Origin: an uncultured Bacteroidales bacterium
GTDB taxonomy: Bacteria; Bacteroidota; Bacteroidia; Bacteroidales; P3
NCBI GenBank assembly: GCA_900318175.1
Contig: ONJQ01000007.1
Coordinates: 62,001-126,000 of the forward strand
Direction of reading: 5' to 3'
DNA length: 64,000 nt
The position numbers and the translations under genes are program-made. The notes beneath the pieces are model-generated. The model was not told where the DNA came from. It made no database searches and worked only from the letters and a program-made list of their open reading frames with translations. Positions 1 to 64,000 of this stretch are shown here, piece after piece (the stretch's first letter is position 1; each line of letters opens with the position of its first letter).

Positions 1-687
1 GCCAATCACCGACGGGGCAAAGCGCAGCAGGGACCGCACGGGATGTCCGGGACGCTTGCGGGCCTTGGTGGTCCCCGTCTCGCTTTCGTAATAGTCAGGC
101 GACGTGTCGGTTGAGCGGTCGGTGTTGAGCTGCACATTGGGCAGAAACAGCACCACCAGTACCAGCGCGGGCAGGGCCAACAGGTAGACCAGGAAGGCAT
201 AGTTCCACGCCACCGCGGCCAGCAGTCCGCTCAGCAGCGTGGCCACCACGCCGCCCATCTGGTTCATGGCCGCGGAGAGCCCCATGAGACGTGCCTGCTG
301 CTGCGGGGGAAAATAGTAGGCCAACAGCCCTGTGGACAGCGGCATGACCATGCCGACACTCACTCCCAGCAGGGCGCGCAGGACCAGCAGAAGCACAATG
401 TCGTCCACAATGAAAGCCCCGGCTCCCGCCAGGACATAGAGACACAGGCCCGCGACGGCAAGCGTGCGCGTCTTCATCAGTCGGCACAGCCAGCTGAAAG
501 CCAGATTGGTGCCGACGATAAACAGGGCCGGCAGGCTCACAATGAGTTGCACGGTGAGGCTGTCGTAGGTTGAAAAATGTTCGCGGATTTCCCCTAAGGC
601 GGGAGCCATGGCGGCGCCGGCCATCACGGTCAGCAGCGAAATGGACAAGATGGTGTAGGTAAGCCTACTGTCAGTTGCTTTGTTCAT
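1..687 (-). CDS. MFS transporter, N-terminal part (runs off the window)
   Basis: An open frame of 229 codons starts with ATG at 687 (MNKATDSRLTYTILSISLL) and is still open at base 1, so only the N-terminal half is present. The translation is almost entirely hydrophobic helices separated by short polar loops. Near residue 70 a loop reads RLMKTRT, followed by the motif LRALLGVSVGMVMPLSTG and then LMGLSAAMNQMGG, the usual layout of helices 2-5 of a major facilitator superfamily drug/proton antiporter. It would sit in the inner membrane and export a small molecule; the substrate cannot be told. A break into a charged loop at about residue 190-215 fits the central cytoplasmic loop. Family assignment is firm, specificity unknown. 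Confidence 0.8.
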   Translation of the reverse strand, partial: MNKATDSRLTYTILSISLLTVMAGAAMAPALGEIREHFSTYDSLTVQLIVSLPALFIVGTNLAFSWLCRLMKTRTLAVAGLCLYVLAGAGAFIVDDIVLLLVLRALLGVSVGMVMPLSTGLLAYYFPPQQQARLMGLSAAMNQMGGVVATLLSGLLAAVAWNYAFLVYLLALPALVLVVLFLPNVQLNTDRSTDTSPDYYESETGTTKARKRPGHPVRSLLRFAPSVIG

Positions 688-794
688 TGTGTGTGTAATT
701 TAATAAAAACCGTGGAGTTGTCGGCTCTGCCAAGCCGCGCAATCGCCGCTGGCACACACTGTTGCTTTCCGTACACCGCTGCAATTTCGCACTG

Positions 795-802
795 CAAAGA
801 TA
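795..802 (-). promoter_or_regulatory. Bacteroidota -7 element (TATCTTTG) ahead of the MFS gene
   Basis: Read on the minus strand the bases give TATCTTTG, matching TAnnTTTG, about 105 bases before the MFS start. No clean TTG lies 19-20 bases upstream, so the -33 part is weak. The rest of 688-1060 shows no convincing gene; short frames there have no protein-like features. Confidence 0.55.
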
Positions 803-1060
803 CGATTTTTTTTCAAACGCGGGGTTCAGAATCCTTTTTTGCCCTGCCAAATCGGAGCCGATTCTTTCTGCGCCCACTCTCGGTTCGCTCGTTACCGGGC
901 TCCTGATTCCTTCTTATCCCTTATTTGTTCCCTTTTTTGGGGAGAAATGATATACAAACGATCGGACAAATGACCTGCATGGAGTGAAGGCAGAGCGACC
1001 CGGCAGCGGCCCGCCACCGGACGCAGGGGCGGGAAGGCCGGGGCAAACCGCCTGCGGGAT

Positions 1061-1101
1061 AAAAGCCGACAGGCTCCCGTGCATTGAAGCACAGGAGCCT
1101 G
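1061..1101 (-). terminator. Intrinsic terminator of the transglutaminase operon
   Basis: Arms CAGGCTCC (1070-1077) and GGAGCCTG (1094-1101) pair perfectly and contain an inner GTGC/GCAC stem. On the minus strand the hairpin is followed by TCGGCTTTT. It lies 7 bases after the stop of the 28-residue peptide gene, as expected for the end of that operon. Confidence 0.75.
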
Positions 1102-1107
1102 CCGGGG

Positions 1108-1194
1108 TTATTTCTTTTTCTTGCGGTAGTCGAAATAGAGCATTCCGGCAGTCCATAGGGCGGCACATATCAGTGCCCAGAGTGCGCCACTCAT
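1108..1194 (-). CDS. 28-residue single-span membrane peptide, coupled to the upstream gene
   Basis: The ATG at 1194 overlaps the stop of the preceding DUF3857 gene in an ATGA arrangement (1191-1194), and the frame closes at 1108 just before a terminator. The peptide starts MSGALWALICAALWTAGMLY and ends FDYRKKKK: one hydrophobic helix with a strongly basic tail, the usual topology of a tiny inner-membrane protein with its C-terminus in the cytoplasm. Overlapping start, membrane-like composition and placement inside the transcript support a real gene. Function is unknown; a regulator or partner of the exported transglutaminase-like proteins is only a guess. Confidence 0.6.
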   Translation of the reverse strand: MSGALWALICAALWTAGMLYFDYRKKKK

Positions 1195-2600
1195 AGGCTG
1201 AAGAAGAGTTGGCGGTGTCCGTTCCAATCAATCATCAGTTGGCGGAAGTCGGAGTAGTCCGCAGGGGTGATAAGGGCTTTGCGCAGACGCAGACTGCGGG
1301 TGACGAGGAGTCGACGGCCTTTCTGCTTGACGATGATGCTGATGCTGCCCACGGTGCGCGTGTATTCGATGTTGATGTCACCGCCGATTAGTTTGGCTCC
1401 TTTGGGGAGATCCATGGTGTAGTGGTAGAATTCAGTGGTGGCGCGTGCTTGGAGGTTGGTAGCACGGGTGGAGGTGAGACATTCTGGGTCGATGTGAAGC
1501 CCACCTTCCTCGGTGGGGAGGAGGATGCGGACATAGTTCTCGACTATGGTGTCAGGCTGCCATGTGAGGGTGCGGTCTACATAGATGGGTGCCGCGGCCA
1601 CAGCAGCGGCATCGGCTTGCTGACGCTCGGTGAGGATGGGGGTCTTGGCGGTAGCCGAAAGGCGATAGGGAAGTCCATCAATAATGACCTCGACACTGAG
1701 GGGGCGGTCAAGGAAGACGTTGAGGCTGTTGTCAATGATGGTGGCACGGAAACCAGCCTGGTTGAGTAGGGCGGCCAGTAGTCCGGTCTTGTCAATAGCA
1801 GTGCCGCAGTTGCTGCTGAAGACATCGGCAGCGGGTGTCATGGCATAGTTGACGCGGGCAGGGTCGACGGGATTGAGGGTAACGTAGTCAACCACCCAGT
1901 CGCGAATGGCTGCGACATACTCCTTGCCTTCGGGCTTGGCTATGCTTGAGAGAAGTTCGGCAGCGGCGGGGAGGGACTGCTCAGCAGTGTAGACAGGCTT
2001 CTCGCCCAGTTGGAACTCGATGTCGTATGCGTTTCGGGCAGGCATATAAGGGTCGTTGATGGTTTGGGGGAGGTTGTTGTAAGCATCAGAATGGCCGTCG
2101 GCGTAGCGCACCTCGTAACGCTTGACGGGGCAGTCCTGGCTAAGGTTGAAACGCTCGGCAAGGAGCGTGGCGTTGCGATGGAGGGTGTAGTCGAGGACGA
2201 TGGTGCAGTTGTACTCCAGCGCGGTATGGACGATGGCCATTTCGCGGAGGCCGTTGAGGCGGCCACAGTCCACGCACTCCGACGGGAGCTGGAGAACGAA
2301 GGCGTTCTCAGGGGTTGTCACCTGTGTGCCGTCGGGGCGGACGGTGTAGCACTCGTTGATGGTGAGGCTCTCGAAGTCGGGGTTGTAAGTGATGAAGGTC
2401 TCGCCCTTGTCAGCGTAGGCGGTGATGGCACGGTTGCGCAGAAGGACAATCTCCTTACGGAAGCGGATGTCCATGGAGCCGTCGCTATTAGTGCGGTAGC
2501 TGCGACGGATAAGGTTGTATTCGGCGTCGGGCTGGCCGGTCTGTGCGGCAGCAAAGGCGGCGGCGAAGAGGACTATAGCGGTAAGAACTGTTTTTTTCAT
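1191..2600 (-). CDS. DUF3857/transglutaminase-like exported protein with an apparently incomplete catalytic triad
   Basis: 469 residues. Residues 1-20 form a Sec signal peptide ending AAAQ. The next 180 residues have the DUF3857 pattern (MDIRFRKEIVLLRNRA, then VRPDGTQVTTPENAF). Residues 225-325 correspond to the transglutaminase-like core, with the nucleophile position kept at Cys265 (SSNCGTAIDKTGLLAALL). Compared with the neighbour upstream, the segment that should carry the His and Asp (FNHSVCAV, EMLDPTW) reads LDRPLSVEV and YRLSATAK here, so both appear lost. It is 60 bases after the larger paralogue and on the same strand, so they form one operon. It is probably periplasmic or surface-associated and may be a non-catalytic partner; that role is inference. 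Confidence 0.8.
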   Translation of the reverse strand: MKKTVLTAIVLFAAAFAAAQTGQPDAEYNLIRRSYRTNSDGSMDIRFRKEIVLLRNRAITAYADKGETFITYNPDFESLTINECYTVRPDGTQVTTPENAFVLQLPSECVDCGRLNGLREMAIVHTALEYNCTIVLDYTLHRNATLLAERFNLSQDCPVKRYEVRYADGHSDAYNNLPQTINDPYMPARNAYDIEFQLGEKPVYTAEQSLPAAAELLSSIAKPEGKEYVAAIRDWVVDYVTLNPVDPARVNYAMTPAADVFSSNCGTAIDKTGLLAALLNQAGFRATIIDNSLNVFLDRPLSVEVIIDGLPYRLSATAKTPILTERQQADAAAVAAAPIYVDRTLTWQPDTIVENYVRILLPTEEGGLHIDPECLTSTRATNLQARATTEFYHYTMDLPKGAKLIGGDINIEYTRTVGSISIIVKQKGRRLLVTRSLRLRKALITPADYSDFRQLMIDWNGHRQLFFSL

Positions 2601-2660
2601 GTGGGTTACTTGCTTTAAATGAATAATGTTGTAACGGCCAAATGGTATTGTTTGTATGAT

Positions 2661-4571
2661 TTATTTGGTCAGGATAACAGGTGTTTCGGCCAGCATCTTC
2701 TGGTTGGCGACGGTCTGACGGAACGCCGACCAGTCGGCCGGCTCGTAGACGCGTTTGCCCAGAAGGGCACTCTCGGCAAATGTGAGGGTGTTGCCCTCCA
2801 TCCAGTACTGGCAGCCGAAACTGGCAGCGGGGTTGGCCACGCCATTGACAAAGGGGAAGTGGAGCTGCTTGTACTCGGCGGGGAGAGTGATGGTCTCCTT
2901 GATTTCCACCAGGCGGGAACAAGCGTCGGCAAAGGGCTGTGTACGGGTCTCGGGAGCAGTGTCAAAACGCAGGTGCGACATGGCACGGCTGAAGAAGTTG
3001 CGAGCCGAGAGAGGTGTGAAAATGAGGGTGTGCTTGTCGATGACGGCAAAGTCGGGGATGGAGAAATGGTAGGTGATGGAGACAGGCTGTTTCAGGTAGT
3101 TGTCGTTGTCGGTGTGCTGGATTTTGGTGATGCGTGCTGCGGGGGCAATCTTGCGCAATTCGAGTTCCATGTTCCTCATCCATTCTGCTGTGCGGCAGCT
3201 GAAAACTCCGCGCACAGCGGCATCACTCTGCCCTTCAGCGGTGATGGTGATGGAGCCGCTGAGACTTCCGTCCTGTCCAATCTGGGTGTTGGCATTGATG
3301 CGGACATAGTGGTTCTCGGGTGCGGAGAGGGGCGTGTAGGCCAAATCGGCGCCTTCGGGCAGACCGATGAGGTAACCCTGTTGCTGCTCGGCACTCGACC
3401 ACAGTTCGCGGACATTAGGAACCCAAGTTGGGTCGAGCATCTCGAAAGTGCCGTTGCGATGCTGGACGGCACAGACACTGTGGTTGAACTGGTCAGCGGG
3501 TATACGGTCGATGCGCTCGTGGGCCATGGTCATGGCCGCGTAGGCCTTGAAGCCGGCGGCACGGAGCATGGTGACAAGCATGCCGGCTTTGTCTTTGCAG
3601 ACGCCGCAACGATCAGTGAAATTCATCTGTGCGTTATGGAGCGTGAAGCCCTCGCCGGGGCCCATGCTGATGCCAGCATAGCGGATGTTGTCCGCCACCC
3701 AGTGGGTGAGGATGGCGATGCTGTCCTGCTCGGTCTTGGCGGTTCGCACCAATTCGTTGACCTTGGCCTGCACCTCAGGGGTGGGGACGAAACTGCCGTA
3801 ATCCTCGTTGACGCCGTAGAACCAAACGGACTTGGCCTGCCAGTTGGGGCTGGTGCTGAGGAGCAGCTTGGGCTGGATGTCGTTGTTGGCCAGTGCACGG
3901 GGCTCGCGTTTAAGGGGTGTGATATTGTCCTTGGTGAAAGTGTAGACAGTGCGGTCGCCCTGCACAGTGCTGTCGATCTGCACGCCGCAATCGAGCTGAG
4001 CACCACAGTTGTAGAGCTCGAAACGGAGATTCTTGGCCGTGAGGACACTGACTTGATAGACCTTCTTGTTGACAGGGCTGTCGCTCCAGAAGGGTACAAT
4101 GTCGTAAAAATGACCACGCATGGGCGGGATGTAGCGCTCATCGTCATCGCCGCTCAGCAGGGCGTATGTGAAGCCCTTGCGATAGGTGACATATTCAATC
4201 TCATCACCGGGGTCCAGATGGCCGATATGCACCATCTTTTGGCTGGCGCCCCAATAGATGAGACGGGCCGGAGCCACATAGTCATAGACGCGCAGCAGCA
4301 CATCCTCGACGTTGCCATTGGCATGATGCAGCAGCACTTGGCGGAATTCGACATAGGCCGACAAGGGGTCATAGTCGATTTTCACAGTGGCAAGCTCCTT
4401 GCATCCGGCAAAGTCGTTGGCACGTACACGCTGATGATTGATGACATGGCTTAGACCCGACTCCTCCATGACGACAGAGGTGCTGTCGTAGAGGACGGTC
4501 TTGTGCTGTGCTGTGGCAGGCAGCGCCAATGCCATCAACACAGCTGAAAAGAGTAGGTTTTTGCACTTCAT
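2661..4571 (-). CDS. DUF3857 and transglutaminase-like domain exported protein
   Basis: 636 residues from the ATG at 4571; a frame extends further upstream but the promoter at 4605-4633 rules that start out. Residues 1-21 (MKCKNLLFSAVLMALALPAT) are a signal peptide. Residues about 25-215 are DUF3857. The transglutaminase-like core shows a complete triad: Cys325 in CGVCKDKAGML, His364 in FNHSVCAV and Asp380 in EMLDPTW. A beta-rich C-terminal part follows. The family is common in Bacteroidota and is thought to act outside the cytoplasm on proteins or peptides; the substrate is unknown. It is the first gene of an operon with a degenerate paralogue and a 28-residue membrane peptide, and is divergent from a DUF4421 gene. 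Confidence 0.85.
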   Translation of the reverse strand: MKCKNLLFSAVLMALALPATAQHKTVLYDSTSVVMEESGLSHVINHQRVRANDFAGCKELATVKIDYDPLSAYVEFRQVLLHHANGNVEDVLLRVYDYVAPARLIYWGASQKMVHIGHLDPGDEIEYVTYRKGFTYALLSGDDDERYIPPMRGHFYDIVPFWSDSPVNKKVYQVSVLTAKNLRFELYNCGAQLDCGVQIDSTVQGDRTVYTFTKDNITPLKREPRALANNDIQPKLLLSTSPNWQAKSVWFYGVNEDYGSFVPTPEVQAKVNELVRTAKTEQDSIAILTHWVADNIRYAGISMGPGEGFTLHNAQMNFTDRCGVCKDKAGMLVTMLRAAGFKAYAAMTMAHERIDRIPADQFNHSVCAVQHRNGTFEMLDPTWVPNVRELWSSAEQQQGYLIGLPEGADLAYTPLSAPENHYVRINANTQIGQDGSLSGSITITAEGQSDAAVRGVFSCRTAEWMRNMELELRKIAPAARITKIQHTDNDNYLKQPVSITYHFSIPDFAVIDKHTLIFTPLSARNFFSRAMSHLRFDTAPETRTQPFADACSRLVEIKETITLPAEYKQLHFPFVNGVANPAASFGCQYWMEGNTLTFAESALLGKRVYEPADWSAFRQTVANQKMLAETPVILTK

Positions 4572-4604
4572 ATTACATGTATTTTGTTGCATATTTTGAA
4601 AATG

Positions 4605-4633
4605 CAAAGATACACTTTTTTTGTGAAATGCAA
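4605..4633 (-). promoter_or_regulatory. Promoter of the transglutaminase-like operon
   Basis: On the minus strand TTG (4633-4631), 18 bases, then TATCTTTG (4612-4605), an excellent Bacteroidota promoter. The start codon is 34 bases further on. It lies back to back with the promoter at 4642-4672. Confidence 0.8.
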
Positions 4634-4641
4634 GATGAGAA

Positions 4642-4672
4642 TTGTCCATTATAATAAAAAAATGTACTTTTG
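4642..4672 (+). promoter_or_regulatory. Promoter of the DUF4421 gene
   Basis: TTG at 4642-4644, 20 bases, then TACTTTTG at 4665-4672, matching TAnnTTTG. The ATG at 4683 follows by only 10 bases, so the transcript is nearly leaderless. Confidence 0.75.
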
Positions 4673-4682
4673 CATTCAGGTT

Positions 4683-5837
4683 ATGAAACATCGTATCTTC
4701 ACAATACTACTGGCATTCATGTTCTTAATCCCCTTAAGGGGGCAAGAGGCCGACACGTCTTCGTTCCGCGACACCGTGGCGTCGCCTTCGACAGGCAGCA
4801 GCAACATTTTCACTTCGACATGGAAATGGTTCAGCCGTTGGCGCGACAGGGCGCAACTCAAAGGCTATGAACCAGGGTATGTGGACTACCCCAAAGGGAG
4901 ACCATGGGTTGTGGGGCTGTACGGCAAGATGGCTGTCACCAACATCATGATGCACCTGCCCGACATGACGGACGACACCTATTTTGACATCTACAACACC
5001 ACGGGGCTCTCCAGCAAGCTGACTGCCGGCATCTACTATACCGGCTGGGGAGTGAGTTTCGGCCCCCGCCTAAGCAATAAGTCCGACCTCTACTTCAGTT
5101 TTTCCTCCTACGGGCGGGTCTTTGGCTTCGACATCAAACTGGACAACTTCCGGAGCATGCACAGCCGTATGGAATGGGCAAGCCTGGAGGGCAACATTCA
5201 CGGCACCCAAAAGCTGAAAGGCCTGAAGGGACCCGAAATGATACTGCTGGAGATAAACACCTACTACGTTTTCAACGCGCGGAAATTCTCCTACGCCTCC
5301 GCCCTGTCGCAGACGACGTGGCAGCGCCGCAGCGCCGGGAGCATGATAGCGGGCCTCTCCTACTACGCTTCCTATACGGGCTTCGATGCCGAATTCTTCG
5401 AGCAACTGAACATCCCCGTGCCCTACTACGCCGACACGCTCCACCTCCTCAACCACAACATCATCGCCGGTGTGGGCTACGCCTACAACAAGGTATGGGA
5501 TGATGGCAAGTGGATGCTCCACGCCTCGCTGCTTCCCATGTTACGGTGGTCCTACTACAACGAGGTCGACATCAATCCGAAGGGCAACCTCGACGACTGG
5601 CCTGAGGAATACCGCACACTCTACCAACAGAAAGTGGATTACCTGAAAAGCAACGCCGCACACCGTAGGCTTTCCTTTGCTGGAACGTTGCGCCTTGCCG
5701 GTTTTTGGAACATCAGTCCCCGCTGGGTCACTGGCACAACGCTCACCGTCTCTAACCTCTTCGGCGGTATCAACGACGGCACCAAGTTCACCCTTTCGGA
5801 TGCCTTCATGCTCATCTACGGAGCCTACAGATTTTAA
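4683..5837 (+). CDS. DUF4421 family exported protein
   Basis: 384 residues. The start at 4683 is chosen because the promoter ends at 4672 and because MKHRIFTILLAFMFLIPLRG then forms a clean signal peptide. The mature part opens with a Trp-rich segment (TWKWFSRWRDR), then alternates aromatic and glycine residues as expected of amphipathic beta strands (for example YYTGWGVSFGPRLSNKSDLYFSFSSYG). It ends with Phe (LIYGAYRF), as in outer-membrane beta-barrels. Length and pattern fit the Bacteroidota DUF4421 family, as I recall it, probably an outer-membrane protein of unknown role. It is monocistronic and divergent from the transglutaminase operon. Confidence 0.75.
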   Translation: MKHRIFTILLAFMFLIPLRGQEADTSSFRDTVASPSTGSSNIFTSTWKWFSRWRDRAQLKGYEPGYVDYPKGRPWVVGLYGKMAVTNIMMHLPDMTDDTYFDIYNTTGLSSKLTAGIYYTGWGVSFGPRLSNKSDLYFSFSSYGRVFGFDIKLDNFRSMHSRMEWASLEGNIHGTQKLKGLKGPEMILLEINTYYVFNARKFSYASALSQTTWQRRSAGSMIAGLSYYASYTGFDAEFFEQLNIPVPYYADTLHLLNHNIIAGVGYAYNKVWDDGKWMLHASLLPMLRWSYYNEVDINPKGNLDDWPEEYRTLYQQKVDYLKSNAAHRRLSFAGTLRLAGFWNISPRWVTGTTLTVSNLFGGINDGTKFTLSDAFMLIYGAYRF

Positions 5838-5877
5838 ACAGGGCGAAAAGTGACGAGTGACAATTGAGGTGAAGTCC

Positions 5878-7044
5878 TCAATCCTGATTCTTCACCTTCA
5901 ACTGGGCTATCAGGCGCACGGCCAACAACAGCGAGATGGGCAGCAGGGCGGCATTCAGTTGCTGCGGCAGGGGGGCAAGGGTCATCACCATGGCGGCAAG
6001 AAGCATCACAAGCTGTGCAACAACCACCCAACGATTGCTTCTCCGCAGCATGATGGCAAAATAGATGAACAGCGGTGATGCCCACAGGACATTCAGATTA
6101 ATCTTTGTGCAGTAATGGTCCGTACAGAGCCACAGGAACAGAGCCAACAAGGAGAGTAGCGACACCACGATGAACAGCACTCTGTCCATCCAGCCGAGGC
6201 TCCATCCCTTGCGCCACTCCATCAGCGTAAGGCACAGCACCATCACAAACAGCACCCAGAAGACCAGCGTAGGCGACAAACTGCGCGACGGCTGCTGACG
6301 CGTCTCTTGGAGCAAGGTGACGGCTTGCTCAGCCACTGGTTCGCCACTGCCGACACGGGTCAGCGTGTCAAACTGCTCCATCATCTTCAAGGGCGAGAAC
6401 ATGTATTCATAGTTGCTGCATCGCTGGTCGCAGCGCACACCCAACGCCATGTCAATGGCCAGCCGCCACCAAAGCAGCGTCCCCTCCGTCGATTGATACA
6501 GGATATTGCGGTAGGACAGATTGGTATCCCTGCGGCATTCGGGGCTCAGCCTGTCATGGCATAGGCAGTCCCTCACCATGTCGCGCACCCTTGTGGCACA
6601 GTTGTCGCGGAAAAAGTCATACATATAGTACCTGTATTCGGGCAGATAGTTAGTCTCCAGCATCAAGTAGAGGTTGTTCACCTCCTGTTCCGACAGGCGC
6701 AAACGCTGTTCCCACACAGCACGTCCCTCGTATCTATACTCCAGCATAAAATCTTCAAAACTGCTGCGGCTCAGGCAGTAGTTCAGTTTGCCGCGAGCAA
6801 AAGTCCAGTAGAAGTGGGGGGTGTCGAAGTCGAAAGTCCCATAGTTGTAGACCATGTCCAAGCCCCGGGCCGTGTCGCACACGCGGATTGCGGTGTGGCC
6901 AAAAGAGGTGTAGAACTCGTCGCCCGCGCCGCAGGTCAGCACGGAGGCAAAAGCCGAATCGGACAGGGGGCGCTGTCCCTGCTCCTGTGTCTGCCCGGCG
7001 AAGGGCAGCAACAGCAATGCAAATATCAATACAATCCGTCGCAT
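5878..7044 (-). CDS. Lnb N-terminal periplasmic domain (DUF4105) protein, possible lipoprotein N-acyltransferase
   Basis: 388 residues with a signal peptide (residues 1-20). Residues 28-165 carry the DUF4105/Lnb_N pattern: FGHTAIRV with His50, YNYGTFDF at 67-74, and DNCATRVRD with Cys149. His50 and Cys149 are the likely catalytic pair of a papain/NlpC-like fold. About five membrane helices follow (roughly 258-274, 288-307, 318-333, 339-357, 366-381). As I recall, a Bacteroides member of this family was reported as the lipoprotein N-acyltransferase that adds the third acyl chain to lipoproteins, and this protein has the same domain plan. Since the family has paralogues, that function is probable rather than shown. 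It starts 9 bases after an mscS-type gene, so the two are cotranscribed. Confidence 0.75.
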   Translation of the reverse strand: MRRIVLIFALLLLPFAGQTQEQGQRPLSDSAFASVLTCGAGDEFYTSFGHTAIRVCDTARGLDMVYNYGTFDFDTPHFYWTFARGKLNYCLSRSSFEDFMLEYRYEGRAVWEQRLRLSEQEVNNLYLMLETNYLPEYRYYMYDFFRDNCATRVRDMVRDCLCHDRLSPECRRDTNLSYRNILYQSTEGTLLWWRLAIDMALGVRCDQRCSNYEYMFSPLKMMEQFDTLTRVGSGEPVAEQAVTLLQETRQQPSRSLSPTLVFWVLFVMVLCLTLMEWRKGWSLGWMDRVLFIVVSLLSLLALFLWLCTDHYCTKINLNVLWASPLFIYFAIMLRRSNRWVVVAQLVMLLAAMVMTLAPLPQQLNAALLPISLLLAVRLIAQLKVKNQD

Positions 7045-7053
7045 AATAACCTG

Positions 7054-8067
7054 TTATTTGCCGCTCTCCGCCAGGTGAACATCCACTTGCGGGAAGGGAA
7101 TCGTGATATTGTTCTGGTAAAAGGCTTTATAAATATTCTCGCGGATGCGCATCCACACGGTCCAGTAATCCTCCGTCCGAACCCATATCCATATCGAAAG
7201 ATTCACCGAGCTGTCCGCCAACTCGCTCACTGCCACCACAGGCGGCTTAGGCTCGTGCAGCACAAGCGGGTCGTCGTCAACCACCTGCATCAGGACGGAC
7301 TTCACCTTGTCAAGGTCGGACCCGTAGGCCACGCTGGCCACAACGTCAAGTCTTATCGTCTCGTCCTTGGTGTGGTTGATCAAACTCTTGTTCGACAGTT
7401 CGCTATTAGGAATCACAATGGTGCGGCCATTGAAGGGACGCATCAACGTGTGGAAGATCCTAATCTCCTGAATATAGCCCTTGAACGCGCCGCACTCAAT
7501 GTAGTCGCCCACCTTGAAAGGCTTCATCAGCAGGATGATGACCCCACCGGCAAAGTTCTGCAGCGTGCCCTGCAAGGCCATACCGATGGCCAAGCCCATG
7601 GCACCCAACAGGGCAATAAAGCTCGTGGCCTTGATACCCACTACATCCATGGCCATGATGATAATCATAGCCTTCAGCAGCACGTCGACCAGCGAACCCA
7701 AGAAACTCTTCAGTGAGGGTTCGGCATTCCTCCTGTCCAGCCCTTTCACAATCACCTTTCTAAGCATCTTGGCCAGCTTCATGCCAACCCAGAGTATCAG
7801 GATGGCCACCAACAGCTTGGGCACAAAACTCACAGTCATCTCCGTCAGCGCCTTCATGCCGTCGCGCAGCAGCGTGTTCTCGCCTGTCACCACATCCTTC
7901 AAGTCGGACAGGTTCATATTTTTCAGGCTGTCCGAAATCGTCTGTGTGATGCTGTCCGTTGTTTGGAGGCTCTGTACAAACTCGTCCTTTGGCACCTCTG
8001 GGGGCTTTCCATTTCCCAAGGCCGCTGCCGTCAGCAGCGAAGATTCTTTTTCGTCAATCAATAGCAT
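7054..8067 (-). CDS. MscS-family mechanosensitive ion channel
   Basis: 337 residues. After an 80-residue polar N-terminus come three membrane helices: 81-97, about 127-144 and the pore helix TM3 at 148-181. TM3 carries the family signature GLAIGMALQGTLQNFAGG followed by KPFKVGDYIE. The cytoplasmic beta domain follows (RTIVIPNSELSNKSLINH) and the alpha/beta C-terminal domain. These channels open on membrane tension and release solutes at hypo-osmotic shock. The N-terminal extension is longer than in the minimal E. coli MscS. It is the first gene of a two-gene unit with the Lnb-type protein and is divergent from the cupin gene. Confidence 0.9.
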   Translation of the reverse strand: MLLIDEKESSLLTAAALGNGKPPEVPKDEFVQSLQTTDSITQTISDSLKNMNLSDLKDVVTGENTLLRDGMKALTEMTVSFVPKLLVAILILWVGMKLAKMLRKVIVKGLDRRNAEPSLKSFLGSLVDVLLKAMIIIMAMDVVGIKATSFIALLGAMGLAIGMALQGTLQNFAGGVIILLMKPFKVGDYIECGAFKGYIQEIRIFHTLMRPFNGRTIVIPNSELSNKSLINHTKDETIRLDVVASVAYGSDLDKVKSVLMQVVDDDPLVLHEPKPPVVAVSELADSSVNLSIWIWVRTEDYWTVWMRIRENIYKAFYQNNITIPFPQVDVHLAESGK

Positions 8068-8146
8068 AATAATTCGTTGTGGGTTACTTTAACAGCCTTC
8101 TTAACGTTCCGAAACGAAAAAAAGTATATCATCCAAAAAAAATATG

Positions 8147-8154
8147 TATCTTTG
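8147..8154 (+). promoter_or_regulatory. -7 element TATCTTTG ahead of the cupin gene
   Basis: TATCTTTG lies 25 bases before the ATG at 8180. The frame could be extended upstream to 8144, but that would put the start inside the promoter, so 8180 is used. No good TTG is visible upstream. Confidence 0.6.
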
Positions 8155-8179
8155 CCATCTGAACAACATCATCCCCACT

Positions 8180-8512
8180 ATGGTTATAGACTTCTCAAAC
8201 ATCGAATTAAGCATTATGCCCCATTTCAAAGGGGGCGAAGGCGACACCAAGTCGCACATCTTTTTCGACGGCATGAACAAAATCATGCGCGGCATGCTCG
8301 AACCTGGTTGTACCATCGGCTACCACAGCCACGACACCAGTAGCGAAATCATCTTCATCCTCAGTGGCAAGGCACGCTGCCTCTACGACGACGGCGAGGA
8401 ACTGCTCAGCCCCGGCCAATGCCACTACTGTCCCAAAGGTCACAGCCACAGCCTTATCAACGCCTCCCCCACCGAGACGCTGGTCTATCTTGCTGTTGTC
8501 CCCGAGCAATAA
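8180..8512 (+). CDS. Small single-domain cupin protein
   Basis: 110 residues, cytoplasmic (no signal). Cupin motif 1 gives metal ligands His49, His51 and Glu56 (GYHSHDTSSEIIFILSG). Motif 2 is LSPGQCHYCPKGHSHSLIN with His88 or His90. A single cupin_2 barrel of this size usually binds one divalent metal and acts as a small-molecule isomerase, dioxygenase or sugar-binding protein; the substrate cannot be read from the sequence. It is followed after 10 bases by a lipoprotein gene, so the two are cotranscribed. Confidence 0.85.
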   Translation: MVIDFSNIELSIMPHFKGGEGDTKSHIFFDGMNKIMRGMLEPGCTIGYHSHDTSSEIIFILSGKARCLYDDGEELLSPGQCHYCPKGHSHSLINASPTETLVYLAVVPEQ

Positions 8513-8522
8513 CCGACAAGCC

Positions 8523-9365
8523 ATGATGCACAGATACACACTGGCCCTCATAGCGGCCACACTCCTCTTCGCCGCTTGCCGCGGACCCGAACCCCAGCCC
8601 GAGACCCAACAGCCGCTCCCCATCGTCACCCTGCACGGAAAGAGCTGCTTCGAACTCACCACCCGCGACACCGTCCCCATCATCGACGACACTTATATGG
8701 ACGTCGAGAACGAATTCACCATCAACTGGCCGTCCCTGGACTCCTTCCCGCCCGCCACACGCCGCGCCCTCATCCTCCTGGCCTTTGCGGACAGCACCTC
8801 CCCCACCCTGCGACAGGCCGGACAACGGTTTCTGGCACAGACATGGGTGGACGATGACGATTGGGAAATATTGGGTCGCCGCCCCATCGACTCCGTACTT
8901 CACTGGCCCACCAACAATGCCACACTTGTGGGCGACATGACCGACTACGGCACCCTGCTGCAATTCTCCGTCCATTCCGAATACAACGTGGCCTATGCCG
9001 CACATGGCACCTACTACTCCAACAACCTCCTTGTGGACCGCTCAACGGGAGCGGTGGTCTCGCTGGCAGACCTGATGGACACCACCCATGTGGGGCAGCT
9101 GCTGCTCCGTGCGCTGGAAGAAGTGCCCTTGAACCATGACAACGGCAACACCACCGAATGTCTTTTCGACGAGTATAAAAGCTGCTTGCCTCAGCCGGAC
9201 GGCTTCTCCCTCGACAGCACCTGCTCCGTCATCACAGCCTACTTCAACATCTACACGGTGCAGTCCTACGCCTGTGGCATGCTTTTTGTCGATATGCCCG
9301 TCAACTGGTTGGCCGCAAAGGCTGTTCTGACCCCCTACGGCAAAAAAGTTTTCCGTCTGGAGTAA
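8523..9365 (+). CDS. DUF3298 (RsiV-like) lipoprotein
   Basis: 280 residues from the ATG at 8523, 10 bases after the cupin stop. The N-terminus MMHRYTLALIAATLLFAAC is a lipoprotein signal with Cys19 as the acylated residue. The C-terminal half, from about residue 160, has the DUF3298 pattern (TYYSNNLLVDRSTGAVVSL, then a segment ending YACGMLFVDMPV). This domain occurs in RsiV-type proteins and in exported Bacteroidota lipoproteins of unknown role. It is probably attached to the outer or inner membrane. No anti-sigma domain or transmembrane helix is present, so an RsiV-like regulatory role is unlikely. Confidence 0.75.
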   Translation: MMHRYTLALIAATLLFAACRGPEPQPETQQPLPIVTLHGKSCFELTTRDTVPIIDDTYMDVENEFTINWPSLDSFPPATRRALILLAFADSTSPTLRQAGQRFLAQTWVDDDDWEILGRRPIDSVLHWPTNNATLVGDMTDYGTLLQFSVHSEYNVAYAAHGTYYSNNLLVDRSTGAVVSLADLMDTTHVGQLLLRALEEVPLNHDNGNTTECLFDEYKSCLPQPDGFSLDSTCSVITAYFNIYTVQSYACGMLFVDMPVNWLAAKAVLTPYGKKVFRLE

Positions 9366-9478
9366 CACCACTCTTCCTCCACTTCTTGTACCTCATTTGT
9401 TCCTCATTTCTCTAATTGTTGTTCCTCGAACCATTATAGAAATGACCAATAAATGATTTTAAAGAATACAAGAAGGAG

Positions 9479-9874
9479 TTAACTTAGAGTGGATTTAGGG
9501 CTTTTTCGCGGTGAATATTGATGCTTGACAAGCCGATAGGAGTTGGCCGTAAGTTCGCACAGCAAAGCGTTGTCCGCCACGGGTGCAGGGGCGCCGTCCG
9601 GGGCGGCGACCGTCACGCCTATCCAGTGTTTGTGGGACATGTTGTAGGGGTCGCCCACGCAGGGGTGCTGCTCCTTCAGCTCAGCGATGCGTTCGGGCTG
9701 GCACTTGAGGGTGACAGCGGTGAAGTGGTCCATGTCCAAAAGTGAAAACATATGGCCACAGACGTAGAAGACCAGCACGCCCGCGGCGGCACGGAAGGCG
9801 GTGAATGGCATACGCTCTTCGACGTCAGGTCCCAGCGACAGGCAGTAGGCGCGGTACTCCTCGATATTCATCAT
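9479..9874 (-). CDS. MmcQ/YjbR family protein
   Basis: 131 residues, cytoplasmic. Landmarks of the YjbR (PF04237) fold are the N-terminal helix NIEEYRAYCLSLGPDVEERMPF, the strand VLVFYVCGHMFSLLDMD, the CQPERIAELKEQHPC helix and the loop SHKHWIGVTV. The fold resembles the CyaY fold and is often called DNA-binding without much support. It starts 18 bases after the MBL-hydrolase gene and is read with it. A second ATG follows immediately, so the start may be three bases later. Confidence 0.8.
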   Translation of the reverse strand: MMNIEEYRAYCLSLGPDVEERMPFTAFRAAAGVLVFYVCGHMFSLLDMDHFTAVTLKCQPERIAELKEQHPCVGDPYNMSHKHWIGVTVAAPDGAPAPVADNALLCELTANSYRLVKHQYSPRKSPKSTLS

Positions 9875-9892
9875 TCGGGCGGCAGCGCGTGG

Positions 9893-10762
9893 TCAGAGTT
9901 TTATGAAGGGGTCGTAACAGTGGGCATCACACAGCAGGTAGCCGTTCTGTGCGACGAGGTCGAGGATGTGTTTGCGCATGGGTACGGCGGCTTTGGGGTC
10001 TTGGTCATAGCGAGCGCAGAAGTCGGGGTGTTCCAGCTGGAGGTCCTGCGCATGGATAATGTCGCCCGCCATCAAACAATTGCCCACAAGATAGAGCGTA
10101 TGGCCAGGCGTGTGGCCAGGGGCGGGAATGGTCTTCACCAGCCCGCCAAAGAGCTGTGTGCTGTCGGCAAAAGTCACCACACGTCCGCTGTAGGCTTTCT
10201 GCACCCCGGCCCAGAGGTCGGCCATGCGGGCCAAGGCACCACCTTCGACACAGGCGGCGCTCTCCGTGGCCGAGACGTAGAGGGTGGCATTGGGGAAGGC
10301 GGCCTGGCCATCCTTGAGAAGTCCGCCAATATGGTCGCCATGCAGATGGGTGAGACACACGGCATCGACATCGGCCGGAGTGCGGCCAATGAGTTCGAGC
10401 TTCTGCAACAGGGTGCCGCCAGCCTGGGAGCCAAGCCCGGCATCGAAGAGGATGGTGTGCGACGGCGTGAGGACCATAAAGGCATTGATGGCACTGGGGG
10501 TGCTGCCTGCGGGCATCAGCTGGAGGAGCAGCGAGTCGTCGAAGGAGCCGACAAAGAGGTCGCGCGACATCTCGTTGGCCACGTCCTGGAGGGCGGCCAC
10601 TTGGAGGGTGTCGTTCACGGTGTAGATGGTCACCCCGGGTTGCAGCTCTTGGGGCTGGGCGGAGGTGGTGTCGGCCGTGGCGGTGTCGGCAGCGTGGTTG
10701 CCACAGGCTGCGAAGAGTATTGCCAGCATGGCGGCTGTTGCTTTGAGAATTTTGATTTTCAT
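9893..10762 (-). CDS. MBL-fold metallo-hydrolase, lipoprotein
   Basis: 289 residues. MKIKILKATAAMLAILFAAC is a lipoprotein signal with Cys20. The metallo-beta-lactamase core carries the zinc motif THLHGDHIGG (His139, His141, Asp143, His144), a following PGHTPGHTLYLVG segment (His217/His221) and an Asp in LMAGDIIH. This is a complete binuclear metal site, so it should be an active hydrolase in the periplasm or on the membrane. Substrates in the family range from lactones to phosphodiesters; quorum-lactonase-like members share this size. It is first of a pair with the YjbR-type gene. Confidence 0.85.
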   Translation of the reverse strand: MKIKILKATAAMLAILFAACGNHAADTATADTTSAQPQELQPGVTIYTVNDTLQVAALQDVANEMSRDLFVGSFDDSLLLQLMPAGSTPSAINAFMVLTPSHTILFDAGLGSQAGGTLLQKLELIGRTPADVDAVCLTHLHGDHIGGLLKDGQAAFPNATLYVSATESAACVEGGALARMADLWAGVQKAYSGRVVTFADSTQLFGGLVKTIPAPGHTPGHTLYLVGNCLMAGDIIHAQDLQLEHPDFCARYDQDPKAAVPMRKHILDLVAQNGYLLCDAHCYDPFIKL

Positions 10763-10821
10763 GGGATTAATGATGTTTATGTTTGTGTTGGATTGTTTGT
10801 TTCTTTCTTGCTGTTGATTGT

Positions 10822-10995
10822 TTACCTTCCGGGGTCAAAAGGCCGCGTTGTTTGAGGTCGGTGACCCTGGCAAGGTTCGTTTCGGTACAGTGGCTGTTCT
10901 TGCGCCGGGGTGCGATGCGCCATGGTGTGGCTCTCCTCCAGCCACCGACGCAGCTGCCCACGTTCGCTGTATTTCAAAAGAATGTCTATCTCCAT
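10822..10995 (-). CDS. Small open frame (57 residues) in the leader of the MBL-hydrolase transcript
   Basis: The ATG at 10995 lies about 32 bases after the -7 element at 11027-11034 and the frame closes 59 bases before the hydrolase start. The first 24 residues (MEIDILLKYSERGQLRRWLE then ESHT) are charged and amphipathic, like a real short protein. The remainder is rich in Pro, Arg and Gln and less convincing. It could be a small protein or a leader peptide. No family was recognised. Confidence 0.4.
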   Translation of the reverse strand: MEIDILLKYSERGQLRRWLEESHTMAHRTPAQEQPLYRNEPCQGHRPQTTRPFDPGR

Positions 10996-11026
10996 TATCG
11001 GCAGGATTCAATGTCAAAACATGTTG

Positions 11027-11034
11027 CAAAGATA
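11027..11034 (-). promoter_or_regulatory. -7 element TATCTTTG for the MBL-hydrolase transcript
   Basis: Perfect TAnnTTTG on the minus strand, 265 bases before the hydrolase start, giving a long leader. It is divergent from the element at 11087-11094; the -33 region is not clear. Confidence 0.55.
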
Positions 11035-11086
11035 CAACTTTTTGCCGATACGAGAGAGTTTTTTTACTTATTTGAGAAAAAAGTCG

Positions 11087-11094
11087 TATCTTTG
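11087..11094 (+). promoter_or_regulatory. -7 element TATCTTTG driving the 11.1 kb element
   Basis: TATCTTTG on the plus strand, 13-16 bases after a TTTG. It would start a transcript near 11101 that runs through the conserved element toward the 11.75 kb genes. Confidence 0.6.
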
Positions 11095-11345
11095 CAGTCG
11101 CTTACATGAGTAAAGTAAGCGGTAAGCAAGAAAAGCATTGTAAATTGTCCTTACTTGTAAAATCGCCAAATTCAAGCTGGAGGATGAGCATTTATGCTTT
11201 CGCTTGGTGTGTATGCAATAGGTTCACGCCTAAGGCATATAGTCAGGCGTGAGATATGTTCCCCAGCGATTCGTTCCAGCAAAGGCGTTTGGCGATGCCT
11301 ACAAGTAGACGGATATACAAGACACGATTATATACAACTATTTTT
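11095..11345 (+). ncRNA. Structured RNA/leader candidate, copy A of a three-member family
   Basis: This stretch follows a promoter and matches the stretch at 24100-24383 (minus strand) in ordered blocks: AAGCATT, TGTCC, TCGCCAAAT, GAGGA, then GGCGTTTGGC-ATGCCT, and a 3' block like ACAAGACACGA followed by a T-rich run. A perfect hairpin CACGCCT/AGGCGTG lies at 11225-11251. A 48-codon frame (11106-11252) is open inside it, so a short peptide cannot be excluded. From 11345 to 11752 no gene is visible. Structure and homology were judged by eye. Confidence 0.45.
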
Positions 11346-11558
11346 ATTCGAAAAACAAGCCTCAAAAAAGTTTAATTACTGTCTTTTTGAGAGCATAATT
11401 TATTCATCCCCAATTTTAATTGTTGAGGGCCCTCTAATGGGGAGTGTTCCATCTACCAAAGTGCCACCACCCACACCCGGCTTATGACAAGTCGGTCTTT
11501 TGTTGTCTTCTTTCGACATAACTTCGACGTGCCACCGCATTGTCGAAATGAGGATTTT

Positions 11559-11709
11559 GCAGTCCAACCGACGTCAAAACCTCATTATTGAATAATAATC
11601 ATCATGATTCGATGATTGAATCTCTTTACGTGTTGGGATACTAAGCTGACTGTTGAATCTTTAGTCGATGTCCAAAATCGTCAAAACGCAGTCCAAACGA
11701 CGTCAAAAA
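11559..11709 (+). repeat. Direct repeat pair upstream of the Cys-rich Sel1 genes
   Basis: GCAGTCCAA-CGACGTCAAAA occurs at 11559-11580 and again at 11688-11709 with a single substitution, about 107 bases apart. Each is followed by a similar A/T-rich stretch containing ATTATG/ATTAT. The second copy ends about 43 bases before the start at 11753. This could be a regulator binding site or the trace of a small duplication. Confidence 0.5.
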
Positions 11710-11752
11710 CTTAATTATGAAATTAATAAACAAAAAAAATACAAAAATAATT

Positions 11753-12226
11753 ATGAAAAAAGAAACAAAAGAGAAGTCCTATGGAAAGGATAAAACGAAC
11801 CCAAAGACAACCATCGAGGAGGTGATTGACGATTGTGTTCGCGAAGGTGTTACCGAGATTATCACAGAAAATGGAGTGATATCAATTGAACAGTTGTGCA
11901 AAGCAAACTGTCCGTATAGAGGCTGTGGCAGATGTCCTATAGATATGGTTATGGCGTTGGACAAGATGGGCGCACTATGGGGAGAAATGGAACTACTACA
12001 ATGGTTCTCGACGGGCAAAATCAAGTGTCCTGCTGCGGAGGCATTGATTAGCGACTTTCTAGACAAGGACATCTACACAGGCAAAGAACTCGGAGCCCAT
12101 CAATTTGCATACGCACTCATTGTCCTGGCATACGGAGCGCCCCTTGATGCCGTGAAGGGATGGCTGCGCGAAGCTGTCAAAAACGGAAATGAGGATGCAA
12201 AAAACTTATTACAAAAACTCAAATAA
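11753..12226 (+). CDS. Cys-cluster, Sel1-like protein (paralogue 1)
   Basis: 157 residues from the ATG at 11753 (MKKETKEKS); an upstream in-frame ATG at 11717 is possible. The N-terminal third has the pattern PKTTIEEVIDDCVREGV. Then comes a cysteine cluster, LCKANCPYRGCGRCPIDMVM, followed by helical repeats ending ALIVLAYGAPLDAVKGWL, whose tail (REAVKNGNEDAKNLL) is a Sel1-type repeat half. The four or five close cysteines suggest a bound zinc ion or iron-sulfur cluster. The next gene encodes a paralogue with the same order of parts. Function is unknown; Sel1 repeats usually mediate protein binding. Confidence 0.65.
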   Translation: MKKETKEKSYGKDKTNPKTTIEEVIDDCVREGVTEIITENGVISIEQLCKANCPYRGCGRCPIDMVMALDKMGALWGEMELLQWFSTGKIKCPAAEALISDFLDKDIYTGKELGAHQFAYALIVLAYGAPLDAVKGWLREAVKNGNEDAKNLLQKLK

Positions 12227-12247
12227 TCAATAACAAATGAAAACAGT

Positions 12248-12730
12248 ATGCAAAGAACTATTACACCCTCCTCCGACAGTGGAAAAAGCCGTCCAAAAAC
12301 TGCCGGGGAGGTCATTATTGAGAATTTGCAAAAGGGCGGTGATGATATTGTTGGCATAGAAGTAGACGGAGAAAAATGGCCGGTCGAAAAGATATGCCGC
12401 CGTGATGAATGCCCTTACTGTATGAACTGTCCAATGCATCTGGCCTTACAATTACAGGAGTTGGGTGCTTTCTACGGACAATGCGAACTTATGGTATGTC
12501 TGGAGAGCAAAGGATGTCCCCTTGCCACAGTTCTGATTGATGAGTTCCTGGATCCGAGACAGAACACACAGGAAGAGCTTGCCTGTCATGAATTCGCTTA
12601 TGGTCTTGTGGTTCTAGGCCTGGGTAATGAAAAAGGCCTAGAGTGGATCAAGGAGGCGGAAAAGGATGGTAGTAAAGAGGCAAAACTATTCATGAACAAC
12701 AAAAAACTAAAAAGATGTGGAAGATGCTAG
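12248..12730 (+). CDS. Cys-cluster, Sel1-like protein (paralogue 2)
   Basis: 160 residues. It aligns over its whole length with the preceding gene: PKTAGEVIIENLQKGG, then the cluster RRDECPYCMNCPMHLALQL, then CHEFAYGLVVLGLGNEKGL and a Sel1-like end (WIKEAEKDGSKEAKLF). The cysteine spacing differs (CPYCMNCP against CPYRGCGRCP) but the position is the same. The last 16 bases overlap the next gene. A tandem duplication with divergence is the simplest explanation. Function unknown. Confidence 0.65.
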   Translation: MQRTITPSSDSGKSRPKTAGEVIIENLQKGGDDIVGIEVDGEKWPVEKICRRDECPYCMNCPMHLALQLQELGAFYGQCELMVCLESKGCPLATVLIDEFLDPRQNTQEELACHEFAYGLVVLGLGNEKGLEWIKEAEKDGSKEAKLFMNNKKLKRCGRC

Positions 12731-13023
12731 AACGTATTTTGACAAGGCTCTTTGGTGATGAACTGAGAGCAAAGAATGAGGTTGTGGTGGTGAATGATAA
12801 GCAGCCAAAGAAGAAACTTTATGATGACCCCGACCTGAATATCCTCGCCGAAAAATATGGTGAGTTAGTGGCCGGGAAGGAGATTACGATTGAACTTGGT
12901 GCAGCGGCGAAAATGTTAGGTCGGAAAAGAGTAAGATTGGATGCTTTCGCGGCACTGACTAAGAAACTGAAAAACGATTATGGAGTGGAGTTGAAGATTT
13001 ATTCTAGAAGGACAAAAGTATGA
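12715..13023 (+). CDS. Small basic hypothetical protein
   Basis: 102 residues, overlapping the preceding gene by 16 bases and the following nuclease gene by an ATGA, so translation is coupled across three genes. It opens with an amphipathic, basic N-terminal segment (MWKMLERILTRLFGD). The C-terminal half (ELGAAAKMLGRKRVRLDAF, then TKKLKNDYGVELKIYSRR) looks like a helical winged or HTH-type fold. No family was recognised. The overlap with a homing-type nuclease gene suggests either an accessory protein or chance insertion of the nuclease behind this operon. Confidence 0.55.
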   Translation: MWKMLERILTRLFGDELRAKNEVVVVNDKQPKKKLYDDPDLNILAEKYGELVAGKEITIELGAAAKMLGRKRVRLDAFAALTKKLKNDYGVELKIYSRRTKV

Positions 13024-13880
13024 GAGGTAAAAGAAACAAAATGACCCCTAATGATAAGGGAATGTATGAAGGTGTTGTATATCGCTACATAAACAAGACG
13101 GAGGGTGATGAGAACGGTTGGAGCTATGTGGGGAATACGACCGACGAGAAGCACCGCAGGTATGGCTGGAACAATCATGGGAACAAGAATTATGGCGGAA
13201 AGAAGATAAGCGATGCTAGGAAGAAGTTTGGACCCGAGAACTTTGATTATGAAGTGCTTGAAATTGTGAGCGCCGCGACGGTGGGTGAGTTGAAAGCTAC
13301 GCTGGACGAAAAAGAGGCAGTCTACATAAAGCAATTCAATTCTATTCAACAAGGTTACAACAGTTCGGAAGGCGGTACTGGTAATAAAGGAGGTATTACA
13401 GAGGAACACCGTAAGAACATCGGCAAGGCTTCTAAAGGTCGAAAGAAATCACAAGAGACCAGGGATAAGATAAGCGCCTCTTTGACTGGCCGAATAGTGA
13501 GCAAAGAGACTAGGGAGAAAATCTCGAAGGGCAACAAAGGCAAGAAACGTAGCGAGGAGGTTAAGAAAAAACAAAGTGCCATGAGAAAGGGAAAAGTCCC
13601 AAACCATCTTATCGCAGCAAACAAGGAGTGGCGTAAGAATGGCGGCACAACAAAGGGTATCAAGCACACAGAGATCGCAAAGGCTAAAATGAAAGCGGCA
13701 CAGCAAGCCAACGGAACCAAGGTCAAAGTAACCACATCCGATGGAACAGAGCAATATTATTCCACCATGCTCGACGCTGCCAAAGCACTAGGGGTTAATG
13801 TGGGTAGTATTGATTACTATGTCAACAAAAGCAATACACATAAGAGAAAAGACGGCTTTATATTTGAAAGCGCCGCATAA
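13020..13880 (+). CDS. GIY-YIG homing-type endonuclease with NUMOD DNA-binding repeats
   Basis: 286 residues. The GIY-YIG catalytic domain covers residues 15-115: VVY (19-21), YVG (36-38), Arg46/47, the catalytic Glu in DEKEAVYIKQF (Glu97 or 99) and the following Asn. Residues 125-215 hold NUMOD3-type basic repeats (KGRKKSQETRDKIS, then KGNKGKKRSEEVKKKQS, then KGIKHTEIAKAKM). The C-terminus is a NUMOD1-like helix-turn-helix (DAAKALGVNVGSIDYYV). This is the plan of phage-encoded free-standing homing endonucleases (Seg type), which cut DNA at long sites and spread by repair. Its start overlaps the previous stop. It marks this cluster as mobile DNA. Confidence 0.85.
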   Translation: MRGKRNKMTPNDKGMYEGVVYRYINKTEGDENGWSYVGNTTDEKHRRYGWNNHGNKNYGGKKISDARKKFGPENFDYEVLEIVSAATVGELKATLDEKEAVYIKQFNSIQQGYNSSEGGTGNKGGITEEHRKNIGKASKGRKKSQETRDKISASLTGRIVSKETREKISKGNKGKKRSEEVKKKQSAMRKGKVPNHLIAANKEWRKNGGTTKGIKHTEIAKAKMKAAQQANGTKVKVTTSDGTEQYYSTMLDAAKALGVNVGSIDYYVNKSNTHKRKDGFIFESAA

Positions 13881-13899
13881 CCATCTAAAACAAAACAAT

Positions 13900-14445
13900 A
13901 TGTTTACAAACAATATCAATAGCCTCACCCCAATATTTAGGGAGGCAATCGAGGAGTTCATTCCAGAGTGGCTGGAATCCCTGCTGCCTTATTATCAGGA
14001 GACCAAACAGAACGGGGATGATATTCTGGAACTATCGAATGTTATTTCATCCGAGGGAGAGCACTATGAAAAGAACGGCATATATTACTGTCGTCATATG
14101 AATGACGGAGGGCTGAGTATGCTCGCCTTTGATTCGTTGAAAGGATACAGGAAGGTAAACTGGAGGGAATGTCTAATAGAAAAGCATCCCGACTTTGACA
14201 GGGATCCAGACATAGCAATGGGCATATTCTGTGAGCTTACGAAAAACTCCCTCTATTTCGACCATTATGTATGGAGACTGTTCAACCGCAAACCGCCATA
14301 CGACGACCTGAATAATAGGGTTGACTCATACTTCAAACAACTGACAGGAGATAATAGCGTTGGATTCTCGTTGAGCAGTACTTCCATGCTCTATTTCAAT
14401 GAGAAGGCCAAGTGGTATATTGACCAGTACAGAGTATTTATGTAA
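13900..14445 (+). CDS. Hypothetical acidic protein
   Basis: 181 residues from the ATG at 13900, 19 bases after the nuclease stop. An upstream extension of the frame would overlap the nuclease and is not used. The protein is acidic and probably all-alpha at the start (LTPIFREAIEEFIPEWLESL), then has an ordered alpha/beta part with many aromatic residues (GIYYCRHMNDGGLSMLAF, HYVWRLFNRKPPYDDL). No motif or family was recognised. It is the last gene of the plus-strand cluster. Confidence 0.55.
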   Translation: MFTNNINSLTPIFREAIEEFIPEWLESLLPYYQETKQNGDDILELSNVISSEGEHYEKNGIYYCRHMNDGGLSMLAFDSLKGYRKVNWRECLIEKHPDFDRDPDIAMGIFCELTKNSLYFDHYVWRLFNRKPPYDDLNNRVDSYFKQLTGDNSVGFSLSSTSMLYFNEKAKWYIDQYRVFM

Positions 14446-14458
14446 TGAAAGGGCGGCA

Positions 14459-14845
14459 TCAGATTATTCTGGTGCTGCTTTTTTCTTTTTCTTGGGATAA
14501 CATACGGCAAAACTTCTTGAAACCATCACAGTGTTTATAGAGTAAGCCGGTACGATAGTTTTGGACATTTAGCATACGTTCAATCTCATTTGCTGCTGCC
14601 ATAATTCGCTCCACACTGACTTGCTCGCTAATGTATGACACGGTTTCCGACTTGTCAATATATCCAGCCAAGTATCCTTCGGACGGATTGTGTATTCCCA
14701 ATCGCTTACATACTATCCAAGACACGCTTTCCAGTCCATCAACAACTACATCATGAACCTCGAGTCCGCACTCGGTGACTTTTGTTTCTACGAAAACAAG
14801 CCTCGCGCTCTTTCCAGTTTCGAAGTCATAACGTCCAAGAATCAC
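14459..14845 (-). pseudogene. Remnant of an ArdC/ImmA-IrrE-like zincin, C-terminal part
   Basis: The only start is a GTG at 14845 directly after an in-frame stop. The translation carries the C-terminal landmarks of ArdC/ImmA-type metalloprotease-like proteins of mobile elements: ESVSWIVCKRLGIHNPSEGYLAGYI, where the first part is the usual E-S-V-x-x-x-V-C segment, and then the helix MAAANEIERML. The HExxH zinc site, expected 30-60 residues before this, is absent and no neighbouring frame supplies it. Family identification is from memory of the motif and is moderate. An intact short gene is the alternative. Confidence 0.4.
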
Positions 14846-15067
14846 TCACTTTTCTATGCCTTAGCCACATTGACGGCTCCATATGTCAAATGCCTCTCCC
14901 TAGGCGGGTCTTCCTACTTTCCCCTGCTTTCGAGAAAGACTGCACATTTCTGCAATTTTCATATCCAGAACTCCCGCAAGTATAGTGAAAACAAGGGATG
15001 TATCTTTCAATGGGACGAGTGGATTATTCTAGCGGAAGGATATCAAACAGGTACTTGTGCAGACTAA

Positions 15068-15226
15068 ATGCAGTTAGAGGGAAGATATGTCATAAGAGAT
15101 GATATAAAAACAATCTTCATGTACAGTTGGCGTGAACTTGCTAAAGGGAATCATTGTAATAGAATCAAGAATGTCAAATTTGAAGATTTCTTGGACTATT
15201 TTGAATTGAAAGTGGAATTAGTGTAA
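15068..15226 (+). CDS. Small hypothetical protein (52 residues)
   Basis: ATG at 15068 directly follows a TAA. The peptide begins MQLEGRYVIRDDIKTIFMYS and ends with an acidic aromatic stretch (FEDFLDYFELKVELV), and has a normal protein-like composition. It sits just before the hairpin at 15234-15260, which would end its transcript. It may be the tail of a larger decayed gene because the frame upstream is broken. No family was recognised. Confidence 0.4.
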   Translation: MQLEGRYVIRDDIKTIFMYSWRELAKGNHCNRIKNVKFEDFLDYFELKVELV

Positions 15227-15233
15227 TTCCGAG

Positions 15234-15260
15234 GAGAGGCCGTCTTTTGGACGACCTCTC
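15234..15260. terminator. Bidirectional hairpin between convergent genes
   Basis: GAGAGG-C-CGTC (15234-15244) pairs with GACG-A-CCTCTC (15250-15260) around TTTTG, with one mismatch. It lies 7 bases after the 52-codon frame and 3 bases after the stop of the minus-strand LRR gene, so it can serve both. Confidence 0.65.
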
Positions 15261-15263
15261 TTG

Positions 15264-16235
15264 TTATCTCCACATCCTTTTTTTAAATTCCTGATAGTCT
15301 TCTTCGATTTTTTCTCTGTATTTATCCCCCTGTTTGTTCAACATCTTGATATCATAGTCAGACATATATTTCGAATAACAATCAGGCAGGTAAATGCATC
15401 CAACACCAAATGAGCCATCATCAACATTAATTAATGTTTCTGGTTTGTTTATCTTATTTAGATGATAGCACTGACCAAATGCTCCGTTTTTTATAGTTGT
15501 CGTAAATGGAGATAGTGCCACTTCTTCTAAATCCAAACAACCAGAAAAAGCCATCATAGGAATAGACACAACCCTATCTGGTAAAGATATTCTCTTTAAC
15601 CCACAATAAGCGAATGCTGAAATATCTATTTCCCTAAGACCTTTAGGTAATTCGATAGCTTTTAAGGATTGACAATAGATAAAAGCACTTATCCCAATTT
15701 TCACCAGCGATTCTGGAAGGAGAACCTGCTCTAGTTTTCTGCACTCGCGGAATGTGAAGCGAGGTAGTTCGGTTATCCCTTCAGGAAACTTGATGTTTTT
15801 CAAACCCGTATATGCAAAAACGCTCTCACCAAGATGCGTGAGCAATGATCCATAGGGAATTTCGACTGTGGTTAACTCTCCGCATTCTTCGAAAGCCCCT
15901 GTTCCTATGGATTCAATGGTTATTGGAAGTACTACTTTTTTGAGTGCTGGGCTACCTTTAAAGGCATAGTCATCAATGGCGACCACCTTGTAAGCATCTG
16001 CATATTCGTCGTCGGATTGCTTGACAGCATTTGGGATTGTAACGGTTCCTTCATAGAAACCATCTCTTGGGGCGGTTACGGCTACCGTACCATAATTCGA
16101 AGCCTCATTGGCATCCTTAATAACCCTGTATGTGATGCCACTATAGCTAAATACACTCTGTGCATGAGTTTGGCTTGGATACAGTGATGCCGTAAGTGTC
16201 ATTAGGCATACAAAAATTAAATTTTTTCTTTTCAT
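15264..16235 (-). CDS. BspA-type leucine-rich repeat exported protein
   Basis: 323 residues, with a signal peptide (about 26 residues, cut after THAQ). A short N-terminal domain (FSYSGITYRVIKDANEASN) is followed from about residue 80 by BspA-type repeats of about 23 residues (pattern AFxxCxxLxxIxLPxxLxxIxxxAF), for example RFTFRECRKLEQVLLPESL and AFSGCLDLEEVALSPF. The C-terminal 50 residues are charged and helical. BspA-type LRRs bind proteins or surfaces outside the cell. It is the last gene of the CHAT/CHASE2 operon and is a shorter paralogue of the 20.2-22.4 kb protein, sharing its N-terminal domain. Confidence 0.85.
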   Translation of the reverse strand: MKRKNLIFVCLMTLTASLYPSQTHAQSVFSYSGITYRVIKDANEASNYGTVAVTAPRDGFYEGTVTIPNAVKQSDDEYADAYKVVAIDDYAFKGSPALKKVVLPITIESIGTGAFEECGELTTVEIPYGSLLTHLGESVFAYTGLKNIKFPEGITELPRFTFRECRKLEQVLLPESLVKIGISAFIYCQSLKAIELPKGLREIDISAFAYCGLKRISLPDRVVSIPMMAFSGCLDLEEVALSPFTTTIKNGAFGQCYHLNKINKPETLINVDDGSFGVGCIYLPDCYSKYMSDYDIKMLNKQGDKYREKIEEDYQEFKKRMWR

Positions 16236-16241
16236 AATGTA

Positions 16242-16694
16242 TTAAAATTTTGATTGTTTATTGATTGAATCCGCTATGGAGTCCGACGGAAACAGTGTTT
16301 GCATAACAAGTGTATCCCCTTCGCGATATGAAGCGGCTGCACTTTGCATGACATTTTTATCTCGCGGACTATCGTTTTCAGACATCTTCTTCAAAACGTA
16401 TTGAAAATAAGAATCCGATAATATCTTTCTATTTTTGTTTGCTGCAACGAGATCCTTGAGTTGCCCAGAAACAGGAGAGGACAAGGTAATCATTTCTTTG
16501 GCACTTTCATCAAGAAGAATAATCTTGGAATTCTTAGAAATGGACATGTGACAATTCCATTTGATTAGCATTCCTCTCTGAATTTGCTGCTCATTAGCAG
16601 TCACCGTTCCAACAACGGAGTATACCTTGTATTGTTGTGCATGACAAACCACGCAAAAGAATAGTGCGGCCCCAAAAAAGAACAATTGTTTCAT
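16242..16694 (-). CDS. Exported FecR-like small protein
   Basis: 150 residues with a signal peptide (MKQLFFFGAALFFCVVCHAQ). The mature part starts YKVYSVVGTVTANEQQIQRG and continues as a short beta-rich segment with SKNSKIILLDESAKEMITL. This resembles the FecR-type beta domain (a V-x-G-x-V opening, a glycine-containing turn, then an S-x-I-x-L-x-D strand). The remaining 70 residues are helical. The start overlaps the stop of the CHASE2 gene by four bases (16691-16694), so the two are translationally coupled. It is probably a periplasmic partner of the CHASE2 or CHAT protein. Confidence 0.6.
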   Translation of the reverse strand: MKQLFFFGAALFFCVVCHAQQYKVYSVVGTVTANEQQIQRGMLIKWNCHMSISKNSKIILLDESAKEMITLSSPVSGQLKDLVAANKNRKILSDSYFQYVLKKMSENDSPRDKNVMQSAAASYREGDTLVMQTLFPSDSIADSINKQSKF

Positions 16695-17887
16695 AAATTA
16701 CCTTCTATCATTAATGAATTGGAAAAGAATTGTTTATTATCATACTTTGAATAAAAGCCTTTGATGAGTGCTCTGTAAATATCTCTTGCTTCACAAGTGA
16801 GAACAAGCGACGCAAGTATGATACCTCCGCTCATCAGCAAACTTCCTTTAATGAACAAAATGTAAAACGCCCAGCAAGACAATATTTCAAAAATAAAAAG
16901 GAACACAATGGATACGATGTTTGCCTCTCTTATAAATGTCTGAAATACCGAGTTGGGATGTGCTTTGGATATTTGATAAAAGATGTCAACAGCAACCTCA
17001 AGTAGGTAACAAAGCAAGAATGCAATAATCCAGCATATTATATCCGGAACGTGACGTATTTGTTGATGTTCCAACACGGTTAGCAGTGAATATGCTTGTA
17101 TTTTAGCCCCTGACATTTTCCCAAGTGGAGTATTGTGCATGTCTCGTTCCTCATTCATCGTTCCAATAATAACAACACTTCCTGCTAGGACATCTCGGTT
17201 TTCCTCAATCTGTTCATGGGGAATTACCCTAAAATCCACATCGCGGTAGTTAATAAGCAAGTCTTCACCATAATTGGTATCGTTGTACACATCGGTCATT
17301 TCTGCTATCTTGACAGGGAAGGAGGTTTGTTTTTGACCTTTATACAAACGGTGTGTGCTTAATCTTCTGATATTACTTCCCATCATATCGTCAGTAACAT
17401 TGGTGTAGGCTTCGGTAATTCCACATTTCTCGGCACAATATGAACGCACAATACCTTGGAAAGAATTGTTGACGCCACTATAGTCTGTAAGTTTGTTGGC
17501 GAAGACTGTAGGAGACCTCAGGTGTAATAGCGTTTGCTCTAACAGTTCATTCCCAATACTGTCATCTTTTTCTCCTTCAAAAATCAAGTCTACCCCTATG
17601 CACATGGGATTACATTCATCTACCTCCTGTATCAACTCTGCGATATCACCGCGATCATAGAGTTCCGTCATATCCACTATAGTGATAATATTACATTCTT
17701 CAGGTTCGTCGGTGTGTTCTATCTCAAAAAACATATCTGTAATAGAAAAATTCTCCAACGCCTGTGATACAGGATTGAGAAAGCCAATATTTACAACCAT
17801 TACACTGAGGATGGCGAGTAGTGCAAATCCAAATAAAGTGATTATCACATGATCCCGATGGAAAAAATATCGAATAAACTTTTTCAT
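16691..17887 (-). CDS. CHASE2-domain membrane protein
   Basis: 398 residues. One N-terminal membrane helix (residues 12-35) is followed by a large periplasmic domain with CHASE2 features: residues 66-72 NIITIVD, then ECNPMCIGVDLIFEG, then VLAGSVVIIGTMNEERDMHNTPLGKMSGAKIQAYSL. The last part contains the P-G/HGVxIQA-like segment that ends CHASE2 domains. Three membrane helices close the protein (about 281-300, 323-345, 349-367). CHASE2 is an extracytoplasmic sensor domain usually joined to kinases, cyclases or CHAT proteases. Here no cytoplasmic output domain is fused, so signalling probably goes to the neighbouring CHAT protein. Confidence 0.75.
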   Translation of the reverse strand: MKKFIRYFFHRDHVIITLFGFALLAILSVMVVNIGFLNPVSQALENFSITDMFFEIEHTDEPEECNIITIVDMTELYDRGDIAELIQEVDECNPMCIGVDLIFEGEKDDSIGNELLEQTLLHLRSPTVFANKLTDYSGVNNSFQGIVRSYCAEKCGITEAYTNVTDDMMGSNIRRLSTHRLYKGQKQTSFPVKIAEMTDVYNDTNYGEDLLINYRDVDFRVIPHEQIEENRDVLAGSVVIIGTMNEERDMHNTPLGKMSGAKIQAYSLLTVLEHQQIRHVPDIICWIIAFLLCYLLEVAVDIFYQISKAHPNSVFQTFIREANIVSIVFLFIFEILSCWAFYILFIKGSLLMSGGIILASLVLTCEARDIYRALIKGFYSKYDNKQFFSNSLMIEGNL

Positions 17888-17898
17888 ATCGCTATGTT

Positions 17899-20196
17899 TT
17901 ATTGGTCTAACGCATCCAAAAGCACAAATGCCGCCCAGAATTCAGGTCGGTCGTAGATTCCATTGTTGTAGGACCTCAAGGCTAACTGTGCATTTGCCAA
18001 TGCTTCACGTTTTGTTTGACCGGAGTATAAGTTTTTGTACATTTCTGTCATCAGAATTCTAGTTGCATCGTCATTCACTTTCCATAAACTCATTACAAGG
18101 CTGTTTGCCCCTGATAGCTTAAAACTTCTTTGAAGTCCAAAAACGCCCTCACTTGCATCAATATCACCCAAACCGCTCTGACAGGCGGACAATACAATCA
18201 AATCCACTTCATTCAAATTGAGCCCGGCAATTTCATAAGCGTATAATATGCCATCATTGCCTGATGTTTTCCCTTCTTTCTTACGGAGGGTGTTGTTTGC
18301 TCCTGCAAGAATAAGGCCACTTCGGGTCAATCGTTTGTCGTCTTTTGCATAATGGGCATTCCCCTTGATGACAGAATAATTCATATCGCGAAAATCACGG
18401 TCCATTCTAAAATATTGGTCAGAGCCTTTTTTTGTGTAGTAGAAGCCATGTGTGGCGACATGGATAATTCCTATATTTGTTCCAGAAAGGCGCTTGAAAG
18501 CAGATTCTTTTGCGTTGTCGCCAGTATAAAGGTCTGCTGCAATATTGGAATCAACTAATAATTTCGAGATGGCATCAACCTCTTTTTTCGTTCCCGGCAA
18601 ATACGAGAACCCGCTTGCAACAGAACCTCCACGTAATCCATCCAACTGAAGTGAGTCGAAAGAAACCGTCCGGATGCTGTCATGGGATTCTTGTTGAAAA
18701 GACAATGTATCATTCGAAGGAAGCAAATCAAAGTTTGCACCGCCAAAGAGCGCCGCTTTGCGTAACGTGCGTACCCTATGAATGACAAGTTCTTTGGTTG
18801 ATGAGAGTCTGAAGGTGTTGTATTTATTACAGAAGTTTATGCCCATATCATCAGGTAGATATTCTATACCTGTGTTAAAGAAAGCTCCTGTCGGTGAGAA
18901 ATATACATTTTCCACCCCATCCAACTCCTTTTCCATAGCACCCCAAACATTATCGTACAACTCATTACTTGTGTATATTCCACTAGATTGCATGGTCAAA
19001 GTCTTAGTGACGTCATCAATTTTTGTCAAATGCGGTGCAGCATACCCTTTCTTGATGGACAATGCGGCATATTTCACAGTACCATTATTCTGCGGGATGG
19101 TAATAAATTCAATGGCAATATCATGGTCGCCTATTCGTTCTTGAACATCACGCCAGCCGATACGGAAATCAGTTCTATAGTCATATTTATGTTCTTTTTG
19201 GTGCCTCAAAAGAATATCCGACAAGGTCTCCATCTCAACATTTTCTTCCAGCGAACGATTTTTCTTTGACTTCAGTTGCTTATACTGATCAAACAACTTA
19301 ATTAAAGCCTTATCGTTGCTGGTCAATATAATCTCTGACGATTTATTTTCTGCCGCCAGCAATACCCCTTTGCTAAACAGTGCAGCATCATAGGCGTAGG
19401 AAGCAAGCGGACTTGAGTAGTGTTCGTAAACAAAAGTCGGAAGGTATAAGTAGAAGAAACCACCCTTCTTTCCCCAATAGACAGCTCTGTCTGCGGCTTT
19501 CGACAATGAAAATTGTCTCAGCAGAGGCTCTCTGGCGTTCTCATAACAATCAGGCAGTATCTGCTCCAACTCTGGCCATTTCTTGTTAAGATAATAGTAG
19601 TAGGCCAATGCAATACGGTATTCAGGAATGTTTTCCTGATCATGGGAAATGCATTCTTTCTCACACTCAATAGCCCGTTGTATATTGGCCATACCATAGT
19701 AAGATACAGCCATGTAATGTAATAGCAGTGATTGCATGCCGGGGATGGAATGGATTGTTTCCGTCCACTTAAGAGTTTCTTGCAGCAGGTCTATTGACCT
19801 CTGATATTGCCCTATGCTTGAATAGTACACGCCAATCTCATATTGTGCGCGTACATAACGTGCCGAGCCTGGACGGATATGGGACTTGATGGCTAACAGC
19901 TTAGCCTCTACCTGTTCCACCATATATAGGTCTTGCCGTTCATGGTAAATTCTCCCAAGCAATGCCAGAGACCGGACATGACCCAAGCCACCTTCGGCAT
20001 CATTTTGTTTCAGTATGTCAATGCTATTTTCCAATACATGCTCAGCCTCGTTGTATTTCTTTTCTTCATACAACACACAAGCCTTGTCATACAATTGTGA
20101 CCACCTTCTCTCTAAGCGGTCCGATGACAGTGGCTGTGCAAAACAGGCAAACACGGGAGCAATCAGCATCGCCACATATATCACGATTCGTCTCAT
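17899..20196 (-). CDS. TPR-CHAT caspase-like protease, exported
   Basis: 765 residues from the ATG at 20196, which overlaps the preceding stop as ATGA; the frame upstream would overlap the LRR gene. MRRIVIYVAMLIAPVFACFA is a signal peptide. Residues 25-300 are tetratricopeptide repeats (YEEKKYNEAEHVLENSI, YSSIGQYQRSIDLLQETL). The C-terminal 250 residues are a CHAT domain with the full caspase-like dyad: His583 in IHVATHGFYY and Cys672 in LSACQSGLGD, followed by GVFGLQRSFKLSGANSLVMSL. CHAT proteases cleave partner proteins after activation. An exported CHAT protein beside a CHASE2 sensor and LRR surface proteins suggests an extracytoplasmic signalling or self-destruction system. Confidence 0.88.
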   Translation of the reverse strand: MRRIVIYVAMLIAPVFACFAQPLSSDRLERRWSQLYDKACVLYEEKKYNEAEHVLENSIDILKQNDAEGGLGHVRSLALLGRIYHERQDLYMVEQVEAKLLAIKSHIRPGSARYVRAQYEIGVYYSSIGQYQRSIDLLQETLKWTETIHSIPGMQSLLLHYMAVSYYGMANIQRAIECEKECISHDQENIPEYRIALAYYYYLNKKWPELEQILPDCYENAREPLLRQFSLSKAADRAVYWGKKGGFFYLYLPTFVYEHYSSPLASYAYDAALFSKGVLLAAENKSSEIILTSNDKALIKLFDQYKQLKSKKNRSLEENVEMETLSDILLRHQKEHKYDYRTDFRIGWRDVQERIGDHDIAIEFITIPQNNGTVKYAALSIKKGYAAPHLTKIDDVTKTLTMQSSGIYTSNELYDNVWGAMEKELDGVENVYFSPTGAFFNTGIEYLPDDMGINFCNKYNTFRLSSTKELVIHRVRTLRKAALFGGANFDLLPSNDTLSFQQESHDSIRTVSFDSLQLDGLRGGSVASGFSYLPGTKKEVDAISKLLVDSNIAADLYTGDNAKESAFKRLSGTNIGIIHVATHGFYYTKKGSDQYFRMDRDFRDMNYSVIKGNAHYAKDDKRLTRSGLILAGANNTLRKKEGKTSGNDGILYAYEIAGLNLNEVDLIVLSACQSGLGDIDASEGVFGLQRSFKLSGANSLVMSLWKVNDDATRILMTEMYKNLYSGQTKREALANAQLALRSYNNGIYDRPEFWAAFVLLDALDQ

Positions 20197-22439
20197 GGAA
20201 ATACCAGATTTTTCTTGTATGCTTTCAGTGCCGCACATTCAGCATACTTTGCATCTTTAAGATGAATCTTGAGTTGGCTATTAGAACCAAATATACCACC
20301 GAAGGAACCCTTAGTGGTCCATTCGCACGGATTTCCATCAATCTCAACATCTATTAGTCCCTTACACGCGAAAGCAGCTCCACCGATTTCTTCCACCCCG
20401 CATGGTATTTTCAGCGATTCGATTCCGCAGCGGTAGAAGGCACCCGCACCGATTACCTTTAGCCCTTTGGAAAGAGTAACGGAAGTAAGTCCCGAGCAAC
20501 CATCGAAAACCTCCTCGCCCCAAGTGGTAACATTTGAGGGAATTGTGACTGAAGTCAATGATGTGCACCAACGGAATGCCCATCGTTCAATGGTTGTGAC
20601 ACTAGCGGGCAAGACAATAGTTTTTAAGTTTCTGCATCCTAGGAATGCCCTATCCCCAATACTAGTGACTCCTTGGTTGAGGATGACAGACGTGAGGCTT
20701 GTACAATCGCTGAATGCAAGGAAGCCTATATGAGTGACACTGCCAGGAATGACAATTGAGGTTAATCCTTTGCAATCGTGAAAAGCACGTCCTTCGATTC
20801 TCTTTAGCCCTTGAGGAAACACTATTTTCTTGATTTCACTGTTCCAGAACAAGTCTTTAGGAATCGTCTCCATAAAATCTGGGAGTTTTATTTCAGTAAT
20901 TCCTGTACCTTTGAAAGCCCCTTCCCCAATCCCAAAAGTACCTACACTGGCAGGGATGTCTATACTTGTAACTTTTTTGTGGTCCACAAAAGTACCGGCT
21001 GCTATACCTGCGACAATATATTTCTCTGGATAAGGTCCCCCTACGATCTCTATCACTTCTGGAATCTTTACACGCCCTGCACATTTCTGACTTAATTCTA
21101 TCGATCCAAAATCGCCTAATTGTGACCAATCTCTAATTTGTGACCATTCTACAAAAAAAGAACCGTTTGTTACTACCACTATGCCGTATTCTTCGTCTTT
21201 TATCGGGTAGGAGATAAGGTGATAAACCAAATCTTTTACTTTTATTAAATGCACATTTGCCCCAAACTCCACATCACCAGAGAAATAATCAACGGTGATT
21301 TTATTCTTTGTGTTTATGGCTTTTTCGAGTTTCGATACCACTCTGTCATACTCTTTACCCTCTGGAATACTCAAAGACACAACACAAGAGTCATCTATTC
21401 TAAATTTATTTTGTCGTTGTTCTTGTCTAGGATTACTTTCTACGGACTCTAACTTGGTCACGAAAGCCCATTGCGATACAGAGGTATTGGACGACACGAT
21501 GAGTGTATCCAGACGACAATGAGCAAATGCGTTATCCTCAATAGATGCAAGATTTTGAGGCAGAGTGACTCTGCGAAGCATCGATTTCGAAAAACACCCT
21601 TCTTTTATCTCTTTTATTGATGGAGGGATGACTATCTCAACAATGCCTGCCTTTTGGAATGCTTCAGGACCAATTTCCCGAATGCCGTCGGGAAGATTGA
21701 AGCTGCGCAGACGTCCGCAGGAAAAGAATGCCTTTCTTCCAATGCTCTTTAGTCCATTACCAACCTTTACTATCGCCAGTCTGACACAATAGTAAAATGC
21801 TTCATTCCCTATTGCCTTTAATGTATTTGGTAATTGTAAGGTCTCCAAACTGATACAAGCATGGAATGCCCCATTTCCAATGGACGTTAACCCCTCGTGG
21901 AAAACAACACTTTTGAGATTCACACAATTATAAAAAGCATTCTTTCCAATCACTTTAACCGTGGAGGGAATATCAATGGAATCAATTTTCGATTGCTCAA
22001 AAACACTTTCACCAATTAATTTTAGATTTCCCATCGGCAATTCTACTTGAACAACCGAAGATAAGAAAAAAGCGCTGTCGCCAATAGTCTCAATAGATGG
22101 TGGAAGTTTCACCGACTTGAGGTACTTCGTTTGGGCAAAAGCACTGTTATCAACACCTACAACCTTGTATTTGTCAGCATACTGGTCTTCAGCTTCCTTC
22201 ACCACATTGGGTATCACAATGTCACCCTCGTATTCGCCATACTCAATTTGACAAACAGAAACAGTACCTGTGGTCATTGTACCGTCTGGCTCTTGGATTA
22301 CACGATAATTGATACCATCTACTTCAAATGTACGCATTTGAGCATGAATGGTGTTTGTGCCCAAATACAATAAAAAGAGCATAAAGCAGAAGACAAATAT
22401 GCTTTTTTTCCTCATGAGTTTCTTTTTGTCATTAATCAT
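20193..22439 (-). CDS. Large BspA-type leucine-rich repeat exported protein
   Basis: 748 residues; an ATG eight codons later (22415) gives an equally good signal peptide ending THAQ-like at HAQ. Residues 35-90 repeat the N-terminal domain of the 15.3 kb paralogue (FEVDGINYRVIQEPDG). Two arrays of BspA-type repeats follow (about 90-320 and 470-720), for example AFYNCVNLKSVVFHEGLTSI. They are separated by a non-repeat insertion of about 130 residues that contains a second copy of the DGINYRVI-like domain start. LRR surfaces of this type bind proteins. It is coupled to the CHAT gene by an ATGA overlap, which suggests that it is the recognition part of the system. Confidence 0.85.
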   Translation of the reverse strand: MINDKKKLMRKKSIFVFCFMLFLLYLGTNTIHAQMRTFEVDGINYRVIQEPDGTMTTGTVSVCQIEYGEYEGDIVIPNVVKEAEDQYADKYKVVGVDNSAFAQTKYLKSVKLPPSIETIGDSAFFLSSVVQVELPMGNLKLIGESVFEQSKIDSIDIPSTVKVIGKNAFYNCVNLKSVVFHEGLTSIGNGAFHACISLETLQLPNTLKAIGNEAFYYCVRLAIVKVGNGLKSIGRKAFFSCGRLRSFNLPDGIREIGPEAFQKAGIVEIVIPPSIKEIKEGCFSKSMLRRVTLPQNLASIEDNAFAHCRLDTLIVSSNTSVSQWAFVTKLESVESNPRQEQRQNKFRIDDSCVVSLSIPEGKEYDRVVSKLEKAINTKNKITVDYFSGDVEFGANVHLIKVKDLVYHLISYPIKDEEYGIVVVTNGSFFVEWSQIRDWSQLGDFGSIELSQKCAGRVKIPEVIEIVGGPYPEKYIVAGIAAGTFVDHKKVTSIDIPASVGTFGIGEGAFKGTGITEIKLPDFMETIPKDLFWNSEIKKIVFPQGLKRIEGRAFHDCKGLTSIVIPGSVTHIGFLAFSDCTSLTSVILNQGVTSIGDRAFLGCRNLKTIVLPASVTTIERWAFRWCTSLTSVTIPSNVTTWGEEVFDGCSGLTSVTLSKGLKVIGAGAFYRCGIESLKIPCGVEEIGGAAFACKGLIDVEIDGNPCEWTTKGSFGGIFGSNSQLKIHLKDAKYAECAALKAYKKNLVFP

Positions 22440-22451
22440 GGATAATCAAAA

Positions 22452-22961
22452 CTATAATTCTTTTCCGCAGTTAGAGCAGAATCTGGCATTCCCGTTCACC
22501 TTGTTGCCACAATTTGTACAAAATGACGTACTTTGTTCCGAGGTGTCATAAGAGTAAGATGTCCTATTTTTTTCCATGATAACCTTTTCTGCTATTGCAA
22601 TGGCCTTGTCATCCAGCTGAGATTGCTGAACCATCCCCCATATCTGCGGAATTAGCACTGGCCAAAAGAAGAACATCGTGATAGCGGTAGGAATGGCTTG
22701 TTGACCGAAAATACCCACCCCAGCATTAATATGGATGGCATTGCCCTGCGGTGTCAGAGTGACCTTTAAGGCAGACTTCATGCCAAGTACTGCTTTAAAG
22801 ACATTGCCTTTGGCAAGAGAGATGTCGTACACCCCACCAGCATAGCTGTCGCTTTTGGCGGTGAATCCTTCCATCTGGAAATTTCTAACGATATGGTCTG
22901 CAATTTCAGGTATCAATGCAGGGTCACCGTTCAGAACCTTTGAAGTAGAAAATGTTGCCAT
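22452..22961 (-). CDS. Zinc-ribbon protein with a hydrophobic central segment
   Basis: 169 residues. The N-terminal 85 residues form an alpha/beta domain (ALIPEIADHIVRNFQMEGF, then VYDISLAKGNVFKAVLGM). Residues 95-115 are hydrophobic (AIPTAITMFFFWPVLIPQIW), compatible with one membrane span or hairpin. The C-terminus is a zinc ribbon, FCTNCGNKVNGNARFCSNCG. The same ribbon type ends the next upstream gene product, so the two probably work at the same place. No enzymatic motif is present. Confidence 0.65.
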   Translation of the reverse strand: MATFSTSKVLNGDPALIPEIADHIVRNFQMEGFTAKSDSYAGGVYDISLAKGNVFKAVLGMKSALKVTLTPQGNAIHINAGVGIFGQQAIPTAITMFFFWPVLIPQIWGMVQQSQLDDKAIAIAEKVIMEKNRTSYSYDTSEQSTSFCTNCGNKVNGNARFCSNCGKEL

Positions 22962-22974
22962 AGTGTATTGTTTG

Positions 22975-23874
22975 TTATTTTAACTTTGCTCCACAACTTC
23001 TACAAAAAGCCCAATCCTCACTGATGGCAGCACCACACATCGGACAGGTTTTACCGTCAGTCAGTTGTTGCATTTGTGATTGAAGTTTTAAATAATGGGC
23101 ACCTCCAGACCATCTTCTCACCTCGTATGCCCTCACTGGACCATACGGGTGGGTTAAATCCGTATTTGAAATGTATCTGACTACCTTCGATACCCCAGAG
23201 CCATGTTTCATTTTCTCATAGTCTGCTCCTTGGGTGGCCCATTCATCAAGATTCATATTCTTCAGTATGATAGGAGGAATGCCATCCAGTTTTGCCAATA
23301 CGCGAATCATCGTCTCGGGCGAAGACACGACACATGCCACACGGTCGGCCGACAATTCGGATGCTCTGCTCCACCCAAGCAATGCCTGCTTGATAGGAAT
23401 CATGGCTGCATTGCCAATGGAACCTAAGATTGAGTCCATCAACGAATCCCCCAAGTCAAAAATGGCGTTAGCAAGCATGGAGTAAAGGACATGGTGGCAG
23501 AGTATATGACCGCACTCGTGAGCCAACACTGCATCCAGTTCTTCTTCTTGGAAGCGGCGTATCAACCCAAGCGTCACCACAATGTATGTACGTGTATTGC
23601 CAGAAGTCCATGCGTTTGGTATGGGGCTCATCTGAAGGTACAACTCAGGGATAGGCATCTGCAATTTGCGACAGACAGCTATAAGTCTGCAATAAATCTC
23701 AGGCATCTGACGTTCGTTGATTCTCACGTTGGAGGAGATATTTCTGCTCCAATCCATTTCCTCATAGCCGTACTGCATCACCTTTTCCAACAAGGTGGGC
23801 AAAGCAGGGATGCTCTTTAGATTATTCAGTGCCGAGGCATCATCGGGGTGGATGAAATCTTGAATGTTTATCAT
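22975..23874 (-). CDS. M48-family metallopeptidase with C-terminal zinc ribbon
   Basis: 299 residues. The zinc-protease motif is HECGH (119-123) in LDAVLAHECGHILCHH, with the third ligand expected in SELSADRVACVV (about residues 172-183), where E-L-S-A-D-R is the usual M48 consensus. No transmembrane helices like those of HtpX are obvious, so it may be cytoplasmic. A C-terminal zinc ribbon (CPMCGAAISEDWAFCRSCGAK) is fused. M48 enzymes usually degrade misfolded or membrane proteins. It overlaps the upstream small gene by ATGA and precedes a second zinc-ribbon gene by 13 bases. Confidence 0.85.
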   Translation of the reverse strand: MINIQDFIHPDDASALNNLKSIPALPTLLEKVMQYGYEEMDWSRNISSNVRINERQMPEIYCRLIAVCRKLQMPIPELYLQMSPIPNAWTSGNTRTYIVVTLGLIRRFQEEELDAVLAHECGHILCHHVLYSMLANAIFDLGDSLMDSILGSIGNAAMIPIKQALLGWSRASELSADRVACVVSSPETMIRVLAKLDGIPPIILKNMNLDEWATQGADYEKMKHGSGVSKVVRYISNTDLTHPYGPVRAYEVRRWSGGAHYLKLQSQMQQLTDGKTCPMCGAAISEDWAFCRSCGAKLK

Positions 23875-24089
23875 GCTAATCCTTTATAATTAAAATCGCC
23901 AGCACTACAGCACAACCGTCTGATATCGCACTGGTAAATTCTCATGTACGCGTCAGCAACAGCACCAATCCCTTGTGTAAAAGGCGTAGGCGCATGGTAT
24001 GGCAACGTAACCGTCACCATCATCGCGGGAGTAATAACCTGCCCGTTAGAACTCCTTGTACGTTTTGGCCAAACTTGAAAGACTCTCAT
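23871..24089 (-). CDS. Small protein leading the M48/CHAT operon
   Basis: 72 residues. The stop overlaps the M48 start (ATGA, 23871-23874) and the ATG at 24089 is the first in the transcript that begins near 24377. The sequence has a mixed composition with TLPYHAPTPFTQGIGAVADA and two adjacent cysteines near the end (RRLCCSAGDFNYKG). No family was recognised. Coupling to the peptidase gene supports it; a short regulatory peptide or peptidase substrate is possible. Confidence 0.5.
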   Translation of the reverse strand: MRVFQVWPKRTRSSNGQVITPAMMVTVTLPYHAPTPFTQGIGAVADAYMRIYQCDIRRLCCSAGDFNYKGLA

Positions 24090-24099
24090 TCATTATAGA

Positions 24100-24383
24100 T
24101 GCCTTGAGTCCTCAGTAGGGCGTTAAATAAATATAGGAAAAGCATAGAACTCGTGTTGTCTGTTTTACGAAGTTGAGGCATAGCCAAACGCCATTCCAGA
24201 ATAAAACTGAGAAGAACTTCATCCTATGCTTAACGATACGCAGAGGCGGTAAGCCAATACATACTCGAAAAAGCAAAAGGCATCGGTATCTTGTCCTCTG
24301 GATATTATTTGGCGAAATTTCAACTTCGGACAGTACAAATGCTTTCCGCATTGCTCGACATTTCTCTTGTCGATTTTCGGGTG
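24100..24383 (-). ncRNA. Structured RNA/leader candidate, copy B
   Basis: Read on the minus strand downstream of the TATATTTG element. It shares ordered sequence blocks with 11095-11345 (see there), including the strongest block GGCGTTTGGC-ATGCCT and the 3' block ending ACACGA before a T-rich tract. Possible outer stem GCATAG/CTATGC and inner stem GAAGTT/AACTTC enclose the central part. A 107-codon frame crosses it but lacks protein-like features. It forms the leader of the M48/CHAT operon. Confidence 0.45.
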
Positions 24384-24391
24384 CAAATATA
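24384..24391 (-). promoter_or_regulatory. -7 element TATATTTG for the M48/CHAT operon
   Basis: Matches TAnnTTTG on the minus strand about 295 bases before the first gene of the operon. The -33 part is not clear. 24392-24590 otherwise holds no gene. Confidence 0.5.
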
Positions 24392-24594
24392 CGCATTTTT
24401 TTTGATACATGATGCCTTTTAGGATAAAGTTCCATTCAATTATAAGGAAACCAACAATTTGAAAAATGGGCAAATTGTAATTGTATCTAATCAGGTTGCT
24501 GATTCTCTGTGGTTATAATGGATTATTTTGATGGACGATTGATAAGTAGTCCTTCTTGAAAAGCATATGATGGTGGATCACAAAAGAAAAAAAA

Positions 24595-24616
24595 GGAGTG
24601 CCGACTATGGCACTCC
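24595..24616 (-). terminator. Strong intrinsic terminator
   Basis: GGAGTGCC (24595-24602) and GGCACTCC (24609-24616) with a six-base loop, followed on the minus strand by a run of T with one C. It ends the small operon 24630-25708. Confidence 0.85.
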
Positions 24617-24629
24617 TCAGTCTTTGCAA

Positions 24630-24722
24630 TCACTTTTTGATGCGTTTCTTGATGTTCTTTACCTTCAGCTTTAATATTTCAAATATCACTCTATAGACAA
24701 AATAAGGTTCATTCAGTATCAT
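24630..24722 (-). CDS. 30-residue basic peptide coupled to the YubB-like gene
   Basis: The ATG at 24722 overlaps the stop of the preceding gene (ATGA) and the frame closes 14 bases before the terminator. The peptide starts MILNEPYFVYRVIFEILKLK and ends VKNIKKRIKK: an amphipathic first half and a strongly basic tail. Its position inside the transcript and the overlap argue for translation. No function can be given. Confidence 0.5.
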   Translation of the reverse strand: MILNEPYFVYRVIFEILKLKVKNIKKRIKK

Positions 24723-25309
24723 GGCTCATCCTCCTCTATAACAGTGAATTTATTGAAGCTGTAGAAAGCATCCTCGTTCACTACCAGCTCCTTCTCCTCC
24801 AGTTCATCAAGGGCGGATGTGATATCCTCTTCGGTTTGGACATCCTTACCTGTCAGACCCTTCACATACTCTGCTGCCGATTCAAGCGTGTTAAAGTATT
24901 CAATGCCGTCAGTGAAATCGAGAATGTACCGCTCAGGGAAATAGTCACCTTCCTTATCGTTAGTCACATAGTAGATATTCCCTGGTTCTTCTGCACTATA
25001 GACAATGTGGATATTGGGAAACTTGGACTTGATAAACTTCCTCCATTCCCCCAATTCACTCCATGCACTCGTGACGGAAATGCAAAGTGTGGTTCCAGAA
25101 AACTCATAGCTGTCAACCTCTCCCCGGCAATAGACCTCATTCCAGTCTCCTCCCAGAAGCGAGACCAGACACCCGCACCATAGCTTACCAAATCCATTTT
25201 CTACTAGCGGTTTGTCAAGGGAATTAAGATAGTCGAGCTTTTCCTTCAACTCCACCAGCTCACCCTTGTTCCCATAGCATCTGTAGTCCGTACAGCACCA
25301 GTTAGGCAT
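24719..25309 (-). CDS. YubB-like ferredoxin-fold protein (DUF1281 type)
   Basis: 196 residues. The ATG at 25309 is preceded by a near-perfect Shine-Dalgarno (AAGGAGGTGATT), which is rare in this phylum and decides the start. The N-terminus MPNWCCTDYRCYGNKGEL is the hallmark of the YubB/DUF1281 proteins found on plasmids and phages; later aromatic residues (CISVTSAWSE) fit their ferredoxin-like fold. The C-terminal 50 residues (EDITSALDELEEKELV) are acidic. Function of the family is unknown. Confidence 0.7.
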   Translation of the reverse strand: MPNWCCTDYRCYGNKGELVELKEKLDYLNSLDKPLVENGFGKLWCGCLVSLLGGDWNEVYCRGEVDSYEFSGTTLCISVTSAWSELGEWRKFIKSKFPNIHIVYSAEEPGNIYYVTNDKEGDYFPERYILDFTDGIEYFNTLESAAEYVKGLTGKDVQTEEDITSALDELEEKELVVNEDAFYSFNKFTVIEEDEP

Positions 25310-25529
25310 AATCACCTCCTTTCATGTTGTAGGTTCTTTCGCTGAGGGTTTCGAGGGTCATCCATTCACAGTCTTTCAATCGGACCTGGTACTTCTCCTC
25401 AATGTGTTCCCTGATAAACTCCTCAAAGTCATCATAGGTTTCGCTGAGTCTCTTCTCTTCTTCGGTGAGCTTAATCTTTACAATCTCGCCCACACAATAA
25501 TTAAGCAGGATTAAATAGTTCGGTTCCAT
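25302..25529 (-). CDS. Small acidic hypothetical protein
   Basis: 75 residues (MEPNYLILLNYCVGEIVKIK, then EEEKRLSETYDDFEEFI). It overlaps the YubB-like start by eight bases. It is helical and acidic with no motif I recognise. The tail contains the Shine-Dalgarno of the next gene (codons for KGG). It is part of the 25708-to-24630 operon of small element genes. Confidence 0.6.
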   Translation of the reverse strand: MEPNYLILLNYCVGEIVKIKLTEEEKRLSETYDDFEEFIREHIEEKYQVRLKDCEWMTLETLSERTYNMKGGDYA

Positions 25530-25540
25530 TTTGTTGTTGT

Positions 25541-25708
25541 TTAATTGATTCTGTAACTTCTAATAAATGTGATTGTATTCGCCGTGGGATGCAGACGGGT
25601 TATTCTATGGCGGGCGGTAAGCTGGTTTATGATGTTCAGATCCACCGCCACCTTCATACCGTCTGGACTATCCGGCGTTTTGACAAGGAATTCATATCGG
25701 ATAGTCAT
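25541..25708 (-). CDS. Small hypothetical protein (55 residues)
   Basis: ATG at 25708 gives MTIRYEFLVKTPDSPDGMKV followed by AVDLNIINQLTARHRITRL and ends near 25541, 12 bases before the next start. Composition and the alternation of hydrophobic and charged residues look like a real beta/alpha protein. It is the first gene of the operon and lies directly beside the inverted repeats at 25765-25891. No family was recognised. Confidence 0.5.
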   Translation of the reverse strand: MTIRYEFLVKTPDSPDGMKVAVDLNIINQLTARHRITRLHPTANTITFIRSYRIN

Positions 25709-25764
25709 TGTTGTTTGGTTTTGTGTTGTTCTTTCTTGGGCATAAAAGGGTCAAAAAATGGGCG

Positions 25765-25891
25765 GACAATACACAGTGACATATTTTTTTATTATTTGGG
25801 CATTTTTTAGTAGTCTCTTATAATATATTATAGTTAAAATAGAGTGAATATGCCCACATGGATAATAGTTAATGCCTTAGTGTGTATTGTC
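25765..25891. repeat. Nested inverted repeats flanking an A/T-rich segment, possible invertible promoter or recombination site
   Basis: GACAATACACA (25765-25775) is repeated inverted as TGTGTATTGTC (25881-25891). Inside, TGGGCAT and ATGCCCA form a second inverted pair around a TATAATATATTATA core. The segment lies between a serine-recombinase gene and a small operon pointing away from it, the usual position of a recombinase target or an invertible promoter. Confidence 0.45.
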
Positions 25892-25932
25892 TGTAGGAGA
25901 GCATGTAATGGTCTCCTAGGGGTCATAGGTAT

Positions 25933-26616
25933 TCATTCTCTTAGGTGGTAGCGTTTGATAAGTCTTTGTACCGTAACAGGCTTGAACTTGCATCCTTTCG
26001 AGGTCTGGAATCCTTCTTCATTCAGTGTGTCAGCCATCTTTTGAAGTGATAGACCTTGACCGACCAGAGACCGTAGTAAAGCGACAGCCCTCTTGTTGTT
26101 GGGATTCTCATGGGCTTTCCTACGGTTGGTCTCGTTGCTGGCCTCGATAGCTTCATGGTGTTTGTCCATCAGGTGTTCGGGATTGCCAAGAGTAAAACCC
26201 CGACTCTTCTTTGCATTTAGTGCCTGTCTTGTCCTCGTGGCTGTGAGTTCTGCTTCATATTGGGCTATGGCGGAAACAATGTGTATCATCATCTTGTTGG
26301 CCTGTGGGAAGTCGCAGAAGACAATTTCCACGTCAGATTCGAGAAGTTGGGAAGTGAAGGCGACGTTTCTAGAGAGTCTGTCCATCTTTGCCACAATAAG
26401 GTTCGCTCCGGTCTTTCTACATAGTTCCAGGGCTTCTTTCAATTTAGGGCGATCGTTATGTCTTCCGCTCTCCACCTCGACATACTCGGCAATGGGTTTT
26501 CTGTCTCGTAGGTGCTTTTCGATTATCTCCCTCTGTGCCTCCAATCCAAGTCCTGAATACCCTTGTTTCTGTGTGCTGACCCGAAGGTAAGCGACGTATT
26601 GGTTTTTGTTAGGCAT
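25933..26616 (-). CDS. Small serine recombinase (resolvase/invertase family)
   Basis: 227 residues. The catalytic Ser14 is in YLRVSTQKQ, followed by SGLGLEAQREIIEKHL. The conserved arginines lie in LIVAKMDRLSRNVAFTSQL. The E-helix (IVSAIAQYEAELTATRTRQAL) leads to a C-terminal helix-turn-helix (GLSLQKMADTLNEEGF, then KPVTVQRLIKRY). The size matches resolvases and DNA invertases, which cut and rejoin two sites within one molecule. Beside it lie inverted repeats (25765-25891) that could be its target. It has no partner gene and its own transcript. Confidence 0.9.
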   Translation of the reverse strand: MPNKNQYVAYLRVSTQKQGYSGLGLEAQREIIEKHLRDRKPIAEYVEVESGRHNDRPKLKEALELCRKTGANLIVAKMDRLSRNVAFTSQLLESDVEIVFCDFPQANKMMIHIVSAIAQYEAELTATRTRQALNAKKSRGFTLGNPEHLMDKHHEAIEASNETNRRKAHENPNNKRAVALLRSLVGQGLSLQKMADTLNEEGFQTSKGCKFKPVTVQRLIKRYHLRE

Positions 26617-26654
26617 GGTGATTAAGGTGTTTGGTTGTTTGTCTGAAATAGAAA

Positions 26655-26705
26655 GAGGGCTATGATACTCTCGATTATTGGTTTTCGATTTCTCATAGCC
26701 CCCTC
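26655..26705 (-). terminator. Long-loop hairpin after the 26.7 kb gene (H1)
   Basis: GAGGGCTATGA (26655-26665) pairs with TCATAGCC-CCCTC (26693-26705), with two extra C, around a 27-base loop. On the minus strand it is followed by TTTCTATTT. One of four similar hairpins in this segment. Confidence 0.55.
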
Positions 26706-26718
26706 ATTGTCGGTGGTG

Positions 26719-27204
26719 TTAGTTGGTGGCATCTTTCAGTTTGTCGGCATACTTTCGATAGACGTACTCATAGAGGATAGACTTGACGCACCTTACCTTC
26801 TGAATCTCGGTGTAGGTGAAATAGTAGGTTCTCGGATTGCCTCTCATGTCGTCCCCCTGATATTGTCCGTTGTAGTCGCCGGGGAGGAAAAACTTGTGCC
26901 AGTCCTCGTAGATGGATGTGTCGGTGTTCTCGTATTGCAGATAAAGTTCCACATACAGCTTCCCCTTGTCGTATTCTATTCCTTCAAAGGTGCTGTTCCA
27001 AGAATTGCTCCGTCTGCGTTCACGGGCGATGTTAAGGTGTTTGTTCCTTTTCGAGCCGTAGAGGAAGGTGCCGGTCTCCTTGATGATTCTTACGATGGTG
27101 GATTCCTTCACTTTCATCACTTCCTTGGCCGTCAGCAATTCGATAATCTCAATCTTCTTCTCCGGCTTGTATCTCTTGAACAGTTCGATGTTGATGTCTT
27201 TCAT
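26719..27204 (-). CDS. Hypothetical element protein
   Basis: 161 residues, soluble. The N-terminus is basic and helical (KPEKKIEIIELLTAKEVMK, then STIVRIIKETGTFLYG), which resembles a DNA-binding winged helix. The rest is aromatic-rich (YVELYLQYENTDTSIYEDWH, YYFTYTEIQKVRCV). No family was recognised. It follows the exonuclease gene by 18 bases and closes the recombination operon at hairpin H1. Confidence 0.6.
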   Translation of the reverse strand: MKDINIELFKRYKPEKKIEIIELLTAKEVMKVKESTIVRIIKETGTFLYGSKRNKHLNIARERRRSNSWNSTFEGIEYDKGKLYVELYLQYENTDTSIYEDWHKFFLPGDYNGQYQGDDMRGNPRTYYFTYTEIQKVRCVKSILYEYVYRKYADKLKDATN

Positions 27205-27222
27205 AGTATAGAGTTTTTAGGG

Positions 27223-28143
27223 TTATACGGTAATGACAAGGCTGGGCGAGACTCTGCTGGTACGCATATAGTCTTCATAGTTAAGATCCGGATAGGCAAG
27301 CTTGAATGTGGCGAAGTCAAAGCTGCTACGTGTCGATGCAAGCTTACGGGTTATCTTCATCGTGTCAGTCTGCCAAGATCGGATGTCAAGTGCTTCCATC
27401 CGCTTCATTATACTACCCTTAATCTGGTTCAGCTGTTCCTCCACGTTGGCCTTTGTTTCAAGAAGGTTTCGAATGAGAGACTCCTGCCCCCTGATATCAA
27501 GAGGTACGTCATAGGGATTGTTGAACTGCTTTCCTTCGAGATAGGTCTGTAACAGTTCCTCACAGATGTCGCTGGGGATTCTCTGGACGGGGATGATTTC
27601 TGAGATATGGTCCTTCTCTGTCTCCCGAAGGTGAATGATGGCCAGGTTTCTAATCTTGGCTTCCGGATTGGCAAGGGTGAAGAAGAAGGCATAGATGGAC
27701 AGTTGGTATCGGGCCTTCATCAGGTTGTCGTTGGTAGGTGTCGCCCAAGTCTTGATGTCGTAAAGGTCAAAGGTACAATCATCAACTCTCGCCACAAGGT
27801 CAATACTTGATGCCCAGTGTTTGAGGTCAGAGACAAGGTACTCATTCGCTTCTGCCACAATACCGTTTTCCTTGCAAAGACGGATATAGGACTGTACTTG
27901 TGGGGAGTCATCGTTGTACCATTCGTTGTTAAAGCGTTGAATGGACTTGTGAATCTCGTTGCCCCGCTGCGTTGCCTTTTCGAGGATGGCAGTGGGGATG
28001 TTGTCATAGGCGTTTGCAAGTCCTAGCTGGGTGGAGATTGCGTTGGTGATTCCTGACAGTTCGGTTTCACCAAGGAAATAGCGGTGTTCGTCCTCTAAAA
28101 AGGTAACGCCGCAGTCTTTGAGTTCGATTCTTTGTTTCTTCAT
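27223..28143 (-). CDS. RecB-type PD-(D/E)XK exonuclease
   Basis: 306 residues. An N-terminal helical part (RGNEIHKSIQRFNNEWYND) precedes the nuclease core: Asp in ASSIDLVARVDD and the D-x-K pair in FDLYDIKTWA, then the Q-x-x-x-Y-like motif ARYQLSIYAFFF. These are the landmarks of phage-type RecB/PDDEXK_1 exonucleases. It lies two bases after an ERF-type annealing gene, so the two form a Red-like recombination module that processes and anneals DNA ends of the element. Confidence 0.8.
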   Translation of the reverse strand: MKKQRIELKDCGVTFLEDEHRYFLGETELSGITNAISTQLGLANAYDNIPTAILEKATQRGNEIHKSIQRFNNEWYNDDSPQVQSYIRLCKENGIVAEANEYLVSDLKHWASSIDLVARVDDCTFDLYDIKTWATPTNDNLMKARYQLSIYAFFFTLANPEAKIRNLAIIHLRETEKDHISEIIPVQRIPSDICEELLQTYLEGKQFNNPYDVPLDIRGQESLIRNLLETKANVEEQLNQIKGSIMKRMEALDIRSWQTDTMKITRKLASTRSSFDFATFKLAYPDLNYEDYMRTSRVSPSLVITV

Positions 28144-28145
28144 GG

Positions 28146-28763
28146 CTATTTCTGATTTTGTAAAGCCTGTCTACGAAGGGTAAACATGGCCTTGATTTCC
28201 GGGTTTGATTCTACTTCCTGCTGATGCTCCATATAGAGGGACAGCAGTGCATTCACGTCCTTTGAAGCATTGATGGCGTTCTTGATGGCAGTATTCTTGT
28301 CGACGGGAGCGGCCTGACGTGTAACTGCCTTGGTGGTAGAGGTAGTGGCTTTTCTGGTCGTCCTTCCCTGGCTATACTGGTCGCTGTCTATCTCCGGGGA
28401 ATCGTCTATGAGGAATAGTGCATTCATGGAATACTTTCGTGCATAACTGGAAGCTGCCCCACTGATTTGAGCGGAGTCCATGCCTGACTTCTCGATGGCG
28501 TGCTCTGCTTCACTTGTAGTGGATAAAGTCTCACCCTTGTCATTGAAGAAGGTGAGTGTGGTTTTGAGGAATGTACGGCCACAGTGCTCGACTACGTTAT
28601 CATCAAAGCGAATGCCGCAGTTGTGTTCGGCCAGGAGTGGTTTGAGAGCGGCCTGGATGTCCTCCAAGCTGCGATACTTGAATTTGCCGAATTGGTTGTA
28701 TTGATTTTTCGGCACATTGAGTCTTTGCTGAATGTCGATCAGCGATTTTAATAATTCTTGCAT
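28146..28763 (-). CDS. ERF-family single-strand annealing protein
   Basis: 205 residues. The ERF signature is clear: KNQYNQFGKFKYRSLEDI near the N-terminus, then ALKPLLAEHNCG and GAASSYARKYSMNALFLID at residues about 100-118. A Ser/Thr/Arg-rich linker follows and a short helical C-terminus. ERF proteins bind single-stranded DNA and anneal homologous strands, working with the exonuclease encoded two bases downstream. This points to a phage- or ICE-derived module. Confidence 0.88.
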   Translation of the reverse strand: MQELLKSLIDIQQRLNVPKNQYNQFGKFKYRSLEDIQAALKPLLAEHNCGIRFDDNVVEHCGRTFLKTTLTFFNDKGETLSTTSEAEHAIEKSGMDSAQISGAASSYARKYSMNALFLIDDSPEIDSDQYSQGRTTRKATTSTTKAVTRQAAPVDKNTAIKNAINASKDVNALLSLYMEHQQEVESNPEIKAMFTLRRQALQNQK

Positions 28764-28851
28764 TGTTGTTGGTGTTTTTGATTATTGATTTAACTGTTTT
28801 TACATTTGCTAGAGGTTCGTCTAATAAGTGTAATATTTCGGGAAAGGCACA

Positions 28852-28915
28852 AAAACGAGGGTCTGCAAGATTTCTACTTTTGTGATAGTTTACTTTCTTA
28901 CAGACCCTCCGTTTT
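28852..28915 (-). terminator. Long-loop hairpin (H2)
   Basis: AAAACGAGGGTCTG (28852-28865) pairs with CAGACCCTC-CGTTTT (28901-28915) with one bulged C around a 35-base loop. On the minus strand it follows the 28957 gene and ends in a T run. 28764-28851 shows nothing else. Confidence 0.55.
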
Positions 28916-28956
28916 CATGGGTTTGAGGTTTTGTGCTGTTCGGGCTTATGTGATAT

Positions 28957-29307
28957 TTAGGTCTGTATGATAAAACCGTGTTCGTCACAAATCCGTTTCT
29001 CATAGTTTTCGGTTTTCTCCACAGCCTCGTCTATCATGGAAACGAGCTGGTCTAGGAAAACCTCTTCGTAGATAATCGGCGGTGTGTCATCGTCGGGAAA
29101 GATGTCGATACGGAACAGGTCGGGAATCGGCATATAGGTGATCTTGACCGTCCCCTTAACCTTGAATCCTTGGACATGGAACTGGAGTCCTCTGGTGATT
29201 GTCTTGACTGTCTTAGGGTCTATTCCCCAGCTCATCATTATCTCCGGCTGGCTTTTGAGGATAGTCATGATGTAGTTGGCCATCCCGATGTCTTCTTCTG
29301 TTGCCAT
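28957..29307 (-). CDS. Hypothetical element protein
   Basis: 116 residues. It starts one base after the zinc-ribbon gene stop. The sequence has an alpha helix (EEDIGMANYIMTILKSQ), a beta segment with conserved aromatic spacing (LQFHVQGFKVKGTVKITYM) and an acidic C-terminal helix (LVSMIDEAVEKTENYE). No family was recognised. It lies in the middle of an operon with zinc-ribbon and peptidase genes. Confidence 0.6.
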   Translation of the reverse strand: MATEEDIGMANYIMTILKSQPEIMMSWGIDPKTVKTITRGLQFHVQGFKVKGTVKITYMPIPDLFRIDIFPDDDTPPIIYEEVFLDQLVSMIDEAVEKTENYEKRICDEHGFIIQT

Positions 29308-29308
29308 T

Positions 29309-29509
29309 CTAACAGTCCTCCTTTCCGTAGTATTCCTTCATGTAGCAGCTCTCACATAGGCTGCCATAGTCGTTGGCATCGCTCCTGGACATGGGTCTGC
29401 CACAATAATCGCAGTATCTGACGGTTTCTTCGTGTACATATCTGGCCACCTCGAAAATGGAAGGGCCGCTATGTTCTAAGGTGATTTGCGGTTTCTTGGT
29501 TTTGCTCAT
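29309..29509 (-). CDS. Small zinc-ribbon protein
   Basis: 66 residues. Two CxxC pairs, YCDYCGRPM and SLCESCYM, spaced by 17 residues form a treble-clef or LIM-like zinc site; the N-terminus is basic (MSKTKKPQ). Proteins of this size on phages and ICEs usually contact DNA or RNA polymerase. The partner is unknown. It sits tightly between two hypothetical genes. Confidence 0.65.
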   Translation of the reverse strand: MSKTKKPQITLEHSGPSIFEVARYVHEETVRYCDYCGRPMSRSDANDYGSLCESCYMKEYYGKEDC

Positions 29510-29522
29510 AATGGTAGGCGTT

Positions 29523-29864
29523 TTAAAAGAATGAAAAATTCAGATAGTTATTGCTGGGGTCGGATGCGTTGAGGTATTCGGTCATTATCTCCAGCATACG
29601 TCCGGGGGTGAGGCTTACACGTTTCAGAGACTCTTCGATTTCTCGTTTGGCTTCCGGTTCTTGGGAGTTGAGTGTCGCCAGCTTTCCCATCCCGGTCCGC
29701 CATTGTTCTTTGCCGACTTCGAAGTCATGTTCATACACGTCTCCGGTATAGTCTATCTCAAGAGCGTCCAGAATATAGTGGAACTCTTCGATCAGATAGT
29801 TGAAGTAGTCGATGGAAGCGTATTGGACATCGTACTTTTTTGCTACATGGAGTCTACATCCCAT
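29523..29864 (-). CDS. Hypothetical element protein
   Basis: 113 residues. The start overlaps the peptidase stop by 11 bases. It is helical and acidic (YFNYLIEEFHYILDALEID, then EAKREIEESLKRVSL), with no membrane segment or catalytic motif seen. No family was recognised; a structural or regulatory protein of the element is likely. Confidence 0.55.
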   Translation of the reverse strand: MGCRLHVAKKYDVQYASIDYFNYLIEEFHYILDALEIDYTGDVYEHDFEVGKEQWRTGMGKLATLNSQEPEAKREIEESLKRVSLTPGRMLEIMTEYLNASDPSNNYLNFSFF

Positions 29865-30855
29865 TTCGCACCTCCTCTCTCTCTAAAGTGTCCGTATCGC
29901 AGCCCGCCATGCTGATTTCGTTGACGATGGCATAGTAGTCCTCCTTGGTCAGACTGGGATATGTGTCTTTGTAGGTCTCCCAAAAGAGGTCGGCAGGTAT
30001 TCCGGGTTGGTAATCGAGGTAGTCTGAGATGATTTCGTACATTTCCCAGTATTCGTCTTCCTTCTGGTATCTCTTGTCGTATCTTCTCCAGTCCAACCCG
30101 AAACAGCCGTAGGAGTTGTCGATATGGGGGTACTTCTTCTGGCATTTCTCGATGATATGGCAGACAAAGGCAAGGCAGTTCTGTAGCTCGCTCTTGATGG
30201 TGAACTCCTGGTCTGTGTGGGGCTGGTAGTAACCGCAGGAAATGTTGAGGGCACAGACAGAAAGACCACGCTCCTTTAATGTGGATACGTCAGTCAGAAG
30301 GCCATGAGTCTCTTTATAGCCAAACTTCTCGTAGCCTATGTCGGCAAGGAATTCGTCACTGCAAAGCTCTCCCATTACGGAGGTGATAAGGTCGTTCCCG
30401 TTCCGTCGGTCGCATTGTATCACGAATCGGCAGTCATAAAAGAAGGAAAGGTCCACGGCGCTGCTTCCCACACATCCTATCTCCTCGCCCATGAAGAAGG
30501 CGCACTTGATGTTGTCGTATCTCTGGAGGCATTTCAACGCCACCCAGATTCCATTTTTATCGTCAGCCCCAAGTCCTTCTTGTTGCTTGTTCTTTAAAGA
30601 GAAGCCAAGGATGTAGTCTTTGGTCTCGACGGCTCTAAAGTCTTTGCTGTGGGTGTCCTGTACCTGGTCCATATGGGCTACTACACAGGGGTATTCGGTC
30701 GCACTGCCTTTCACGACAAGCAGGTTCCCGGTTGAGTCGGTGGTGACGGTGGCTCCCTGTATATTGTTGAGGATCCACCAGCGTATAAACTTTCTCATCC
30801 GTTTCTCTCTCTTGGAGGGCGAATAGATTTCGTAAAGTTGTTTGAGTAGTTGCAT
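29854..30855 (-). CDS. M20/M28-type zinc aminopeptidase-like protein
   Basis: 333 residues. The metal ligands are in place: VVAHMDQVQD (first His and Asp), GLGADDKNGIW (bridging Asp) and the catalytic Glu pair in FFMGEEIGCVGS. Another Asp lies in RFVIQCDRRNG and a His near YYQPHTDQEF. This is the co-catalytic zinc peptidase fold (M20/M28/M42, PepT-like). Why an element carries it is unclear: it could release an amino acid or modify a host peptide. The last 90 residues (EDEYWEMYEIISDYL) are an extra helical tail not usual for the family. Confidence 0.75.
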   Translation of the reverse strand: MQLLKQLYEIYSPSKREKRMRKFIRWWILNNIQGATVTTDSTGNLLVVKGSATEYPCVVAHMDQVQDTHSKDFRAVETKDYILGFSLKNKQQEGLGADDKNGIWVALKCLQRYDNIKCAFFMGEEIGCVGSSAVDLSFFYDCRFVIQCDRRNGNDLITSVMGELCSDEFLADIGYEKFGYKETHGLLTDVSTLKERGLSVCALNISCGYYQPHTDQEFTIKSELQNCLAFVCHIIEKCQKKYPHIDNSYGCFGLDWRRYDKRYQKEDEYWEMYEIISDYLDYQPGIPADLFWETYKDTYPSLTKEDYYAIVNEISMAGCDTDTLEREEVRNGM

Positions 30856-30879
30856 ATTTTTCCTTGTGTTGTGAGAAAT

Positions 30880-30914
30880 GGGAGAATAACATTATATATT
30901 TCAGTCATTCTCCC
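30880..30914 (-). terminator. Long-loop hairpin (H3)
   Basis: GGGAGAAT (30880-30887) and ATTCTCCC (30907-30914) around a 19-base A/T-rich loop, between the 541-residue gene and the peptidase gene. The T run after it is weak, so it may be an attenuator or processing site instead. Confidence 0.45.
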
Positions 30915-30928
30915 TCTCGGTTAATAAT

Positions 30929-32512
30929 TTAGGCGGCCATCTTCTTGCGGTAATAGAAAAAGGGCTTGCCTGTCCTTTTGTTGATTGTGTCGTAGAAATC
31001 ACCTTCATATATAAAGGCTTCCTTACGTTCAACCAAAGTAGCCAGCGTCTTCTTGCTGATGGTAAAGGCTTCGTAGTCTTTGATGCCTTTGTTCCAGCGG
31101 TAGAGTTCGGTGATTTCGTCCTCATCCTCGAAATACTGGTGGTCATACTCGCTCCAGTACCAGTTTTCCTCCTTGTAGGCATTCTCGGCCTTCTCACGGC
31201 ATTTCTCACAGCAAAATTCCTCGTCCAGCAGTGTGGAGTAGAAGCCATGTTCTGAGATATATGCTTCCCCGCACTCTTCACAGTCTCTCAAGTCGTCGTT
31301 ATAGACAAATCTTTGCTCTGACTCAATCCAAGTGAAGTCTTCAAGCCTTTCCTCGTCACAGGTTATGATATGGCCGCCCATAAGCACATTGACTAGTCCG
31401 TTAGGGGTGCTGCAGTTATGATACTGATCGTAGTTCATCTCTTCTTCGTCATCGTCATCATCTTCTTCATCACCGTCTATGCTACCTTCGGTCGTGTCGA
31501 GGCAGTAATGATATAGGAGTTCTGAGTGGTTGTATGCCCTTCTCTGGTCTATGTCGTACCACTTGAAAGAGTCCTGATAGGAGAGCGTGTCATAGGTCTC
31601 CAGGTTGCAGTCTATGTAGAAGCGTTTGTCGGAAAGGGATTTTCCTTCGATGTCCACGAATTCTGAAGCATCACAGCATCCGGCACCCACTTTCTTGTAG
31701 CCGTCTATGTGTCCTTCTCTGATAAGGCTGTCGATAAGGGCACGTTTCAATACGTCATTACAGTCGGAGGAGTACTGGCGTTCTGCAAGCCTCCATACCT
31801 TGCCGTCCTCGTCATAGCATTTGTTGTAGATGATGCAGCGGGCGATAATCCTGCCCTCTTCGTTGGTGAGATAGGCGGCTGACGCGTCCACGGAGACAGC
31901 GTAGAAGGAATCAAGGTCTTGGTCGACCATGCAGCTGTGAAAATCCCCCTCGCAGCATCCAGAGGAGTAGATTTTCTTGAACTCTTGACTGACGGTGAGC
32001 TGGTTCTTGGGCATGGCTCCCATACAGTAGGTCTGCCATTCCTGAGTGAACTCTTCACATAGGTACCCTAGGACTTGTTCGGGGAGCGTCCGTCCGAACT
32101 CTGTTTCAAGGATAAGGGCGCGGAGCAGTTTCCCGGCCTTCATCTTGTAGACTTTGCCGTTGTTGTGGTTGATGTAGCGGACGGATTTGTTGTCTCCGTC
32201 CTCACAAAGGCCTTCCATGTTGTCTGTCTCGTAGGTGTCAGAATGGTAGGTAGTGTTGATGAGCTGGACGGGGTATTTCTTGTCCTGCCCGCTCTTTATG
32301 ATACGCTGCGTCATGACCTCTTTGAGCTGGGACATGGAGCTGATGTGAAGAAGTGAGTAGTCGTTGGTGATCCGTGCCTGGTGCAGCAGGTCTTTGTTCT
32401 TCAGGTAGGCGAGGAGTATCTTGTTCTTTCTGGACTTCTCCCCGTTGCCGTGTTCCACTATGCCGAAATAGGCCTGGAACTCAAGGTAATTGTCAAATTG
32501 GTAGTATAGCAT
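30929..32512 (-). CDS. Large Cys-rich hypothetical protein of the element
   Basis: 527 residues from the ATG at 32512 (MLYYQFDNYLEFQAYFG); an earlier start at 32554 is possible but lies against hairpin H4. An N-terminal domain of 170 residues is followed by a long stretch rich in Asp, Tyr and Cys. An acidic run at about residues 350-360 precedes a zinc-binding part (RDCEECGEAYISEHGFYS, then FCCEKCREKAE). The closing 60 residues are aromatic. No family was recognised; I take it as an element-specific protein with a zinc domain. Confidence 0.6.
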   Translation of the reverse strand: MLYYQFDNYLEFQAYFGIVEHGNGEKSRKNKILLAYLKNKDLLHQARITNDYSLLHISSMSQLKEVMTQRIIKSGQDKKYPVQLINTTYHSDTYETDNMEGLCEDGDNKSVRYINHNNGKVYKMKAGKLLRALILETEFGRTLPEQVLGYLCEEFTQEWQTYCMGAMPKNQLTVSQEFKKIYSSGCCEGDFHSCMVDQDLDSFYAVSVDASAAYLTNEEGRIIARCIIYNKCYDEDGKVWRLAERQYSSDCNDVLKRALIDSLIREGHIDGYKKVGAGCCDASEFVDIEGKSLSDKRFYIDCNLETYDTLSYQDSFKWYDIDQRRAYNHSELLYHYCLDTTEGSIDGDEEDDDDDEEEMNYDQYHNCSTPNGLVNVLMGGHIITCDEERLEDFTWIESEQRFVYNDDLRDCEECGEAYISEHGFYSTLLDEEFCCEKCREKAENAYKEENWYWSEYDHQYFEDEDEITELYRWNKGIKDYEAFTISKKTLATLVERKEAFIYEGDFYDTINKRTGKPFFYYRKKMAA

Positions 32513-32557
32513 GTTGTTCTTGGTTTTTAAAGGTTTGAAAATCTGATAAAACAAAAA

Positions 32558-32603
32558 GAGGGGGAACCAATACCACGTTTGTTTGTGATAATGATTCCCC
32601 CTC
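32558..32603 (-). terminator. Long-loop hairpin (H4)
   Basis: GAGGGGGAA (32558-32566) and TTCCCCCTC (32595-32603) pair perfectly around a 28-base loop. On the minus strand the hairpin is followed by TTTTTGTTTT. It separates DUF3871 from the large Cys-rich gene. Confidence 0.6.
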
Positions 32604-32627
32604 GGTGGGTCGGGAGCAAAAAGCCCC

Positions 32628-33668
32628 CTATGAAAGGAACCAGGAGTAGCCCTCTTCGTCTGTTCCGTTGAGGGCGTTCTGGATTCCTAGAGTTATGTCT
32701 AGAGCGTTTTGATTGCGGTCTGTGAATTTGTCAATATAGCTTGACTTCACTGCCTCTGTCATCAGCTGTAGGAAGTTCCAGCATGAGATACCTTCCTCAC
32801 CCTCTCTTTTGCGGAAGTTGGGGTTGTTGAAGTATCCTCTGACTGCTTCGTTTACTGCCTGGTCTCCGATAAGAAGATTCGGCAGGGTGTGTTGTTCTGC
32901 TGTCGGGAGTGCTTGATATAATCTCATACGCCCGATGATGTTGCAGAATTGTTGTTCGCTCATTCTCGTTGTCTGGAGATTGGCGAGCTGCGTCAGGATG
33001 TTCTCTCGCTCTGGGTTGAATTTGGTGAATAGTTCAATGGCCTTCTGAAACACGTCGGCTTCTGTGAGGCATTGTATTACACCACTGTTTCCATTGCAGG
33101 TGAGCATCATGTTTGAGCATACCCGTACCTGCCAGCCCACAAATACTTTGAAGCGTTGGGGCGTGGCAGTCCGGTAGAGTTGGTCGTCGGCATAGTTGCG
33201 TACCCCACCGATGGTGAGGTTTACAATCTGTCCGTTGACTTCACGACTGAGACCTACAACATGGCTGATGAATGCCATGCGTTGGTAGTAGATGGTCTTG
33301 TCGTTTTCTGTCAGTTCGTTCTGTTTCTTGTGGATCGCCTCGGGCCGTCTCCCTTGAATGGGGTGGCTGGTTCGGATTTCCACAGGAGTCAGGTTTCCAA
33401 AGACCTGTACGGCAGCGGTTCTCACCGTCTTGATGAAGTTGGTGTGTGAGATGGTCAGGCTGTTGTCCGCCCAGGTCGGGATAAGGTTGTTTGAGAGCTC
33501 TTCAAGCGTTATGGCGTTTGTGTTGCTCTCGATGAAGTTTGGGTGATTGTCAGGGTCGGGGCTGTCGATGGCCTCGGCTGTTGCTGGTTCGCCCAAAGGA
33601 AATTGTCTGTTTAAAGTCAGTCGCCCCGGTGACGGGACGACTGCTGTCGGTTGTGTTGAATAGTCCAT
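32628..33668 (-). CDS. DUF3871 family protein
   Basis: 346 residues. The family landmarks are NFIESNTNAITLEELSNN, TISHTNFIKTVRTAA, TSHPIQGRRPEAIHKKQNEL, TIYYQRMAFISHV and NLTIGGVRNY. DUF3871 occurs almost only in Bacteroidota, on conjugative and mobilizable elements, with unknown function. The ATG overlaps the stop of a 52-residue membrane protein gene (TAATG), so it is translated after two tiny upstream genes. Cytoplasmic by sequence. Confidence 0.88.
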   Translation of the reverse strand: MDYSTQPTAVVPSPGRLTLNRQFPLGEPATAEAIDSPDPDNHPNFIESNTNAITLEELSNNLIPTWADNSLTISHTNFIKTVRTAAVQVFGNLTPVEIRTSHPIQGRRPEAIHKKQNELTENDKTIYYQRMAFISHVVGLSREVNGQIVNLTIGGVRNYADDQLYRTATPQRFKVFVGWQVRVCSNMMLTCNGNSGVIQCLTEADVFQKAIELFTKFNPERENILTQLANLQTTRMSEQQFCNIIGRMRLYQALPTAEQHTLPNLLIGDQAVNEAVRGYFNNPNFRKREGEEGISCWNFLQLMTEAVKSSYIDKFTDRNQNALDITLGIQNALNGTDEEGYSWFLS

Positions 33669-33826
33669 TACTCTGTTGAAGTGTTGGTTTCTAATTCGGT
33701 TTTTGTTTTCTTGATAGGCTTTACCATCTGCTTGCGGATCTTTCTTGAATTACGGGCAAGCACTAGCAGTACCTCTAAGATGGAGATGATGACTATCTCC
33801 CATTTGTCTACTTGGGAGGCGTTCAT
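33668..33826 (-). CDS. Small single-span membrane protein (52 residues)
   Basis: ATG at 33826 gives MNASQVDKWEIVIISILEVL, a hydrophobic helix continuing LLVLA, then a strongly basic tail (RNSRKIRKQMVKPIKKTK). The stop shares a base with the DUF3871 start, and the start overlaps the previous gene as ATGA. Three tightly coupled genes in a row strongly support it. It is probably a small inner-membrane protein with its basic end in the cytoplasm. Confidence 0.65.
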   Translation of the reverse strand: MNASQVDKWEIVIISILEVLLVLARNSRKIRKQMVKPIKKTKTELETNTSTE

Positions 33827-33987
33827 TCATTATTATTCTCCTGTTGTGTGGCGGCTTGTGCAGCAGCCACGGTTCTTTGTGCCTTTTCAAGGCGCATCTT
33901 GTTGATTTGGTCTTTGAGCTCAAGGCCCATCACGGCGAGGATCACCAAGTCTGTGGTGACTCTCACGATTTTCATAAATGTGTTCAT
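33823..33987 (-). CDS. Small helical protein (54 residues)
   Basis: ATG at 33987 gives MNTFMKIVRVTTDLVILAVM followed by a coiled-coil-like helix (GLELKDQINKMRLEKAQRTV) and an Ala/Gln/Asn-rich end. The first 22 residues are hydrophobic enough for one membrane span. It is the first gene of the DUF3871 operon and its stop overlaps the next start (ATGA). It may pair with the 52-residue protein in the membrane. Confidence 0.6.
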   Translation of the reverse strand: MNTFMKIVRVTTDLVILAVMGLELKDQINKMRLEKAQRTVAAAQAATQQENNNE

Positions 33988-34179
33988 GTTGTGTTGTTTT
34001 GGTTTGTACTATGTTTATTGTTATTTATATTCTATTTTATTGTAATCTATGTTGTTATATCATATATAAGGCTTTCAGGTTATAATTTTTCGGGGTCATT
34101 TGGAAAAAATCGTGGAAAGATTTGTTATTTTTTAAACAGAACACTATAATAATGGTATAAATTAAACAATATTATAATT

Positions 34180-34359
34180 ATGAATTCAAAATTAATAAAA
34201 ATCATTTTGTCAATGCTCATGTGTGCAGTTACCATTTTTATCCTCCACATTCTTTTACCATCATTCCCACAATTAATTATTATTATGGAAATAGTTATTG
34301 CCCCTTTGGAGCATTTATTTATTGACTTTTTGTGTGAGATATTAACAAATAGTAAGTAA
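34180..34359 (+). CDS. Small hydrophobic protein (59 residues)
   Basis: The frame starts with ATG at 34180 in very A/T-rich DNA: MNSKLIKIILSMLMCAVTIF, a hydrophobic stretch through LLPSFPQLIIIMEIVIAP, and an acidic end. It would form two short membrane helices, like small toxins or holins. There is no clear promoter and no neighbour on the same strand, so it may be chance in A/T-rich DNA. Confidence 0.35.
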   Translation: MNSKLIKIILSMLMCAVTIFILHILLPSFPQLIIIMEIVIAPLEHLFIDFLCEILTNSK

Positions 34360-34499
34360 AAACCCAGGTGTCGTAGCGAGCAGGATTACCGTCTTGGTTG
34401 GCAGAACTTCAATTGGAAGACCACTCGATTCAATATTATTCCGTACTTCCAGATTGTTTTTTTTCTGCAAGGTGGAATGAGGGGGTGGGTAGGACATCA

Positions 34500-34780
34500 C
34501 CATTTCGCTTTTCGTTGCCAACAGCAAGTATATGTCGATGCTTGTCCAGCAGAATGTGAAGTTATCCTACGGTGAGAAATGACTGCTCTCGTTGGCACGT
34601 CTTTTGATGGGCTACAACCGCTTCTTGTTGCTTGACGAGCCTACTTCAGACGTCAACTCCATGTATTTAGTGAACACTAGGGGCATCCTCCGTAGTATAG
34701 TGCACTAGGAGTGATGGTTCTTTTGATAGAGCATAATATGAACTTCGTTTGGAATTGGACCGATACTTGAGCCCTTTGAC
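34500..34780 (+). pseudogene. Decayed LivG-type ABC ATPase fragment
   Basis: In one plus frame KLSYGEK (34559-34579, the ABC signature, followed by a stop codon), then LLSLARLLMGYNRFLLLDEPTSD (signature helix and Walker B) can be read. After further breaks VLLIEHNMNFVW (about 34733-34768) is the H-loop segment of LivG-like branched-chain amino-acid ATPases. Several stops and frame changes interrupt it, and the N-terminal Walker A is gone. It is a relic. Confidence 0.65.
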
Positions 34781-34919
34781 GATGAAACGTTATCCAAAGT
34801 AGAGGCTACAGCAGAAGTCATGGACGATTAGTATGTCATATATATTTACTTTTAAGAGAGAGAAAGTAAAAATACAGACTAATTGTGGCGGATACAATTA
34901 GACCTTGTTCTGATGTTGC

Positions 34920-35140
34920 ATCACGTCCGACAAACTCATGGGCGGTCAGCGGCATGAGTTAGGTTTGGACAATAATACCCCTCACTAACAACCCGCATCT
35001 CATCTTTTTCGACGAGCCAAGTGCAGGTTTTTCACCTAAGAATAGAACAAGTAAAATAGATGGATAGTATATTTCAATAATAATAAAGTGAGATGTCTAT
35101 TATATTGATTGAGCAAAATGTTGCAATGGTGTAGTGTTTT
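34920..35140 (+). pseudogene. Decayed LivF-type ABC ATPase fragment
   Basis: Readable pieces in shifting frames are LMGGQR (about 34937-34954, signature), NPHLIFFDEPSAGFSPKN (about 34990-35043, Walker B and D-loop) and SIILIEQNVAMV (about 35098-35134, H-loop segment). LIEQNV is typical of LivF. With the LivG-like piece just upstream this is the remains of a livG-livF pair. Too broken to be functional. Confidence 0.65.
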
Positions 35141-35242
35141 TTTGAAAAGGTGAATTTATTATTGAACAACTAACAACTCTCCAAATAGATAATGTTGTCT
35201 AGAAAAAAAGAAAACAATATATAATTCAAAATACATAGTCTT

Positions 35243-35572
35243 ATGAATACGCATTTTATTATTATGGTAGTTATTACTTTTATTATCCATCAAGCGCCGC
35301 CCACTCTTAACAATAATCCGATGAACAATCAGGTTAACGTTGAAGAACCACATCAATACGAGGTTGATAAGAACGACCAGACTTCAGTAAATGGAACTAA
35401 TCCGACGGAGTCTATAATTGACATCTTTGATTTTTATGACCTCATTCGGTTTATGTTTTATAGGACCGTTTGGGAGTTACTTGTGGCGTTTTTGAAAAAA
35501 ATCAGTGAATTCGAGATGAAAAAAACAAGCGATACAAAAAATGAAAAATGTGAAACTGATAGTTTTGGGTGA
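35243..35572 (+). CDS. Hypothetical protein with a short hydrophobic N-terminus
   Basis: 109 residues: MNTHFIIMVVITFIIHQAPP, possibly an uncleaved signal, then a polar Asn/Asp/Glu-rich middle (NVEEPHQYEVDKNDQTSV) and an aromatic helix (IIDIFDFYDLIRFMFYRTVW). No family was recognised. A/T-rich like its surroundings and without a visible promoter, so only moderately likely to be real. Confidence 0.35.
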   Translation: MNTHFIIMVVITFIIHQAPPTLNNNPMNNQVNVEEPHQYEVDKNDQTSVNGTNPTESIIDIFDFYDLIRFMFYRTVWELLVAFLKKISEFEMKKTSDTKNEKCETDSFG

Positions 35573-35619
35573 AGGTGGGCATGCCGCTTATAGTTATGCA
35601 CACATTATTAAGTTTTTTG

Positions 35620-35785
35620 TAAAAAAGAAACCACCCTCTTCGGGTGGTTCTCTCAATCACAGGCTGACGATAGGACGCTTTCGGAGAAATGCTTTAGCTC
35701 CTTATACGCTCGAACGTCGCCAATCAGTTAAAGCTCGGTCTGCTCTTCGCAACGAGCCCTGATGTGGTATGCCTGTGATTGTATT
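35620..35785 (-). ncRNA. Candidate structured RNA with its own terminator
   Basis: On the minus strand an 11-base outer stem (arms at 35771-35781 and 35654-35664, perfect complement of CAATCACAGGC) encloses about 106 bases with an inner GCTCG/CGAGC stem. Directly after it comes a perfect terminator (ACCACCC 35630-35636, GGGTGGT 35642-35648) and TTTCTTTTTT. A structured transcript ending in a terminator is the simplest reading. No promoter of the usual form is seen upstream, and the class is not recognised. Confidence 0.5.
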
Positions 35786-35819
35786 GTTCTTGTTCTTTTA
35801 TTATTAGGTTTATTATTCG

Positions 35820-36086
35820 TTCAATTATAAGGGTTTCGAAGCCTTTTCAAACGGTCCAACCACTCTCGACTTTGACGCGGAGCAGTTTGAAAAGATGAAG
35901 CGGCTGGACAAGGTGCTGGACAGGCTGAACAAGGTGAACGGGACAGAGACGGTCATCTTGGGGTCGCAGCAGTTTAGGGGCAAGGATAGCAGCGGGAAGT
36001 CGACACGGTTTGCCGATGCGATAAAGCATGAGTTTAAGAGTCCCAACTACACCACCCGCTGGAGCGACATTATTGAGTTGAAGTAG
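35820..36086 (+). pseudogene. umuC: C-terminal fragment of a umuC (Y-family polymerase) gene
   Basis: The plus frame ending at 36086 reads RLDKVLDRLNKVNGTETVIL, then SQQFRG, and ends FKSPNYTTRWSDIIELK. This is the C-terminal tail of UmuC-type error-prone polymerases (M-x-x-x-D-x-x-N-x-x-x-G, then S-P-x-Y-T-T-x-W-x-D-I). The catalytic part is missing and is not elsewhere in the window. The coding-like base use begins sharply near 35.82 kb, suggesting a junction. Confidence 0.65.
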
Positions 36087-36243
36087 AAATTATTGAGCAA
36101 GCCTTTGAGCTCTTGTTTTGCAACCATTAAATTACATTTTTGGTGCAAAGTGTTCATTTTTTGCCCGTTTTTCTCAAATGGCTATAATAAGTAGTAGTAG
36201 TACCAACTACTACACTATGACAATGAGAAAGAATAAGAACTAT

Positions 36244-36275
36244 AAGGAGAACGACAAATGAATGTCGCTCTCCTT
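36244..36275 (-). terminator. Terminator hairpin after the primase-like gene
   Basis: AAGGAGA-A-CGACA (36244-36256) pairs with TGTCG-C-TCTCCTT (36263-36275) with one mismatch, 26 bases after the stop of the primase-like gene. The downstream T run is imperfect (TTCTTATTCTTTCTC on the minus strand). Confidence 0.6.
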
Positions 36276-36300
36276 TGGAGTTATTATATTGTTTGATTCA

Positions 36301-37968
36301 TTAGAGTTTGAAGAAATCAGGTACTTCAAATTCAATCTTAGGAAATGACATGCTCCAATCGTTCCCATTATCCAGAGGTGCGTAATCTTTCATTGGTACC
36401 TCAGAATTTAATCCGTGAAGTTCGTCTTCGTAGTCGTGGATCCATTTTTGTATGGTTCCCACTGAAAGGTCTAACCCATGATTGTGGAGCACAGCTTTGT
36501 TTCTCCTTATTGATAATTCTGGGTCATAGTATTGAAGGAAAAGCCTCTTTTCTTTTTGCCGTTGCTGTCTCTTTTCTTCCCTCTCATCCTGTTTAGTCTT
36601 TTCCTTATTTGGGTTGGTGGTTATTTGATTGTCTGCGCAGAATCTATATAAAGTGCTTAACGGTATGTCAAGCATCACGGCATTCTCAGCGACAGTCATC
36701 GTCCTATCATATTTTTGGTCTATCTCACGCCACCGTATGCTTTGATTTATCCTCTGTATATCGCCATTTGTAAGCGTATATTCCCCATTGACGATAAACT
36801 TTGGTCTGTTCGCTCTCCAGTATTCTATTTCCCAGCTACAGTAAGATACAAGTTGCTCCTCCGTCATCTCCATCGCCGTTTTGACCTTCCTTTTCAAAGT
36901 ATCAAGAGCAATCACCCCATCGCTATTGTCGAAGAAACGCTTCAGGTCCACATAGAGGTTGAACAATAGTGTATTTGCATCAATGTCGGGATACATCAGG
37001 CGGCGTAGACAAGCGTTCTTGAATAGTTTTTTCCTCCGTTTCTGCCCATCCACCTGTTTCTCCTGATAATACCAGAGTTGAAGGTGGTTTTCGTCGGTCA
37101 TCTGATAAGTAATATAGGGCCATTCTGGTTGCTCTGTGCGGTAGACATAGCGGTAGCGTGTGGAGTAGTAGTGCATGAAAGTGCCATAGTCCATCGTGGC
37201 CATATCCCTCGTCATCTGCTCGTCAAAAATCACAGCCGACGCAGTCCCTATTTCTATTGTTTCTTCTTGTTGAGGTACCGCAGGGGGGAAGTCTGATGGA
37301 AAGTATATGAGATTTGAAACATACGACTCGTTGTTCCCATACACTCCATTCATGTACTGGCTCATTCTGGTTCCGCAGTCATCCTCCATGGGTTCCGCTG
37401 TATCCTGTATAATCTGGTTCATTATTGTAGTTGAAACGTGAACAAATTCACCCTTGTCAAGTACGCTACTCATCACATATACCAACCTGAATCTTCTGGA
37501 CACAACTCCATGTTTTGGTATGTTGTCGGAATAGCTCATGTAAACGCAGGTCGGTGGGTAATGCAGCGTGTTCAAGTACTCCACTATATTTGTGAAACGG
37601 GTGTTGTCCACATCTACAAATATCACCTGACTACCGCGAAAAAACGTATCACTTTTAAAGTTCAACTTCATACATCCGACGTTCCCTCCTTTCTTATAGA
37701 CAGGATAGCTTTGGAAATACTGTCCTGTGGTTGTTTTTACCCAATATTTTTGGTTAGGGTCGAATGTGAATAGGTTGCAGAATGTGTGTCCGTCCAGTGC
37801 CAGATTCATGAATTCTGGTACGGTTAGGCAGCATTCATAGAAGGCCATTTTTTCCTTCCCGACAGCTTTCGCCCCGTCTCTCGTCAAGCAGGCGGCAGCG
37901 ACGCTTTTTTTCTCATAGTTGTCTCGGCTTACGTTAATCCGAAACCTAAAGTCATTCATTTCTATCAT
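36301..37968 (-). CDS. Primase/replication-initiation-like protein (AEP type), with HTH
   Basis: About 555 residues when started at the ATG at 37968 (MIEMNDFRFRINVSRDNYEK), chosen because an upstream small gene ends at 37994. The middle shows an archaeo-eukaryotic primase-like core: QVIFVDVDNTRF (two acidic residues), PPTCVYMSYSDN, then RRFRLVYVMSS. The C-terminal third has an HTH-like piece (TVAENAVMLDIPLSTLYRFC) and another near SVGTIQKWIHDYEDEL. Such proteins prime replication of Bacteroidota plasmids and ICEs. The iteron-like array just upstream (38298-38453) supports a replication role. Assignment is by motif only. Confidence 0.6.
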   Translation of the reverse strand: MIEMNDFRFRINVSRDNYEKKSVAAACLTRDGAKAVGKEKMAFYECCLTVPEFMNLALDGHTFCNLFTFDPNQKYWVKTTTGQYFQSYPVYKKGGNVGCMKLNFKSDTFFRGSQVIFVDVDNTRFTNIVEYLNTLHYPPTCVYMSYSDNIPKHGVVSRRFRLVYVMSSVLDKGEFVHVSTTIMNQIIQDTAEPMEDDCGTRMSQYMNGVYGNNESYVSNLIYFPSDFPPAVPQQEETIEIGTASAVIFDEQMTRDMATMDYGTFMHYYSTRYRYVYRTEQPEWPYITYQMTDENHLQLWYYQEKQVDGQKRRKKLFKNACLRRLMYPDIDANTLLFNLYVDLKRFFDNSDGVIALDTLKRKVKTAMEMTEEQLVSYCSWEIEYWRANRPKFIVNGEYTLTNGDIQRINQSIRWREIDQKYDRTMTVAENAVMLDIPLSTLYRFCADNQITTNPNKEKTKQDEREEKRQQRQKEKRLFLQYYDPELSIRRNKAVLHNHGLDLSVGTIQKWIHDYEDELHGLNSEVPMKDYAPLDNGNDWSMSFPKIEFEVPDFFKL

Positions 37969-37993
37969 AGATTGCAAATGATTAATTGTTTGG

Positions 37994-38152
37994 TTAGATA
38001 ATAATGCTTCCAAGGCCGTGCGCGGTGACGAAAACAACATCCCCATTCTTCACGGCATTGTTGTATCTGCTATGGCCAATCTTACGTTTGGCCTCTTTGC
38101 GATTGTCATAAATGGTCCCTGTGGGTAAGTACTTAATTACTGTCCTTGTCAT
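37994..38152 (-). CDS. Small basic protein upstream of the primase-like gene
   Basis: 52 residues from the ATG at 38152 (MTRTVIKYLPTGTIYDNRKE, then AKRKIGHSRYNNAVKNGDVVF). The middle KRKIGHSRYNNAV looks like a short DNA-binding helix. An upstream in-frame start at 38185 is less likely. It is placed between the repeats and the replication gene, where a small copy-control or accessory protein would be expected. Confidence 0.5.
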   Translation of the reverse strand: MTRTVIKYLPTGTIYDNRKEAKRKIGHSRYNNAVKNGDVVFVTAHGLGSIII

Positions 38153-38297
38153 ATTGAATAAGATTAATGGTTTGTGGTAGCGCATCGCTTTCCATAATAC
38201 AAGGGAATGGGAGCTTCAAGAGTGCAAAAGAACGATTTCGGAATGCATCAAAGAGGGGACAGAAGAGTCGCCTAGGATGATATGGATTTTAACATTT

Positions 38298-38453
38298 TGA
38301 AAAGGTGAAAACGTTTTCCAAAGAGACCATATGCCCCCGGCAAAACCGCCATGAGAGAGAGGTGAAAAGCAGTTTTTCATTTCACATAGAAATCTGAATT
38401 TCAATATAGAAAGTGAAAAATAGCCGTGAAAACGTGAAAAGGCAGGCTGAAAA
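38298..38453. repeat. Iteron-like array of GTGAAAA repeats, possible replication origin
   Basis: GTGAAAA occurs at 38305, 38362, 38413, 38426 and 38434, with variants TGAAAA at 38298 and CTGAAAA at 38447. The spacing from 38413 on is short, and inverted TTTTTCA lies at about 38373. It is upstream of the primase-like gene. The whole gap 38153-38618 has no gene. Confidence 0.45.
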
Positions 38454-38618
38454 GCGATTGTCTCTTTGTTTTTCAGACAGATATTAACAATTCACAGAAA
38501 ATGTCCCTCTTCAAAGGGTGCGAACTGGCCATTATTATTTCTGTACCATATTACAATAAAATGAGCCGTTTTGCGTTAGCATCTAAAAGTTTTAGTGATT
38601 GATTTTTTGATAGAAAAT

Positions 38619-40568
38619 ATGGCAGCAAAGAAAATAAAAGCAAAGGTAAATATTCGCAAACTCGAAACTGAACTGTGGGAGTCGGCTGACCTTCTCCGTC
38701 AAGGTAGCAAGCTCACCAGTAGCCAGTACTGTATGCCCGTTCTGGCATTGCTCTTTCTGCGCTATGCCTATAGCCGGTACAAGATGGTGGAAGCCGAAAT
38801 CCTGCAAGGCCGTCCTACCCGTGGAGGCAAGGTGATGCCAGTAGAACCGAGCGACTTCAAGGCCAAAAGTGCCCTCTATCTACCCCGTGAGGCACAGTAC
38901 GACTACCTGGTTAATCTACCCGACAACATCATGAGTCAACAGCTCTCTACCAAGGAGGGTCAACCTATCAATTCATTGGGTGAAGCTGTCAACTATGCCA
39001 TGCAGCTGGTGGAGGCTCAGAGCGAACAGCTGCATGGTGTCCTGCCCAAGAACTACACCATTTTCTCTGACGATTTGCTGCGTGAACTGCTCCGTATCTT
39101 CAACAACAAAACCATCGACGAGGTGGGCGGCGACATCATAGGCCGCATCTACGAATATTTCCTCTCCAAGTTCGCCAAGGCTGTAGCATCGGACGACGGC
39201 GTGTTCTTCACGCCTAAGTCGCTTGTGAAGATGCTGGTCAACGTGCTAGAGCCTACCCAAGGTGTGATGCTCGACCCAGCTTGTGGCAGTGGCGGTATGT
39301 TTGTACAGACGGGAGATTTCGTCAATCAAGCCGGACTCAATGCCAATACCCAGATGACCTTCTTCGGACAGGAAAAGGTGGAGTACAACGCCCAGCTCTG
39401 CCTGATGAATATGGCCGTGCATGGTCTTAACGGCAAGATTATCTCTGGTGACGAAGCCAACTCGTTCTACCATGATGCCTATAACCTTGCTGGCAGATGC
39501 GACTATGTGATGGCCAATCCACCTTTCAACGTTGACAAGGTGAAAGCCGAATCTACCTCTGCTGCCGGGAGGTTGCCTTTTGGACTTCCGGGAGTGAATG
39601 CCAAGACAAAGGAGATAGGCAATGCAAACTATCTTTGGATAAGTTATTTCTATGCCTACCTCAACGACCACGGACGCGCAGGTTTCGTTATGGCCAGCTC
39701 TGCCACCGACAGTTCCAACAAGGATCGCGACATACGTGAGAAACTGGTCAACACTGGTGATGTCGATGTGATTGTCAGCGTGGGCAATAACTTTTTCTAC
39801 ACCCTCTCGCTACCCTGTTCCCTGTGGTTCTTCAACCGCAATAAGAACGACGACATCCGCGACAAAGTGCTCTTCATCGATGCCCGAAACTATTATACCG
39901 TCGTCGACCGTACCCTTAACGAATGGACGGAATGGCAGCTGCGCAATCTGCAAGCCATCGTGCGCCTCTATCGCGGAGAAAAAGATAAATACGTCGCCCT
40001 GCTGAGAGACTATGACAAGGCTATTGCTGATGCGGTATCCGCTTTAGAGGAGAAGGGTCAACCATTCAGTGAACTTATCGATGAAGATACCCGTGGTCAT
40101 TTCTGGGGTTTGATGGGATATATTGACAAAGCTGGTCTCGACTATGTTGAAAAGAAACAAAGTATCGAGACTCAGATTAACCAAACCAAGGGGTGCATGA
40201 AAGCCGCAGAAAAGAGCATTGAGAAGCGCAAAGTGAAAGCGATGCGTCTGGCTGGTGAGGACTTCTGCGATGTGCTGTCCGACATCATTACCACCATCGA
40301 CGAACGTGAATGGTTAGTGTCGAAATTTGGCACCGACGGAACATATCAGGATGTCCTCGGTCTCTGCAAGATTGCCACAATTCAGGATATAAAAGAGAAG
40401 AACTACTCGCTCACTCCTGGAGTCTACGTTGGAGTGGCAGAACAGGAGGATGATGGGGTGGACTTCCATGCCCGAATGAACGAGATACACGCAGAACTGG
40501 CACGGCTGAATAATGAGGCCAATTCCCTTATGGACGAGATACAAAAAGCATGGGAGGACATGGCATGA
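38619..40568 (+). CDS. hsdM: Type I restriction-modification system, M subunit
   Basis: 649 residues from the ATG at 38619 (MAAKKIKAKVN); a GTG eight codons earlier is unlikely. The N-terminal helical domain (LRQGSKLTSSQYCMPVLALL) precedes the N6-adenine methylase core: S-adenosylmethionine motif LDPACGSGGM (about 218-227) and catalytic NPPF (300-303). A coiled-coil C-terminus (residues 530-649) contacts HsdS. HsdM methylates the site chosen by HsdS and, with HsdR, makes the restriction complex. It is the first gene of the hsdM-hsdS-mcrB-mcrC-hsdR operon. Confidence 0.93.
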   Translation: MAAKKIKAKVNIRKLETELWESADLLRQGSKLTSSQYCMPVLALLFLRYAYSRYKMVEAEILQGRPTRGGKVMPVEPSDFKAKSALYLPREAQYDYLVNLPDNIMSQQLSTKEGQPINSLGEAVNYAMQLVEAQSEQLHGVLPKNYTIFSDDLLRELLRIFNNKTIDEVGGDIIGRIYEYFLSKFAKAVASDDGVFFTPKSLVKMLVNVLEPTQGVMLDPACGSGGMFVQTGDFVNQAGLNANTQMTFFGQEKVEYNAQLCLMNMAVHGLNGKIISGDEANSFYHDAYNLAGRCDYVMANPPFNVDKVKAESTSAAGRLPFGLPGVNAKTKEIGNANYLWISYFYAYLNDHGRAGFVMASSATDSSNKDRDIREKLVNTGDVDVIVSVGNNFFYTLSLPCSLWFFNRNKNDDIRDKVLFIDARNYYTVVDRTLNEWTEWQLRNLQAIVRLYRGEKDKYVALLRDYDKAIADAVSALEEKGQPFSELIDEDTRGHFWGLMGYIDKAGLDYVEKKQSIETQINQTKGCMKAAEKSIEKRKVKAMRLAGEDFCDVLSDIITTIDEREWLVSKFGTDGTYQDVLGLCKIATIQDIKEKNYSLTPGVYVGVAEQEDDGVDFHARMNEIHAELARLNNEANSLMDEIQKAWEDMA

Positions 40569-41728
40569 GCGAGTGGAAGATAGTTAAACTAGGTGAATTG
40601 TACACCGTACACAATGGTCTCTCCAAGGGCAAACAATACTTTGGTAGCGGTTATCCATTCCTTACTTTTTCGACTGTCTTCAATAACTATTTTTTACCAG
40701 ACGAGTTGGATTCATTGGTTCAATCATCTGACAAAGAAAGAATTGCCTGCTCCATTGAGAAAGGAGACGTGTTTATCACGCGGACAAGCGAGACAATGGA
40801 TGAACTTGGAATGAGTTCTGTTGCTCTAAAAGATTATCCCAATGCAACCTATAATGGTTTTACGAAGCGTCTTCGCCCAATAACCAATGACGTTGAACCA
40901 AAGTATATAGGGTACTATTTGAGGTCACCAAAATTTAGAGGTAAATTCATGGCTTTTTCTTCCATGACAACCCGTGCCAGCCTCGCAAACGAAGATCTCC
41001 TTGGGATGGAAGTCGAATTACCCGATAGGAATACGCAGAAAAACATAGCAACCATCCTTTCCCGCTACGACGATTTGATTGCAAACTACAAGAAGCAAAT
41101 AAAGCTATTAGAAGAGGCTGCACAGCGACTCTACAAGGAGTGGTTCGTCGACCTCCGCTTCCCCGGCCACGAAAACACAAAGATTGTCGATGGTGTACCG
41201 GAAGGGTGGGAGCCTTCTAAACTAGGACGATTGGCAGAGTTTAAGCGAGGTAAAACAATAACAAAGAAAGAGGTTGTTGATGGTTCGATTCCCGTTGTGG
41301 CAGGTGGACTTGAGCCTGCATATTATTGTAATAAGTCAAATACAGCTGAACGTGTTATTACGATAAGTGGTTCTGGCGCAAATGCTGGCCATACTAAAAT
41401 GTATTTTGAAAAGGTATGGGCTTCTGATTGTTCGTATGCGCACTTGGCGACCACCCCATTCCTTCATTTTGTTTACTGCTATCTCAAAGAAAATAAGACT
41501 ACAATTGATAATATGCAGAAAGGAGCTGCCCAGCCTCATGTTTATGCTAAAGACATCAATTCACTGGAGGTTTTGCTACCGACTAATGGCGCGTTAGATT
41601 CATTTGAACAAAAAGCATCGAAAATATTTGATATTATTGCTTCACAACAATCTCAAATCCGCCACCTCACCGAAGCCCGCGACCGTCTGCTGCCGAGGTT
41701 GATGAGCGGGGAAATTGAAATCAACTAG
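40565..41728 (+). CDS. hsdS: Type I restriction-modification system, specificity subunit
   Basis: 387 residues; the ATG overlaps the hsdM stop (ATGA). There are two target-recognition domains, each starting with the usual W-x-x-x-x-L-x-x-L-like helix (SEWKIVKLGELYTV at 2-15; EGWEPSKLGRLAEFKRGKTI at about 213). Each is followed by a conserved helix (NIATILSRYDDLIANYKKQI, and FDIIASQQSQIRHLTEARDR near the end) that ends RLLPRLMSGEI. The two halves recognise the two parts of a split DNA site. The two recognition domains differ, as usual. Full length for the family. Confidence 0.93.
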   Translation: MSEWKIVKLGELYTVHNGLSKGKQYFGSGYPFLTFSTVFNNYFLPDELDSLVQSSDKERIACSIEKGDVFITRTSETMDELGMSSVALKDYPNATYNGFTKRLRPITNDVEPKYIGYYLRSPKFRGKFMAFSSMTTRASLANEDLLGMEVELPDRNTQKNIATILSRYDDLIANYKKQIKLLEEAAQRLYKEWFVDLRFPGHENTKIVDGVPEGWEPSKLGRLAEFKRGKTITKKEVVDGSIPVVAGGLEPAYYCNKSNTAERVITISGSGANAGHTKMYFEKVWASDCSYAHLATTPFLHFVYCYLKENKTTIDNMQKGAAQPHVYAKDINSLEVLLPTNGALDSFEQKASKIFDIIASQQSQIRHLTEARDRLLPRLMSGEIEIN

Positions 41729-41731
41729 CCT

Positions 41732-43831
41732 ATGGAAGACAGAACAGATTTTATAGAATCGCGGTCAGACGTGATTCAGAATATCAAAACACTTTATGCC
41801 TACCTGAGCGACAGTGATGACGATGTTGTTAATTGGGCATCAAGTTTATTGAAGAATGGTAGGAATTATGTGATTGAAGTTCTCGACAATCATGTTTTCT
41901 TTGCTCCCAGTCGTTTTGTGGGTTACAAGGATAATTCTATCGAGAAACACCAGCGGCATCATGGGAATGGAAATCACACCGACAATGAGCTAAGACAGTA
42001 TTACCAAAAGGTGGAAGATGAAAGGCTTGACAACCTCTTCCAAAAGCACCTTGCCCAATTTGGATTGTCGTCCGGAGATAAAAAGTATTGGATTCCAAAC
42101 GATACATCAGTTGATGATATTTTGAAATTTGACAACTATATACCTGTGTCTATGGAAGCAACACATGACAAATACTGGCATATACAAATGCACTTGCCTG
42201 AGGGAAAGGAAGGAACGGAAATAGATTCCCGACAATTGCTCCTCGAAAAGGAACCAGTAATTGGTACTGGAGAGTGGAATGATGCACAGTGCCACAATTT
42301 TAAAACGATACCACGAGGAAGCATCGTTCTAGTGAGAAGGGGCAGTGAGGCCATTGCCTTGTGTGAGATTATTGGGGATAACTTCTACGACGAAGAACTT
42401 GCGGCGAAATACATAAACGTGAACTATAGAAAGGTTCGTATTTTGCAGTGGGCAGAGGATTATAAGCAACCCAGATCCTCGCTTTTTTCGCAGGGAACCT
42501 TTAAGTCGTGCAGCTCTACCACTGAACAATATTGGTATATCAACGAATGGCTAAAACACATCAGGAATATGACCTTCATCAGCAATTGTAGCAAACTGTT
42601 AAAAGAGAAAAACAACATTATCCTACAGGGCGCGCCAGGAACGGGAAAGACGTATAACACCGCCGCAATTGCACTCGCGGCCTTAGGGGTTTCGGATGTA
42701 GACCTGACCGACCATAAGGCTGTCATGGAACGATACACATCCTTGCAGGACAGCCAGATTTTCTTTACAACCTTTCACCAGTCGCTCGACTATGAAGATT
42801 TTGTTGAAGGTTTGAAACCTCGCATCCAAACCGACTCTGATGGCAATAGTGTGGGGGTGACTTACGAGCCGGAAGACGGCATATTTAAACGTGCATGTTA
42901 TGCTGCACAGAATGATGACACCAAAGATATTGTGGAGTGTATTGACGATTACCTTCAAACAATAAAGGGGATTGAAAACAAAAAAGAAATCCCCACAATC
43001 ACAGGAAAATCTTCTCTGTATGTCTGGTGGAAGGACGGCAATACAACCATTAGTGCGAGAAGTAAAAACTCCCAAAGCAAAAGAGGGGAGGATTACACCC
43101 CATCACCATTAAATATTGAGAAGATTAAGCTACAAGCACAAGGGAAGGGAGTGGAGAACAACTGGCAACAATATGCCCAGGCATTTATTGAGGCGGTGAA
43201 GAAAGAGTATAGAACTCAGAAGGATAAGCCTGTAGTATTAATCATAGACGAGATTAACAGAGGAAATGTCTCTAAGATATTTGGCGAACTCATTACTCTG
43301 CTCGAATCAGACAAACGGAGTCAAGGAACCCATCCTATCAAGGTGATGCTTCCTTACTCGAAAACTCTGTTTGGTGTTCCTTCAAATCTATATATCATTG
43401 GAACCATGAACACCACCGACCGCAGTACGGGTACATTGGACTATGCTTTACGCAGGAGGTTCGCCTTTGTGACGCTGAAATCGGATAGAACAGTCGTGGC
43501 CAATTACTACGAAAACTTAGGAGAAGATGAGTTGGGAGATACAGCATTGGCTCTATTCGATGACATTCGAAACTTCATTAGCGACCCTAAGCATCTTTGT
43601 GGGGATTTTGGTATAGACGACCTCATGGTAGGTCACAGTTATTTTATGGCAAAGACCAAAGAGGAACTATCAAACAGAATCGAGTTTGAGGTTATTCCTC
43701 TTATTGGCGAATACATAAGTGATGGTATTCTTAACGTAAAACCCTCGGAGAGAGACCGCGCTTTTTCCTCATGGGTGAACTTGTACCCTGTAGAACCAAT
43801 TGTAGAAGAAGAGGAAATGCAAGACGAATAG
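41732..43831 (+). CDS. mcrB: McrB-like AAA+ GTPase with N-terminal recognition domain
   Basis: 699 residues, 3 bases after hsdS. Residues 300-307 are the Walker A GAPGTGKT; the acidic Walker B is VVLIIDEINRGNVSKIFGE; the McrB signature MNTTDRS follows, then ALRRRFAFV (arginine finger region). The N-terminal 280 residues contain two parts, one with features of small modified-base or EVE-like readers (PRGSIVLVRRGSEAIALCEI). McrB hexamers use GTP to drive cleavage by McrC at modified DNA. The insertion around residues 405-480 (TGKSSLYVWWKDGN) is unusual. It is paired with mcrC two bases downstream. Confidence 0.88.
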   Translation: MEDRTDFIESRSDVIQNIKTLYAYLSDSDDDVVNWASSLLKNGRNYVIEVLDNHVFFAPSRFVGYKDNSIEKHQRHHGNGNHTDNELRQYYQKVEDERLDNLFQKHLAQFGLSSGDKKYWIPNDTSVDDILKFDNYIPVSMEATHDKYWHIQMHLPEGKEGTEIDSRQLLLEKEPVIGTGEWNDAQCHNFKTIPRGSIVLVRRGSEAIALCEIIGDNFYDEELAAKYINVNYRKVRILQWAEDYKQPRSSLFSQGTFKSCSSTTEQYWYINEWLKHIRNMTFISNCSKLLKEKNNIILQGAPGTGKTYNTAAIALAALGVSDVDLTDHKAVMERYTSLQDSQIFFTTFHQSLDYEDFVEGLKPRIQTDSDGNSVGVTYEPEDGIFKRACYAAQNDDTKDIVECIDDYLQTIKGIENKKEIPTITGKSSLYVWWKDGNTTISARSKNSQSKRGEDYTPSPLNIEKIKLQAQGKGVENNWQQYAQAFIEAVKKEYRTQKDKPVVLIIDEINRGNVSKIFGELITLLESDKRSQGTHPIKVMLPYSKTLFGVPSNLYIIGTMNTTDRSTGTLDYALRRRFAFVTLKSDRTVVANYYENLGEDELGDTALALFDDIRNFISDPKHLCGDFGIDDLMVGHSYFMAKTKEELSNRIEFEVIPLIGEYISDGILNVKPSERDRAFSSWVNLYPVEPIVEEEEMQDE

Positions 43832-43833
43832 TT

Positions 43834-45075
43834 ATGATCCGGCTTCAGGAACACGACATAATAGAAGGGGTTGTCGCCCCAACATCACGCCTTGACGGGC
43901 TGTCGTTGGTGTCTTGGGACAAACCGATGAACGACATGCCTTGGGGTTATTATGCGTCTTTCAAGATTGGGGCGGAGTGGATTGACAACAAAGAAGCATT
44001 GGTCGTGACCACTAAACGCGGGATGGAGAATATTGATTTCCTTGGAATGTTCATGACTTGTTTCTCGTCGAATCTTGCAGTCGAAGAGTTCTCAAACATT
44101 TATACAATCAACGCCGAACAACCAGGCATTGATGCGCCGTCGTTGAAAGGTGTCGTAAGCCCATTAATTGTACTCCATTTTTTGGGTGTCGTCAGCCGAA
44201 TCAAAACGCTTAAGAAAGGATATGTACACCATTGCGAAAACTTGAAGAAGATAAAAGGGCGCATATCTATATTAAAGAACGAACGTTCTAATGTGGCTTT
44301 AAAACGCTTTGACCGTGTCTATTGTAATTATGACGAATATTCCGTAGATATACCAGAGAACCGGGTGCTAAAAAAAGCATTACTATTTGCCCAACGGTTC
44401 CTTGGGAGCATGAGGGAATCGTACCATTCTTATGAAGGTATCAATCATGTGCTGGCACGCTGCTTGTCCTTATTTGAAAGTGTTAGTGATGATGTTGAGA
44501 TTAAGGATATTCGTATGATAAAAGGACACAAGATATACAAAGACTATGCAGAGGCGATACGTTTGGCTAAATTGGTGCTAAGACATTTTGACTATAGTAT
44601 CAATAATGTAAGTCAGAGGGAAGAGAAAATCGTGCCTTTCGTATTGGATATGTCGCTTCTATACGAGCACTATGTTTACGGGTTGCTGTATGAGGCGTAT
44701 AAAGACAAAATTGTATATCAATACCGAGGACAAACAGGCTATCCCGACTTTCTTTATTGTTCCAATGGCTTCAATGCCATCCTCGACACAAAGTATATCC
44801 CCAAGTACGAAAAGACCCCATTAGATACTTACGTTGTTCGCCAACTGAGCGGATATGGTAGAGATATTAGCATTTTGAGGAGACTGGGATATGATGATTT
44901 AGATGAATCGTCAGTCACCCCCTCGATACCCTGTATAATAATATATCCCGTAGAATCAGGTGAAGGTCAAAACCCATTTGTTGGCAGGAAAATAAGAGAG
45001 TTATGCGGCAATAGGGTCCGAGGTCTATCCCAATTCTACAAGATTCCAATTCCTTTACCCACTGTTGAACCATAA
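43834..45075 (+). CDS. mcrC: McrC-like endonuclease subunit
   Basis: 413 residues from the ATG at 43834, two bases after the mcrB stop. The PD-(D/E)XK nuclease site is visible: Asp305 in TGYPDFLYC and Asp318-Thr-Lys320 in AILDTKYIPKYEK, then a Q-containing helix (VVRQLSGYGRDI). The N-terminal half is the helical McrC domain that binds the McrB ring (EEFSNIYTINAEQPG region). Together with McrB it forms a modification-dependent restriction enzyme. Placed inside a type I operon, it would attack DNA with foreign modification while HsdR attacks unmodified DNA. Confidence 0.88.
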   Translation: MIRLQEHDIIEGVVAPTSRLDGLSLVSWDKPMNDMPWGYYASFKIGAEWIDNKEALVVTTKRGMENIDFLGMFMTCFSSNLAVEEFSNIYTINAEQPGIDAPSLKGVVSPLIVLHFLGVVSRIKTLKKGYVHHCENLKKIKGRISILKNERSNVALKRFDRVYCNYDEYSVDIPENRVLKKALLFAQRFLGSMRESYHSYEGINHVLARCLSLFESVSDDVEIKDIRMIKGHKIYKDYAEAIRLAKLVLRHFDYSINNVSQREEKIVPFVLDMSLLYEHYVYGLLYEAYKDKIVYQYRGQTGYPDFLYCSNGFNAILDTKYIPKYEKTPLDTYVVRQLSGYGRDISILRRLGYDDLDESSVTPSIPCIIIYPVESGEGQNPFVGRKIRELCGNRVRGLSQFYKIPIPLPTVEP

Positions 45076-45086
45076 TACGCAGAGAT

Positions 45087-48000
45087 ATGTCATACGATTA
45101 TAGCGAAGACCAACTGATACAGAAGAGCACTGCCGACCTGCTTGAAAACGAGCTGGGCTGGAAAAGTGTCTATGCTTTCGACAAGGAAGTGCTGGGTCCC
45201 AATGGTACACTCGGTCGAAACAGCTACCACGAGGTACTGTTGGTACGCCACCTGCGCAGGGCACTCAAATCTTTCAATCCTTGGCTTACCGACAAACAGC
45301 TGCAAGAGGCCGTCGACAAGATGACCGAATACATGAGCAGCCAGACCCTGATGCAGATCAACGAACAGAAGTATGACTATATTCGTGACGGCATACCCAT
45401 CAACCGCATTAAAGCCAACGGTGAGACGGAAGAGGTGAAAGCCAAGGTTATCGACTTCTCTTCACCCGACAAAAACGAATTTCTCTGTGTTCGCGAGCTG
45501 TGGGTGTACGGACCACTCTACCGTCGCAGGGCTGACATTGTGGGCTTCGTCAACGGCATACCTCTTCTCTTCATGGAACTAAAAAACCATGATGTGGAGG
45601 TGGTAGATGCTTTCAACGAAAACTATCAGGACTATCTCGACACCATACCACAGTTGTTCCGATACAACGCTTTCATCATGTTCAGCAACGGCCTTTCGGC
45701 TCGTGTCGGAACCATCGATTCGAAATGGGAGTTCTTCCACGAATGGAAACGCTTGAAAGAGGACGATGCCGGAAACATAGAGCTACCCACCATGCTGCGT
45801 GGCATCTGTAAAAAAGAGATCTTCCTCGACCTGTTGGAGAACTTCATCCTCTATGACCACAGCGAGGGAAACACGGTGAAGATCATGGCTCGCAACCACC
45901 AGTATCTCGGCGTGAACCAAGCTGCTGAAATGTACCGTCTGCGAAAATATGTGAACGGCAAACTGGGCGTGTTCTGGCATACCCAAGGCAGTGGCAAGAG
46001 TTATTCTATGTTGTTCTTGGCTCAGAAGATACGCCGGAGGTTCGAGGGATCGCCAACCATTGTGGTATTGACCGACCGCGAAGAACTCAACACTCAGATT
46101 AGCGATACTTTTGAGAACTGTGGTCTGCTGGGAAAGGCGAAAGCCAAACAGTACATCGCAACAAGCGGAGTGGATTTAATATCAAAATTGAGGGGCAACC
46201 CTTCATTCATCTTCTCTCTGATACAGAAATTCAACGACCCCAAGGCGGAACCCATCTATCCGGACCATGACATCATCGTGATGAGCGACGAGGCACACCG
46301 CACACAGAACGGCATCTTTGCCGACAATCTGATGCACCTGCTACCCACGGCCAACCGCATTGGTTTCACTGGCACTCCGCTACTCAGCAACGACAACATC
46401 ACTGTGCGTACCTTTGGCGACTATGTGAGTATTTACGATTTCAAACGTGCCGTGGATGACCGTGCCACCGTACCCCTCTACTACGAAAACCGGGGTGAGC
46501 GGCTACAGGAGTTGAAGAACCCTGAAATCAATGAGGAGATAGCTGCCGCGCTGGAACAGGCTGGCGACATGGATGCCTCACAACTGGCTAAATTGGAGCG
46601 TGAGTTTGCCAAGGAGGTGCATCTGCTTACCGCAAAGAAACGTCTGCGTGTCGTGGCTCAGGATTTCGTGCGCCATTACAGCGACCTATGGACTAGCGGC
46701 AAAGCAATGGTGGTATGCTACAACAAGGTGACCTGTGTGCAAATGTACAACTACGCACAGGAATATTGGCAGCGCGAGATAAAACACCTTGAAGAGGCTA
46801 TCGACAAATGCGATTCACAGCAGGAGGTGCAGGAAATGCGACGTAAGTTGAAATGGATGCAGGAGACGGAAATGGCCGTCGTAGTGTCGCAGGAACAGAA
46901 CGAGATAAAGACCTTCCAGGAATGGGGGCTTGACATACTGCCTCACCGCAAGAAGATGGAAGACCGTGAGCTTGACAAGGAGTTCAAGAAAAGCGAAACC
47001 AAGCTGCGGGTGGTGTTTGTCTGTGCCATGTGGTTGACCGGCTTCGATGTGAAGAGCCTCTCGTGCCTCTACATCGACAAACCCATGAAAGCCCACACCC
47101 TGATGCAGACTATAGCCCGTGCTAACCGTGTGGCAGAAGGGAAGAGCAACGGTCTGGTGATAGATTATATTGGTATCGTAAAGGCATTGCGTCAGGCGTT
47201 GGCTGACTACACAGCAAATCCGGAAGGACAGAATGGCAATGACCCGACCATCAACAAAGAGGAACTTATCAAGCACGTCGCTGAAGCCATTGCAGCAGCC
47301 ACATCGTTCCTGAAGGAGCATAACTTTGAACTTGACGAGCTTATCCACGCCGAAAACTTCATGAAACTCTCTTTGCTAAGGAAGGCCGCTGATGCCATGT
47401 GTGTGACCATAGAGGTGAGGAAGAGCTACTGCACCTTCGCCACCACGCTGCTCCGTCTATGGAAGTATATGGACCGCGAGGATATTACCACCGAAATGAA
47501 ACGGCAGAAAGATGCTATCGAGGCCATATACAAGGAGCTGCAAAAGAAACGCAAGCACGCCGACATCACAGACCTCAGCGTTGCAATCAGCGATATTATA
47601 GACGAGCATATAGAGATAGATAACCTGATGGCGGCAGAAAACGACACTTCACGCCGATTCGACATAAGCGGAATCAACTTTGAGCTTCTACGTCGTGAGT
47701 TTGCCCGCAGCCGTGAGAAGAATCTGATAATGAAAGACATTCAGGAGCTACTACAGGAACGTATCGCTAAGATGCTTGCTGCCAACCCTTCACGCATCAA
47801 TTTCTACGAGAAATACAAACAGATAATCTCGGACTACAACAACGAACAGGACAGGGTGACGATAGAAAAAACCTTCGAGGAACTGATGGATCTCTCGAAG
47901 AAGCTGTCAGAAGAGGAGAAGCGCTATATCCGTGAGGGTTTCGACAACGATGAGCAACTATCCCTCTACGATGTGCTGATGAAGGACAATCTCACCAAGG

Positions 48001-48230
48001 AAGACATCAAGAAACTAAAGAAGGTGGCCATAGATCTGCTGGAGAAGATAAAGAAACTCCTCGCAGAAATGGATCACCCCTTCGACAAAGAAGAGACCCA
48101 AGCAATTATCATCACAACTATCCGCGATGTACTCTGGCTGGAACTGCCTGAAAGCTATGGGGAGGACCACACTCAATACCGAGAGGCGGTGTACAACTAC
48201 CTGAGAGACCGCTACGACAGGGCCGCATAA
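45087..48230 (+). CDS. hsdR: Type I restriction-modification system, R subunit
   Basis: 1047 residues. The N-terminal PD-(D/E)XK nuclease: Asp at about 150 in RRADIVGFVNGIPLLFMELKN, whose E-L-K is the catalytic pair. The SF2 translocase: Walker A TQGSGKS (about 298-304), DEAH box at about 401-404 (SDEAHRTQNG), FTGTPL, and motif VI QTIARANRV. The C-terminal 250 residues are helical and bind HsdM. It translocates DNA and cuts when two complexes meet. Eleven bases after mcrC and the last gene of the operon; full length. Confidence 0.94.
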   Translation: MSYDYSEDQLIQKSTADLLENELGWKSVYAFDKEVLGPNGTLGRNSYHEVLLVRHLRRALKSFNPWLTDKQLQEAVDKMTEYMSSQTLMQINEQKYDYIRDGIPINRIKANGETEEVKAKVIDFSSPDKNEFLCVRELWVYGPLYRRRADIVGFVNGIPLLFMELKNHDVEVVDAFNENYQDYLDTIPQLFRYNAFIMFSNGLSARVGTIDSKWEFFHEWKRLKEDDAGNIELPTMLRGICKKEIFLDLLENFILYDHSEGNTVKIMARNHQYLGVNQAAEMYRLRKYVNGKLGVFWHTQGSGKSYSMLFLAQKIRRRFEGSPTIVVLTDREELNTQISDTFENCGLLGKAKAKQYIATSGVDLISKLRGNPSFIFSLIQKFNDPKAEPIYPDHDIIVMSDEAHRTQNGIFADNLMHLLPTANRIGFTGTPLLSNDNITVRTFGDYVSIYDFKRAVDDRATVPLYYENRGERLQELKNPEINEEIAAALEQAGDMDASQLAKLEREFAKEVHLLTAKKRLRVVAQDFVRHYSDLWTSGKAMVVCYNKVTCVQMYNYAQEYWQREIKHLEEAIDKCDSQQEVQEMRRKLKWMQETEMAVVVSQEQNEIKTFQEWGLDILPHRKKMEDRELDKEFKKSETKLRVVFVCAMWLTGFDVKSLSCLYIDKPMKAHTLMQTIARANRVAEGKSNGLVIDYIGIVKALRQALADYTANPEGQNGNDPTINKEELIKHVAEAIAAATSFLKEHNFELDELIHAENFMKLSLLRKAADAMCVTIEVRKSYCTFATTLLRLWKYMDREDITTEMKRQKDAIEAIYKELQKKRKHADITDLSVAISDIIDEHIEIDNLMAAENDTSRRFDISGINFELLRREFARSREKNLIMKDIQELLQERIAKMLAANPSRINFYEKYKQIISDYNNEQDRVTIEKTFEELMDLSKKLSEEEKRYIREGFDNDEQLSLYDVLMKDNLTKEDIKKLKKVAIDLLEKIKKLLAEMDHPFDKEETQAIIITTIRDVLWLELPESYGEDHTQYREAVYNYLRDRYDRAA

Positions 48231-48235
48231 AAAAA

Positions 48236-48260
48236 ATGCACCACCAAATTGGCAGTGCAT
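48236..48260. terminator. Bidirectional terminator between hsdR and the ATPase gene
   Basis: ATGCAC (48236-48241) and GTGCAT (48255-48260) enclose a CCAAATTGG inner palindrome. A run of A precedes it, giving T on the minus strand. It sits between convergent genes. Confidence 0.6.
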
Positions 48261-48283
48261 AAGAATTGTTGAGGAAGGAAGGA

Positions 48284-49642
48284 TCAAGGCTTCTTGAAGT
48301 GTTTGTGGGCTCCACGACCACCATTGTGGTGTCCTTTGCCGTTGGAGCCTATCTTGTTGCGTACGGTAGGAGCAGAAACGCCCGTCCTCTTACCGATTTC
48401 ACGGTCGGAAAGGTTTTGGTCGCGAAGTTTTTGCATTCGCTGGGTTAGGTCGTCATTTTCCACGTCAGACCTAGTTCCTTCGTCGGCACTGTCATCACCT
48501 TGTACCCAACATTTGAACAGGTTGTCGATTTCGGAGTTACTGACCTTTTTTACAAACTTAAAGTGAAGATAGTCAGTGTCTTGTAATTCTATTATAAAGG
48601 CATCCTTTTTGTTCGAATAGCGTTTCTTGTTGGTGATGAGAGCAACCTGATTATTATCACCAGGTAAGGCAGCTAATGACAACTCCGATTTAGCGAAACG
48701 GCTGATGTGGGCAGAGCCAGCCACGTCTTTCATGCGAGGAATGCCATTCACATCCTTCTGGGAGTGGGTCACGATGATGATGGTGATGCGATACCCTTTG
48801 TCAAGAGCCTTACGCTGGATGGAGTCAAGTCCGTCGAGGAAAGTTCGGGTCTCTTCGCTGGTCATTGTGGGCATAATGGCATAAAGATTGTCAAGGATGA
48901 AAGTGGCATCCCCATCAAGGCCAACAGTAATGTCGTAGATGTGCTGGAGGAGATAGAACACTGTGCGGAACTTACTAGCGGAACAACGATAAAGATTATC
49001 ACTATACTTTTGTTGGCCATAACGTTGCTTTATATCGTCATCATCAAGTTCGCCGTCATAAATGTAGACCTTTTGGGGGCTAGCATGTTCTGAATTTGGT
49101 GGCATGAATTCCGGACTTTTGCCTAGAGCAATGGTGATGGCTAACTGCCAGGATAACGCAGACTTGCCACTGCCCGGAGGACCGACTAAAATTACTCGGT
49201 CTCCTATCTTGATAAGTGTTCCCACAAGAGGTAGTGGCTTGTAAGTGCCGCTGCAATCCTCTATATTAGAGTTTAATGGCGTGGGTTTGGGTGGGGCAGG
49301 ATTGAGTAGTCCAAGAATTTCGCAGATGTGGTTCTTCACGCGCCGATCCTCTTCCTTGGCACGCTTCTCTTCATCGATGGGAGAGAGATTCTGAGAATTG
49401 TCGTCATCGCCTGTGTCTCTGTTGTTATCATCCTTGAAACGCTTATCAATCCATTTTTTAGTTGCGTATAGGCCTAACCCAGTCGCCCCCATTGCAATAG
49501 CAAAGGGGAGGAAAACGCAGAACATGGTTTTTCGGATGGACTCAACAGCCTCTGGACCATTACCTCCACCCGCTATCTTCCCTATACGGATCCACCATGA
49601 ACCGCCACTTGACCGATTTGAGTAGTAGTTGAAATTATTCAT
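48284..49642 (-). CDS. Membrane-anchored RecA-like ATPase with C-terminal HTH
   Basis: 452 residues. One membrane helix (about 40-61, FCVFLPFAIAMGATGLGLYA) follows a Gly-rich N-terminus. Then an AAA_25/RepA-like core: Walker A LVGPPGSGKS (152-161), Walker B DATFILDNLYAIMP, then IIIVTHSQKD, a sensor-like Q/H segment. The C-terminus has an HTH-like recognition helix (NLSDREIGKRTGVSAPTVRN) and a basic Gly/His tail (KGHHNGGRGAHKHFKK). RepA-like ATPases are normally soluble hexameric helicases; a membrane anchor is odd. It overlaps the Sel1 gene by eight bases. Confidence 0.7.
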   Translation of the reverse strand: MNNFNYYSNRSSGGSWWIRIGKIAGGGNGPEAVESIRKTMFCVFLPFAIAMGATGLGLYATKKWIDKRFKDDNNRDTGDDDNSQNLSPIDEEKRAKEEDRRVKNHICEILGLLNPAPPKPTPLNSNIEDCSGTYKPLPLVGTLIKIGDRVILVGPPGSGKSALSWQLAITIALGKSPEFMPPNSEHASPQKVYIYDGELDDDDIKQRYGQQKYSDNLYRCSASKFRTVFYLLQHIYDITVGLDGDATFILDNLYAIMPTMTSEETRTFLDGLDSIQRKALDKGYRITIIIVTHSQKDVNGIPRMKDVAGSAHISRFAKSELSLAALPGDNNQVALITNKKRYSNKKDAFIIELQDTDYLHFKFVKKVSNSEIDNLFKCWVQGDDSADEGTRSDVENDDLTQRMQKLRDQNLSDREIGKRTGVSAPTVRNKIGSNGKGHHNGGRGAHKHFKKP

Positions 49643-50096
49643 GTTCTTTCTTTTTTATGTCATCGTAATCGAACTGACTGGTTAATAATTCTTTGTTGAT
49701 TACTGTGGAGAGGTGCTTCCCAGCCTTCTTCTCGTTGCGCTCAATGCCCATGCCGCTGTGGTAGATGAAGGCAGCTGCTACGGTTCCCCACGGGTCTCCT
49801 TGTCCTGCCGACTGTTCGAAGGCTTTGAGTGCCGCCTTGGGGTCGACCCCACAACCATTACCTACCATTAAGCTCTCTCCTTTTCGAGTTGATGCCTGAG
49901 CGTTTCCCATGCTGGAGGCACGGTTAAAAAGGTCATAGGCTTCCTTGGAATAGCCACTCTGCATGAGAATGTCGCCCATGTTGAGGATTTCTTGTGCGTT
50001 GTCGTGCGTCATGCCGATGGAGTGCATGAACTCTACTTTTTTTTCGTTGGATTGGCTGAGAAGAATGTCATCCAAACCGTTTTTTTTCTTCTTCAT
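49635..50096 (-). CDS. Sel1-repeat protein
   Basis: 153 residues. Two to three Sel1/TPR-like repeats are seen: GYSKEAYDLFNRASSMGNAQ, then the canonical KGESLMVGNGCGVDPKAAL-KAFEQSAGQGDPW and AAFIYHSGMGIERNEKKAG. Sel1 repeats bind proteins. The N-terminal basic segment (MKKKKNG) and coupling to the membrane ATPase (eight-base overlap) suggest an adaptor for that ATPase. No signal peptide. Confidence 0.8.
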   Translation of the reverse strand: MKKKKNGLDDILLSQSNEKKVEFMHSIGMTHDNAQEILNMGDILMQSGYSKEAYDLFNRASSMGNAQASTRKGESLMVGNGCGVDPKAALKAFEQSAGQGDPWGTVAAAFIYHSGMGIERNEKKAGKHLSTVINKELLTSQFDYDDIKKKEHE

Positions 50097-50199
50097 ATAA
50101 GATATTATTAGGTTGATATAATTAATTTATCTTTTTCTTATGATAGGACGTTATAGTTAGGTGGTGCCCTAATACCGGTTATACATTGTTTCATCATGA

Positions 50200-50571
50200 C
50201 TACGCGCGTTTTTTGATGATTGAAGATACTACCAAAGCCGCTGCTGTAAATGCTATAAACGGAACAGCACTACTCAAATAATCGAAGAGACAGCTATTGT
50301 CGTGATTGATTGTGGTTTGGTGTTGCTTTGGTGCGCCGGCCGTTTGATTGTTGGATGTTTCGGCGTGGCCATCAGTTTTCTCGACATTCACGCTGAGTTG
50401 TTGCGGGGACGAGTGATACTGAGGGGTGACGTCGATGTTGTCCCTACCTGAAGTGGCGATAACGTTGGTGATATTACCGCTGTTGTGCCCAGGGATGTCA
50501 TTGATAATGTAGTGCGTTACAATGTACTTGCCTTTTCTAGTACTTCTGTGACGGTTTACTTTCTTTTTCAT
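50200..50571 (-). CDS. Hypothetical protein with a C-terminal membrane anchor
   Basis: 123 residues. A basic N-terminus (MKKKVNRHRSTRKGKYIVTH) and a long polar Asn/Gln/Thr-rich middle lead to a single C-terminal hydrophobic helix (VPFIAFTAAALVVSSI) with a basic end (IKKRA), the layout of a tail-anchored protein. The start overlaps the methylase stop (ATGA). With the neighbouring membrane-anchored ATPase it suggests a complex at the membrane. No family was recognised. Confidence 0.55.
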   Translation of the reverse strand: MKKKVNRHRSTRKGKYIVTHYIINDIPGHNSGNITNVIATSGRDNIDVTPQYHSSPQQLSVNVEKTDGHAETSNNQTAGAPKQHQTTINHDNSCLFDYLSSAVPFIAFTAAALVVSSIIKKRA

Positions 50572-51467
50572 GATACTTTTTTTAATTCGTTAATAATATT
50601 TTTCTTTCTGATAATCAAACGACTGAATTTTGGTTTGCCGTTCACTTCTGTCAGCTGGTGTCCGGGAGTGTCGTGTGTATGGTCAAGGACAGCGTAGCGG
50701 GCTATCATATCCACCACTTCATATTGGTTGAAGTCGAGCTGTTCCAGCGCAGTGATAGGCACCCCCATAAGGCCGTCGTAGTCGCAGGGGATGTCCTCGG
50801 TGCGGTCGACGTTGATGGCGGGGTAGTAGTCGAACTGCTGGTAAAGGCTGGGATGGTAGGTGGCAGTGAACAATCGGATGGTTTTAGGCGAGTCAGAATC
50901 CAAGTTTGTGAACCATCGAGATAGTCCAGTCAGCTTAACGGTGTTTCCCTCTGGATCAAGAAACTCATTGGGGATAGTGTAGCCGATCCGCATCATTCCA
51001 TTGGCCAGATAAGGGAACACTTCTTTGTATGAGATTGCAGTCTTAGGTCCGATGACGAGGAACTTCACGCCGCTGCCGATAAGCGTCCGCACAAACTCGC
51101 GAAAGAGACTGAACGGTGGATTGGTGACTACGATGTCTGCCTCCTGTAGAAGCTTCATGCATTCTGCACTTCGGAAATCGCCATTTATGCGACGCTTTTT
51201 CATTGTCTTGCCGTCATAGTCGAAGAAGTGGCCACCAATGCCGGTTACGATTAGTCGCTTCAGACCGAGATTGTAAAAGTTAATCATAAAGTAAATGACG
51301 AAATTGGATGTCGGATCGTCGCAGTTACAGTAGACAGTCTTGTTCCTGAACGAGTAGTGCGGCACCTCTTGCTCAATTGATTGCGACGTGGTATAGTACT
51401 CATCATTCTTGGTATTCTTGGCACGAACCAGATGACACTGCGAGACATGTTGGGCAACCTTATGCAC
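50568..51467 (-). CDS. EcoRI-type adenine-specific DNA methyltransferase
   Basis: 299 residues. The EcoRI-methylase family pattern is evident: NTKNDEYYTTSQSIEQEVPHY, then NKTVYCNCDDPTSNFVIYF and LGLKRLIVTG. The N6-adenine motif NPPF is at 116-119 (VVTNPPFSLFREF), with DIVVTNPPF preceded by an acidic residue. The C-terminal part has DLDFNQYE-like landmarks. No restriction endonuclease gene is beside it, so it is an orphan methylase, as common on mobile elements where it protects against host restriction or controls genes. Confidence 0.85.
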   Translation of the reverse strand: MHKVAQHVSQCHLVRAKNTKNDEYYTTSQSIEQEVPHYSFRNKTVYCNCDDPTSNFVIYFMINFYNLGLKRLIVTGIGGHFFDYDGKTMKKRRINGDFRSAECMKLLQEADIVVTNPPFSLFREFVRTLIGSGVKFLVIGPKTAISYKEVFPYLANGMMRIGYTIPNEFLDPEGNTVKLTGLSRWFTNLDSDSPKTIRLFTATYHPSLYQQFDYYPAINVDRTEDIPCDYDGLMGVPITALEQLDFNQYEVVDMIARYAVLDHTHDTPGHQLTEVNGKPKFSRLIIRKKNIINELKKVS

Positions 51468-51741
51468 GGCGACCTCCTTTCTTTATATATAAAGATGTGT
51501 CGTCACTGCTTTGACTCACCTGTTTTGCATCATCGTAATTGCAAGCTTTCTCAATCAACAAGTCTACAGCGGCTCTAATATTCATTATCTGTCTGACAGC
51601 ATCACTAGCCTCTTTCTTGCTTAGGCCTTCAGACAGTGCCACGGCAATAAGTTCCTGTTGGAAACTATAGTCTGACACCGTTTCTTTTCTGAAACTTTCA
51701 ACATACATTTTCTTTATTATTTTTTCTTTTGACATAGTCAT
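51460..51741 (-). CDS. Small helical hypothetical protein
   Basis: 93 residues (start at 51741 or two codons later). Helical and charged (KEKIIKKMYVESFRKETV, then LSEGLSKKEASDAVRQIM), with the tail reaching into the methylase start by eight bases. Helix pairs of this kind occur in small phage regulators but no family is recognised. It is the first gene of the operon running down to 48284. Confidence 0.5.
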   Translation of the reverse strand: MTMSKEKIIKKMYVESFRKETVSDYSFQQELIAVALSEGLSKKEASDAVRQIMNIRAAVDLLIEKACNYDDAKQVSQSSDDTSLYIKKGGRRA

Positions 51742-52223
51742 TATTATTGTTTTTCGACCTGCAAAAGAACGAAAAAAATCAACGCCACTTCTGATTATAC
51801 AACCTTGTACAGAAAAAAGTGGGGGGAGTACTTAATAATATCGGATAATACAGGATTATACAGCTGATATTCAGTATATAATGATAAAAAACATATTTTT
51901 GAAAAATACATCATTATCACAACAGCTCAACCTTTTTTTTTGCACTGCCATATCTTAATTATTATTAAAATGCATAATGAAAACATCTCATAGAGCAAAA
52001 TAATTTATATACAATCCGTCCGAAATTTTATACCACATTCATCCTCGAGAATCTATTGTAATTGTGAGATAACCCATTATTCCTATTTACATGTTTTTCG
52101 TGAGGATAAGAAGCCTGATAATGGTATTAGGGCTTTATTTTGCACGTTTGTCATTTCGAAGAAGCCAGATAATATGACTTTTTTCATCCGTGGCACTGAT
52201 TTGCATGTATTGAATAAAAAAAA
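51742..52223. other. A/T-rich intergenic region without a gene
   Basis: About 480 bases with no convincing gene on either strand. It contains imperfect direct repeats (GGATAATACA and GGATTATACA near 51.84 kb). Near 51.76 kb the minus strand reads TTCTTTTG, close to the -7 consensus, which could start the 51741 operon. Confidence 0.5.
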
Positions 52224-52242
52224 GCCACCCTCAAAGGATGGC
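52224..52242 (-). terminator. Intrinsic terminator of the 600-residue gene
   Basis: GCCA-C-CCT (52224-52231) and AGG-A-TGGC (52235-52242) with a CAA loop, followed on the minus strand by eight T. Confidence 0.75.
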
Positions 52243-52267
52243 CTGATATCAAAAATAGTGGAGATGC

Positions 52268-54070
52268 CTATTTCTTATTCGTCTTAAATAGTTGTTCTAT
52301 TATGTTTACAAGTTCTTTGTCCACGTGGTCATCCGAAGCATAGGGCGACCCCATCTCAGAAAAAGGTTTCTTGCCATTAGAATCGGCGCAAAAAAACCTT
52401 TTAGCAGCAGGGTACACAGTTGGTTTAACCTTTTTTGCACCAACCTCTTTATATAGCACCCCGCACATGTATAATATGTCGGCTGCCTTTTTACTCTTTC
52501 CCCACATTATTTTCTTAATCGGTATAAAGTCTGTTTTTATTTTACGTCCGGTAAGCCTGTACACAAACGTAAGTCTAGTGAGATTGTCTTTGCCTATAAA
52601 ATCATGGTATTGAAGATAATCAACAAGCCTTTCTATCTTCCCAGCATCTTTACAAAAACTGGCCATGTTAGGAATAAACTCTTCGCTATTCCCCTCTGGT
52701 AATGAGAACAGATTAGCGGGAATGGGTATGGCGGGTTCATTTATGGTGATTTGAGTTGTTAACGTCGGGGATGCTTCATTAGGAGAACTGTCTTCTTTCC
52801 CAATAATCCCCATGCTTTCTTTGACACCTTGGCAATCCGCTCCAGTATCAAGGATGTCGTAATTAGGAGTATTGTTCTGCGGGTCTTCTCTCATGTCAAC
52901 AGTTTTGTCCGCACCTAAACTATCTGATTTATTAACTGGGGTGGCAATTTCATTATATTTCTTCTTCTCACATTTCTCATTCTCCATTTTTCCCTTGATG
53001 TCAGTTCTAATATCCACTAAACATCCGAGTTCAGAAGGATGTGCAAGACTATATACGTTCTCCAGATGCGAAATATACCCGTCTATGCCGACATGACCTG
53101 GTATATATGTTTCTGGCGCTATTTTCCTTAGAGCCAGAGCAATTTCGCATTGTTCCTCTAAATTGCAGATTATTTCCATTGTTTCACAATGTATCCTGCT
53201 CTTTACAGCCTTTCTCCGTACATCATCTCGAACAGACAACACAAAGAAGAGGATCACCCGTCTCACCTCTGCCTCTGCATCATCTCCTTTGTTATCCATC
53301 AGCGTGAGCATCCTCCTGTCGTCCAATTTGTCGGATTCTCTTTCTATCGTTGCCATCTGTTCGTGTACGACAACATAGGGGTCGTTCCTACCCATTTCTG
53401 TCGCGACCTTGGCTGCCAGTTCAACTACCTCTTCGGCAATCATTCGTTCCCAGTCGCCAAAGATGCACCCTCTCGTTTTGCATGATTCTTTTAAGATTGG
53501 CGAGATGATGTGACGTTGCAATTCCACATTATAACCATCACTTTCTCGATTGTATATGATATGTAGGTTGTTGTAAACATTGCATAATACTTCAATTACC
53601 GGCATAGCATAATTATAACTGTGTTCATCGTCCACATAATCATCCTCATCAATCATTGCGTCTGCAATTGGTGATGCCAACTCTCTGAAAATATCGTCAC
53701 TAACTGAGATATTATCCTTCCTATTTGTTTCATAGTCTAAGACCAATGCCATTCCGATATAGAACTCCTTCGGGAGCATCTTGGCATTGTCTGGAATAGA
53801 AAACTCGCCCCCATATTGCAGCATGTCGACCAAGGCACACCAGTTTTTATCGTCACATAAAGCATGTTTGTCCCTAACCAGGGTCCAAACGCATGAGCTT
53901 AGGTCAATGTTCTTTCTTCGATTGCCTACCATTTTCTTTTTCTTCACTATTATTTTATCGGCACTTGGTTTCGCAAATTGGCTCAAATCCGCTCCTTCCA
54001 TTTCACTTATCGTTGTATAACTGGTCGGAACAAATTCTTTGGAACCTCTTTTTTCCTCAATGTCGTTCAT
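52268..54070 (-). CDS. Large hypothetical protein of the element
   Basis: 600 residues, no signal or membrane segment. The first 320 residues are helical and acidic (for example VEVLCNVYNNLHIIYNRESD-like stretches and FGDWERMIAEEVVELAAKV). A disordered linker with many Ser, Thr and Asn follows (about 345-440). The C-terminal 150 residues form a compact alpha/beta part (LVDYLQYHDFIGKDNLTRL, then ADILYMCGVLYKEVGAKKV). No family is recognised. It starts 12 bases after the large recombinase stop and is read with it, so a role in excision or maintenance is possible. Confidence 0.6.
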   Translation of the reverse strand: MNDIEEKRGSKEFVPTSYTTISEMEGADLSQFAKPSADKIIVKKKKMVGNRRKNIDLSSCVWTLVRDKHALCDDKNWCALVDMLQYGGEFSIPDNAKMLPKEFYIGMALVLDYETNRKDNISVSDDIFRELASPIADAMIDEDDYVDDEHSYNYAMPVIEVLCNVYNNLHIIYNRESDGYNVELQRHIISPILKESCKTRGCIFGDWERMIAEEVVELAAKVATEMGRNDPYVVVHEQMATIERESDKLDDRRMLTLMDNKGDDAEAEVRRVILFFVLSVRDDVRRKAVKSRIHCETMEIICNLEEQCEIALALRKIAPETYIPGHVGIDGYISHLENVYSLAHPSELGCLVDIRTDIKGKMENEKCEKKKYNEIATPVNKSDSLGADKTVDMREDPQNNTPNYDILDTGADCQGVKESMGIIGKEDSSPNEASPTLTTQITINEPAIPIPANLFSLPEGNSEEFIPNMASFCKDAGKIERLVDYLQYHDFIGKDNLTRLTFVYRLTGRKIKTDFIPIKKIMWGKSKKAADILYMCGVLYKEVGAKKVKPTVYPAAKRFFCADSNGKKPFSEMGSPYASDDHVDKELVNIIEQLFKTNKK

Positions 54071-54082
54071 TGTAGTATATTT

Positions 54083-56035
54083 TTAATTATCTGAAATTGT
54101 ATTACTTTCTGCTGTCGTCTTGTTCCTGTTGTTGGTTTCTGCCGTCTTCTTTATCAGTTCTTCACACCTTTCCTTGTCGAATACCTTCTTGCCCTTGAAT
54201 TCTCCCACTAATGCTTCTGCGAGAACCTTTGTAGTCGACACGTGATAGTATGCAGTCGAAGGGGTCACATGTAAGAATTTTGACAGTTCGTTGTAGCCTA
54301 TCGCGTATTTCTCCGACGGATAGGCTGATTCCCTTGCTTCGCGGCGGTGCATTCTCCTCAATTCATTGGCACGCACTTTTATGTCGTCATAGAAACGGTA
54401 GAGGTAGGGGAGGCTGAGCTTTTCCTGTTTGTTCCCGTCAGCGTCGACACGGTAGACTGTGCCACTGCGGTCAAGGTAGGGATAGTAGTGGAAGTACATT
54501 ATATCGCCATTGTAGAAACACACGGTGAACTTTCTGGCAGTGAGCCTGCGGTTGGTATTACCCTTCTCGTCCACCACATGCATGTTGTCAACTATCATTT
54601 TCTTGATATGCCGGTGTATTATCTCGCTACGCATTCTGTCATCTTCGATTCCCGCGATTTTTTCTCGGATTTCAATTATTCGCTTCAGGCCGCTCTCAAT
54701 ACTGCCCACGTCGTCGAGGTTGTATGATGAGACAAGTTTGTCAAGCAGGGTCTGGATATGGCCTATCTCGTTTCTGTAGCCGACCTGCTCTTGCTGTATC
54801 TCCCTACGTGCGGTGTCAAGAGAAGCGTATTTCTTGTCCCGGACTTCCTTGCTGATATCGCCGTCAATGTACGCCTCTACTATCCGCTGCCTTTTCCGGT
54901 CCAGTTCCCCTAAACGTTCGGCCACGTGGGACAGCTTCTCGTTCAGCAGATGGATTCTTTCCTCATATCTCTGTTTGTCCTCAGCCGCCAATTCAACCAC
55001 ATACCTCATCTCGGCATCCTGTGCCAGATACCATAGCAGACTGTCGACTATGTTAATGCTGATGTTAACCACGGGGCTGCATGGTTTTCGGTTTGTCAAA
55101 GGGTTCCCCCTTGAAGTATTGAGCGCGTTGTAGCAGCGATAGTCCACACGGTTGCCTGAAGCGGTAAATCCGCAGCCACACTTTCCGCACTCCAATATCC
55201 GCTTTGCGTAGTATACATTCCTCTCCTTGCTGGCATTGACATTGTTCCTGCTGGCAATCTCCCTGCACCTGTCATACTGCTCAGGGGTGATGATGGCAGG
55301 ATAGGCACGTTCGTAGGAGCAGCCGGGATATAGTTTCTTACGCCCCGTATAGCGTTCGTTCTTCAGTATGGTGACTATCCTGCCAAGGTTCATTTCCTTC
55401 ATCCCTCTGCTCTTGTATTCCTTAAGCAGTTTCATCGTAGACACGCCGGACTCATATAGGCTGAACAGTTCCCTTATCGTCTCGGCAATGGTGGGGTCTA
55501 TCTCTATCTTCTTGTTGTCAGGGTTTATCTTGTATCCGTAAGGTATCCGTCCACCGCTGAACTTGCCTTCCTCGGCCAGACGCTTCTTCCCTCGGGCAAA
55601 TCTTTTGGCCTTTATCTCCATCTCCTGCTTGGCGAGGGTGACAAGTAAGTTGAGGGTGATTTCCGAACCCGTGTTGACCTCGCCGTCGCCATCAAGGAGA
55701 GTGAGTTGGGGCACAAAGCAGATAAGCTGTATATGGCTTTTGATGATTTTGTCTTTCATCTGATAAAATGCCACTTCGTTTCGCGCGAGTCGGCTTACCT
55801 CCCACACATAGATGGTGGAAACATCCGGCACGTTATTGATGGTGTCGATAAGCTGGTTGACTTCTTTCTGGTATAGTTCGTTCATTTTGATGGCAGATGC
55901 TCCCGCTTTACCGATGACAATAAGCTCTTCTGGCCGAAATCCATCGCTCTCGGCTTTCCTTATCAAATCTTGTTGCTGCGTATAAAACTCTTGTTCTGTA
56001 GTAGATACGCGACACCATATGATTGCCTTTGCCAT
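54083..56035 (-). CDS. Large serine recombinase (site-specific integrase)
   Basis: 650 residues from the ATG at 56035 (MAKAIIWCRVSTTEQEF); the promoter at 56058-56065 excludes upstream starts. Catalytic Ser11 is in CRVSTTEQ; the partner Arg lies in WEVSRLARNEVAF. A recombinase domain (KNERYTGRKKLYPGCSYERA) and a zinc ribbon (CGKCGCGFTASGNRVDYRCY) follow, then a long coiled coil (RLGELDRKRQRIVEAYIDGD). This is the build of integrases that join attP to attB without accessory factors. It is likely the integrase of the element, at its right edge and pointing inward. The C-terminal 100 residues add an HTH (YNELSKFLHVTPSTAYYHV). Confidence 0.9.
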   Translation of the reverse strand: MAKAIIWCRVSTTEQEFYTQQQDLIRKAESDGFRPEELIVIGKAGASAIKMNELYQKEVNQLIDTINNVPDVSTIYVWEVSRLARNEVAFYQMKDKIIKSHIQLICFVPQLTLLDGDGEVNTGSEITLNLLVTLAKQEMEIKAKRFARGKKRLAEEGKFSGGRIPYGYKINPDNKKIEIDPTIAETIRELFSLYESGVSTMKLLKEYKSRGMKEMNLGRIVTILKNERYTGRKKLYPGCSYERAYPAIITPEQYDRCREIASRNNVNASKERNVYYAKRILECGKCGCGFTASGNRVDYRCYNALNTSRGNPLTNRKPCSPVVNISINIVDSLLWYLAQDAEMRYVVELAAEDKQRYEERIHLLNEKLSHVAERLGELDRKRQRIVEAYIDGDISKEVRDKKYASLDTARREIQQEQVGYRNEIGHIQTLLDKLVSSYNLDDVGSIESGLKRIIEIREKIAGIEDDRMRSEIIHRHIKKMIVDNMHVVDEKGNTNRRLTARKFTVCFYNGDIMYFHYYPYLDRSGTVYRVDADGNKQEKLSLPYLYRFYDDIKVRANELRRMHRREARESAYPSEKYAIGYNELSKFLHVTPSTAYYHVSTTKVLAEALVGEFKGKKVFDKERCEELIKKTAETNNRNKTTAESNTISDN

Positions 56036-56057
56036 ATTTTCGTATTTTTCTAAAATG

Positions 56058-56065
56058 CAAAGATA
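56058..56065 (-). promoter_or_regulatory. -7 element TATCTTTG of the recombinase gene
   Basis: TAnnTTTG match 22 bases before the ATG at 56035. The region 56066-56205 between the two divergent genes is the likely place for attachment-site sequence, but no core could be identified. Confidence 0.6.
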
Positions 56066-56205
56066 CGAAATAATTTTGATTCTGTAAAATAATTTTAGAT
56101 GTATAATATCATATATTATATAGACATGAGCACATAACCTCATGCCTTTTCTTATTGTTGTAATCATTGTTTCGTTGGAGGGTAGGAACATAAATTAAAT
56201 GTATA

Positions 56206-56736
56206 ATGGCAACAAAGAAGAAAAACTTTGAGTCTTTAGATTCATTGAAAAACGTTGAAAGAGTAATTAATGAAGTAGATGAGGCTCAGAAAGACAAAAA
56301 CAGAACTGGTGTTCAAAGTGCGATTCCCGAAGCTCTTGCTGGTGCAGGTGGAGCAGCCGTAGGAGGGGCAGCAAGTTTTGCGGCTCTATTCTTTGGTGGT
56401 AGTGTTACAGGATTAAGTGCAGCAGGAATAACTTCAGGGCTTGCTGCAGCCGGAGCACTTATTGGTGGAGGTATGGCTGCAGGTGTTTTTGTTCTTGCCG
56501 CACCTGTGGCAGTTCTTGGTGTAGGTGGTTATGCAATAGTACGTAAACATAATGAAAATAAATTAGCTCAAGAACGGCAACGTCTTTATAATCTTGCATT
56601 ACAGAAGCATCAAGCTATAATTGAGGAGTTGAAAAAAGATGTCAATATTACAAAAGATAGGGCTGATTATCTTAACCGACTCAATATTCTTTTAACACAA
56701 GCTATAAAAGAGCTGAAATCTGATCTTGAACAATAA
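56206..56736 (+). CDS. Glycine-rich membrane protein of a two-gene module
   Basis: 176 residues. After a polar N-terminus (residues 1-38) comes a Gly/Ala-rich hydrophobic block of about 75 residues (GAGGAAVGGAASFAALFFGG, then AAGITSGLAAAGALIGGGMA and FVLAAPVAVLGVGGYAIV) that can form two to three closely packed helices. A basic coiled coil follows (KLAQERQRLYNLALQKHQAI). Gly-zipper helices of this sort are found in pore-forming or membrane-disrupting proteins. It is divergent from the recombinase, strongly A/T-rich, and 5 bases from the next gene. Confidence 0.65.
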   Translation: MATKKKNFESLDSLKNVERVINEVDEAQKDKNRTGVQSAIPEALAGAGGAAVGGAASFAALFFGGSVTGLSAAGITSGLAAAGALIGGGMAAGVFVLAAPVAVLGVGGYAIVRKHNENKLAQERQRLYNLALQKHQAIIEELKKDVNITKDRADYLNRLNILLTQAIKELKSDLEQ

Positions 56737-56741
56737 ATAAT

Positions 56742-58124
56742 ATGGTACAAAAAGAAGAACAAAACGTAATCAATGTTCTTTCTTATCAAGATGTTCAATT
56801 AAACGAGTTGAAGGGAACACTTACGGGAGTACAGGGTGGAATAGAGGAAAGTATTAATGAGTCAGAGAAGGTTCTTAATTCTCTTGGATATGTAGAGTCT
56901 ATTAAAAATGCAAAAGACAGATCTAGAGAATCCGCAGATGAACCAATTCTAACAGGAATCAATGCCACCCTGCCAGATTGGGACAGTTTATGCGCGGAAG
57001 CTGAAAAACATAATAAAGGAGAAGTGGCTAAAATTGAAGACCTTTTTTCTAAGGATGAGTTACTTGATAATAAGAGGTACATTGAAACGTTAAACGAGCA
57101 ATTCAACTCCGTTTTTAAACTTGACGAATTAGATTGGACAATTTGTGCAGTATCAGCAATAGTATCAGCAGCCATGGATATTCTTCTTGTTGGCATACCT
57201 GAAAAGACAAAGTCTGGGCTAAAAGCGGGACCATTGTCTAACTATATTCGTGATTATTTCGATAAGAAATATCCTGAAGAAGATATGAAAAAACTTGGAG
57301 AAAAAGCTAGAACAAAGACACCTTATGATGCACAAGATAATAGAAATACAAAGGTTTATGTAGAAGGCCTTTCCCCACAATATCACAGATTGTTACAGTT
57401 AGGTCATGACCCACTTTTGGGATTCTTTGTTGGTGTTATGGATATTCTTAGTGGAACGATGACAACAATAGATAAGAGGGGAAAAATAGTGATTCAAGTT
57501 ATTGATGAATATTCAGGGCGTAAAGAGACTTCTTTATTCGAAGCATTAGGAAAACAATTTAGACATTTGAAATCAGATGTGACCACCAGTATGGGATTGC
57601 CAGTACCGCTTATGGGATTGTTCAATTTATTTCAATTTGGTAGTATAGGAAAAGAAGATCAAACAATAGCTGAGATTGTTCAGGGAATGTACTATGAGGG
57701 GTATGATTTCATTCATTTTTGCTCAATGTCCATTCCCGTTATGGTGACAGAAATAATAGTTCGTTTTTCATGGGCTGTGAAACGTTTGTCTCAAGGGTAT
57801 TCAATAAAAGATTCTATTCCTGTGACTATAGGTTCCAAATCTAAAATAAAGAAACCAAAGCTTGAGACAATGCTTTTTGTTGCTCATTCTGGAGCTACTG
57901 CGGTTAACGCAGGTAAAATTGTTTTTACCCAAAACCCAATGGCAATAAACTACCCTCAATGGATAGCATGGGCAAAATACGCTTTTCGAGAGCTGAAATG
58001 GGAATTAATCAACAAACCAGAATTGCAAAACAAATATGTTATGTCTTTCATTGAAAATGAAAGTGTGGATATTCTTAATAGGGTTAATGAATGTTATGAT
58101 GATTACTTTAGATTGAGGCATTAA
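56742..58124 (+). CDS. Large partner protein of the two-gene module, unknown family
   Basis: 460 residues. The first 120 residues are helical and acidic. Residues 127-145 are hydrophobic (DWTICAVSAIVSAAMDILLV). Later conserved-looking blocks are QLGHDPLLGFFVGVMDILSG, IDKRGKIVIQVIDEY, TSMGLPVPLMGLFNLFQFG and YYEGYDFIHFCSMSIPVMV, with at least two possible membrane segments. I have an impression of seeing this block order in unannotated proteins but know no function. Five bases after the Gly-rich gene and equally A/T-rich, so the two were acquired together. Confidence 0.65.
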   Translation: MVQKEEQNVINVLSYQDVQLNELKGTLTGVQGGIEESINESEKVLNSLGYVESIKNAKDRSRESADEPILTGINATLPDWDSLCAEAEKHNKGEVAKIEDLFSKDELLDNKRYIETLNEQFNSVFKLDELDWTICAVSAIVSAAMDILLVGIPEKTKSGLKAGPLSNYIRDYFDKKYPEEDMKKLGEKARTKTPYDAQDNRNTKVYVEGLSPQYHRLLQLGHDPLLGFFVGVMDILSGTMTTIDKRGKIVIQVIDEYSGRKETSLFEALGKQFRHLKSDVTTSMGLPVPLMGLFNLFQFGSIGKEDQTIAEIVQGMYYEGYDFIHFCSMSIPVMVTEIIVRFSWAVKRLSQGYSIKDSIPVTIGSKSKIKKPKLETMLFVAHSGATAVNAGKIVFTQNPMAINYPQWIAWAKYAFRELKWELINKPELQNKYVMSFIENESVDILNRVNECYDDYFRLRH

Positions 58125-58146
58125 AGCTAAGATTATTGGTTTGCGT

Positions 58147-58194
58147 AAGTTTTAATTGCTAATTAAAAGAAGCTTTAATTAGCAATTAAAACTT
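58147..58194. repeat. Perfect 21-base inverted repeat
   Basis: Arms 58147-58167 and 58174-58194 are exact reverse complements (AAGTTTTAATTGCTAATTAA and one more base), with a six-base spacer AGAAGC. On the plus strand it is followed by TTTTG, so it may end the two-gene module. Its right arm abuts the promoter of the next gene, so an operator is equally possible. Confidence 0.7.
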
Positions 58195-58225
58195 TTGTTG
58201 GTTTGGATTATTATTTGTATCTTTG
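58195..58225 (+). promoter_or_regulatory. Promoter of the AAA/DUF4143 gene
   Basis: TTG (58195-58197), 20 bases, TATCTTTG (58218-58225); the ATG follows 16 bases later. The right arm of the inverted repeat ends directly before it. Confidence 0.75.
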
Positions 58226-58241
58226 CAAAAAAATGTAAGAT

Positions 58242-59462
58242 ATGATAAAACGGCAGGATATATCGCAAACGGTTCTTAGTCAGAGAGAAAATGTATTATC
58301 TAATACCGATACTTTTCCACGGCAATTGCTTGGGAATATTGATTTGCAGCATCCGCAATATGCTGATATCATCACTGGCATACGACGTTGCGGAAAGAGT
58401 ACGTTGGTGGAACAATTGATGCAGCGGTATGCGGAGGATTCGTTTTATTTGAATTTCGACACCCCTGCTTTGTTTGGTTTTACGATTGAAGATTTTCGGA
58501 CACTTGACGATGAGATAAAGCAGTCGGGCGCACACTATCTATTCTTTGATGAGATACAGGTGGTGACAGGTTGGGAGTCGTATGTAAGGAGCAGGATTGA
58601 CGCACACAATAAGATTGTGGTGACAGGTTCTAATGCTTCGATGCTGAGTCGCGAGTTGGGAACAAGGATGACAGGCAGGCATATCAGCCATAGGTTGATG
58701 CCATTCTCATATTCCGAATTTATTGGATACAAGAAGTTGCAGGCTGGGGAAGATAGTTTGAACCAGTATATGCAACTGGGTGGATTCCCGGCCTATTTGC
58801 AGACCGAAAGAAAAGAACTGCTTTCGGATTTGGCAGTGGATGTGCTGTATAGAGATATCCTTGTCCGCTATGGCCTAAGAGATGAGCAGTCGTTGAAGAA
58901 TCTGATGACGTTCTTGATGGGGAATGTAGGCAATCTGATTACCGGCAACAAACTGACTCAGACTATCCGCGTTAAATCGGCCAAGACGGTGTTGGATTAT
59001 ATGGCGTATATGGAGAATGCGTATCTGCTTTTTTCAGTACCAAGGTTTTCTTTCTCCTATCGTTCGCAGTTGGTGAATCCGAAGAAGGTGTATTGCGTGG
59101 ATTTGGGACTACAGTCGATTCTTTCCCCGTCCTTTTCTGAAGACAGGGGACACAGGCTGGAAAATCTGGTTTTTATTGAACTATACCGTCGGGAACGAGA
59201 GATTTATTATTACAGCAATAATGGTTATGAATGTGATTTTGTCGTGTGTGATAATCAGAGGCCTGTATTGTTGATTCAGGTATGTGAGGAGATTGTGATT
59301 GACAATCAAGACCGTGAGTATGGTGGACTTGTTGCCGCCATGAAAGAATTGCAAGTGGACAAGGGGGTAATTCTTACGATGAATCAGAGTGATACGGCTT
59401 GTGTTGACGGGTATTCGATAGAGACAATACCCGTTTGGAGGTGGATAACAGAATCTGAATAG
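58242..59462 (+). CDS. AAA_14 ATPase with DUF4143 domain
   Basis: 406 residues. Walker A is ITGIRRCGKSTLVEQL (Gly/Lys-Ser-Thr) and Walker B YLFFDEIQVVTGWE; the sensor segment VVTGSNASMLSRELGTRMTG is typical. The C-terminal half is DUF4143, with a restriction-nuclease-like strand pair in GHRLENLVFIELYRR and YECDFVVCDNQRPVLLIQVC (E, D and Q in PD-(D/E)XK-like positions). These ATPases are frequent in Bacteroidota and often sit beside mobile or defence genes; function unsettled. Monocistronic. Confidence 0.88.
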   Translation: MIKRQDISQTVLSQRENVLSNTDTFPRQLLGNIDLQHPQYADIITGIRRCGKSTLVEQLMQRYAEDSFYLNFDTPALFGFTIEDFRTLDDEIKQSGAHYLFFDEIQVVTGWESYVRSRIDAHNKIVVTGSNASMLSRELGTRMTGRHISHRLMPFSYSEFIGYKKLQAGEDSLNQYMQLGGFPAYLQTERKELLSDLAVDVLYRDILVRYGLRDEQSLKNLMTFLMGNVGNLITGNKLTQTIRVKSAKTVLDYMAYMENAYLLFSVPRFSFSYRSQLVNPKKVYCVDLGLQSILSPSFSEDRGHRLENLVFIELYRREREIYYYSNNGYECDFVVCDNQRPVLLIQVCEEIVIDNQDREYGGLVAAMKELQVDKGVILTMNQSDTACVDGYSIETIPVWRWITESE

Positions 59463-59495
59463 CAGTGATTCGAAAGTCCCCCTTTATTGTGTTTC

Positions 59496-60062
59496 TTATG
59501 CCTGGTGAATGGGACACGGCCGGTAGCTTTCGGTGCCGGCGGGATGAAGTGCCAAGTTGCCGGCTATGGCAAAAGGCTGCAGGTAGTGGTCGCCCTCGGG
59601 GGTTACGAGGCTGACGTTATCGCCGGTTTTGTCGTCGGGCTCGACGTAGACCATCACCGTCTGGTTGTTGAAGGGCAGCGGCACGTCGTTCTGAACGGCT
59701 TCACCAAAGGGGTACCAACCGTAAACTTTGAAACGGACCTTGCTCTCCTCGTCAGGGTAGACAAGGAAGTTGACCCAGTAGCAAAAACTGACGTAGTCCA
59801 TGGTGGGGGCAAAGGTGAGGAGAAACTGGTTCTCGCCCTCGCGGGTGATGGTGAAAGCTTCGTCGGCATCGGCATAGTCGTGGTAGTCATCCACAGCCTT
59901 TTTGAGTTGGTCCTCATTCATGTCGTACACCCGGATGAAACGACTGGACGGGGACATTGTGACTTCCTTAAAGAGGTTGGCCCCATCCTTCTTTTTCCGT
60001 CGAGCAAAGAACAAGCAGAGAGCTGCCAGCACGGCCAAAACCAATAGATACTCGGTATTCAT
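59496..60062 (-). CDS. Hypothetical membrane-anchored protein
   Basis: 188 residues from the ATG at 60062 (MNTEYLLVLAVLAALCLFFA), since the region upstream is a terminator. One N-terminal membrane helix with a basic stop (RRKKKDG) is followed by a soluble alpha/beta domain (FIRVYDMNEDQLKKAVDDY, then VYPDEESKVRFKVYGWYPFG). Orientation would put the domain in the cytoplasm. No family was recognised. It lies downstream of DUF1015 on the same strand, but a strong terminator separates them. Confidence 0.6.
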   Translation of the reverse strand: MNTEYLLVLAVLAALCLFFARRKKKDGANLFKEVTMSPSSRFIRVYDMNEDQLKKAVDDYHDYADADEAFTITREGENQFLLTFAPTMDYVSFCYWVNFLVYPDEESKVRFKVYGWYPFGEAVQNDVPLPFNNQTVMVYVEPDDKTGDNVSLVTPEGDHYLQPFAIAGNLALHPAGTESYRPCPIHQA

Positions 60063-60084
60063 AACAAGATGTGGATAAAAAAAA

Positions 60085-60113
60085 CAGGTTGCCACCCAGG
60101 GGGTGGCAACCTG
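60085..60113 (-). terminator. Strong intrinsic terminator of the DUF1015 gene
   Basis: CAGGTTGCCACCC (60085-60097) pairs perfectly with GGGTGGCAACCTG (60101-60113) around a three-base loop, followed on the minus strand by eight T. Confidence 0.9.
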
Positions 60114-60126
60114 CATGGTTTCAATG

Positions 60127-61392
60127 TTAGCAGAGTTCGTGGATCACGAGGCCGGAGCGCAGTTTGGGCTCGAACCAAGTGGTCTTGGGAGGCATGATGT
60201 TGCCGGTGTCGGCAATGTCAATAATCTGCTTCATGCTGACAGGATAGAGGGCGAAGGCGACCTTCATCTCGCCGTTGTCGACGCGACGCTTGAGCTCGCC
60301 AAGACCACGGATGCCGCCAACGAAGTCAATGCGCTTGTCGGTGCGGAGGTCTTTGATGCCGAGGACCTTGTCAAGAACGAGGTTGGAGAGGATGGTGACA
60401 TCGAGAACGCCAATGGGGTCGTTGTCGTTGTAGGTGCCGGGCTTGGCGGTCATCTTGTACCAGTGGCCGTCAAGATACATGGAGTGCTCGTGCAGCTTGG
60501 TGGGTTTGTAAATCTCGGTGCCCATGTCCTGCAGGTCGTAGCTTTCGCCAACGGCGGCGATGAACTGCTCCTTGCTGAGACCGTTGAGGTCCTTGACCAC
60601 GCGGTTGTAGTCGATGACGTTGAGCTGGTTGTCCGGGAAGATGACGGTCATGAAGTAGTTGTACTCCTCCTTGCCAGTGTGGTGGGGGTTCTGCTCTTTC
60701 TTCTCCTGTCCGACAAGAGCGGCGGCAGCACTGCGGTGGTGACCGTCGGCAATGTACATGGCGGGAACTTGCTTGTCGAAGATGTCGACGAGTTCGGCGA
60801 TGGTGGCCTTGTCGTCAATGACCCAGAAACGATGGCCGAAGCCGTCTTCCTTGGCGATGAAGTCGTAGATGGGTTTCTTGGCGGTGATGCCGGCCACGAT
60901 CTCGTCAATGCGGGCGATGGCGGGGTAGGCGAAGAAAACGGGCTCGACGTTGGCGTTGGTGATGCGGACGTGCTTCATGCGGTCCTCTTCCTTGTCCTTA
61001 CGGGTGAGCTCATGTTTCTTGATGACCTTGTTGACGTAGTCCTCGCTGTAGGCGCAGGCGACGATGCCATACTGCCATTTGGCGTCCTTGTCCTTGGGGT
61101 TCATGCTCTGGGCATAGATGTAGAGTTTCTCCTCCTCATCCTTGACCAGCCAGCCGAGGTCTTTGAACAGGTTGTAGTTCTTCACCACCTGGAGATAGAC
61201 TTCGGGAGAGTGTTCGTCGGTGCCTTTGGGGAGGTCGATTTCAGCCTTGGTGACGTGCAGCAGGCTGTAGGGGTTGCCCTCGCATTCAACGCGGGCTTCT
61301 TCGGAATTCAATACGTCGTAAGGACGTGAGGCCAGTTTCTCGACGATGTCGACGGGCGGGCGAAAGCCTTTAAAGGGTTTAATGATTGACAT
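60127..61392 (-). CDS. DUF1015 family protein
   Basis: 421 residues, cytoplasmic. Opening MSIIKPFKGFRPPVDIVEKL with ASRPYDVLNSEEAR is the family start. The signature ADGHHRSAAA (about residues 216-225) carries the conserved His pair, and EEYNYFMTVIFPDNQLNVID follows. DUF1015 proteins resemble the archaeal ADP-dependent serine kinase SerK. In Bacteroidota they often lie near serA/serC, which are not in this window. Typical length; monocistronic with its own terminator. Confidence 0.88.
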   Translation of the reverse strand: MSIIKPFKGFRPPVDIVEKLASRPYDVLNSEEARVECEGNPYSLLHVTKAEIDLPKGTDEHSPEVYLQVVKNYNLFKDLGWLVKDEEEKLYIYAQSMNPKDKDAKWQYGIVACAYSEDYVNKVIKKHELTRKDKEEDRMKHVRITNANVEPVFFAYPAIARIDEIVAGITAKKPIYDFIAKEDGFGHRFWVIDDKATIAELVDIFDKQVPAMYIADGHHRSAAAALVGQEKKEQNPHHTGKEEYNYFMTVIFPDNQLNVIDYNRVVKDLNGLSKEQFIAAVGESYDLQDMGTEIYKPTKLHEHSMYLDGHWYKMTAKPGTYNDNDPIGVLDVTILSNLVLDKVLGIKDLRTDKRIDFVGGIRGLGELKRRVDNGEMKVAFALYPVSMKQIIDIADTGNIMPPKTTWFEPKLRSGLVIHELC

Positions 61393-61463
61393 AGTTCAAA
61401 TTTTTAATGTTTATGTATATTGTTTATTATTAACTCCTCAAAATAATCCGGGTCAATTGAAAA

Positions 61464-61625
61464 TTACATCATACAAGCCCAACCGAACTTGCGGGAAAGA
61501 ACGCGGAGCAGAGGAGTTAGTCCCGTAAGGGATGCCAACTGCCTCTGCGTCATGCCTCGCTCGCGCATCTCATCATGAATCAGCTCACCAGGATGAGTGA
61601 CAACAAATGGGATTGTATTATTCAT
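61464..61625 (-). pseudogene. higA: Truncated HigA-type antitoxin
   Basis: 53 codons from the ATG at 61625, overlapping the toxin stop by eight bases. The N-terminus has the HigA pattern THPGELIHDEMRERGMTQRQ, then LASLTGLTPLL, but the frame ends shortly after the first HTH helix (LSRKFGWACMM), about half the usual 95-105 residues. The recognition helix is missing. Either a deletion removed the rest or this is a minimal variant; no other frame continues the HTH. Confidence 0.6.
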
Positions 61626-61935
61626 AGCGCTTAGATATTTCTTCCAACAATGCGTTTACAATAATTCCGTCTTCATTCGAAGAGCAAGGGAAAAGAAGTC
61701 GGTACTGTGCGGTAATCCAGACCGGCTCAACACCTTTTAGAGCCCCACTTTTCTTTTCATAATGTAGAGGACCCACTGTGAACAAATCTTCAATACGGCT
61801 TGCTACCTTGATGTAGTTCACAACCTTCACATATCGCTTCATCACATTCATCAGTAAACGGCAATACTTCCTTGCCGTTGTCTTTCCCGTCAGAAACAAC
61901 TCCTCCAATGATTTATCTTCGAATGTGACGTTCAT
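61618..61935 (-). CDS. higB: HigB/RelE-family toxin
   Basis: 105 residues from the ATG at 61935 (MNVTFEDKSLEELFLTGKTT); upstream extension would enter the promoter. The pattern YVKVVNYIKVASRIEDLFTV, then LHYEKKSGALKGVEPVWITA and QYRLLFPC matches the HigB/RelE mRNA interferases that act at the ribosome. Toxin-first order with the antitoxin overlapping by eight bases is normal for HigBA. The antitoxin here is truncated, so activity of the toxin is uncertain. Confidence 0.8.
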   Translation of the reverse strand: MNVTFEDKSLEELFLTGKTTARKYCRLLMNVMKRYVKVVNYIKVASRIEDLFTVGPLHYEKKSGALKGVEPVWITAQYRLLFPCSSNEDGIIVNALLEEISKRYE

Positions 61936-61967
61936 GTATACAAGTATTTCATGCCCAATATTCGTTT

Positions 61968-61996
61968 GCAAAGATACGAACTTTTCCCGACATGGG
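61968..61996 (-). promoter_or_regulatory. Promoter/operator of the HigBA-like pair
   Basis: Contains TATCTTTG (minus strand, 61969-61976) and a TTTCCC-GACATG-GGGAAA inverted repeat (61983-62000) just upstream. All 29 bases recur at 63930-63958 in front of the other toxin-antitoxin pair. Confidence 0.7.
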
Positions 61997-62006
61997 GAAA
62001 TAATTT

Positions 62007-62036
62007 TTGCCGAATGGAAAATAATGTGTATCTTTG
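62007..62036 (+). promoter_or_regulatory. Promoter of the 62 kb structured RNA
   Basis: TTG (62007-62009), 19 bases, TATCTTTG (62029-62036): a near-perfect Bacteroidota promoter, divergent from that of the HigBA-like pair. Confidence 0.8.
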
Positions 62037-62042
62037 CACCCG

Positions 62043-62230
62043 ATTTCAACGGTGAAATCACGAAGCGTTATGCTCGTTCTGCGGATAGGAACCTAGGAAA
62101 TTCCATAGCATTGCAGAATCTGTGTAATAGCTGCGCTGTTCAGCGTGGGCTAACTCCACCTTCTCAATGCAAGGTTATTCCTAGGACCTCTATCCGAAGA
62201 AGAGTGTACAGCACCACGCTTCTTTTATTG
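62043..62230 (+). ncRNA. Structured RNA candidate, copy C (6S-like long hairpin?)
   Basis: The bases after the promoter fold into one long interrupted hairpin: GAAGCGT/ACGCTTC (62062-62068, 62216-62222), GGATAG/CTATCC (62083-62088, 62190-62195), CCTAGGAA/TTCCTAGG (62092-62099, 62178-62185), GCATTG/CAATGC (62108-62113, 62165-62170) and an apical CGCTG/CAGCG. The outer stem is followed by TTTTATT, terminator-like. The shape resembles 6S RNA, but the 3' block (ACAGCACCACGCTTC) and TTATGCT also recall copies A and B. Class not certain. Confidence 0.55.
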
Positions 62231-62294
62231 TATAATGCTCAACGGGGTGCGGAAGAGTGTTGAAGTTGTTCCCGACACAGATTAGGGAATAATT

Positions 62295-62714
62295 ATGGGT
62301 ACTGTTTATTGTCAAGAATGTAGTCATGAAATTAATGATACTGATTCAAAATGTCCATTTTGTGGAGCCACTCTTGATTGGCTACATGACAAATTATCAA
62401 ATGTAGAGAATACTACACACTCGACTCTGGAGCAAAACCTAAATGTTTCAAATAATGTTATAGAAACAATTAAACAATTGGATAGCAAACCAGACGATTA
62501 TCTTGCTTGGTCAATACTTGCAACTGTTTTTTGTTTTGTCCCTACGGGAATAGCAGCAATTGTGTATTCCTCAAGAGTGGATAACGCGTGGTATAGAGGA
62601 GATAAGCAATATGCTTGCGAAATGTCACAAAAAGCGAAAAAATATTGTTTGATCAGTCTTGTTGTAGCCATTGTCATTGGTATTATTGTTGGAATAGTTT
62701 TAGTGTCTGGATAG
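62295..62714 (+). CDS. Zinc-ribbon protein with CD225/dispanin-like membrane domain
   Basis: 139 residues. N-terminal zinc ribbon (VYCQECSHEINDTDSKCPFC), a polar linker, then a dispanin-like pair of membrane helices: LAWSILATVFCFVPTGIAAI, the conserved loop YSSRVDNAWYRGDKQYACEM with SQKAKKY, and CLISLVVAIVIGIIVGIVLV. Dispanins (IFITM-like) sit in membranes with the ribbon in the cytoplasm; bacterial ones have no agreed function. It is 65 bases after the structured RNA and probably in the same transcript. Confidence 0.8.
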   Translation: MGTVYCQECSHEINDTDSKCPFCGATLDWLHDKLSNVENTTHSTLEQNLNVSNNVIETIKQLDSKPDDYLAWSILATVFCFVPTGIAAIVYSSRVDNAWYRGDKQYACEMSQKAKKYCLISLVVAIVIGIIVGIVLVSG

Positions 62715-62729
62715 GATTCTATACCACTT

Positions 62730-63260
62730 GCATGTTCATGAGTGGTGTGAGGTCTGGTTGTGGCAGATTTGCAACCAACCACAGCTCTCAAGAAAAGAGG
62801 TTTGCAACAGTAGTGTATGCAAGCCCCTTATATTAGTCCTATTGTTGTTACACGTGATTCATGTCCGCATGACGCCGTCGTATAGCAGCGCTGGGCGGTC
62901 TTTGAAAAGCAGGATTGAGAGTTATGAAGTAGACTATCCCCGAAGGCAATTCAAGAATACAGGCATGGGTGTAGCGAAGCGAAACCCCTGCACAGCGGAC
63001 ACCCCCCAATGTCTAAACCCCGAAGGGGTGACAGAATAATAATGAACAATCTATCACATCTTCGGGGTTCTATTGTTTTGTTTACCGTATCAAACAGGGG
63101 TTATGCACCTGCTTGTGCTATGTTGCCCTTTCAGGGCTTTCAGGGTCACACACTACGGTCTGTGTCCCGGCGTTTCATTCTTTGTTGAAGCAACAAATAC
63201 AGCCTCCAAATGCCAACCGCTCATCGTTTTGTATTCCGTATGCTTCAAGGAATAATATGT
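62730..63260. repeat. Intergenic region with REP-like palindromes
   Basis: No gene is supported in 62715-63264. Palindromes include ACCCCGAAGGGGT (63017-63029) and GCCCTTTCAGGGC (63125-63137), with partial repeats of CGGGGTT and CAGGG nearby. Such blocks resemble repeated extragenic palindromes that I associate with Bacteroidales genomes. Confidence 0.5.
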
Positions 63261-63264
63261 TTTA

Positions 63265-63675
63265 TTATTGTTTGATAAATTCTTGCGGCATAAGCACTGG
63301 TATTCGCGCAGAGACGTAATCCTGGGTGTTTCTAGTGACAATGATGTCGGCCCCAAAAGCGAGGGCGGAATAATATTGGATGGCGTCCTCCAAGTCAGCA
63401 AAATCGCTTTGGAGCATACGGTCAATCACAGCGTCGTTGACTGTGGTGATGGTGCAGATGGATTTCACGATAGAGAGTTTCGACACGATTTCCTTGCGTG
63501 AGTATTTGAAACGCTGCATCAGATAGACCACAGTGGAGAATGACAGAGAGCAACATAGAAGTTCCACCTCCTTGCGGTCGGCCATGCTGAAAAGCAATGC
63601 AGCATCCTGTGCCCAGGGCTCGCGCTCCAGCAACAGGTCGAGCAGAACATTGGTGTCGACGAATACCTTTTTCAT
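63265..63675 (-). CDS. PIN-domain toxin (VapC type)
   Basis: 136 residues. The acidic residues of the PIN nuclease are present: Asp7 in KKVFVDTNVLLDLLLERE, a central Glu/Asp in DFADLEDAIQYYSAL, and Asp in DIIVTRNTQDY. PIN toxins cut RNA, usually tRNA or rRNA. The start overlaps the antitoxin stop by ATGA (63672-63675). The family is VapC-like in a broad sense; the antitoxin is not of the classical AbrB or RHH sort. Confidence 0.85.
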   Translation of the reverse strand: MKKVFVDTNVLLDLLLEREPWAQDAALLFSMADRKEVELLCCSLSFSTVVYLMQRFKYSRKEIVSKLSIVKSICTITTVNDAVIDRMLQSDFADLEDAIQYYSALAFGADIIVTRNTQDYVSARIPVLMPQEFIKQ

Positions 63676-63902
63676 AGATATTTCTCTTTGAGATAATCCT
63701 CTCGGGCAGCATCGAGTTCCGCGTCGGTAACATTGACCGAATGGCCGGTGAACAGACTGGCCACCAAGGGTGTTATAGTCATATCGTCGCCTTCATTTTT
63801 TTTGCGCAGCGACCGCACATAGTCGGCCACAACTTGAAGCAAATCCGGTGGGAACGTGCTCAAGTCGTTGTTGATTGCTGCTCTGATATCCGCTGCTGTC
63901 AT
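63672..63902 (-). CDS. Antitoxin of the PIN-domain pair
   Basis: 76 residues. The N-terminal helix pair (ADIRAAINNDLSTFPPDLLQ, then VVADYVRSLRKKNEGDD) and a C-terminal acidic helix (DAELDAAREDYLKEKYL) fit small antitoxins that precede PIN genes in Bacteroidota (DUF2281-like in length, by impression). It begins 28 bases after the promoter at 63931-63938 and is coupled to the toxin by ATGA. Confidence 0.7.
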   Translation of the reverse strand: MTAADIRAAINNDLSTFPPDLLQVVADYVRSLRKKNEGDDMTITPLVASLFTGHSVNVTDAELDAAREDYLKEKYL

Positions 63903-63930
63903 GACGTAAATACTTTGTAATTTCGGACTG

Positions 63931-63962
63931 CAAAGATACGAACTTTTCCCGACATGGGAAAA
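63931..63962 (-). promoter_or_regulatory. Promoter/operator of the PIN toxin-antitoxin pair
   Basis: TATCTTTG (minus strand, 63931-63938) and a TTTTCCC/GGGAAAA inverted repeat (63944-63950, 63956-63962). Bases 63930-63958 equal 61968-61996. Confidence 0.7.
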
Positions 63963-64000
63963 TTATTTTTCTTCGGTGCGGAATATCTTATATCCCAGCA

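Follow-up and report, generated by a model that had tools for sequence, protein, structure and literature searches.

A CHASE2 membrane protein without fused output beside a CHAT protease predicted to be exported: a candidate envelope sensor–protease module in Bacteroidales

Background

In bacteria, caspase-like proteases usually figure as cytoplasmic enzymes of death or defence, and CHASE2 usually as the half of a kinase or cyclase that does the sensing. Here we describe a locus in which the two families sit side by side, and it is helpful to set it first against the known systems that it most resembles. In Burkholderia, a FecR–CHASE2 histidine kinase operon is described as acting in biofilm control, and the account in PMC5192318 places a FecR protein, predicted to be extracytoplasmic, beside a CHASE2 membrane protein whose sensory domain is extracellular, which is the likeness to our locus; however, that CHASE2 belongs to a histidine kinase that comes with a response regulator, whereas ours has no output domain and shares its operon with a signal-bearing protease. 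The LapD–LapG–LapA system, in which an inner-membrane receptor controls a periplasmic cysteine protease acting on an envelope protein, follows a logic like that which we propose, and its architecture would fit our genes, but the families are others: LapD is described as a c-di-GMP receptor and LapG as a transglutaminase-like protease (PMC6890996), while Pfam gives CHASE2 and CHAT here. Craspase, through Csx29, appears from modelling to have the TPR-CHAT fold in common with our protease, but Csx29 is described as activated by Cas7-11 and target RNA (PMC10028731), whereas our CHAT has a predicted export signal, and no CRISPR effector, Cas7-11 included, was matched by Pfam among the seven operon proteins. 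Finally, the metacaspase–CHASE2 fusion of Trichodesmium likewise joins a clan CD protease to CHASE2, but its protease is predicted to be kept in the cytoplasm (PMC3501461, PMC2853523), whereas here it is a separate protein with a predicted export signal and a FecR-like partner. A combination of CHASE2, CHAT and FecR was not found in the papers searched.

The locus

The window, by which we mean the whole 64,000-nucleotide stretch analysed, carries at 15264..24391 the seven minus-strand genes that an initial annotation had described as one operon:

about 24100-24475, no strand: repeated stretch upstream of the M48 gene, 81-91% identical in four genomes with the M48 pair
22975..23874, minus: M48 peptidase with C-terminal zinc ribbon (Pfam: M48 71 bits, plus zinc ribbon)
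22452..22961, minus: zinc-ribbon protein (Pfam zinc ribbon) accompanying the M48 gene
20193..22439, minus: LRR2, BspA-type LRR protein, 748 aa, signal-peptide-like start, LRR_5 384 bits
17899..20196, minus: TPR-CHAT protease, 765 aa, signal-peptide-like start, dyad His583/Cys672
16691..17887, minus: CHASE2 membrane protein, 398 aa, CHASE2 68 bits (Pfam), without cytoplasmic output domain
16242..16694, minus: divergent FecR-like protein, 150 aa, signal-peptide-like start
15264..16235, minus: LRR1, second BspA-type LRR protein, signal-peptide-like start, LRR_5 180 bits

From M48 to LRR1 the gaps are 13, 12, -4, 11, -4 and 6 nt with the CHAT start set at 20196, and both -4 overlaps (LRR2/CHAT and CHASE2/FecR-like) are ATGA couplings. 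A longer open reading frame for CHAT starts at 20238, but the ATGA overlap with LRR2 makes 20196 the likely start. Genes and couplings are as the annotation had them, and so are the two LRR proteins and the zinc ribbons on both M48 and its neighbour, all of which Pfam recovers. What does not survive comparison with other genomes is the notion of a single unit: judged by gene content elsewhere, the locus is two units, namely a recurrent CHAT–CHASE2–FecR-like module and a separate M48 and zinc-ribbon pair. Between 11000 and 30000 no known RNA family reached its gathering score, and promoter and terminator scans did not exceed shuffled sequence (27 against a mean of 26.9, and 8 against a mean of 7.6).

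The protease

The CHAT protein matches TPR_12 and CHAT in Pfam (CHAT 174 bits, cut-off 24), and its dyad, which in the 765-aa numbering falls where the annotation had placed it, is intact. Both residues are invariant across 45 aligned CHATs, L164 among them. Among 31 proteins checked, a set that counts one locus twice and takes in two LRR-CHAT fusions that are unlinked, the dyad motif is shown in 27; in L192, L068 and L107 it was read by eye. As for export, which is predicted by a crude hydropathy rule, 29 of the 31 pass and L053 and L162 fail. This property is not special to the CHASE2 module, since CHATs of the order commonly bear a signal without CHASE2: in 20 control loci, hand-picked one per genome and mostly from among the highest scores, a CHAT passes the rule in 16 and CHASE2 lies within three genes in none.

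The structure model (pLDDT 85.6) has Csx29 as its nearest PDB fold (8eey chain B, E 2e-13, TMq 0.51), and the Foldseek ranking also contains DdvA, a transmembrane anti-sigma factor (8rot, E 2.4e-10, TMq 0.28). The latter match raises the idea that CHAT, instead of being a free envelope protease, acts in signalling or scaffolding and reports across the membrane to the cytoplasm in an anti-sigma-like manner. It is in keeping with this idea that a second CHAT of the same genome (L059) follows two genes that by eye resemble a sigma factor and an anti-sigma, and that Csx29 is described as controlling a sigma factor via Csx30 (PMC10028731). We nevertheless think it unlikely, given a dyad that never varies in the alignment, a CHASE2 protein with little to offer the cytoplasm (see below), and the fact that no sigma or anti-sigma gene was seen among the seven.

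The CHASE2 protein and its FecR-like partner

By hydropathy, the CHASE2 protein has four hydrophobic stretches (11-41, 277-306, 314-353 and 340-367) and a tail of only about 30 residues, without a cytoplasmic kinase or cyclase output; the sensor domain should be expected in the periplasm. The annotation was right that no output is fused to CHASE2, but its suggestion that CHASE2 transmits inwards is unlikely because a cytoplasmic output domain is absent. In the class, CHASE2 relatives measure 343-550 aa (median 400) and 56 of 57 have at most 62 residues after the last hydrophobic stretch; in ten loci read outside the class the total lengths are 712-755 aa. The CHASE2 protein of one locus, L104, is without any membrane stretch. 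A first contig scan of genomes with CHASE2 as sole query returned no relative.

The small protein that follows is harder to place. The FecR domain PF04773 was matched neither in the window gene, nor in seven relatives, nor in the CHASE2 contigs of 13 same-class genomes, and FecR as a Pfam-defined family was dropped; indeed, the window protein does not reach the cut-off of any Pfam family. Profile–profile comparison, on the other hand, aligns the family with profiles of FecR-type proteins (probabilities 94 and 90%, controls at most 0.3%), and it is this comparison that supports a FecR-type homology. In the structure model, residues 21-100 have a mean pLDDT of 88-94 per block and the C-terminal 40 residues fall below 50; a fold search with the model gave nothing at E 0.001 or better, the first PDB match being a cell-surface anchoring domain (5ix9, E 0.33).

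Recurrence of the linkage

How often do these genes travel together? Beyond the window, 57 CHASE2 loci of the class (taken as Bacteroidia, as inferred from named relatives) were compared, and in 19 of them a same-strand gene no more than three genes away encodes a CHAT or caspase-type (C14) protease, or in 12 of 50 when the seven loci that seeded the C14 profile are left out. The 57 are not independent, with 12 from one family (f209), three from genome G462 and two from G940, and in L105 and L108 the CHASE2 match is below the Pfam cut-off. Counted per gene, CHAT or C14 makes up 23/235 same-strand neighbours within three genes and 2/86 on the opposite strand, falling to 5/190 at four to five genes away and 0/181 beyond five. 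Two further CHASE2 loci have a papain gene (L106) and a subtilase gene (L057), which came from a few proteins run against Pfam, the neighbour scan itself having used CHAT and C14 profiles. Approached from the protease side, at least 11 loci among the 78 CHAT relatives listed have CHASE2 in the same-strand run, and at least two more among these relatives have it nearby on the other strand.

The annotation had proposed a search for the gene order in other genomes, and it does recur: LRR–CHAT–CHASE2–FecR-like in G286, and the same without the LRR gene in G233, L184 and L212. For the counts, open reading frames were called by a simple longest-ORF rule, and contig ends truncate several loci. In its CHAT form, the linkage occurs in several gut and rumen Bacteroidales assemblies. 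On a tree of 102 CHATs, 19 of them CHASE2-linked, the label changes 11 times, with 6 changes forced by supported branches, and none of 500 shuffles gave a number as low; read from this tree, the linkage is not one inherited block, having changed at least six times with support.

The FecR-like gene is found at 42 of the 57 CHASE2 loci, as detected with a profile built partly from these loci; because 12 external loci seeded the profile, only the 45 others test it, and in 27 of these the gene lies in the CHASE2 run. FecR-like is thus commoner beside CHASE2 than the protease is (42/57 vs 19/57), and the remaining 38 loci show no same-strand CHAT or C14 within three genes, so that the CHASE2–FecR-like pair can work without such a protease or with a distant one. 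Together with the Burkholderia biofilm operon (PMC5192318), this lends something to the view that the pair is an envelope-stress or biofilm sensor in its own right, with proteases as loosely associated neighbours. We consider this view rather improbable, since proteases are enriched near CHASE2 over more distant genes, come from four families, and in L050, L051, L052 and L056 are encoded between CHASE2 and FecR-like.

The flanking genes

The LRR protein is, on the strength of gene order and fusions, tied to CHAT. In G286 an LRR relative (899 aa) lies directly upstream of CHAT, in two genomes the LRR and CHAT are fused (L180, L192), and in L203 an LRR gene is upstream of CHAT with one gene between. 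LRR2 is therefore a likely recognition partner of the protease. G286 is also the single case, 1 of 57 other CHASE2 loci, with an LRR match near CHASE2, and nothing corresponding to LRR1 follows its FecR-like gene; LRR1 may possibly be an accessory.

The M48 and zinc-ribbon genes recur as a pair in 4 of 118 other genomes of the genus (G293, G271, G273 and G278) with different genes downstream, and no CHAT was seen in the stretches read around them. DNA similarity does not extend beyond the zinc-ribbon gene, breaking off inside it or at its end. For these reasons we rejected both as parts of the system, and they probably lie outside the module. The idea that M48 may remove products finds no support, because the genes form a separate pair whose proteins are without signal peptides. 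As to the 5' end of the range, it seems to be no gene but a repeat that recurs within the genus.

In G293 the pair precedes a DUF4062 protein that shows NB-ARC-like and TPR matches, and elsewhere in our window there are type I restriction-modification genes, BnzA/BnzB matches, a recombinase and an ERF gene. Such company could speak for defence or inter-bacterial conflict, in which LRR2 would recognise an invader at the surface and CHAT would trigger lysis or death. Against this, exported parts could not sense an intracellular phage, some linked loci sit, by eye, among ordinary-looking genes, and PADLOC left six of the seven proteins without a match at E 0.1, giving CHAT one weak Cas8a match (15 bits, E 0.0029), on which a named defence system was rejected. 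To our minds a role in conflict is a long shot.

What might the module do?

Our preferred reading, to which we give about an even chance, is that LRR2, CHAT, CHASE2 and the FecR-like protein together form an envelope protease complex under signal control. At the inner membrane the protease would be bound and held in check by the sensor domain of CHASE2 and by its FecR-like partner until a ligand or envelope change is sensed by CHASE2, or a target is bound by the LRR protein, whereupon CHAT, freed or activated, would cleave an envelope protein. Proteolysis, periplasmic or at the cell surface, would then be the output where other CHASE2 proteins send a kinase or cyclase signal into the cytoplasm. 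The FecR-like protein, with its low-confidence C-terminal 40 residues, is a candidate substrate, as are an LRR protein and an outer-membrane partner.

More tentatively, and at rather less than even chances, CHASE2–FecR-like in Bacteroidia may represent a general class of outward-acting receptors, in which one conserved membrane core drives interchangeable exported proteases (CHAT, caspase, papain and subtilase) with interchangeable recognition repeats (LRR, TPR and Sel1, with WG and WD40 seen weakly or by eye) as a caspase-like proteolytic relay of the envelope. That some related bacteria pair this kind of sensor with other proteases suggests a way to cut envelope proteins on cue. If this is true, CHASE2 proteins without output and exported proteases would share a common role, and CHASE2 would be predicted to be able to signal through control over proteolysis at the membrane's outer face.

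The operon and its genes

On sequence comparison, the CHASE2–FecR-like core of this locus is a real, recurrent module whose function is predicted only. It stands among seven minus-strand genes spanning 23874-15264, separated by intergenic gaps of 13, 12, -4, 11, -4 and 6 nt, which the initial annotation took to be one operon; every gene it named is present, but the operon is composite, with an M48–zinc-ribbon pair that is separate from the core. Pfam backs the names of six of the seven genes, the exception being FecR-like.

Features of the locus (LRR1 and LRR2, BspA-type LRR proteins)
23874 to 15264, minus strand: in gene order, M48 peptidase, zinc-ribbon protein, LRR2, CHAT, CHASE2, FecR-like, LRR1
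24100-24475: repeated stretch upstream of M48, ~350 nt, shared at 81-91% identity by the four other genomes that have the M48 pair

The CHAT protein has 765 aa from 20196, the likely start because of its ATGA overlap with LRR2, and carries the dyad His583/Cys672. Its model (pLDDT 85.6, pTM 0.86) shows a helical solenoid leading into the CHAT domain and is closest in the PDB to Csx29, the TPR-CHAT protein of Craspase (best E 2e-13, TMq 0.51); DdvA and separase come next. Direct reading of the sequences gives signal-peptide-like N-termini ending A-Q in CHAT, FecR-like, LRR1 and LRR2. The M48 and zinc-ribbon proteins have no hydrophobic stretch above the hydropathy threshold.

A serine recombinase and an ERF-family protein adjoin the operon (25933-28763), which suggests the border of a mobile element. 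Elsewhere in the window lie type I restriction-modification genes (methyltransferase, specificity and restriction subunits, with two further genes in between; 38595-48230) and two adjoining genes (56206-58124) that hit PADLOC models of the Bunzi defence system, BnzA at 50 bits and BnzB at 214 bits.

The M48–zinc-ribbon pair

Close M48 relatives occur in four of the 118 other genus genomes searched, G293 (95%), G271, G273 and G278 (72%); G280, G293 and G233 also give weaker matches. The zinc-ribbon gene follows M48 in all four close cases, and the genes after the pair differ between the window, G293 (where a DUF4062 protein that also has NB-ARC-like and TPR matches is encoded next) and the other three. 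DNA similarity to the window takes in the ~350 nt repeated stretch upstream and breaks off inside the zinc-ribbon gene or at its end; that stretch is more identical than the M48–zinc-ribbon block in each of the four genomes (slightly so in G293), and has 12 matches, mostly short, in the window's own genome. The 12.6-16.5 kb read around these four pairs give no CHAT, CHASE2, FecR-like or LRR hit, and the pair is probably not part of the module. Conserved across five genomes of the genus (window 22452-23874; L225-L228), it may instead act as a cassette in its own right.

CHASE2 and its FecR-like partner

CHASE2 is rare: counting the window's genome each time, it occurs in 7 of 198 genomes at order level, 8 of 190 at family level and 41 of 395 at class level (the class taken as Bacteroidia). 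In the class we sampled 57 further CHASE2 loci (L047-L058, L064-L108). With a profile seeded on the first 12 of them, a FecR-like gene lies in the same-strand run of CHASE2 in 27 of the remaining 45; once the profile had been rebuilt, in part from these loci themselves, one lies within two genes in 42 of the 57. A strong N-terminal hydrophobic stretch marks 42 of 44 FecR-like genes standing that close, and by eye four family f177 loci (L072, L073, L078, L089) have a likely FecR-like gene just upstream of CHASE2 and oriented divergently from it. The sampled CHASE2 proteins have 343-550 aa (median 400), and in 56 of 57 at most 62 residues lie beyond the final hydrophobic stretch; ten loci read outside the class (L109-L118) encode proteins of 712-755 aa. 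At L104 (7534-8778) the CHASE2-family protein has 414 aa and no membrane stretch by the rule used, and its start resembles, by eye, a lipoprotein signal.

That the window protein is a divergent FecR is supported, not proven, because profile–profile comparison is positive, its family matching, at 94% and 90% probability, six FecR-type genes that neighbour large CHASE2 proteins in genomes outside the class (four unrelated control profiles gave at most 0.3%), but PF04773, which matches FecR-type genes beside large CHASE2 proteins in genomes G651 and G564, has no match on the CHASE2 contigs of 13 same-class genomes, and the protein model, confident only over residues ~21-106, has no PDB match at E 0.001 (top match 5ix9, a cell-surface anchoring domain; E 0.33, TMt 0.69).

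Other genes also stand next to CHASE2. Beside it in L150, L156, L162 and L164 is a protein of ~200 aa (a 290 aa ORF in L164), missed by the FecR-like profile, with a signal-peptide-like stretch and, by eye, a likeness to the FecR-like N-terminal domain. Between CHAT and CHASE2, just before the latter, L048 (11232-12428) and L164 (14205-15701) encode proteins of 398-498 aa that look alike by eye, start signal-peptide-like and match no Pfam family over the cut-off; this is a possible further partner.

A recurrent link to proteases

A CHAT or C14 (caspase-type) protease gene lies on the CHASE2 strand within three genes in 19 of the 57 loci, or 12 of 50 without the seven that seeded the C14 profile. 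Counted per gene, such proteases make up 23/235 on the same strand and 2/86 on the other within three genes of CHASE2, 1/89 and 4/101 at four to five genes, and 0/181 farther out. Pfam confirmed C14 in all three proteins submitted; one also has Sel1 repeats, and the others match WG or DUF4384 weakly. In two loci lacking CHAT and C14 it found a C1 protease of papain type together with DUF4384 (L106) and an S8 subtilase truncated by the contig end (L057).

The reverse search, from CHAT, took the best 80 of 566 relatives, giving 78 distinct named loci, mostly from rumen or gut Bacteroidales assemblies. Among these, CHASE2 lies in the same-strand run of CHAT in 11 of 78 (L144, L150, L156, L162, L164, L184, L191, L203, L207, L212, L214; L184 and L214 share one gene string, and that of L191 is that of L107 from G221), and near CHAT on the opposite strand in L145 and L200. 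Also among these best 80, L149, L159, L164, L168, L169 and L184 have two or three CHAT genes per same-strand run. In 20 control CHAT loci of the order, CHASE2 stands within three genes in none, a FecR-like gene occurs in two, and a CHAT passes the crude signal-peptide rule in 16; by these counts, export is common among CHATs of the order, whereas linkage to CHASE2 is unusual.

Was this linkage inherited as one block? The phylogenies indicate that it was not. In the CHAT tree (102 domains) the linked label, carried by 19 domains with CHASE2 on the same strand within three genes, has to change 11 times, six of these changes being forced by supported branches; shuffled labels need a mean of 17.7 (0 of 500 as low as 11). 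On the CHASE2 tree (69 rows) members from the window's genus are scattered in separate places: those with CHAT are the window plus G286, G280 plus G233, and G221, where C14 is present too; those with C14 are G238, G211 and G223. Both trees are quick, with long branches, and serve solely to argue against a single inherited block.

A plausible LRR partner

Genome G286, whose CHASE2 is 75% identical, has LRR-CHAT-CHASE2-FecR-like ordered as in the window; the order recurs for these four genes, but not for LRR1 after FecR-like: the 20 kb read there hold no relative of M48, the zinc-ribbon pair or LRR1, and the other loci examined give LRR1 no support. L180 and L192 each encode a single protein (1308 and 1328 aa, with a signal-peptide-like start) that joins BspA-LRR, a middle region and CHAT, and L203 has an LRR gene upstream of CHAT-CHASE2-FecR-like, with a single gene separating them. 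LRR matches number 4 among 865 genes in the 78 CHAT loci (best 80 of 566 relatives), three of them within the CHAT gene or one gene off, and just 1 of the 57 CHASE2 loci has one (G286). From these comparisons LRR2 is plausibly a partner in the window's variant, not a constant part. Separately, L145 (1772-4528) encodes a protein with LRR and M64 peptidase domains near divergent CHAT and CHASE2–FecR-like genes.

What the module might do

The full-text literature search, whose thin coverage of subscription journals makes it no proof of novelty, returned no paper with CHASE2, CHAT and FecR together, and none that mentions CHASE2 alongside the CHAT domain. We propose that the protease would be held in check at the inner membrane by CHASE2 and FecR-like until a signal arrives, and that the output would be cleavage of an envelope protein. 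This mechanism draws on the export signals of the protease, whose dyad is intact, and of the FecR-like protein, an output-less CHASE2, the recurrent linkage, the change of protease family and the LRR–CHAT fusion. LapD–LapG, in which an inner-membrane receptor sequesters a periplasmic protease (PMC6890996), is a precedent for the receptor-restrains-protease logic proposed here; a Burkholderia FecR–CHASE2 kinase operon is a sensor pair with inward output (PMC5192318); and a cyanobacterial metacaspase–CHASE2 fusion has its protease predicted inside (PMC3501461). We predict that the module is a variant of FecR–CHASE2 signalling in which the output has shifted out of the cytoplasm.
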